Shown: one piece after another, positions 1 to 23,333 of the stretch
Layout: every line of letters starts with the position of its first letter
How positions within the stretch are numbered: the stretch's first letter is position 1
Virus record (IMG/VR): IMGVR_UViG_3300008262_000314
Coordinates: 1 to 23,333 of that record
DNA length: 23,333 bases
Source of the DNA: a virus
Direction: 5' to 3' (one strand)
Program-made: the position numbers and the translations under genes
The notes under the pieces: generated by a model
Seen by the model: the letters and a program-made list of their open reading frames with translations, nothing else
Database searches by the model: none
What the model was told of the DNA's origin: nothing

Positions 1-412
1 CACCAGAATAATTAGCACTCCCTGGCTGAACTCTACTATTTGCCAATACAGTTTTGAATGTTGTTGTATTTGCATAATTCATAAAATGAACCTGCGACAT
101 TGCTGCCTCAGTTGTGGTTATTGCAGTATACCAATTTGAACGCATAAGAGTAGTATTATCCAAACGGTTAGTAAATGGAGTTGCTGAAGTACTACGTGCT
201 CCAAAAATTGTAAAAGAATAATTGGAGCCAGTATCAACAGAACCATTACCAACCTGAATATCTATTGCAGAATCTCCTGATGATAATTTCACATTTGAAA
301 AAACCAAAACCAAATCCGTATAACTTCCAGTGATACTAGAAAACGTCACGCTGCTCTGTGCGCTACCTAGCGTTGTTGTTGCAATACAGTTATATGTTGC
401 TCCTGCTGGCAT
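1..412 (-). CDS. Partial beta-rich tail-tip protein, C-terminus beyond window
   Basis: The frame opens with ATG at 412 after an AGGCAGG-like ribosome site and stays open for 137 codons to the window edge, so the C-terminus is missing. The protein is rich in Ser, Thr, Asn and Gly with alternating hydrophobics, typical of beta-structured phage tail proteins. Its start (IATTTLGS..SVTFSSI..SYTDL) resembles residues near 107-140 of the next gene upstream (IATVTVGA..TLQFSSI..TYAHL), so the two share a module. It lies 34 nt downstream of that gene. A role in host recognition as a tail-tip or fibre-associated protein is inferred from position and composition. No catalytic motif is visible. Confidence 0.8.
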   Translation of the reverse strand, partial: MPAGATYNCIATTTLGSAQSSVTFSSITGSYTDLVLVFSNVKLSSGDSAIDIQVGNGSVDTGSNYSFTIFGARSTSATPFTNRLDNTTLMRSNWYTAITTTEAAMSQVHFMNYANTTTFKTVLANSRVQPGSANYSG

Positions 413-446
413 TACGCACCTGCCTTTGTAAAGTTAGTTATCATAG

Positions 447-1280
447 TTATGACGCTCTTTTCACGCCATAAAGTGCTGCGTGTGTGTACTGAGTAAAATT
501 AGCAATATCCCATTGCTGGATTCCAATAGATGTAATCGCAGAAGCATTTTTCCATAAAATTGATTGAAGTCTTACGGCACCCGAGTTACCGTTATCATCG
601 TAACCACTAAGTATTCTGCAAACTTTATTTTTATTTGTATTGGTATAATCCAATATATCTAAAATTAGTACACCGTAGTTATTTGCAATAGCAAGGGCGC
701 CAGTCCAATCTCCAAAAGCGCCGTCTGTGGCGTTACCATTAGCAATAACACCCGTACCATAACCAGTCATATAGTGTTGAGCATAGTTTGAATTAGTACT
801 GTCTGAGTTTATTACCAATTTACCGTAAGTTCCACCACTGCCACCGTTTGAGCGCATAAACAATCTAAATTGTAGATGTGCATAGGTCTGTGGAATGCTG
901 CTGAATTGCAAAGTACTTACTGAAGGACTTGCGCCTACAGTTACAGTAGCAATAGACTCAAATGCAGTATCTAGAAATGGTGTGACAGCATTACTAGATG
1001 AGCTATATTGACCATTACCACTAGGATTATTGCCTCTAACACTAAATGTATAAGATGTTCCAGCTGTTAATCCACTAACTGTAATTGGACTAGAAGTTCC
1101 AGTTGCTGTAATAGAGCCAGGGTTAGATAACGCTGTATAACTAAATACAGGACCACCAACGGTAGGAGCAGTAAATGCTACTGAAGCAGATTCGCCCCCA
1201 GCAGTAGCTGCGCCAATAGTAGGAGCGGTGGGTACGTCAATGATTTTACCTCGTGCTTTAGATGTACGGTTAATGGCCAT
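447..1280 (-). CDS. Tail-tip protein with fibronectin type III domain
   Basis: This 277-residue protein begins with ATG at 1280, two bases after the upstream stop; a start nine codons earlier would lie inside the neighbour's end and has no better ribosome site. Residues about 16-101 look like one fibronectin type III domain: VPTAPTIG start, GPVFSYT strand, ITVSGLTAGTSYTFSVRG and the closing SNAVTP. Residues about 105-277 form a second beta-rich domain with the FSSIPQTYAHLQFR motif and a C-terminal SAITSI...YGV pattern shared with its neighbours. Fn3 domains are frequent in phage tail and fibre proteins, where they are thought to bind surface carbohydrates. Adsorption is the likely role, inferred from domain and position after the long fibre gene. 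Confidence 0.85.
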   Translation of the reverse strand: MAINRTSKARGKIIDVPTAPTIGAATAGGESASVAFTAPTVGGPVFSYTALSNPGSITATGTSSPITVSGLTAGTSYTFSVRGNNPSGNGQYSSSSNAVTPFLDTAFESIATVTVGASPSVSTLQFSSIPQTYAHLQFRLFMRSNGGSGGTYGKLVINSDSTNSNYAQHYMTGYGTGVIANGNATDGAFGDWTGALAIANNYGVLILDILDYTNTNKNKVCRILSGYDDNGNSGAVRLQSILWKNASAITSIGIQQWDIANFTQYTHAALYGVKRAS

Positions 1281-1282
1281 GG

Positions 1283-1777
1283 TTACGCCGCAATTCCATA
1301 AATCCAAACAGTGGAGATACCACCAGAGAATGAATTACCATTCTGGTAAAACATCTGAACGGAGGTAACAGCACTTGTATTATTCCAAGCACCTTCAAAT
1401 GTAGCGTAGTTTGCTCCATGAAAACTTCCATAAAATACTTTTGGCCCAGACGATAATGTGTAATCTACAATCATATAGCCTTGTCTTCCATATTGAGTTG
1501 CTCTTGGCTCAACATATAAACCACCACCGTTACCTTTGTAGTAACCATTTTCACCTAGTGATCCAGTACCACCTACATATCCAGACGTGTTTCCATTAAA
1601 TGAAAACATTAGATGATCTGTGTTTGAAGAATCTACGTTCGACCATACAATCATTAATTTTTTCCAGCTGGTCAAACCAGTACCAACAGTTACACTTGTT
1701 CCAGTTAGTGCTGGTCCAACCGTATTAATTAATTGCCAGTTGTCTACATCAACTGTAGATACGTTTGAAACCGCCAT
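1283..1777 (-). CDS. Small beta-rich tail-tip protein
   Basis: A 164-residue protein whose ATG at 1777 shares its A with the TAA stop of the upstream gene (TAATG). It is rich in Gly, Ser, Asn and aromatic residues, without a signal peptide or membrane segment. Its first part (GTSVTVGTGLTSWKKLMIVWSN) and end (TSAVTSVQMF...VWIYGIAA) line up by eye with the second domain of the downstream 277-residue protein (ASAITSIGIQ...AALYGVKRAS), so it may be a stand-alone copy of that domain. Length and composition fit a jelly-roll-like receptor-binding or carbohydrate-binding unit, but the fold is a guess. No enzyme motif is seen. Confidence 0.8.
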   Translation of the reverse strand: MAVSNVSTVDVDNWQLINTVGPALTGTSVTVGTGLTSWKKLMIVWSNVDSSNTDHLMFSFNGNTSGYVGGTGSLGENGYYKGNGGGLYVEPRATQYGRQGYMIVDYTLSSGPKVFYGSFHGANYATFEGAWNNTSAVTSVQMFYQNGNSFSGGISTVWIYGIAA

Positions 1778-2139
1778 TATGCAATCTCCGATCCGAATGC
1801 ACTGAAGGAAAGGTTGGCACTTGAGGCATAGACAGTAATAGTGTCAGTTGCTCCAATGGTTAGGCCAACAGTAAGCATTACTGAATCAGATGCTGGGACT
1901 GTTGCGCCGTATACGATGTAATGCTGAGCAGCTATGGAAGCACCAGCTGGACGTACAGCAATACGGTATGTAGCAGCCGAAGATGACTGGTTACATACTG
2001 AGATTGTTGATACTATAGTAGAAGTTCCTGATGGAACCACGTATAGGTTTGTATTTGTAGTAGCTGTCAACGTTGCAGATCCATTCCCTGTGCTTCCAGA
2101 TGAACCTGTTTGCGCTAACACTTTATATGTTGTTGCCAT
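1777..2139 (-). CDS. Small conserved virion-associated beta protein
   Basis: A 120-residue protein starting with ATG at 2139, three bases after the fibre stop, and ending in a TAATG overlap with the next gene. The sequence is almost wholly predicted beta: a Thr/Ser/Gly-rich N-terminus, then VPSGTSTIVSTISVCNQ, YRIAVRPAGASIAAQHYIV and a C-terminal TVYASSANLSFSAFGSE. From memory, very similar short proteins accompany tail fibre genes in many environmental phages; the family name is not known to me. Position between the long fibre and the tail-tip paralogues suggests a fibre-associated or decoration protein. Function is not established. Confidence 0.8.
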   Translation of the reverse strand: MATTYKVLAQTGSSGSTGNGSATLTATTNTNLYVVPSGTSTIVSTISVCNQSSSAATYRIAVRPAGASIAAQHYIVYGATVPASDSVMLTVGLTIGATDTITVYASSANLSFSAFGSEIA

Positions 2140-2142
2140 TTG

Positions 2143-4488
2143 TTATGCTCCCATCAGCATGAATATAGAGGGGTTGGGATCTGTTGTAATGGCTCCCCAT
2201 GATGCGGTAGAACCATCTGTTGTTAAGTACTTGCCACCGTTTCCAGTTTGGCTAGGTAGTGCATCTACTGCAGCCCATTCGACTCCAAGAGCAGCACCTG
2301 AGTTAGCCTTAAGGAAATATCCGTTTGTTCCTACTGAAAGTTTGCCCACAGTATCTGCCGCGCTAGCAACCAAAAGGTCACCTTTTGCGTCAAAGGTAGT
2401 GTTAGGAATTGCTGTGGCAAGATCAAATGCTGTGAAGGTAATTACTTCAAGGATATCGCTGGCAGCCAAGGCAGCCAAAGAAGTGATGCTTGTACCATTT
2501 GAGGCTGTGTAATCAGAGCCACGAACAAGCAAGATACCGTTTAGATAAACTTGTTCCTTGCCTGCTAGGTAGGATAGAGTCAAGCCATTCGCGTCAGTTC
2601 CTGATACTGAAGTTTCTCCGCCTGTAGCTACAAACTTGTAACGGTAGATAGCAGCAGTTGAAGATATAGATCCCCATGAAGAAGTTCCTGTATCCCATGC
2701 ATACATAGCATTGTCTACTGAGTTCCAGTAAAGAGCTCCCTCAAGAATCGCATTTCCATCGTTATCAAGAGTTGGAGGAGTTGACTTTGCACCAAGATAA
2801 CGATCATCGAAGTTATCATAGGTTGTGGCTGCTGCCGCTGCGCTCGCAGCTGCTGCTGTAGCAGAACCTGCTACTGCATCTACGTATGTCTTAGTAGCAG
2901 CATCATTAGCGCTTGTTGGAACACCTAAGCCAGTTACCTTAAAGTTGTTAGCATCTAGGTTACCTAGTAGTTGACCTGTAGTTCTATTGAGGTATGTACC
3001 AGATAGAGATACAGCACCAGTGTTACCATCAACAGATAGAACTGCATCTGTTGGAGTAAGGAGTTCTTGCCAGTTACCAAGAGTGGATGCTGGGGTTGCT
3101 GTAAGAATGAAAGACTTGTTTACATCTGTACGGACTGCAACGTCACCAATCTGAGCAGTAAGTGCAAGCATCGCAGCTTGAGATGCTACCACAAATGTTT
3201 CAGAGATTGCAAGTGCTGGGAGGTGGTGGGTTGGGACTAAGCCATTACCGTCGAGTTCAGCAATACCATTAGCGACACCCTTTTGACCATTTAGGTATCC
3301 AAGGGATACTGCATCGCCGTTTGCTGTAGGAGTAGCAAGGTTGGTAATCTTTTGGCTATTGAGAGATACAGAGGCAGTTGGAGCAGCCATCTGATCTAAA
3401 CGAGAAGTACGTACTTGTGTATCAAAATCTGAGATAGTTGAGGCTGTTTGAGTTCCTGTGTGGTTAGCACGGGCTAGTGGATCAGTTGCTAACTTGCTAA
3501 GGGCAATAGCGGCTGAGGCATTGATATCAGCGTTTACGATAGTTCCATCTACGATATCCGCAGAAGTAATCGCTCCATTGAGGTCAAGTTTGGTCTTAGC
3601 AATTGCTGCAGTTGCAGAAATGTCTGCGTTTACGATAGTGCCATCAGCAATCATTGTGCTGGTAACTGTGCCTGTATCAGCCTGAGTTACTGCAGTACCA
3701 GAAATCTTGCTAGCAGCAATAGCGGCTATGCCCGAAATGTCCGCATTGACAATTACGCCAGGAGAGATGGCTGTATTGATTGTTACGTTGCCAAGGTCAG
3801 TCATTGTGGCAGAGCCAGCAACGTCTCCATCGATGCTGATTACTGGATCATTTACATCAAAGTTTACCTTGTTAGTTGCATCATCATAGGTAACCGAAAT
3901 ACCAGATTCGGTGTTACTAGAGAACATAGCTCCAACAGCATCTTGAGCAGCTTCTGTAAAATCAGATACAGCAGCAGAGGTAAGAGTTCCACCACCAGCA
4001 GAGTTGGTGTGGTTGTGGGTTGCATTAGTAAATGATGCAATTGTTGGGGTAACAATCGTAGGGTTTGTGTTGAAGACTAGAGAGCCTGTACCAGTTTCAT
4101 CGGAGATAACCGATGCCAACTGAGCAGAGGTTGTAGCAGTGTGAGCTGTAAGGTTAGATTCTTGGTGTACATTAGCCTCACGGAAGTCACGACCAATAGC
4201 CATGTGGCGAACCTTGGCTCCAGCTGAGTGAGAAATTGCTGCTGTACCATCAATAGGACGAACAATTGTAAGCGTGTTGCTGCCAGGGCTAGACGGCGCA
4301 ATTACATCGACAATTTCTTCAAGCGATGTATCTGGGTCAATGACAACGGTGAAGGTTTCACCAGCAGCAGGTGTGATTGAACCAAGCAATCCAGCTGCAG
4401 AGTTGACAACCATAGTTGTCTGAGAGGAGTTCATCGCTGAAGTAAGCGTGGTCTCCTGAGATGTAGAGAGATATTTACGTGTTGTCAT
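2143..4488 (-). CDS. Long tail fibre protein
   Basis: A 781-residue fibre-type protein. The N-terminus (about 1-110) contains a module with TFTVVIDPDTSLEEIVDV and LTIVRPIDGTAAISHSAGAKVRH, of the kind that often precedes phage fibre repeats. About 240-345 holds imperfect repeats of TIVNADIS..AAIA.SKL. It continues with HTGTQTASTISDFDTQV, an Ala-rich stretch (SATAAAASAAAAATTYD), a YLNGILLVRGSDYTASNG segment and FDAKGDLLVASAADTVGKLSVG, all frequent in phage fibres. Enzymatic depolymerase motifs are not visible. The ATG at 4488 overlaps the upstream TAA as TAATG. Host attachment is the likely role; the small genes that follow probably encode its partners or alternative tips. Confidence 0.88.
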   Translation of the reverse strand: MTTRKYLSTSQETTLTSAMNSSQTTMVVNSAAGLLGSITPAAGETFTVVIDPDTSLEEIVDVIAPSSPGSNTLTIVRPIDGTAAISHSAGAKVRHMAIGRDFREANVHQESNLTAHTATTSAQLASVISDETGTGSLVFNTNPTIVTPTIASFTNATHNHTNSAGGGTLTSAAVSDFTEAAQDAVGAMFSSNTESGISVTYDDATNKVNFDVNDPVISIDGDVAGSATMTDLGNVTINTAISPGVIVNADISGIAAIAASKISGTAVTQADTGTVTSTMIADGTIVNADISATAAIAKTKLDLNGAITSADIVDGTIVNADINASAAIALSKLATDPLARANHTGTQTASTISDFDTQVRTSRLDQMAAPTASVSLNSQKITNLATPTANGDAVSLGYLNGQKGVANGIAELDGNGLVPTHHLPALAISETFVVASQAAMLALTAQIGDVAVRTDVNKSFILTATPASTLGNWQELLTPTDAVLSVDGNTGAVSLSGTYLNRTTGQLLGNLDANNFKVTGLGVPTSANDAATKTYVDAVAGSATAAAASAAAAATTYDNFDDRYLGAKSTPPTLDNDGNAILEGALYWNSVDNAMYAWDTGTSSWGSISSTAAIYRYKFVATGGETSVSGTDANGLTLSYLAGKEQVYLNGILLVRGSDYTASNGTSITSLAALAASDILEVITFTAFDLATAIPNTTFDAKGDLLVASAADTVGKLSVGTNGYFLKANSGAALGVEWAAVDALPSQTGNGGKYLTTDGSTASWGAITTDPNPSIFMLMGA
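3491..3759 (-). repeat. Three imperfect coding repeats in the fibre gene
   Basis: Three copies, at about 3702-3759, 3586-3642 and 3491-3546, encode the pattern G(T/V)IVNADI(S/N)..AAIA.(S/T)K(I/L). Spacer lengths differ, and a degenerate partial copy (GAITSADIVD) sits between the last two. Such repeats usually form a trimeric beta shaft or coiled section in phage fibres. They can also be sites of recombination that changes fibre length. Confidence 0.75.
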
Positions 4489-5387
4489 TAGTACCTCGTG
4501 TAGTGGATTCGGACTGGGAATTGGTCACGGAGCTTGCCTGCTTCTTCAGTGAGGCGTTGCTGGTAAAGTGCGAGCATAAAGCGAGCAGCATTGGAGCCAG
4601 ATCCGTATTGAATCTTGGTATCGGCTTGGTCTGCTTCAGCAGAAGTGAATGTGAGACGACCTGGATCGATAAAGGATGCTAGGCGGTAAGAAGCGCCATA
4701 GACGATTACGTCCTTGGTTGAAGATGGCAATCCTGAGACTGTCTCGAAAACGTCGTTGTTGTTGGCAAGGACAGTAGGTTCCTTGCTATAGGTCACCTGT
4801 ACGGTACGACCTGGGGTAATGCGGTCATAGACAGATATGGTCTGACCACTTGCATAAGTTGTCACATTGGCCATAGGGTCATGACGCCATTGTTGGACAG
4901 GCTTCCACTCACCAGTGGGGCCAGGCGTGTCCCAGGATACCCCTAAAACTGTGTCTACGGCCGCTGGGAGGCTGTATGTGGACTGGGTGGCAGTAAGACT
5001 AAAGGTTGTCTTATCTACCCCGTAAAGCTGTGGGAACACCGCTCTAATGGTGTCATTGATAGCACGCTTAACTGAAAGCTTAGGGAATGTAGGAGAGATG
5101 GTTACCTTGGTGTTAGTGGTGTGGCTGGCAGCTGTAGTGCCTTGGTAGCCACGTCCATAAGGGGCTGCTGTAGCAGTACTGGAGACACGATCGTAGGTGT
5201 CAACCCAGATAAGTTCATCGTCGATTTCGACAACACCCTTGCCGATATTGGATACGCTACCTAGACTCAGAGAGAGGGCAGAGGAGTTGATGTCAGCAGT
5301 AAGGTGAGTTGTGCGATCTTGTCGCATAGTGTAGCCATTGAGATTTAGGAGAACTTCATCTACCAAATTGGCAAGGGTTGATGTCAT
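4488..5387 (-). CDS. Putative head-tail or tail adaptor protein
   Basis: A 299-residue protein between the small basic genes and the fibre, joined to both neighbours by TAATG overlaps at 5387 and 4488. The N-terminal part has VVEIDDELIWVDT and RGYQGTTAASHTTNTKVTI, a pattern I associate with phage proteins that attach the tail or fibre to the connector. Then FPKLSVKRAINDTIRAVFPQLYG, a central beta region, and a helical C-terminus (ASYRLASFIDPGR...FMLALYQQRLTEEAGKL). The helical C-terminal pattern recalls tail-tubular or gp4-type adaptors of podoviruses, but I cannot assign a family. Alternative: a baseplate-like or fibre-anchoring protein. A structural role is fairly safe; the precise role is not. 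Confidence 0.6.
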   Translation of the reverse strand: MTSTLANLVDEVLLNLNGYTMRQDRTTHLTADINSSALSLSLGSVSNIGKGVVEIDDELIWVDTYDRVSSTATAAPYGRGYQGTTAASHTTNTKVTISPTFPKLSVKRAINDTIRAVFPQLYGVDKTTFSLTATQSTYSLPAAVDTVLGVSWDTPGPTGEWKPVQQWRHDPMANVTTYASGQTISVYDRITPGRTVQVTYSKEPTVLANNNDVFETVSGLPSSTKDVIVYGASYRLASFIDPGRLTFTSAEADQADTKIQYGSGSNAARFMLALYQQRLTEEAGKLRDQFPVRIHYTRY

Positions 5388-5659
5388 TAGGACGATATCC
5401 TTCTTAGAGCTTCGGGTGCAGCAAGACCATCGGTTCCTGCTAGCACATTACAAATACCTTGAATGTCAAGGAAGGTCTTTTGGTCAGTACGTCCATCTTT
5501 GCGGTTAAGCGCACCTTGAACATCTAGACCAGTAGTACCAGCCCACTCGTTGGCAGCTTCATTATCAGCTTTAACATTGAGAGGGGTGCGGTAGGTTCCT
5601 CCATTGGCGAGTCTGTTCAACTCAGCAGTAAATGGAGATCCTGGATTTCCTACTGCCAT
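5387..5659 (-). CDS. Small hypothetical virion-region protein
   Basis: A 90-residue protein with start and stop both in TAATG overlaps (5659 and 5387). It carries FTAELNRLANGGTYR, then AANEWAGTTGLDVQGALN and FLDIQGICNVLAGTDGLAAPEALRRI. This pattern (a short helical protein ending near LAAPEALRRI) is familiar to me from structural operons of other phages but without known function. Charge is roughly balanced, unlike the strongly basic genes just upstream. Position immediately before the adaptor suggests a connector or neck component; this is inference. Confidence 0.75.
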   Translation of the reverse strand: MAVGNPGSPFTAELNRLANGGTYRTPLNVKADNEAANEWAGTTGLDVQGALNRKDGRTDQKTFLDIQGICNVLAGTDGLAAPEALRRISS

Positions 5660-6054
5660 TATCTATACCTCGCTGTCTTTCGTGCAATTGACTTTGGTTG
5701 TTTGGAGAACTGTCTGCCAGCCTTGGTATCTTGACGCTTCTTTGCAGAAGTTGCTGCGTACTCTTTCTTGCTCAAGGCTTGTCTTGCCTTCTTAGGCAAG
5801 TAACGTTCTCCTGTTGCCTTAGAACCTTGGGTACTGGGTTTACCAGATCTGGTTCCCCACTCTTCCTTGGTCCACTTAGACAAAGACTTTTGTTTGCTGG
5901 ACTTGCTACCTGTGTAGCCACCACCAGCTTTCTTATACTGTTGTGTTACAAGTTGCGCTTTACGCGCTGACCATTGTCCAGGTCTACCGCCTTTTGAACC
6001 AGCAAGGACTCGTCTCTTAATAGACTCACGTAGACCTGGTTTGGTATAAGACAC
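5659..6054 (-). CDS. Basic DUF5872-like protein
   Basis: A 131-residue Lys/Arg/Gln-rich protein. The start is GTG at 6054, sharing its G with the upstream TAG (TAGTG); the ORF ends in a TAATG overlap. The whole length fits the pattern I recall for DUF5872: SYTKPGLRESIKRRVLAGS, GGRPGQWSARKAQL, KKAGGGY, LSKWTKEEWGTRSGKPS, GERYLPKKARQALSKKEYAAT and a basic tail. That family is found in cyanophages, other aquatic phages and large DNA viruses of algae; its function is unknown. The charge suggests nucleic-acid binding, perhaps inside the capsid, but no DNA-binding fold is recognised. Family recognition is from memory, and a profile search would decide it. Confidence 0.75.
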   Translation of the reverse strand: MSYTKPGLRESIKRRVLAGSKGGRPGQWSARKAQLVTQQYKKAGGGYTGSKSSKQKSLSKWTKEEWGTRSGKPSTQGSKATGERYLPKKARQALSKKEYAATSAKKRQDTKAGRQFSKQPKSIARKTARYR

Positions 6055-6497
6055 TAGTTACCGTACTTGTTCTTGCCGCCAAGAAGTCCTGGGAATAGAC
6101 CCTTTGGATTCATTGGTCTTGGTGACTTAGATGTGTACTTCTTTGCAGCAGCCTTCTTGGTTGCTGGTTTGCTCTTGTTGTAAGATGCGCGTGCTTCGTC
6201 TGGAGACTTAGCAACTTTCTTAACTGGAGCCTTCTTAGCATAAGCGGCACGAGCTGCATCTGGAGACTTAGCAGCAGGAGCAGCCTTTGTACGTGCAGCA
6301 GCTACACGCTTAGCACCGTACATACGGGTTACACCTTGGATGAACTCAGCACGAGCACCCTTAGGGGTCTTACCAGCAGCAGCGAGGGCTTTGGTCATAC
6401 CCATTTTTTTGATTTTATCGATTGTGGCTTGGCTTACAGGAGTATAAAGCTTTTCTCCCTTAGAACCTTTTCCGCCACCTTTTGGCATTTTCTTCAT
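6054..6497 (-). CDS. Lysine-rich histone H1-like small protein
   Basis: The ATG at 6497 (MKKMPKGG) is chosen because it forms the same TAATG overlap as its neighbours; another ATG two codons upstream would also work. The 147-residue protein has a conserved-looking N-terminal half (GEKLYTPVSQATIDKIKKMG, TKALAAAGKTP, EFIQGVTRMYGAKRV) and a low-complexity C-terminal half with two copies of KSPD(A/E)ARA(A/S)Y followed by KKAP.KK or KPATKK. The Lys/Ala/Pro tail resembles bacterial and eukaryotic H1-like tails by composition only. It may bind DNA in the capsid or cell. Identity is unknown. Confidence 0.78.
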   Translation of the reverse strand: MKKMPKGGGKGSKGEKLYTPVSQATIDKIKKMGMTKALAAAGKTPKGARAEFIQGVTRMYGAKRVAAARTKAAPAAKSPDAARAAYAKKAPVKKVAKSPDEARASYNKSKPATKKAAAKKYTSKSPRPMNPKGLFPGLLGGKNKYGN

Positions 6498-6787
6498 TAC
6501 CATTTAACCCTATCTGCCCAATATGCGGCACTCATTTTTCCTTTTGCAATGTTTCTACGATGACGCGCCTTGAAACTCTTGCGCTTCATCTTCATTCTTT
6601 GTGACTCCCCAGCCTTTGGCTTACCAGCAGTACTTGCGCCTTGCTCTCCAAATCGGATTGTCTTTACTTGACTACCCTGCTTAGCCACAACAACGTGTGA
6701 CTTCTTAGGGTGGTTAGGAGTACGTTTAGGCTTGTTAAAACCTGAGACTCCAGCCCTAGCGAGTCTTGGATCTCTCTTGCTTGCCAT
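6497..6787 (-). CDS. Small basic conserved protein ending AAYWADRVKW
   Basis: The ATG at 6787 gives 96 residues; a GTG two codons upstream at 6793 is an alternative, and AGGAAAG lies upstream of both. It overlaps the previous small gene by about 32 nt in another frame. Features are GVSGFNKPKRTPNHPKKSHVVVAK, FGEQGASTAGKPKAGES, and a strongly basic end MKMKRKSFKARHRRNIAKGK followed by MSAAYWADRVKW. I recall this C-terminal pattern from small proteins of aquatic phages, function unknown. High Lys/Arg content again suggests nucleic-acid binding. There are no cysteines or metal motif. Confidence 0.78.
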   Translation of the reverse strand: MASKRDPRLARAGVSGFNKPKRTPNHPKKSHVVVAKQGSQVKTIRFGEQGASTAGKPKAGESQRMKMKRKSFKARHRRNIAKGKMSAAYWADRVKW

Positions 6788-6908
6788 ATTCACCGTACTT
6801 TCCTAATATCGCTCGTATGGTTCCGTTCTTATTCAGACGAACCACTTTCCCGTCCTTAATCTGGACAGAGTTAAAACCTCTATGGGTCTTATATTGTCCA
6901 GATGACAT
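6756..6908 (-). CDS. 50-residue basic protein
   Basis: ATG at 6908 forms a TAATG overlap with the upstream stop; the frame ends with TAG at 6756, inside the next gene. The product is MSSGQYKTHRGFNSVQIKDG followed by a KVVRLNKNGTIR segment and a basic end (KQERSKTR). There are 7 Lys and 5 Arg against 3 acidic residues. The single small domain looks beta-rich (VQIKDGKVVRL). It fills the only gap between two convincing genes and fits the overlap pattern, which is the main support; length alone would not justify it. Confidence 0.65.
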   Translation of the reverse strand: MSSGQYKTHRGFNSVQIKDGKVVRLNKNGTIRAILGKYGEYGKQERSKTR

Positions 6909-7078
6909 TACTTACCCTTGACTCTCTTGAGACGTGGGTTCTTGCGTTTCGCAGCAGGACTTGCCTTGCGAGATGACGCGGCGAGGATTGCACCAGCACG
7001 CTCCATCGACACACCTGACTTGCGAGCGATCTTCTTCTGAACTGCCTTGAACCCTGGGTGCTTGGCAGACTTCTTCAT
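6908..7078 (-). CDS. 56-residue strongly basic protein
   Basis: Starts with ATG at 7078 (ATGA overlap with the upstream stop) and ends with TAA at 6908 (TAATG overlap downstream). The sequence begins MKKSAKHPGFKAVQKKIARK, continues SGVSMERAGAILAASSRKAS and ends with a PAAKRKNPRLKRVKGK tail. I count 13 Lys and 6 Arg against one acidic residue. The GVSMERAGAILAASSRKAS segment is a likely amphipathic helix, and I recall nearly identical short proteins in other environmental phages, supporting a real conserved gene. Function is unknown; DNA or RNA binding is a composition-based guess. Confidence 0.78.
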   Translation of the reverse strand: MKKSAKHPGFKAVQKKIARKSGVSMERAGAILAASSRKASPAAKRKNPRLKRVKGK

Positions 7079-7224
7079 CGCACATACTTTCCAGGATTCT
7101 TGTTCTGGCTCTTCATTGGCTTCTTTAGAACGATTGACTTATCAAGTGCGTTCATCTTTGCAATCTTACGAGTCTTGGTACGACCACGTTCAGCTTTTTG
7201 TTGCGCTGTTAGTTTTGCCGCCAT
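7075..7224 (-). CDS. 49-residue basic protein
   Basis: ATG at 7224 overlaps the upstream TAA (TAATG) and the TGA at 7075 overlaps the next ATG (ATGA). The product starts MAAKLTAQQKAERGRTKTRK and ends KKPMKSQNKNPGKYVR. There are 11 Lys and 4 Arg against 2 acidic residues. No recognisable domain is seen. Support rests on perfect packing between two neighbours with the same type of junction and similar composition. It is probably a member of the same basic-protein set. Confidence 0.68.
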   Translation of the reverse strand: MAAKLTAQQKAERGRTKTRKIAKMNALDKSIVLKKPMKSQNKNPGKYVR

Positions 7225-7373
7225 TATTTCTTTTTCGCTTTCTTCTTAACAGCCTTCTTCTTGGCCTTCATCATCATGGCTTTTTCTTCCATCTTTTCAG
7301 CCTTTGCGTACATCTTGGCTGCTTTCTTACCCTTAGCTGTGTAAGGGAATTTCTTTCCGCTAACCATTGGCAT
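7224..7373 (-). CDS. 49-residue lysine-rich protein
   Basis: ATG at 7373 and TAA at 7224 both lie in TAATG overlaps. The product begins MPMVSGKKFPYTAKGKKAAK and ends in a run of AKKKAVKKKAKKK; 19 of 49 residues are Lys against 3 Glu, a net charge near +16. The centre (MYAKAEKMEEKAMMMKAKKK) would form a helix. N-terminal FPYTAKGKKAAK is a pattern I recall in other short phage proteins. The poly-Lys end is typical of non-specific nucleic-acid binding, but no function is known. Confidence 0.75.
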   Translation of the reverse strand: MPMVSGKKFPYTAKGKKAAKMYAKAEKMEEKAMMMKAKKKAVKKKAKKK

Positions 7374-7642
7374 TAAATTAACCCTCCTGTTGAGTCGTCC
7401 GCTTTGAACGCCTTGCCTGCTCTGTTACTTACCTCAACCGCAGTCTGTATGTCTCGCATACGAGTTGATGACGGTTGAATTCCTTGTGCTCTAGCATCAC
7501 GATATGCCTGGAGCTCTGCGTCCCACTTCTTGGTAGTCATAGGAACTCTTGATGACGCTTCTCCTGCATTCAGATTCAAACCTAGAATCTTGCATCCAAA
7601 GCATCCATCTACATCCGTAGGATGTGTTTGTCTATGTAACAT
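7373..7642 (-). CDS. Small CxxC-containing conserved protein
   Basis: An 89-residue protein with ATG at 7642 behind a GGGGGACAG ribosome site and a stop in a TAATG overlap. The N-terminus HPTDVDGCFGCKILGLNLNAG has a CxxC pair (Cys14, Cys17), followed by KKWDAELQAYRDARAQGIQP and a C-terminal helix (IQTAVEVSNRAGKAF). Similar HP..V.GCFGCK proteins recur in actinophage genomes as far as I recall, usually next to the capsid gene. A single CxxC could be half of a metal site in a dimer or an intermolecular site. Its role is unknown; a head or neck position is inferred from context. Confidence 0.8.
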   Translation of the reverse strand: MLHRQTHPTDVDGCFGCKILGLNLNAGEASSRVPMTTKKWDAELQAYRDARAQGIQPSSTRMRDIQTAVEVSNRAGKAFKADDSTGGLI

Positions 7643-7650
7643 CTGTCCCC

Positions 7651-7902
7651 CTAGACAGTTTGAACTGTGTAACCTGCTGCTTCTAGCGCTGCCTTTTCTG
7701 TAGCCGATACCTCGTAAATGTGACCACCCAAGTAATACAAGTCAGCATTAGCCAAATCTTCAGCATACGGAAAGCGCTCTTGACGATAGACACCGTTCTC
7801 CTTTATGACAGTAATACCGCGTTCTAGCTTGTATCTGTAGTGCAGTACGTTGTCTCCTGCAGGTCCTTCAGATACTGTTGGTGGTGTAAAGATGAAAGCC
7901 AT
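7651..7902 (-). CDS. Small hypothetical protein after capsid gene
   Basis: An 83-residue protein behind a strong AAAGGAGA ribosome site just upstream of ATG 7902. Its sequence starts MAFIFTPPTVSEGPAG and has LHYRYKLERGITVIKENGVY, YAEDLANADLYYLGGHIYEV and a C-terminal helix with AALEAAGYTVQTV. It looks like a compact alpha/beta fold. It follows the capsid gene by 63 nt, with a stable hairpin between. Capsid decoration or head completion is possible but unproven. Confidence 0.8.
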   Translation of the reverse strand: MAFIFTPPTVSEGPAGDNVLHYRYKLERGITVIKENGVYRQERFPYAEDLANADLYYLGGHIYEVSATEKAALEAAGYTVQTV

Positions 7903-7926
7903 AAGTCTCCTTTAGTGGACTCACCA

Positions 7927-7950
7927 CCAAGCAGGGTTTCCCCTGCCTGG
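7927..7950 (-). other. GAAA-tetraloop hairpin between capsid gene and next gene
   Basis: On the minus strand CCAGGCAGGG, loop GAAA, then CCCTGCTTGG form a 10-bp stem with one G-T wobble. GNRA loops are exceptionally stable in RNA. No T-run follows, so it is not a classic terminator. It may protect the capsid mRNA 3' end, cause partial attenuation or be a processing site. Confidence 0.7.
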
Positions 7951-7965
7951 CAGTCAATCAGCTAA

Positions 7966-8952
7966 CTAGGCTGTTGGACGGACAGACGATGCTGTCTCGA
8001 TACGCCATAGGGCTTCTGAACGGTAACGGTTCCAGCCAAGGACGCCGTACCAGCCGATTGGGCGGAGACGCATCAACTTGTCTGTAACTGGACCGATAAC
8101 TGTGTGTGGTTCTTCTGCAACTGCTTCTGCAAGAGCCTGTTGACCCATGATGAAGGTTGAGTAGACACGAACCTGGCTTCCGCCAGATCCTGAACCAGCC
8201 TGTGAGTTTGGTAGGCGTGGTGACTCTACGAAAGCAACGCCTTCGTATGTTCCAAGCTCACCTGCGTAGATACCAGCGGTATCAACGTACTCGTGTGGCT
8301 GACGCCATCCTGCAGTTCCTGTTTCTGCACGAAGGTCGTGAGAAACTTCTGGGTGGATGTAGGAAGCGTATAGATTTCCACGGCGTGGCACAACGTTTGC
8401 TGCGCGGAGCTTCGCTACTGCGTAGCGGATATCGCGAGACTTGATTGTGTCAGTACCAGTGATGGTGGTGATTGCTGCAGAGGTGGAGAGTGATCCAGCG
8501 GATTCGCGGATTACTTGTGATCCACCATTGAGAACGTCACGTACGATTGTATCGAGTGAGTCGTTCATGTTGAATGCAACAATGTTTGCAAGAGCTGGCT
8601 CTACATCAGCGAGTGAGAAGAGGTCGAGCTTGCGGGTTGAAATGATTGAGTTACCGTACTCATTGAGAGTAACTGCAACAGTGCTGGTTGCAGGAATTGC
8701 AACTGCATCTGGATCGACAGTTTCTGTCAATGCGGTGGTGGCAACTGCGAGGTCATTGTAAAGTTGGAACAATACAGATGAACCTGCGTGGGACTGTTGT
8801 GCAGGCTTCTTGTCAGCAACAGAGCGGAATGATGGCACGGAACGAAGAGCGAACTCTACGAGCTTGTCATACGCCTGAGTAACAAGGTTAGCACCGACAA
8901 CTGTACCCGCTTGACCTGCTGGCAACGCAGCAGAGGTATACAAGTTAGGCAT
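7966..8952 (-). CDS. Major capsid protein, N4-gp56 type
   Basis: A 328-residue protein starting at ATG 8952 with AGGACAGG upstream. The arrangement matches the N4-gp56 family of HK97-fold capsid proteins: N-terminal LVTQAYDKLVEFALRSVPSF, then SVLFQLYNDLAVATTALTE, a beta-hinge VAVTLNEYGNSIISTRKLD, helix DSLDTIVRDVL, YAVAKLRAANVVPRRGNLY, the IHPEVSHDLRAE segment and the C-terminal WYGVLGWNRYRSEALWRIE. It would form the icosahedral shell. Scaffold lies 26 nt upstream. The family assignment is by eye; a distant P22-type relationship is the alternative. Confidence 0.88.
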   Translation of the reverse strand: MPNLYTSAALPAGQAGTVVGANLVTQAYDKLVEFALRSVPSFRSVADKKPAQQSHAGSSVLFQLYNDLAVATTALTETVDPDAVAIPATSTVAVTLNEYGNSIISTRKLDLFSLADVEPALANIVAFNMNDSLDTIVRDVLNGGSQVIRESAGSLSTSAAITTITGTDTIKSRDIRYAVAKLRAANVVPRRGNLYASYIHPEVSHDLRAETGTAGWRQPHEYVDTAGIYAGELGTYEGVAFVESPRLPNSQAGSGSGGSQVRVYSTFIMGQQALAEAVAEEPHTVIGPVTDKLMRLRPIGWYGVLGWNRYRSEALWRIETASSVRPTA

Positions 8953-8978
8953 TTACCTGTCCTTTTTGGTTGAATTGG

Positions 8979-9461
8979 CTACGATTGTGAACCGTAGATA
9001 AGGTTTAGGATTTCATCCTGAGATTGTGCGTTGTTAATACGGAACGCAATATCCTCGGACTTGTCGGGGGATAAAGCACCACTTGTAACGGCATCCATCT
9101 GTCGCAAAGCTGCGACGTCCTTTTGACTTACTTCCTGCTGTGGTTGAACTTCAAAGCCGAATACATCAGCATTCTGGTCTAACCAAGCTGAGATAGCATC
9201 TTCTGATGCGTCCAAGTCATTGGGTACAAATGCGGCTACCTTTGGGTTTACGCCACGGGACGAAAAAACGTCCTTCAAAATCCGCTCTCTTTGGGACTTA
9301 CTGAGTTCACCAAGTGAACTTTCAAGTTCCTTGTTTCTCTTCTGCTCAGCCTTCAAAGCCTTGCGCAGTTTCTTTACAAGGTCAGTTTCCGATTCGTATG
9401 ATGGCGTAAAGTCATCATCTTCTTCTTCGTCATCCCAGTAGTTATCGCGGTTGTTGCTCAT
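8979..9461 (-). CDS. Capsid scaffold protein
   Basis: The start is ATG at 9461 (MSNNRDNYW), preceded by AAAAGGGAGAG; a TTG 13 codons upstream keeps the frame open but has no ribosome site. The 160-residue protein begins with a very acidic stretch (WDDEEEDDDF), continues with a coiled coil (about 25-60: LVKKLRKALKAEQKRNKELE), and is helical to the end. Acidic N-terminus plus coiled coil directly upstream of the capsid gene is the usual layout of phage scaffold proteins, which guide shell assembly and then leave. No protease motif is seen, so shell maturation may not involve a protease coded here. Confidence 0.85.
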   Translation of the reverse strand: MSNNRDNYWDDEEEDDDFTPSYESETDLVKKLRKALKAEQKRNKELESSLGELSKSQRERILKDVFSSRGVNPKVAAFVPNDLDASEDAISAWLDQNADVFGFEVQPQQEVSQKDVAALRQMDAVTSGALSPDKSEDIAFRINNAQSQDEILNLIYGSQS

Positions 9462-9581
9462 AGCAACTCTCCCTTTTCTAGTAGTTGGCGCACGCCTCAA
9501 TACCTACAGGGGAATAGATATTGGCTCGTACTGTCGGTCTAATACTCCGCATGGGGCCGATCGATCCATGTCGGGATTCTG
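9462..9581 (-). other. 120-bp gap upstream of scaffold and capsid genes
   Basis: This is the largest gap inside the structural block apart from the leader. No tRNA or good open frame is seen; a 21-codon ATG frame at about 9570 lacks a ribosome site. AT-rich hexamers that could serve as -10 boxes (TATAAC, TATTAG, TATCTA on the minus strand) occur, none with a clear -35. A separate promoter for the abundant scaffold and capsid mRNA would make sense here. A short CATGG/CCATG inverted repeat flanks a GATCGATC core. Confidence 0.35.
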
Positions 9582-11378
9582 TTATAGTAAGCCCGTTACT
9601 CCTGTACGTAGGGCTGTTGTTGATAATCCAGACTGTCCTCTAAACGACTGGATTTCTTGTTGAGCAAGTTTCTTACGGCGTTGTGATGCAGTTCCAAGGA
9701 ACTGTTCAGCCTCTAGTTCTTGCTGTACCTTTGTGGCATCAGCAGCTCCACCAGCCAAGTTACGCTCGTAGATACCTGAAAGCTTCTCAGTAGGTCTGAG
9801 TTGCTCTGCGATATTCTCGTAGCCTTCACCTGCTAGTTGTGTAATCTGAGCCTCGGTATAACCAAGTGCTGTCAGACGAGCAGCTTGCTGCTTAGCGAAG
9901 TCTGTATCAAGCTTGATGCCTGATGCTTCATTTGCTCTACGGATTGCTTCAGTAGCAAATGCACCAGAAGTACGACGATCTTCAAGAGCCTTAGTTCCAA
10001 CATTTGGATCTAGGAAGAATGATGTCAAGTCTGAGGCAGCATCAATATACTTAAGATCCATGAGAGCCTTAACGTAGTAAGGATCAGCATTCAGCGAACG
10101 CAGACGTGCAGCATTGGCACGCTCATCTAGTTCTGCTACAGAGACATCGTTCTGCATATACTTAATGATAGAATCATCACTCTTGAATGCATCTCTACCT
10201 GTAGGGCTAGTTACGTACTTATCGATAACACGCTTGTATCCAAGAACTAAACCTACAAGTTCGCCAGGCTTTCTCTTGGTTGTCAACTTCTCATTGAACT
10301 TACCAAAGTCTTTATAGAACGGAGAGTCAATAGTGTTGCCGGATTTATCTTGATATGTAGGTAGATATAGATATTGATCTACTACGTTTTCAAGTTCGTT
10401 CTCACCTGCAAATTTAGCATCTTTAATAATGGTTCTAAAATAGTCAACGCTTGCATCTACAGTAGATGCAGGTAAGCCTGCAGCAAGAAGTTTAGCCTTG
10501 AGGATTAACCATTGTGTATTGAAGTCAACTTGTGGAGTTGTAGTAGTGGTTGTAGGGGTAGGTGTATCTCCATCACCTTGGTCGTCTGCGTTACCGCCTC
10601 CGCCACCACCTCCGCCGCCACCGCCAGATCCTCCGCCACCGTTACCGCCACCACCATCGCCAGTACCATCACCAGCACCACCGCCATCACCTGCGCCACC
10701 ACCAGCTCCGCCATCGCCGCCAGTAGTAGTTCCACCACCGAAAGGCATGTCTTCGCTAGGAATTACGTTACTTCCAGCACCACCATCAGCTCCGTCGGTT
10801 CCGCCAGGAGTTCCCTTATCAAGTCCAGAACCAGCAGCAATTCCACCCATGCCAGGAAAAACACCATAAGGTGGTCGATCGTCTATCTTTCCTACAGGAC
10901 CTTTAACAACATTATCATCAGTTTTCTTAGTTGTTTTACTAGGTGTCTTTGTTGTTGGCTTAGGAGCAGGTTCAGGAGCTTTAGCTGCAGTTTTAGTTGG
11001 AGTAGACTTAGGAAGGTTACTTGGGCCAGGAGCCTCTTCTGCTTTAGGTGCAGCCTTAGCTGCAGGAGCAGGCTTAGGAGCTTCTGCTTTAACTTCAGCA
11101 ACTTTAGTCTTAACAGCCTCAGAAACTTTAGTTATAGGACTATTCTTGGATGTAGAAGCACCAAGATCAACAGCCTTCTTAAGATTTTCATCAACTTGTT
11201 TAGAAAGTTGGTCTACTTTTTTGACATCAGCAGCAGTAATCTTTGGCTTATCAAGGATAGCATCGATCTTCTTTTCAATGTCTTTAGCAGTTTGAACTGC
11301 CTTATTTGCCTCTAGAGCCTTAGGTAGGCTCTTGGCAATATCGACTACTGTCTCAACAATTTTCTTTTTAGGAGCCAT
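9582..11378 (-). CDS. Putative internal virion protein with Gly-rich linker
   Basis: A 598-residue protein starting in a TAATG overlap at 11378. Residues 1-100 are helical and Lys/Ala-rich (KKKIVETVVDIAKSLPKALE); 100-160 are Pro/Ala/Thr/Lys-rich; 188-268 is almost pure Gly with Asp, Asn and Ser; 272-282 is a Pro/Thr linker; 286-598 is a helical domain (LILKAKLLAAGLP, YTEAQITQLAGEGYENIAEQ, KKLAQQEIQSFRGQSG). The C-terminal FRGQSGLSTTALRTGVTGLL style is known to me from minor head proteins of environmental podoviruses. Position with the 404- and 1930-residue genes suggests a set of proteins ejected with DNA, like T7 gp14-16 in concept. Homology to those is not claimed. Confidence 0.6.
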   Translation of the reverse strand: MAPKKKIVETVVDIAKSLPKALEANKAVQTAKDIEKKIDAILDKPKITAADVKKVDQLSKQVDENLKKAVDLGASTSKNSPITKVSEAVKTKVAEVKAEAPKPAPAAKAAPKAEEAPGPSNLPKSTPTKTAAKAPEPAPKPTTKTPSKTTKKTDDNVVKGPVGKIDDRPPYGVFPGMGGIAAGSGLDKGTPGGTDGADGGAGSNVIPSEDMPFGGGTTTGGDGGAGGGAGDGGGAGDGTGDGGGGNGGGGSGGGGGGGGGGGNADDQGDGDTPTPTTTTTTPQVDFNTQWLILKAKLLAAGLPASTVDASVDYFRTIIKDAKFAGENELENVVDQYLYLPTYQDKSGNTIDSPFYKDFGKFNEKLTTKRKPGELVGLVLGYKRVIDKYVTSPTGRDAFKSDDSIIKYMQNDVSVAELDERANAARLRSLNADPYYVKALMDLKYIDAASDLTSFFLDPNVGTKALEDRRTSGAFATEAIRRANEASGIKLDTDFAKQQAARLTALGYTEAQITQLAGEGYENIAEQLRPTEKLSGIYERNLAGGAADATKVQQELEAEQFLGTASQRRKKLAQQEIQSFRGQSGLSTTALRTGVTGLL

Positions 11379-12592
11379 TAGTTAATCTTCCGATCGATAA
11401 TATCGCCAATACTACTGAAGGTATTAAATGCATCTGGGCTAGTATCCCAATCAGAACTTCCACGCACAATCTCGTATGCTTCAGTAGCTGAAGCTGCACG
11501 GAAGTTGCCCTTCTCATCTTTGAAGTTCATCATCTTCTTGATGAGTGGGTTGTTCATATCGTAAGTCTTACGTGTGATAGCAGAAGCAACCTTGATATAT
11601 TGATCTGCATATTCTTTGATATCCTCACCATTATTGAGAACATCAGCCATTCCTGGATATAGTTTGGCAGCCTGATTACGAACTTTTTGCTTAGCCTCCT
11701 CAAGTTTCTGCTTGAGAATCTCTGGATCACCAGTTGCAACAAGATCAGTAGCAGTCTTTGCTAGTTCTTCAAAAGCAGGCTCAGTGAGACCGTTGTTCTT
11801 GTAAGTAGCGCGCATTTCATCTATGAAGGTCTTGACGGCTCCACCAGTCTCAGGTGTAATCTTTCCACCACGCTTAGCGATGTAACTAGCCAAGAACTGA
11901 TTTTGTTCTTCTGCGGTAAACCCAAGACCAGAACGGGTGGTTGTAGACTTGCCTGTAGTTCCAGCAGTGCTTGTCGTGGTTGTTCCAGCAGCAGTTGTTG
12001 TAACTGCTTCTTTCTTTGCACGTTCATTAAACTTGTTCATGAATCGAATAATTTCTGACTCAGGAACTGTTTCACCGCGAGCAGCATAGAAAGCCTTGGC
12101 ATACATAGTCTTAGCATCTGTCTTATCAATCAAGTTGATAGCAGTAGAGGCTTCTTTGCTAAATCTAGTTTTGGTAGCACCAGCGCCACCCTTGTCTAGA
12201 TTATCTTGAAGAAGGGTTAGATACTCAACACCATTGAGGCGTGCTTCAGTTACTGTCTTTTGAAAAGCCTTAATATCTTCAAAACTAAATGTACCGAGTG
12301 GAGTTGTGCCTTTTGAAGCACCAGTTGCTCGAAGAAGTGCTTGTAGGTAATTTGCGTTATTACCAAACGAATCCGGACGTAACTGTGTACGAAGGCTATC
12401 TACTTCTGCACCAGCAATATTAGCAAAAGCAACTGGATCTGATGTTGCTGTAGCATTTATGTAGAACGGGTTATTTCTAACTTTTAGCGCCAAAGCAGCC
12501 GCTGCATTAGAGGCAGCAAACGTTCCCATTGAAGCATAAGCAGTCGAAGAGGCTATTTGCCTCTCTCGCATCTGGTTATATGTATCTGCCAC
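11378..12592 (-). CDS. Putative internal virion protein with Thr-rich linker
   Basis: A 404-residue protein starting with GTG at 12592, one base after the upstream stop, with AAAGGA just before it. Residues 1-195 are helical, with DAKTMYAKAFYAARGETVPESEIIRFMNKF, a pattern I relate to small helical domains of actinophage minor virion proteins. Residues about 195-222 are a Thr/Ser/Gly linker; 222-404 are again helical, ending YEIVRGSSDWDTSPDAFNTF. No lysozyme or transglycosylase motif is visible. It is probably part of the ejected set or neck. Function is inferred from location only. Confidence 0.6.
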   Translation of the reverse strand: MADTYNQMRERQIASSTAYASMGTFAASNAAAALALKVRNNPFYINATATSDPVAFANIAGAEVDSLRTQLRPDSFGNNANYLQALLRATGASKGTTPLGTFSFEDIKAFQKTVTEARLNGVEYLTLLQDNLDKGGAGATKTRFSKEASTAINLIDKTDAKTMYAKAFYAARGETVPESEIIRFMNKFNERAKKEAVTTTAAGTTTTSTAGTTGKSTTTRSGLGFTAEEQNQFLASYIAKRGGKITPETGGAVKTFIDEMRATYKNNGLTEPAFEELAKTATDLVATGDPEILKQKLEEAKQKVRNQAAKLYPGMADVLNNGEDIKEYADQYIKVASAITRKTYDMNNPLIKKMMNFKDEKGNFRAASATEAYEIVRGSSDWDTSPDAFNTFSSIGDIIDRKIN

Positions 12593-12593
12593 G

Positions 12594-15500
12594 TTAGTCC
12601 TTTGCCTTCATAGTTCCTGCGAATACACGATAAAACATTGGAGCGAATGCTGGGTTCTCTACCATGAGACTGTCAGCAAGTTCTTGTAATTGCCCACGAA
12701 GTTGTGTTGCGTACCAGTGCGTGCTTCCTAGGTTAGGTTCTGCTGTAACACGGGTAATCTTTAATGATTCTATAGCTGCAGAATATGCCTGATAGAACTT
12801 CAAGGTTTCCTCATACACGGGAGACATCTTGAAAGCATCATCCTGCAAAGCCTTGGCAACTGTAGCAATACGCTCTTGATCTGTGCCTACGTTGATGATA
12901 GATGCTGGAGCAGCACCACCAAAACGCTTATTAAGGTTATTGATTTCATTTGCGTACCAAACATTTGAATAACCCATGGCAGCCTGCTGTTCTGAGATCT
13001 GAGACTTGGCCATCTTGTAGATAAGTTCTTCTGCAGCGTTAGCCAACTCTTCAGTGCTGAGTGCCTCACGGCGTCCTGTAAGTTTCTGCCAAGCATAGTA
13101 TGCTGTAGCGCCTTCTCCACCGGGGAAGAAGAATGGGACAACATCGCCGTTCTTAGTAGCGTACTTATCGGCTGCTTCAGGGTGCATGTTCAAGAATGTC
13201 CAAGCATCCTTAGTTCCTGTAACAGTACGAGTAGAACCACCTAGGATTGCTAATAGGTTGCGCTCGCCAAACTCTGTTGAGAACTCGTGAACTGCTGCAA
13301 AGTAATCTCCAGGGTGCTTACGGCTAATCTGATCCCATGCATTATAGAGCATGGTCATGCTAGCGAAGTCAACCTTCTTGTCATTTGGAATCTTAGCAAA
13401 GACTTCCTGAGAAGGTGTAGCAGGTGCTATGCTCTGGAAAAGAGCAGTAAGCAAGCCAATGCCACGTGACATTCCTTCGGCATCTTTGAATAGTCGTGTT
13501 CTTGCCTCATCATCAGCAAGTGGGTTGTCACCATAGTCGCCAGTAGAGGCTAGGTATGAAGCCCAATCTTTGACACCACGCTCAACTGTCTTCTGATCGT
13601 TGATAGCGTACAAGAATGTTTTACGTAACCATGCTGGGAGCAAAGACTCAACTGGTGCTTCTGTCACTCCGAAAGGAATTACGATTCCACGTAGAGTATC
13701 CCATACGGGTCCAAATGCTGCAGACTTACCGCTTGCTTGGTAGATAAACTGACCAGCAGGGCCAATGCCTGGGATACCAGGATTGACGTTACCAAAAGCC
13801 AAGTTAAGAGACTGTACAGGAGCACTTAGTTGTAGTGCTTGTGCAGCATCTGCGTTCTTTCCAACCAATGCGCCTAGGAATGAACCAGCAATTGGATAGC
13901 GGAAACGCTTCTCACCAAACTCATCTTCATAGATAAAGCCTTGACCTTCGTCATACTTAACACCAGTGATGTCATAGATAGCACTTGTACCCTCTTTGTT
14001 CAGAGAGTTGTACGCACGGCCCAACTTGTAGAAGTTAATCTGGTTAGATGCGTAGAGTTGTCCCCACTTACGGATGGTGTTGAACTGTGCCTGGATGAAC
14101 GGGAAGATAAGACGCATAGCCTGAGCGGACTGTAACTGCTTAGATGCATCGTAAAATAGTTCTTTAGTATACTTAGCTCCAGCTTTAGCAGCCATAGAGT
14201 TAAGGTTCTCTAGAGTAACTCCACCCTCATGAACGTAGTTATCGCCACGCTTCTTGAGTTCTTTTTCGATAATCTTGATAGTTTGGTGCTTACGACCCCA
14301 AGCCTTACCATTCTTACGAAGGGGTGCTAATGTGTCTACAGCAGCCTTTTGTAGTTTAATCAAGTCTGGAGTATCAAGCATTGTAGCATAACGGCCTACG
14401 TGATCCCAATATGCCATGCGGTATTCAGGACCAAATGCTGCTAGGTTCTCAAGTTTAGCGTTAAGATCAAAGAACCAGTCTACTGCTTTAGTGAGCATCT
14501 TAGGCTCAGCCTCAGCAAAACGCTTGGTACGAGATAGCAATACTGTCGAATCTGGCATATCTTCACGCTTAAAGAAAGATGCTAGTTGCGACTTGAAGCC
14601 AATCTCTAGGTCATCCATCTCGACTACATTCTTGAGTTTAGCGTAGTCAGGAATAGTAATATCTGATGTTCTATTGCCTTGAGTAATAGTTACTTTGCCA
14701 TTAGCAAGCATCTCACGGATGTACTCAGCCTTAGGGCCTTTGCCACCGATTGACTGTAACGCATACTCATAAGAACCTGTAGAGTTAATATCAAACAGAT
14801 AAGTTCTCAAGTTATCTACGTTGATGTTGTCCTTAGAGAACGGCTTTGCTGTGTCCTTTAGGATAATCTTGTCAAAGTTAGATACCTTCGCACCTTCAAC
14901 TTCTCGAGATGTACGAGCACCACGATGTATCTTTTCAAGGATATCTAGACCCTGCTTCTTCGTGGTTAGATAGTTGATTAGGTCATCTTGTAATTCAGGC
15001 GTGCGAGCGCGTGCCACAAGTGGCATTAGATCGTCTTTATAGAAGCGCATGAGAGTCAATGCAAGACCCTTGTAGAATGATTCGTGCGTGCTTCCAACTA
15101 CTTCGTATATTTTACCAACGAAAGCAGTACGAGGATCGCCAGCACTGATACCACGCTTCATGAACTGCATGTATTCATCTAGTGCTTCAGTTACAAGCTT
15201 CTCAGAGATATCATCATTGAATCTATTTCCGAAGATATCGTTCTGCATCTTACCAATGCGAGATGCCAATGCTTGCATCTTTGTACCTTTAGGATTAGCC
15301 ATAGCCATCGCTAGGTACTGGATAGGGTGATTAAATATGCTATCGTGTCCTGAGAAAAACATACGAAGTTGCATTTCACCAATGTTACGTAGTGTGTAAG
15401 ATACACGGAATGCTAGTTGCGCTGTACGCCAGTAGTCACCTAGTTGGTTGGCAGTAGTGCCAAGCGCCTTTGCTTTACCATACAATGGTACGTTCTTGTT

Positions 15501-18386
15501 GTATGTATTGATGGCATCAACAATAGGACGTGTATCTGGTAGGCGGATTACGTCATCTAGGAACTGGTGAGCATAGTTAGCACCAGTCATAGCGAGTTCT
15601 TCGCCATTAGCAAACATAAGTTTAGGGTCTGTACCCTGTGCTAGGTTAGCAACGCTATAGTTGCGGATAACTGCCTGGTCTTTACCAGAGATCCTAAGTG
15701 CATCATCTAGCACCTTAGCAAGTTCAGTATCGCCTTTACCTATAGTCTTGACTAGGTTCTCCTGCATCATACGCATGCCGTCCATGATAATCTTGGAGCG
15801 CGCTGTATAATCTTTTTCGCGGATAACCTTGTTGATTAGATCATCAACTAGATCTTGCGGCACTTTTGCTGATGTAAACCAGTCATTTAGACCACGAGCA
15901 AGTCTATCCATATCATTCAAAGGTAGGATAGTTGAGCGAACATAGATGTTCGTAAGAGCCTTTTCAGCCCTCTCAACGAATGCTACAGCCTTCTGATTAA
16001 CGGGCTCAGATAACTTAATCAAAGGATTCTTGCTGTTAAGAGCCATCTGTGTACGGAATAGCAAGCCACGAGCAATCTGTGGATCTGATTCAGGTGATGC
16101 TAGGTGACGTAGGAATACTGAAAGTACGCCTTCTACTGTATCAGCCTGTGCTAATTCGTCAACAATTTCCATGTCTAACTTGCGTCCGAATAGTCTATCT
16201 AGGCGCATAGTGTTCTTTTCGCCAGCAACTACTTCAGCAACAGCGAGGAATCGCTTGCCGAATAGGTACTTCATAGCCTTAACACCATCACCAGATAGCC
16301 CACCGAATAGCGAATCAGTTAGACCCACTTCAGATGAAAAGAATTCTTTAGCGTAGCGAGTGTCACCAATCTGCATATCAAGATCCATAACCTTAGCAAT
16401 ACCGATATTATCGGGATCGTTAAGCATCATCTTGAGGAGTTCTGGGTCCTTAGATGCATAGTCACGTAGAGTCTCGATATCTTTCAGGCGTTGTGCCATG
16501 GCAGCCTGCTCAGCCTGAGCCTCATTGAGAGCCTTCTGGCTCTTGGCTAGGCCTTGTTCTGCTCTTTCGATAGAACTATCTATCTTAAACATAGCCTGTG
16601 CGCCGATAGTAGGATCAGCAGATTCAGCTAGAACTTCGCTGATCTTGACCTTACGGGCAGCAACATTATCTACGTTAGTGAGAACTACGCCCCCTATATC
16701 ATCAAAGATTGAACGTACGTTAGAAAATCCGTCCACCTTATAGATATCTTGAATCAAATCTACTACATACGCCATAGCGCGTTCATCTTTGAATACTGCT
16801 ACAGCTTTTAATGTCTCAGCGAGAGGTGCGGCGACTGTATCTTCTAGCATTGTCATGACTACACGACTGATGGATTCGTTTTCGTTTCTTAACTTATCGA
16901 ATACTTCACGTGTAGATGCTGGCAAAGTAGTATCTTCTGGTGCTGCTTTGATACGATTAAGTAATTCTGTACGGCGCTTTAGTTCCTGTGTGGCTGCCTT
17001 CTGTGACATCTTAGATGTGTCATCAGCCAAGTCAAGCAGTTTAGGAGCCTTTGCTCCAAAGTAACGAGCAACGAATTCATCGTTACCACGTGTAGCAAAT
17101 GTTAGTGCGCCAGCCTGTGGTAGTTCTTCAAAGAATACTCCACCAGGGAATGCTCCACGTGTATTGTAGTAATCCGCAGATAACTTAGACAAAGCATCAA
17201 CAGATTCTTGTTGCTTGCCTGTATTCATGCGTTCAATTATGAACTCGCCAATTGCACGGTTGTCTAGGGCTACGCCCTCTGGACCAGCAAGGTTTGCAGC
17301 ATTCTTGCTATCAGCAGCAAATGCTTTAGCAGCGGCAATATAACCTGCTTCAATGCGTCCTTGCTGTGCTTTCTGATATGCCTGCTCTGCCTTGAGGTAC
17401 TTGTTTTCCGCTTGACGAGTAACTTCCTTAGCAAGGCCAGAACGCTCTTTGAGGAGCTTATTTTCTTCCTTGGTAAGGCGAGCTGCCTCAGCTAAACGAT
17501 CAGATTTTTTCGCTAATTCATTTTGGGCATCAATTGTAGCCTGTTTAAGAGCCTTGCCACCTTTACCGATCTTAGTTACAGCACCAGGACCAATCCATAC
17601 TGATGGGTCTAAAGCGATGTTTAGAGTAGCATCAATGATGCCTGACATCACCTTGTACTGTGTACTGTTAGGGTCAGAACCTACAGTTTTCATAGCAGCA
17701 CGTCCAAGAGTGAACGATTTGCCATTGATAAGTCCGTAAGCGCTCATAGCCTTAGCCTGAGCCTTCTGTACTTTAGACTTTTCCCCAATAAAGAAACCTG
17801 AACCTGTGTCTACCTTGGTTGGATTAGCCAAAAATTGGCGAGTAAGCTGACCAATCTGTGTGGTTTCACCAAACATAGCAGTAGGAGATAGGTTTGAAAT
17901 CAATTCTTCTACGCTTGGCTTCTGCTTTTGCGTAGCAAGTGCGTAAGCGTCACGTCCGATTGTGCTTACATACTCGTAAGGTGCGCGTAATGCAGAGAAA
18001 AGTACGCGTGAAGTACCCTTGAGTCCACCATAAAGTACATCTTTGATGTCTCCCGCTAAAGATTTATCGTTATCTAGCGCAGATTTAATGTTTTTGGTGT
18101 TAAGTAAATCTTGTTTTAGTTGTGCAAGACCATCAACTGATGCAATCTTACCGATTCCAGGTGTATCTGGCTTCAAACCAAGCTTGACTGCAGACATGAT
18201 GAAGTCTTTGCTCTGATTTGGATAAGCATTTACCCAGTTACCAAAGTTTTCATACTGATTAGGCGAAAGCATAGCCATCTCAGTTTGAACAAGTCGATCA
18301 AGTTGTGACTGTACATTATCAAAAATGCCAGTCATCTTGATCTTTTTATTCTTCGCGGGATTCCACGCGTCTAATGGTGAACCCAC
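12594..18386 (-). CDS. Giant 1930-residue putative ejection protein
   Basis: The start is GTG at 18386, overlapping the upstream TAG (TAGTG), with GAGGGA five bases before it; the internal ATG 17 codons in has only a weak ribosome site. The protein is soluble, mostly helical, with likely coiled coils near 280-345 and 603-643 and no signal peptide. Segments such as LFSALRAPYEYVSTIGRDAYALA (about 130-150) and PAWLRKTFLYAIN near the C-terminal third could be amphipathic. I see no lysozyme, RNA polymerase (N4-type), protease or transferase motif. Size and position downstream of the portal match large ejected proteins of podoviruses (T7 gp16, N4 vRNAP) in concept; a tape measure is less likely because tail-tube genes are absent. 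Confidence 0.65.
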   Translation of the reverse strand: MGSPLDAWNPAKNKKIKMTGIFDNVQSQLDRLVQTEMAMLSPNQYENFGNWVNAYPNQSKDFIMSAVKLGLKPDTPGIGKIASVDGLAQLKQDLLNTKNIKSALDNDKSLAGDIKDVLYGGLKGTSRVLFSALRAPYEYVSTIGRDAYALATQKQKPSVEELISNLSPTAMFGETTQIGQLTRQFLANPTKVDTGSGFFIGEKSKVQKAQAKAMSAYGLINGKSFTLGRAAMKTVGSDPNSTQYKVMSGIIDATLNIALDPSVWIGPGAVTKIGKGGKALKQATIDAQNELAKKSDRLAEAARLTKEENKLLKERSGLAKEVTRQAENKYLKAEQAYQKAQQGRIEAGYIAAAKAFAADSKNAANLAGPEGVALDNRAIGEFIIERMNTGKQQESVDALSKLSADYYNTRGAFPGGVFFEELPQAGALTFATRGNDEFVARYFGAKAPKLLDLADDTSKMSQKAATQELKRRTELLNRIKAAPEDTTLPASTREVFDKLRNENESISRVVMTMLEDTVAAPLAETLKAVAVFKDERAMAYVVDLIQDIYKVDGFSNVRSIFDDIGGVVLTNVDNVAARKVKISEVLAESADPTIGAQAMFKIDSSIERAEQGLAKSQKALNEAQAEQAAMAQRLKDIETLRDYASKDPELLKMMLNDPDNIGIAKVMDLDMQIGDTRYAKEFFSSEVGLTDSLFGGLSGDGVKAMKYLFGKRFLAVAEVVAGEKNTMRLDRLFGRKLDMEIVDELAQADTVEGVLSVFLRHLASPESDPQIARGLLFRTQMALNSKNPLIKLSEPVNQKAVAFVERAEKALTNIYVRSTILPLNDMDRLARGLNDWFTSAKVPQDLVDDLINKVIREKDYTARSKIIMDGMRMMQENLVKTIGKGDTELAKVLDDALRISGKDQAVIRNYSVANLAQGTDPKLMFANGEELAMTGANYAHQFLDDVIRLPDTRPIVDAINTYNKNVPLYGKAKALGTTANQLGDYWRTAQLAFRVSYTLRNIGEMQLRMFFSGHDSIFNHPIQYLAMAMANPKGTKMQALASRIGKMQNDIFGNRFNDDISEKLVTEALDEYMQFMKRGISAGDPRTAFVGKIYEVVGSTHESFYKGLALTLMRFYKDDLMPLVARARTPELQDDLINYLTTKKQGLDILEKIHRGARTSREVEGAKVSNFDKIILKDTAKPFSKDNINVDNLRTYLFDINSTGSYEYALQSIGGKGPKAEYIREMLANGKVTITQGNRTSDITIPDYAKLKNVVEMDDLEIGFKSQLASFFKREDMPDSTVLLSRTKRFAEAEPKMLTKAVDWFFDLNAKLENLAAFGPEYRMAYWDHVGRYATMLDTPDLIKLQKAAVDTLAPLRKNGKAWGRKHQTIKIIEKELKKRGDNYVHEGGVTLENLNSMAAKAGAKYTKELFYDASKQLQSAQAMRLIFPFIQAQFNTIRKWGQLYASNQINFYKLGRAYNSLNKEGTSAIYDITGVKYDEGQGFIYEDEFGEKRFRYPIAGSFLGALVGKNADAAQALQLSAPVQSLNLAFGNVNPGIPGIGPAGQFIYQASGKSAAFGPVWDTLRGIVIPFGVTEAPVESLLPAWLRKTFLYAINDQKTVERGVKDWASYLASTGDYGDNPLADDEARTRLFKDAEGMSRGIGLLTALFQSIAPATPSQEVFAKIPNDKKVDFASMTMLYNAWDQISRKHPGDYFAAVHEFSTEFGERNLLAILGGSTRTVTGTKDAWTFLNMHPEAADKYATKNGDVVPFFFPGGEGATAYYAWQKLTGRREALSTEELANAAEELIYKMAKSQISEQQAAMGYSNVWYANEINNLNKRFGGAAPASIINVGTDQERIATVAKALQDDAFKMSPVYEETLKFYQAYSAAIESLKITRVTAEPNLGSTHWYATQLRGQLQELADSLMVENPAFAPMFYRVFAGTMKAKD

Positions 18387-18802
18387 TAGCGTCCCTCTTC
18401 TTCAAAAGCCTCTACGATGCGACGTAATTGTGGACTTGGATTGGCCATGTACATAGCTCTAGCAAATGTTGCGAGCTGATCTGGTGCATCTACAGGTGTC
18501 ATCAGTGATTCAGAACCAGGTCCAGGACCAACATCTACACCAGCAGTGATAGGTTCATCAGGACGCTGCGTAGGTTCAAAAATTCCAACTGTTGGAACTG
18601 GAGGAGTACCCATAGCTGTAGGCATAGGCATGGCTTGTGCCATAGGAGCACCTTGTGCTAACTGTGTAAGTTCTGCACGTTGTCCATACTGCCCACCAGA
18701 TGCGTTTTGAATCTTAGCTTCGCGCTGAATCTTAGCAGCGCGGTCTAAATCGGTACGGCGAGCACCCTTACCAACGCCTGATACTCTCATACCTTCAGCC
18801 AT
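18386..18802 (-). CDS. Small Pro/Met/Gln-rich hypothetical protein
   Basis: A 138-residue protein; ATG at 18802 has AGGAT upstream. The N-terminus MRVSGVGKGARRTDLDRAAK is basic, the middle (about 45-100) is low complexity with Ala, Pro, Met, Gln and Gly (QGAPMAQAMPMPTAMG), and the C-terminus is a short helix (ARAMYMANPSPQLRRIVEAFEEEG). The RVSGVGK.ARRTD opening is one I recall next to portal genes in other environmental phages. It may be a disordered head or portal-associated linker. Function unknown. Confidence 0.78.
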   Translation of the reverse strand: MAEGMRVSGVGKGARRTDLDRAAKIQREAKIQNASGGQYGQRAELTQLAQGAPMAQAMPMPTAMGTPPVPTVGIFEPTQRPDEPITAGVDVGPGPGSESLMTPVDAPDQLATFARAMYMANPSPQLRRIVEAFEEEGR

Positions 18803-18810
18803 TTAAGATC

Positions 18811-19047
18811 CTATCCTTCGTACTTATCGAAATACATTTTCTCGTCTAGTGCATGCTCTAACATGCCACGATATTTCAATGGTGATCCAACACCATCACT
18901 CCATCCAAATACTAAGAAACCTTCTTGGTCACTCATCCACTCTGTGATGATGTACCATCCAGTTGGAATGTAACCTTCCAATTCTTTTCTTTGAGAAAGT
19001 TGTCTTAAGAAATCATTGATTGGTTCTGCGAACTCGTCCCCGGCCAT
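18811..19047 (-). CDS. Small acidic hypothetical protein after portal
   Basis: A 78-residue protein with ATG at 19047, three bases after the portal stop; TAATAG gives two adjacent stops there. It has INDFLRQLSQRKELEGYIPT, WYIITEWMSDQEGFLVFGWSDG and an acidic C-terminus (LDEKMYFDKYEG). It is likely a compact alpha/beta protein. No known family is recognised. Close coupling to the portal suggests a head role. Confidence 0.75.
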   Translation of the reverse strand: MAGDEFAEPINDFLRQLSQRKELEGYIPTGWYIITEWMSDQEGFLVFGWSDGVGSPLKYRGMLEHALDEKMYFDKYEG

Positions 19048-19050
19048 CTA

Positions 19051-20793
19051 TTAGCCCCCGAGTCCTGCCAATATTGACCCTAAGTCTGGTGCTTGTTGAG
19101 GGACCCCACCAGAAGGTAATCCAGGAGCGGCTGGGGACGGGGGAGCCTGCTCAACTGGGCCTTGTGCGCCTGGTGGAGTCATTCCTTCCTGCATCGGTGG
19201 TTGTTCAGGAGCCTGAGGAGGCGTGAACACGGCCAATGCAGCAGCTTCTATACTGTCGCCCTTTTGTCTACGTTCGATAACATCTGCAATCTTCTGAATC
19301 AAGGCTGAAGGATCTTGTCCTTGGCTAGCCATAGCAGGGATTGCTTGTGCAGTTGCGGTGATAGCAGCACTTAGATTATCGCGCATCTTTTCAACTTCAA
19401 TACGCTGTTCTTCTTGTGATACGTTCAAACTCCAGTTAAGTTCTCTACGAACAAAGTCTTTAGATACAAGATCTGCACCCAAGGCTTGAAGGGAGAAAAT
19501 CAGAGCACGCGATGGGTCAAGACCAGCCATCAAGCCGTAGCGAACTTCAATTGTGTGGTCGCTTTTAATATCCTTGCTTGGCATGTACTTTAACTCGTAC
19601 GGAGTACCCTGCGATACGCCTCTGACGCTCTTCTCTTCATTGAAGAGTCTTTCATCCATATCAAAGCACATCGCGATGACTTCTTCAAATGTCTCAGCAA
19701 GAATGATTTGACCAGCCTTGACTTGAGAATCGAAAGCACCGAGAAGTGCCTGGACACCTTGACCAGTAATAATACTTGCGTCAATGTTTCCAGTTCTACC
19801 TTCAGGATAACGAGCACCGAGTCTGAGTTCAGACTGTAACGCTGCTTGCTCCTGAAATGCTGCTTGTGGTATATCCAATCTGACTCTACCAATGCCTTGT
19901 GGGTTAGCAGTTCGGATAACTGCATCAGGACCCATTGGCATATCGAGAACATCGTTTGGCACAACTAGCGGAGCTTGTACTGCTTTCTCAGCAGCCTCCA
20001 TTGCTAGATTTGCAAAACGAGCACGTGCTAGTTGGACATAGAGCACATCGTCAAATTGTCCCCGTGCTTCATCATCAATACCAGGACGGCGCGCAACCTT
20101 TACAGTCATCTTACCCATAAGGTTACGTGCTGCGCTTAGTATAAGATTATTACGGCTTGGTACGAAAAGAACAGTTACATCCTTATCGGTGTAGCGGATC
20201 ATCTCTACAAGTGCGTTTGTATCTTGATTAAAACCAAGTTTACCCAGAAGCGCCCCCGCGTATTCTGGGTAGTCATTGGCGAGTTCGCCAATAGTTTTCA
20301 TGTATCGCTTGGCATAGGCCACACAACGGCCGAACCTGTCAAATTCTGGGTAAGCCCCCATTGGATCTTCGACTCGTATGCGTGGCAGATTTGTTTCAAA
20401 GTCTGGCTCTACGTGAATTGGTAGGAAGCCATAACTGAAATACCAGTCAGCACCCCAGTACATCTGTGACTGTAGGCGTGACATATAAACGTAGTTGTTA
20501 GCAATCATGCTGCGCTTATCAGCAAAAGCCTTAGCGCGATCAGATGTAGTATTGCTTGTACCGCAGTTAAACGATGGTAGTGGCGCTAGAACTTCAGCCA
20601 AGTCACGGGCAGCAACATCAACAAAGTTGGCCACCATCGGGCTTGACATACCTTCAGGGAATAGATCTGGGAATACCTCAGTCATTCTTCCCTTGCGAAC
20701 AGCAAGCAGGTCAGACATGCGCGCATCGCGATCGCGATTACGCTCCTTCATGTTCTGCACTCGCCGTGCAATTGTATCGATATCGAACGCCAT
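19051..20793 (-). CDS. Portal protein
   Basis: A 580-residue protein starting at ATG 20793, 7 nt after the terminase stop, with AGGAT upstream. It has the portal layout: helical N-terminus (IARRVQNMKERNRDRDARMSDL), then PMVANFVDVAARDLAEVL, wing strands around DWYFSYGFLPIHVEPDFE and IRVEDPMGAYPEFDRFG, a long C-terminal helical part with LAETFEEVIAMCFDMDERLF, and helix VSQEEQRIEVEKMRDNLSAA. The last 75 residues are Pro/Gln/Gly-rich and likely disordered. It would form the dodecameric ring through which DNA is packed by the adjacent terminase. Family call is by context and pattern. Confidence 0.88.
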   Translation of the reverse strand: MAFDIDTIARRVQNMKERNRDRDARMSDLLAVRKGRMTEVFPDLFPEGMSSPMVANFVDVAARDLAEVLAPLPSFNCGTSNTTSDRAKAFADKRSMIANNYVYMSRLQSQMYWGADWYFSYGFLPIHVEPDFETNLPRIRVEDPMGAYPEFDRFGRCVAYAKRYMKTIGELANDYPEYAGALLGKLGFNQDTNALVEMIRYTDKDVTVLFVPSRNNLILSAARNLMGKMTVKVARRPGIDDEARGQFDDVLYVQLARARFANLAMEAAEKAVQAPLVVPNDVLDMPMGPDAVIRTANPQGIGRVRLDIPQAAFQEQAALQSELRLGARYPEGRTGNIDASIITGQGVQALLGAFDSQVKAGQIILAETFEEVIAMCFDMDERLFNEEKSVRGVSQGTPYELKYMPSKDIKSDHTIEVRYGLMAGLDPSRALIFSLQALGADLVSKDFVRRELNWSLNVSQEEQRIEVEKMRDNLSAAITATAQAIPAMASQGQDPSALIQKIADVIERRQKGDSIEAAALAVFTPPQAPEQPPMQEGMTPPGAQGPVEQAPPSPAAPGLPSGGVPQQAPDLGSILAGLGG

Positions 20794-20800
20794 CTTTATC

Positions 20801-22672
20801 CTATTCGTACTGTGAGAATTCGTAATCGTTGACGTTCATAACGTAACGACTTTCGAGTTGTCTGCGGGTAGCCCATCTGTTATTCATGTGGCTCTGGTTA
20901 ATACGTGCGTTGGAGATAATCTCTTTGGCACGTAGTTCACAAAACCACAGAGCCATTACGCAGTCTGTTGGACCACGCGTATCTGGTCTCCATGTGATGA
21001 GTTGCTGTATAAGGGCTTTGATACCCTCAGATCCATCTTGGCTAGGAAGCTCTATCAGGTTATCGTCTTGGTGTGTACCATTACGTACAGTTCCAAACAA
21101 GCCTGACATAGCTGCCACACCGAATGATGTGTCCCACTTGTTCTTGCCTGTGAACTGGGATGAGAACTTCACACCATGTGAGGCAAGGTACTGCTGTAAA
21201 TCTAAATCCAGAGAGTAAGCCTTCTGGTGGGCATTGATCTCAATACGTAGTTCCTGAGGCTGATACTTCTCAACCCAGGTCTCAATGAGTTCCTGCACCT
21301 TTTGAGGTGTGGGATCTTTCATGTTCTCTACATCCAAGATGTAGCGGTTACGTGTATTGCGATCCACAGTCATGATAACTGCTGCAGTATTACCACTCAT
21401 AGCAGGGTCTAGACCCATGATGGTATACCATGCGCCTTGCTCCCTAGGGTGTCCTGCCGTTCCTGCTCTTAGCGGTCCGCGCTTTCGCATCCTGTTGATA
21501 GAACCTTGGACGGCAGCAGGTGGGAAAATTGAATCTTCTTGTACGTCTTGCTGTTGGTAGACAAGAGCCCAAGCGCTCGGGCTAACTTCAGAGCGTCTCC
21601 TGAACAGAGCGGGGCCATCCCATTTGGGATAGAGACCGTTCTCATCAGGTAGTACGCCTTCATCAGAACCCTCCCAGGGTACATGGCTTTTAGGCCACAG
21701 CGTGACCCACTCAGTCGGATCTTCATAAAACTCTAAAACTGCTGGCATGGCAAAGTACGTAAAAGGTGTCTTGCCGCCTACCCAGTGTTCTGGGTTACGT
21801 ATCTCGCGATAAAGGTCATTTGCCGCTATGCGGGTTCCTACGATGAGAAGCTTACCGTTATCACCAAGACGAGTTACTACATCTCGTTGGAGCCAGAGGA
21901 GTTGCTTCTCCCACTCATGCGCGTTTGAAGTCGTAACAACGTCGTCCAAGATGATGAGGTTGGAACGGGCTCCAGTAATCTGGCCACCAATACCGAGCGC
22001 TTGTACCGTCGGATCCTTTTCGGTAGAATCACGAGAGAGGTAAATGCGATCAGCCTTCCAAGTATCCGCATCCTCTTTCCATCCCCCAGCAGATCCATAG
22101 ACCGCCTGTAGTTTAGACCAGCGCTCATGGCTCAGGCGCTGCTTGATCGAGTAGAGATACTCCTTAGCGCGCTCTTGAGTCTTAGAGACAATCGTAATCT
22201 TGACATTCGGGTCCATCGCAATTCGATAGACGCAGTAGTTGACCGTGATGACGGTAGACTTGGCATGCTCAGGTGGGACGTTAATCAGCAGACGCTTGGC
22301 CGAGGCAGGCTCATAGGTCATGGCTGAATGTAACCAGGACGGCTCACGTCCCTCAAGGACGTCAATCCAGGCACGGTGGTGTTCAAAGATAGGGCTGTCT
22401 AGGAACTCAGATGAGAACTCCTCAAAGCCGATCTTAAACTTAGCATCACCTGAGACGATACTCAGGGTTTTCTCACCTTCAGCCTTAGCCTTATCAAGTT
22501 CCTTCATGAAGGCAGCATCTTTGCGCCAGTCCTTCATAACGTCAGGTTTGCGACCAGACCTAGCTATGGCATCCTGAAGGGCTAAACCTTGGCGTACAAA
22601 GTCCAAAACCTTAGACTTAGCCTCCTTCAGCTTAGCAACATTATGATGCTCTTGACCACCCTTGGCAGCCAT
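20801..22672 (-). CDS. Terminase large subunit
   Basis: This 623-residue ATPase-nuclease cuts and pumps DNA into the prohead. ATG 22672 is chosen because GGGAGG lies six bases before it; the frame is open 25 codons further, to a TTG with no ribosome site. The ATPase shows Walker A-like NVPPEHAKST (131-140), Walker B LIILDDV (239-245) and coupling motif LIVGTR (276-281). The RNase H-like nuclease shows MGLDPAMSG (Asp422), EIN (Glu478) and TDCVMALWF (Asp570), the expected acidic trio. The N-terminal 70 residues contain a helix-turn-helix-like stretch (VRQGLALQDAIARSGRKPDV), perhaps replacing a missing small-subunit function. A separate small subunit is not seen in the window. Confidence 0.95.
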   Translation of the reverse strand: MAAKGGQEHHNVAKLKEAKSKVLDFVRQGLALQDAIARSGRKPDVMKDWRKDAAFMKELDKAKAEGEKTLSIVSGDAKFKIGFEEFSSEFLDSPIFEHHRAWIDVLEGREPSWLHSAMTYEPASAKRLLINVPPEHAKSTVITVNYCVYRIAMDPNVKITIVSKTQERAKEYLYSIKQRLSHERWSKLQAVYGSAGGWKEDADTWKADRIYLSRDSTEKDPTVQALGIGGQITGARSNLIILDDVVTTSNAHEWEKQLLWLQRDVVTRLGDNGKLLIVGTRIAANDLYREIRNPEHWVGGKTPFTYFAMPAVLEFYEDPTEWVTLWPKSHVPWEGSDEGVLPDENGLYPKWDGPALFRRRSEVSPSAWALVYQQQDVQEDSIFPPAAVQGSINRMRKRGPLRAGTAGHPREQGAWYTIMGLDPAMSGNTAAVIMTVDRNTRNRYILDVENMKDPTPQKVQELIETWVEKYQPQELRIEINAHQKAYSLDLDLQQYLASHGVKFSSQFTGKNKWDTSFGVAAMSGLFGTVRNGTHQDDNLIELPSQDGSEGIKALIQQLITWRPDTRGPTDCVMALWFCELRAKEIISNARINQSHMNNRWATRRQLESRYVMNVNDYEFSQYE

Positions 22673-22678
22673 ATAAAA

Positions 22679-22684
22679 CCTCCC
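22679..22684 (-). promoter_or_regulatory. Ribosome binding site for terminase
   Basis: GGGAGG six bases before ATG 22672 decides the terminase start over the upstream TTG. Confidence 0.8.
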
Positions 22685-22689
22685 GTTAT

Positions 22690-22757
22690 CCCCCCTTCGT
22701 TCGGCGCTCCCAAAGAGCGCCTCACTACCCCCCTTGCGAGGCGGCAATAAAGCCGCC
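22690..22757 (-). repeat. Tandem hairpin plus G6 module in terminase leader
   Basis: Two adjacent modules share one plan on the minus strand: a GC-rich hairpin, a few bases, then AAGGGGGG and A/T. The first has GGCGGC/GCCGCC with TTTATT loop (22740-22757) and AAGGGGGG ending at 22728. The second has GGCGCTC/GAGCGCC with a five-base loop (22703-22721) and AAGGGGGG ending at 22690. A weaker GGTAAC/GTTACC stem lies further upstream (22763-22793). They may form a structured mRNA leader that controls terminase translation, or a DNA site recognised during packaging. Confidence 0.65.
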
Positions 22758-22899
22758 GAGCTGGTAACTCGCTAGGGACTTCCGCTCGTTACCCCTATAT
22801 ATATACTAACCCGTTCAAATACGAAAACCGAACGATACGACTTTTGTATACGGCTCTGACCTGCACTTTTGTAATACTGGGAAAATATTTTCTACGGAT

Positions 22900-22928
22900 A
22901 GTATAATACTTAGCGCGCAGCGCTATAA
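22900..22928 (-). promoter_or_regulatory. Candidate promoter for structural operon
   Basis: TATACT (22905-22900) is a good -10 box, with weak -35 TTATAG 17 bases upstream. It lies after the terminator and before the terminase gene, where a new promoter would be needed. The weak -35 keeps confidence low. TATAAT also reads on the plus strand at 22902-22907 with no -35. Confidence 0.35.
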
Positions 22929-23029
22929 GAACTGGGGTCGCGAAGCGACCTCCATTCTGGGGGGTTTGGGGGGCTTTTGCCACCCATCGCGAGCGAGCGG
23001 AGCGAGCGAGCGTACGCGTTTTCGCGCAT

Positions 23030-23064
23030 AATAAAACCCCCACGCGTATCGCTACGCGTAGGGG
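23030..23064 (-). terminator. Strong intrinsic terminator with GCGA loop
   Basis: On the minus strand CCCCTACGCGTA, loop GCGA, TACGCGTGGGGG form a 12-bp stem with one T-G wobble, followed by TTTTATT. This is a textbook Rho-independent terminator with a stable GNRA loop, 20 nt after the stop of the rightmost gene. It separates that gene from the structural operon. Confidence 0.9.
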
Positions 23065-23083
23065 CTCGGTTTGTGTTGGGCGA

Positions 23084-23333
23084 CTATCTGCTCGACTTCT
23101 CCGCGAAGTAGGCGAGAAGTTCCGCGAGCGTGACACCTTCGGCGCTTTGGGCTTGAGCCACTAGCGCGTCCGCCTTCTTAGGCTTCGCTGGCTTCACGCT
23201 GGCTTGCGCGTTCTTGAGCGCAATGGCTTCCTCTTGCGAGTCTGCCCATACTTCACGCGTCTTTCCTTTCGCTTTCTCGGTTCCCTTCTTGGCGATAGCG
23301 GAAGCGAACGCGAACGCGCTCTCTAGTGCGAAC
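23084..23333 (-). CDS. Partial Ala/Lys-rich hypothetical protein, N-terminus beyond window
   Basis: An open frame enters from the right edge (first full codon at 23332), runs 82 residues and stops with TAG at 23084, just before the terminator. The readable part starts FALESAFAFASAIAKKGTEK, has TREVWADSQEEAIALKNAQ, an Ala/Lys/Pro linker (SVKPAKPKKADALVAQAQ) and a helix GVTLAELLAYFAEKSSR. It is not recognised. Its codons favour GCG and CGC-type endings, unlike the structural genes. A terminase small subunit or DNA-binding protein is possible by place, but no motif supports it. Confidence 0.75.
   Translation of the reverse strand, partial: FALESAFAFASAIAKKGTEKAKGKTREVWADSQEEAIALKNAQASVKPAKPKKADALVAQAQSAEGVTLAELLAYFAEKSSR

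Follow-up and report, generated by a model that had tools for sequence, protein, structure and literature searches.

Virus-encoded basic core proteins are already known from eukaryotic viruses and, in a weaker form, from bacteriophage T4. The packaging of phage DNA is usually described in terms of cations and polyamines, with little protein or room for it, and several basic proteins are held in PBCV-1 virions (PMC3281028). Tlr6F, which has been credited with importance in diverse viruses, was reported by Yutin and colleagues to be of unknown function and to occur in nearly all polinton-like viruses (PLVs), in several virophages, in many Megavirales and in some phages that are poorly characterised (PMC4642659). 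With the terms tried, our literature search brought up no report of protamine-like proteins in tailed phages, nor did it find a functional paper on DUF5872, DUF5754, DUF6321 or DUF6496, all of which recur below. Here we describe a cassette of seven genes for small, basic proteins set among the head genes of an aquatic bacterial virus. The cassette is real, conserved and modular, and it is undescribed as a system in the literature and databases searched.

The cassette and its surroundings

The window, which is the whole stretch of DNA analysed, is a linear virus record of 23,333 bases. Its late genes all lie on the minus strand and run from terL and the portal through the capsid, the cassette and the adaptor to the tail genes. 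The gene of the large terminase (20801-22747) is followed by that of the portal (19051-20793), by genes of 78 and 138 residues, and by the gene of a 1930-residue protein (12594-18386), which stands between the portal and scaffold genes. Pfam yields no match for the 1930-residue protein and PHROG only a weak local one; it may be a large internal protein or an ejected one. A 404-residue gene and a 598-residue gene (9582-11378) come next, and in several relatives (L022, L035) parts of the 598-residue protein are found again as genes of their own, downstream of the tail genes. The gene of a scaffold-like, acidic 173-residue protein then precedes the major capsid gene (7966-8952; Pfam Phage_capsid_3, phrog_1357). 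Among named cultured phages, the capsid protein is closest to the major capsid proteins of Streptomyces phages (53-56% identity), which hints at an actinobacterial host.

The capsid side of the cassette is formed by two genes for small conserved proteins, g83 (7651-7902) and g89 (7373-7642), the latter adjoining the cassette. Between the capsid stop and g83 the minus strand can form a strong RNA hairpin (7896-7970; -36.6 kcal/mol, z -4.6) without a T run, which may mark or stabilise the end of the capsid mRNA; a hairpin is found again in 13 relatives, with changes on either side that preserve pairing (6 of 8 pairs). On the other side, the small gene g90 (5387-5659) separates the cassette from the SU10-type head-tail adaptor gene (4488-5387). 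The initial annotation had placed the run of small genes inside the virion gene block, and these flanks bear it out.

All seven frames that it had claimed are present, from 7373 down to 5659, on the minus strand, which it had left unstated. They are, in order of transcription, b49a (7224-7373; 49 residues, net charge +16), b49b (7075-7224; 49 residues, +13), b56 (6908-7078; 56 residues, +18, with a weak match to phrog_1999, E 0.0054), b50 (6756-6908; 50 residues, +9), b98 (6497-6787, or to 6793 with a GTG start; +23), b149 (6054-6503; 149 residues, +31) and b131 (5659-6054; 131 residues, +30). The GTG at 6793 gives b98 98 residues, and the likelier ATG at 6787 gives it 96; the first ATG of b149 yields 149 residues and the next one 147. 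Adjacent genes overlap by 1-7 nt except for b50 and b98, whose overlap of 32 nt (6756-6787) is coding DNA common to two strongly conserved proteins. The summed net charge of the seven proteins is +140. The extreme content of Lys and Arg noted earlier is confirmed, with 19 Lys among the 49 residues of b49a and 19 Lys or Arg against one acidic residue among the 56 of b56. The b149 protein combines a conserved front part with an Ala/Lys-rich, histone-H1-like repeat tail.

A net charge of at least 0.15 per residue was found in 7 of 7 cassette genes and in 1 of the 18 other frames of the window (Fisher 1.7e-5); this sole exception, at 22795-23136, may not be a gene. Comparison with 11 relatives yielded dN/dS values of 0.046 for b98, 0.084 for b49a, 0.094 for b131, 0.20 for b50 and 0.225 for b149, with 0.090 for the capsid gene. 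The value for b56 (0.083) comes from three pairs only, and b49b is saturated at synonymous sites, so that only a pN/pS of 0.30 was obtained. Purifying selection, whose absence the initial annotation had named as an argument against the set, is thus clear for most of it, with dN/dS between 0.05 and 0.23 where measurable. Chance open reading frames are ruled out by conservation, dN/dS, the charge statistics, the PHROG matches and the order kept in close relatives. Matches to a dedicated sigma-70 promoter for the cassette were no commoner than in shuffled sequences, and the share of AAG among Lys codons, taken as a sign of high-expression codon bias, did not differ from that in other genes (p 0.21).

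A shared and shuffled gene pool

Eighty IMG/VR loci were retrieved by means of the window's capsid protein, and those with a capsid of ~70-100% identity were treated as blocks. Cassette reading frames were chosen by a simple dynamic programme, and the resulting 53 blocks are non-independent samples. In 53 of 53 blocks, g89 and g90 enclose a series of tiny basic frames. Together these hold 330 proteins, 299 of which have a net charge of +7 or more; 24 of the 31 exceptions belong to one glycosyltransferase-like family of 221-243 residues (phrog_34859) inserted in the run. This gene (for example L022:10008-10679, with homologues in ~24 relatives) lies inside the cassette in many relatives and is absent from that of the window.

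The members of the slot are drawn from ~14 recurring families, which comprise the seven of the window and others such as DUF6321 (E 3e-19), DUF6496 (E 1e-12) and a family with the motif FWDKKNPK...GRPYPNLVDN (phrog_34011). No DUF6321 gene occurs in the window. The b49b family (49-153 residues), which evolves fast, is present in 45 of the 53 blocks, the b50 family in 44 and the b149 family in 35. The b49a family was found in 14 loci of its own cluster and in 24 of a sister cluster, and was assigned to phrog_33179 through a cassette homologue. In relatives, b131 appears either whole or as two genes. Order and content differ among relatives with near-identical capsids, and the order is kept in close relatives of the window. 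Since families are shuffled, split and fused within the slot, the locus is a modular cassette and not a fixed operon, and a fixed seven-gene system is ruled out. What had been proposed as an operon of seven therefore stands as a stop-to-start series of real, conserved genes and falls as a fixed set; likewise, synteny holds for the slot, which always contains tiny basic genes in the 53 blocks, but not for the order of the families. A capsid of this type can do without the cassette, because in L072-L080 (Streptomyces-phage-like, ~55% capsid identity) the interval holds three larger neutral or acidic genes.

Members of the same pool occur in unrelated phages. By tblastn, b98 was found in 49 phage records, nearly all with aquatic hosts or sources, including Synechococcus phage S-CBS2 (74% identical), Roseobacter CRP phages, SIO1, P12053L, HMO-2011, MED4-184 and S-CRES1, and it is present in at least 600 IMG/VR stretches. 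In a scan of bacterial genomes the b98 matches were almost all on MAG contigs, many of which are probably phage contigs binned with their hosts. Among the 352 genes lying no more than three genes from b98, 127 are small and basic, compared with 47 among the 409 lying further out (Fisher p 5e-16, an optimistic value since the loci are partly related). The closest large non-basic neighbours of b98 match major head, large terminase, portal and head-tail adaptor families; in L104, for instance, the order is a 708-residue protein (-26), a scaffold-like 325-residue protein (-44), b98, b131 and a 383-residue protein.

Methylophilales phage MEP402 carries a b49a-like gene, DUF6321, the N-terminal part of b131 and its C-terminal part consecutively beside terL, and similar runs of pool genes are found in EXVC031P, MED4-184, S-CRES1 and S-CBS2. 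Of two T7-like phages, P-SCSP1g has DUF6321 and a second protein of +15 to +18 between capsid and adaptor, and HTVC304P has such a pair between scaffold and capsid, so that cassette-type genes occupy the same slot beside unrelated capsids. The C-terminal part of b131 and b98 are fused in a single open reading frame in L134 and L158, a natural fusion which argues that the two act together. Together with the shared neighbourhood, the fusion upholds the earlier suggestion that the parts belong together.

Profile searches gave matches for b98 and b131. The b98 protein matches phrog_7595 over its full length (E 9.6e-43, residues 4-98 on profile positions 2-96 of 96), and b131 matches phrog_17747 with its N-terminal part (E 1.8e-18) and phrog_14910 with its C-terminal part (E 1.7e-31). 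These families are of unknown function, in agreement with the earlier remark that members of the set resemble unnamed aquatic-phage proteins. The fit to DUF5872 (PF19197), also proposed before, is seen in part of b131 only: the first 85 residues score 28.9 bits, above the gathering cut-off of 27.5, whereas the whole protein scores 21.9. The best-supported Pfam similarity of b98 is to DUF5754 (PF19058), that is Tlr6F, at 14.5 bits over ~30-45 aligned residues, which is under the 27.4-bit cut-off. The DUF5754 model matches 21 of 38 records (E 3e-4 to 0.09), none of the 38 over the cut-off, and the matches that were checked fall on the b98 gene. A remote relationship between b98 and DUF5754 is thus likely but unproven. 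A match of b98 to phrog_220 (E 1.8e-4), a family labelled 'minor head protein and DNA pilot', was set aside, as no such fusion was recognised in the loci.

Candidate roles of the cassette proteins

The reading that we prefer, with a probability of roughly one half, is that the cassette proteins bind DNA, are made together with the capsid and come to lie within the packaged genome or on it. The cassette would be one version of a modular set of small basic nucleic-acid binders, produced late alongside the capsid. Its proteins would bind the phage genome mainly through their charge and enter the head with the DNA or before it, by contacts with scaffold, capsid or DNA. Inside, as 'core' proteins of loose order, they may neutralise the packaged DNA, organise it or protect it, and possibly leave with it at ejection. 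Their charge and low complexity suit non-specific DNA binding, and the basic charge also fits binding of RNA or of intracellular DNA. As a matter of plausibility only, it would take ~57 copies of each protein to neutralise a tenth of a 40-kb genome.

The head interior is pointed to by the slot among head genes, by charge and low complexity, and by a T4-like leader on cyanophage DUF6321 proteins. The stand-alone DUF6321 proteins of three cyanomyoviruses begin with MKTYNDFITE (S-CREM1), MKTFKQYITEA (S-SZBM1) and MKSFKDLRSDITEA (S-CAM3, with a putative cut between MKSFKDLRSDITE and AAW). They resemble the leaders of T4 ipII and ipIII (MKTYQEFIAEA) and of ipI (MKTFKEF...ITEA). In T4 this leader sends the internal proteins into the prohead, and the prohead protease removes it. 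Other cyanomyoviruses carry DUF6321 as the final module of longer basic proteins, in some cases after similar xxE/G or xxE/A sites. None of the seven window proteins has a T4-type N-terminal leader; what they share with DUF6321 is the pool, and for them the leader is evidence by association. Capsid packaging is thus supported indirectly, by the leader in three cyanophages and by the position amid the genes of scaffold, capsid and adaptor.

Neither of the predicted structures yielded a fold that could be used. The b98 model (pLDDT 64, pTM 0.38) had no significant PDB match by Foldseek, with a best Z of 3.4 on a second look. The b131 model (pLDDT 71), whose two-helix N-terminal part is confident, had no PDB match, and its matches in BFVD were all unnamed viral proteins. 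No sequence relatives were found in the PDB at significant E.

Cyanophage S-SZBM1 also encodes, between its terminase genes, a 707-residue, +65 protein (S-SZBM1_194, L094:5253-7376) composed of a DUF3008-like N-terminal end, basic linkers and an S-AdoMet-lyase-like domain (PF23780). Trypsin handles proteins rich in Lys and Arg badly; despite this, S-SZBM1_194 should be visible if it is abundant in the virion. The virion proteome of S-SZBM1 comprises 30 proteins, including _190 and _195 of the same cluster, and lists neither _192, its DUF6321 protein, nor _194 (PMC9146016). This one proteome counts against the idea of virion proteins put forward in the initial annotation, whose interpretation as a whole finds partial support. 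That of P-SS2 is uninformative, because the small proteins detected there are acidic or neutral and unrelated.

The missing DUF6321 protein favours assembly-phase factors, which would bind DNA, RNA or an acidic scaffold in the infected cell, in packaging, scaffold exit or concatemer protection, and would not be retained in the mature virion. The strongly acidic scaffold-like and portal genes among the neighbours also suit such factors, but the T4-like leader on DUF6321 points to prohead entry, at least in cyanomyoviruses, and we regard this role, one of the two main rivals, as rather unlikely. The other, less probable again, is that of ejected internal proteins acting in the next host on the nucleoid or against restriction and other defences, like T4 IPI, with the variable part of the cassette as a host-specific repertoire. 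Content does vary between close relatives inside fixed flanks, as it would for host-interaction genes, and T4 internal proteins have the leader seen on DUF6321. However, b98 and b131 are conserved as much as or above the capsid protein, unlike typical host-specific effectors, and are common to phages of very different hosts.

Improbable, too, are late regulators that would bind RNA or ribosomes and favour late translation, and whose link with the head genes would be no more than a place in the same operon. The proteins are small and basic, as ribosomal proteins are, b98 has a weak, non-significant match to the ribosomal L24 profile (E 0.46), and one b98 homologue is annotated beside a ribosomal L37ae-type label; nevertheless, the head-gene neighbourhood persists in unrelated genomes, and no significant structural or sequence match was found. 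Ordered capsid decoration, cement or head-completion proteins, which the position right after the capsid genes would suit, are very improbable given the strong charge with low-complexity tails and given that P-SCSP1u, the sister isolate of P-SCSP1g (in whose genome the cassette-type slot genes were read), has a shell of major capsid protein alone without a cement protein (PMC10575957), a structure that is silent on disordered internal proteins.

Comparison with known systems

If the proteins are present in virions, as in the preferred reading of DNA binders packaged with the genome, a DNA-coating basic set would be unusual for a tailed phage. If abundant marine and freshwater phages carry a conserved and repeatedly recruited set of this kind in their head operon, this would challenge the usual picture of packaging, and would provide the first functional hypothesis for several DUFs, Tlr6F included. 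A broader and more doubtful extension, offered tentatively, is that many aquatic tailed phages pack their genome with a swappable protamine- or histone-like set, a phage 'chromatin', from a pool shared with giant and polinton-like viruses, and that Tlr6F, DUF5872 and DUF6321 may be virion DNA binders in all of them.

Among the described families, PHROGs 7595, 17747 and 14910 have b98 and b131 as clear members by sequence (E 1e-18 to 1e-42), and PHROGs lists them without the cassette context. The front part of b131 is DUF5872-like, and relatives regularly have DUF6321 in the cassette. DUF5754/Tlr6F of polinton-like viruses, virophages and giant viruses is a small protein like b98, whose top Pfam match it is in many records, and both DUF5754 and DUF5872 are annotated in the giant virus CpV-BQ1. 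T4 IPI, IPII and IPIII are likewise small proteins packed with DNA, and share their leader with cyanophage DUF6321; they are only mildly basic (+2 to +9), unlike the window proteins. Baculovirus P6.9, the adenovirus core proteins and the basic virion proteins of PBCV-1 are small or very basic and coat packaged double-stranded DNA, as is proposed here. Those proteins have been shown in virions, their viruses are eukaryotic ones, and the likeness is drawn without a claim of homology.

Follow-up and report, generated by a model that had tools for sequence, protein, structure and literature searches.

A giant cysteine-free protein in a probable ejection cassette of short-tailed phages infecting Actinobacteria

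Within a 23,333-nucleotide stretch of viral DNA, here called the window, one gene encodes a 1930-residue protein, which we read, with a probability of roughly 0.84, as the giant member of a four-protein ejection cassette (138, 1930, 404, and 598 aa) belonging to a short-tailed phage with an actinobacterial host. The best reading of the protein is structural rather than enzymatic, as an ejection protein of the internal core. Gene order, homology to gp9 of the Streptomyces Beephvirinae, a composition free of cysteine and, weakly, fold matches to cyanophage pre-ejectosome proteins are the grounds from which we infer its presence in the virion, its ejection, and a role in a channel. A sequence-only reading of the window had raised the prospect of a new kind of ejected protein; ejection is upheld on these four grounds, but "new kind" is too strong because the family is homologous to the existing phrog_10618.

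The giant gene and its neighborhood

The open reading frame (ORF), recognized earlier as filling a quarter of the window, is confirmed, with a GTG start and 1930 codons on the minus strand, or 24.8% of the window (Table 1). The TAG stop of the upstream 138-aa gene overlaps this GTG by one base, and a GAGGG a few bases 5' of the start is a plausible ribosome site. A single-sequence query with the window protein returned 34 IMG/VR loci, and an alignment query found at least 114 coding relatives on IMG/VR contigs. Among all loci of this type, the alignment query contributing the best 80 of its 114 matches, 77 full-length sequences were reduced to 67 that are non-identical and then to 57 below 95% identity, which we call family A; these 57 representatives are 1887 to 1991 aa long and 36 to 90% identical to the window protein. 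The ORF is a real gene, far beyond chance. Tblastn against a phage isolate collection found no relative of the giant protein, and a cellular genome collection yielded 16 pattern matches to it and 0 relatives.

Table 1. Features of the window discussed in the text (residue numbers refer to the 1930-aa protein)
Feature	Position	Strand	Remarks
Short-tail adaptor (SU10_adaptor)	4488..5387	(-)	Pfam
Major capsid protein (MCP)	7966..8952	(-)	PHROGs, Pfam
Scaffold protein	8979..9500	(-)	phrog_7813, weaker phrog_648
598-aa protein	9582..11378	(-)	C-terminal part phrog_8424 (FlowerPower gp13 family), E 6.3e-22; zero Cys
404-aa protein	11378..12592	(-)	C-terminal half is the phrog_6654 domain, E 3.6e-6; zero Cys
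1930-aa giant, putative ejection (internal virion) protein	12594..18386	(-)	Zero Cys; zero transmembrane segments predicted by Kyte-Doolittle
Anchor 3, residues 1380-1590	13617..14249	(-)	Strongest match to Streptomyces podophage gp9
C-half block with the best prediction, residues 1089-1389	14220..15122	(-)	AlphaFold2 model
DHVGR, residues 1328-1332	14391..14405	(-)	Resembles T/DxxGR; of 57 members, 57 have the D, 49 the G, and 49 the R
Anchor 2, residues 985-1001 (DYWRTAQLAFRVSYTLRN region)	15384..15434	(-)	Closes the match to gp9 at 841-1000
N-half block with the best prediction, residues 330-640	16467..17399	(-)	Mixed alpha/beta domain (about 400-590) predicted between two coiled coils; pLDDT mostly 75-93
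Anchor 1, residues 235-275 (SGIIDATLNIALDPSVWIGPG)	17562..17684	(-)	Common to the E7 1764-aa protein and FlowerPower gp9
138-aa protein, cassette partner	18386..18802	(-)	phrog_8200 (FlowerPower gp7 family), E 9.5e-19; zero Cys
Portal protein	19051..20793	(-)	phrog_104, E 5e-23
Terminase large subunit (TerL)	20801..22747	(-)	57% to E7, about 44% to Streptomyces Beephvirinae

The family shares the order TerL, portal, small genes, the 138-aa gene, the giant gene, a gene of about 400 aa, one of about 400 to 800 aa, scaffold, and MCP. This order was judged in the 56 other representatives wherever the contig extends, several ending before the partner genes and one showing a 114-aa ORF downstream of the giant gene at the contig end; wherever the contig reaches, the giant gene sits between the portal and the scaffold and capsid genes. 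The window also carries fibre genes and small genes between MCP and adaptor. Three consecutive genes in this capsid-to-adaptor interval (5659-6793) encode short proteins of 98, 149, and 131 aa that are strongly basic (net charge +23 to +31) and are possibly DNA-binding virion proteins.

Searches of the 404-aa protein found no hydrolase domain; its N-terminus has a conserved QALLRxxGxSKGTxPLG...D..A that resembles a peptidoglycan-binding repeat by eye, a resemblance that Pfam does not confirm. The 598-aa protein has a Gly/Asp-rich, low-complexity middle (window 10498-10869), and its relatives differ widely in length, from 393 to 804 aa.

As to the host, WhiB (PF02467) is encoded in all eight near-complete family A contigs and in 11 of the 12 records searched, missing from one E7-type contig, and PMC10202952 treats whiB as an actinophage marker. 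The hosts of family A are therefore probably Actinobacteria, and since the window record is a 23.3-kb fragment, that of the window phage is one that we infer.

The window encodes an SU10-type adaptor, and a short tail has been seen in Abafar, a relative of FlowerPower within the Beephvirinae, for which transmission electron microscopy shows podovirus morphology and a tail of 16 nm (PMC11536984). The giant gene lies in an apparent operon with genes for other putative internal proteins of a short-tailed phage, the morphology being that of the FlowerPower relative and not of the window phage. The length and helical content of the protein would also suit a tail tape measure, a reading that is scarcely credible and that we reject: the window has a short-tail adaptor and no tail-tube genes, the FlowerPower relative is a podovirus, and neither the window genes scanned (PHROGs, Pfam) nor 20 diverse family A members match a tail-tube or tape-measure family.

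Relatives in phages of Streptomyces and Planktophila

Judged by terminase, the nearest isolates are OX376640/1 (57%), followed by the Streptomyces Beephvirinae (about 44%). OX376640.1 and OX376641.1, labelled "Caudovirales sp. ct2KA10," seem to be two cultured Planktophila phages of PMC10202952, LanE43AprE7 (E7 below) and F5. The gene order is common to the window family, the Beephvirinae (FlowerPower, Manuel, and Immanuel3), and LanE43AprE7. In the Beephvirinae it runs gp7 (phrog_8200), gp9, gp10, gp11, gp12, gp13 (phrog_8424), scaffold, and MCP, and in the window the giant gene likewise lies between the phrog_8200 gene and the phrog_6654 and phrog_8424 genes, upstream of scaffold and MCP. 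The counterpart in the Beephvirinae is gp9 (1635 to 1648 aa), which has the same locus position and the same partner families and is mostly Cys-free but is shorter than the 1930-aa protein; it is annotated only as hypothetical, and BLAST sees no similarity between the two. FlowerPower gp9 and Manuel gp10 fall in phrog_10618. The E7 equivalent, of 1764 aa (OX376640), has the same position and is also Cys-free.

The loci differ in their partners. The Beephvirinae have an extra gp10, and the 404-aa protein is without the NlpC/P60 and SLT domains borne by their gp11 and gp12. FlowerPower gp11 combines NlpC/P60 with phrog_6654, and gp12 combines SLT with phrog_6654, whereas the window phage has one copy of phrog_6654 with no detectable hydrolase. 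That the adjacent gp11 and gp12 (FlowerPower 12173-14767) have the phrog_6654 C-terminal domain in common and differ in their wall hydrolases suggests that they arose by duplication and domain swap. Among the 12 records searched for SLT and NlpC/P60, matches inside the cassette were confined to FlowerPower and Manuel; those in the eight family A contigs (SLT in one, NlpC/P60 in four) are short separate ORFs away from the cassette.

It was gene order and profile comparison that linked the giant protein to known phages. Pfam and NCBIfam identify no domain in the window protein, and PHROGs give nothing significant (best E, 0.13), so the earlier statement that it has no recognized domain holds for this sequence; it needs one proviso, in that 5 of the 20 diverse members match phrog_10618, a PHROG with no assigned function (best E, 6.9e-9). 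In one member, residues 1434-1505 match positions 1142-1213 of the phrog_10618 profile (E, 8.5e-7). No Pfam family occurs in more than 2 of the 20.

Profiles were built for three groups, the window family (A, 57 sequences), the E7 type (B, 30), and the gp9 type (C, 24), and aligned in pairs by hhalign (local mode); each pair had 20 block-shuffled controls. Profiles A and C align over residues 1380-1590 versus 1035-1250 (score, 70.6; Prob, 89%; P, 2.2e-6) and, colinearly, over residues 841-1000 versus 517-692 (score, 51.5), against a control maximum of 33.6. Between A and B the best score, 43.4, is just above the control maximum of 35.1; a second match (41.1; residues 1696-1736 versus 801-841) is off the diagonal, which speaks against an easy reading, and a third, at anchor 1, scores 35.9, near the control maximum. 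The A-B match also shrank from 433 columns to 19 with a deeper profile. Profiles B and C give two colinear matches of 47.2 and 40.9 (control maximum, 30.8), the higher of which supports anchor 1. The anchor motifs read (S/T)Gx(x)D...DP at residues 245-265, W(R/K)xAQL(x)FRxxYxxR at 985-1000, and RxxFxFxxAQ....W in the region 1425-1445, and the E7 protein shares two or three short colinear anchors with the window protein.

At the level of sequence profiles, the giant protein is thus shown to be homologous to Beephvirinae gp9; its place in the gp9 family of phrog_10618 comes from the hhalign similarity and the five matching members, the window sequence alone giving no match. Homology to the 1764-aa protein of E7 is taken as probable, because the B-C scores and synteny back it.

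Cysteine content of ejection proteins

The giant protein and its three cassette neighbors in the window contain zero cysteines, a feature that extends across the family. Cys is lacking in 55 of the 57 family A proteins (two have one each) and in the partners, at 51/51 for the 404-like, 54/54 for the 138-like, and 44/45 for the 598-like proteins, while 44 portals from the same loci hold 2 to 5 cysteines and 29 TerLs hold 3 to 5 (ORFs for these locus-wide counts were chosen by length and position). In the eight near-complete family A loci, the giant genes have 0 Cys in 15,513 residues, against 256 in 23,106 for the other ORFs of at least 250 aa, which may include spurious ORFs. The E7-type proteins are Cys-free in 40 of 40 cases and the gp9-type proteins in 28 of 34, the remaining 6 having one or two (counts made before a 90% identity filter).

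The same pattern is found in ejection proteins from other phages. As a control, 15 such proteins of T7, N4, P22, phiKMV, and P-SSP7, well-known podoviruses of the author's picking rather than a sample, have 2 Cys in 12,562 residues: 1 in 2261 for T7 gp14-16, 0 in 4294 for N4 gp50-52, 0 in 1309 for P22 gp7, gp20, and gp16, 0 in 2416 for phiKMV gp35-37, and 1 in 2282 for P-SSP7 gp14-16. By contrast, 36 Cys occur in the 5906 residues of 14 further proteins, from the virion or for packaging, encoded by P22, phiKMV, and P-SSP7; portals, terminases, and tail proteins thus differ from the ejection proteins of their own phages. Eight other N4 virion or lysis proteins, counted separately and with gp65 left out for a wrong reading frame with 36 stops, hold 18 in 3586 aa, MCP and gp57 being at zero. 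The Cys-free state is not specific: it is often seen in scaffold, adaptor, and MCP (22 of the 32 ORFs counted), and the cyanophage A-4L proteins gp27 and gp28 have one and two, respectively.

A further point in favor of ejection is gp16 of the Paenibacillus podovirus API480, for which PMC6937236 reports 71 peptides by mass spectrometry of phage particles. Like the window protein it is large (1631 aa), Cys-free, and from a phage of a Gram-positive host; unlike it, the gene follows the tail genes, and the two show no significant profile similarity. API480 gp16, which spans 12564-17459 of its genome and is named only as hypothetical, is likely an ejection protein of another family.

A plausible explanation for the absence of Cys is that these proteins would cross the channel unfolded and then refold in an oxidizing place. 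In the open-licence literature we found no paper stating cysteine exclusion in ejection proteins, and the word cysteine occurs zero times in the review PMC8954989. Cysteine exclusion is an empirical feature measured here and not an accepted definition of ejection proteins; the window cassette displays it, and where homology fails it offers an inexpensive way to screen for ejection proteins.

Gene order and composition also bear on whether the protein leaves the virion at all. A capsid-internal or portal-vertex assembly protein, packaged or acting in assembly and never ejected, could be encoded between the portal and the scaffold and capsid genes, and scaffold and MCP are Cys-free too. This is improbable, however, given that the Streptomyces companions bear NlpC/P60 and SLT domains, which are sensible only at entry, and that the length and cysteine pattern fit ejection proteins, including those of T7 and N4.

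Predicted structure and a model of entry

AlphaFold2 models built on the 57-sequence alignment for residues 1-980 (mean pLDDT, 64; pTM, 0.39) and 900-1930 (mean pLDDT, 59; pTM, 0.34) are of low confidence and consist largely of helices; residues 330-640 and 1089-1389 are the better-predicted blocks. They bear out two features read earlier from the sequence, helical stretches, with long helices predicted at, for example, residues 111-152, 329-367, 609-646, and 658-686, and coiled coils, which flank both sides of the alpha/beta domain in the 330-640 block. Absence of predicted membrane segments is a point against ejection, although the test is uninformative: Kyte-Doolittle analysis gives 0 segments in the 57 family A members and in the cassette proteins, and T7 gp14 and gp16 likewise score none, even though C-terminal transmembrane helices mark the T7 gp16 family.

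The fold search proposed at the outset, run in two halves, gave weak top matches to pre-ejectosome proteins for the N half and none for the C half. With Foldseek, the top match of the N half among 350,542 PDB chains is 9k3a_B (E, 0.05; prob, 0.89), a cyanophage A4 pre-ejectosome chain by its PDB title and A-4L gp27 by sequence, and the top match in BFVD is its relative PfWMP3_26 (E, 0.01; prob, 0.99). These matches are not significant alone (TM-score, 0.07 to 0.10; E, 0.01 to 0.05), and the 50 best N-half entries given by VIA-align 2 do not include 9k3a_B. For the C half, no PDB fold match is significant, a result that carries no weight as evidence of absence because the model is of low confidence and the second aligner barely tested 1089-1389. 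PDB sequence searches, among them one with the C-half profile, found no match. The likeness to these Saffermanviridae pre-ejectosome proteins lies in being the first fold match in two libraries, in size, and in a gene beside other internal-protein genes; the differences are one Cys in A-4L gp27, another gene order, and no relation of the window family to A-4L gp27 or PfWMP3_26 by sequence profiles.

Both top N-half fold matches end in a part that looks by eye like an ADP-ribosyltransferase (HGT...GTYF...GVDA), and the window family has a loosely similar motif order ending in DGFxNIRxIxGGxGG. This raises the idea of an ejected polyvalent effector that, besides forming a channel, would bring into the cytoplasm a domain (residues about 400-590) diverged from ADP-ribosyltransferases. 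The sequence-only reading had offered a polyvalent protein with diverged domains as its second option, and this pattern is the one hint of it. One of the 20 members matches phrog_1855, "DdrA-like anti-restriction," in this region (E, 6.3e-4), with no stretch passing alone. Against this, the profile score of 23.0 compares with a null maximum of 20.4, the other alignment gives 18.6 versus 21.3, and the aligned part is coiled coil; the window family does not conserve HGT or YFS, Pfam finds no ADP-ribosyltransferase in A-4L gp27 or its homologue in phage PP, and Foldseek gave no matched residues. Because the profile test is not significant, we regard this effector as unlikely and treat it as a lead. 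The C-termini of A-4L gp27 (20116-25269) and the PP homologue (800-5938) resemble an ADP-ribosyltransferase domain by eye; the RefSeq name for the Pf-WMP3 and PP homologues is "ParB-like partition nuclease."

Enzymatic activities known from other giant ejected proteins were also considered. A string resembling the T/DxxGR motif of the N4 virion RNA polymerase (vRNAP) occurs in the C half, at residues 1328-1332, and its D is invariant in the 57 members; an unsystematic look did not locate motifs A, B, and C of single-subunit RNA polymerases. The G and the R each fail in 8 of the 57, no RNA_pol family matches the 20 members, and the C-half profile has no PDB sequence match and, from a low-confidence model, no significant fold match; PF00940 was found in 0 of 12 genomes in a search that is uninformative, its control also matching nowhere. 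A diverged N4-type polymerase is thus very improbable, and an injected RNA polymerase is unsupported by anything beyond the DxxGR string. A transglycosylase is likewise unsupported: the window protein has no conserved match to transglycosylase, zinc peptidase (HExxH), or P-loop motifs, and Pfam finds no SLT domain in the 20 members. The sequence-only reading had seen no vRNAP or transglycosylase signature, and none stands out here; nor did we obtain a clear tape-measure or vRNAP match, the findings that it had named as counting against it.

In T7 and P22, according to PMC8954989, ejection proteins make up an internal core in the virion and, once ejected, a conduit across the envelope; T7 gp16 and the N4 vRNAP are ejected before the DNA (PMC8954989 and PMC12633501). 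The N-terminal transglycosylase of the T7 gp16 family is lost in P22-type members (PMC8954989), and Pfam does not detect it in the 20 members of the window family. The window protein resembles T7 gp16 and the N4 vRNAP in being giant, Cys-free, from short-tailed phages and, presumably, ejected before the DNA; it differs in having no transglycosylase, polymerase domain, or PDB sequence match. For an ejection cassette, we propose that its proteins would be enclosed in the capsid, where they would probably form an inner core on the portal, and would at adsorption exit through the narrow portal and tail channel largely unfolded, ahead of the DNA. Once in the cell envelope, the giant protein would refold and, together with its partners, make a conduit for genome entry. 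Opening of the cell wall would fall to the partners or to tail proteins, because in the Streptomyces phages it is gp11 and gp12, not gp9, that bear the hydrolase domains.

The giant protein is a family-level variant of a known functional kind, whose nearest relatives are sequenced but unnamed. What is moderately surprising is that phages of Gram-positive Actinobacteria should carry a large ejection cassette, and that unrelated ejection proteins have a composition signature in common. The review PMC8954989 lists ejection proteins in phages of Gram-negative hosts, counting Mycobacteria there, and describes them as absent from phi29-like phages of Gram-positive bacteria. A more far-reaching proposal, which we consider a long shot, is that actinobacterial podoviruses, which face a thick wall and a single membrane in their hosts, may have their own ejectosome built on a Cys-free protein of 1600 to 2000 residues, sequence-unrelated to T7 gp16, that would also deliver an ADP-ribosyltransferase-like domain, shared with cyanophage pre-ejectosome proteins, to act on the host at entry, and that unrelated ejected families avoid cysteine, such that exclusion over more than 1000 residues would mark ejected proteins missed by sequence searches. 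Isolates exist in FlowerPower, Abafar, and Planktophila phage E7, making a direct test possible. A conserved four-gene cassette with a Cys-free protein of 1600 to 2000 residues is present in podoviruses of Streptomyces and of freshwater Actinobacteria, and this suggests that monoderm hosts, too, are entered via an ejected protein machine.
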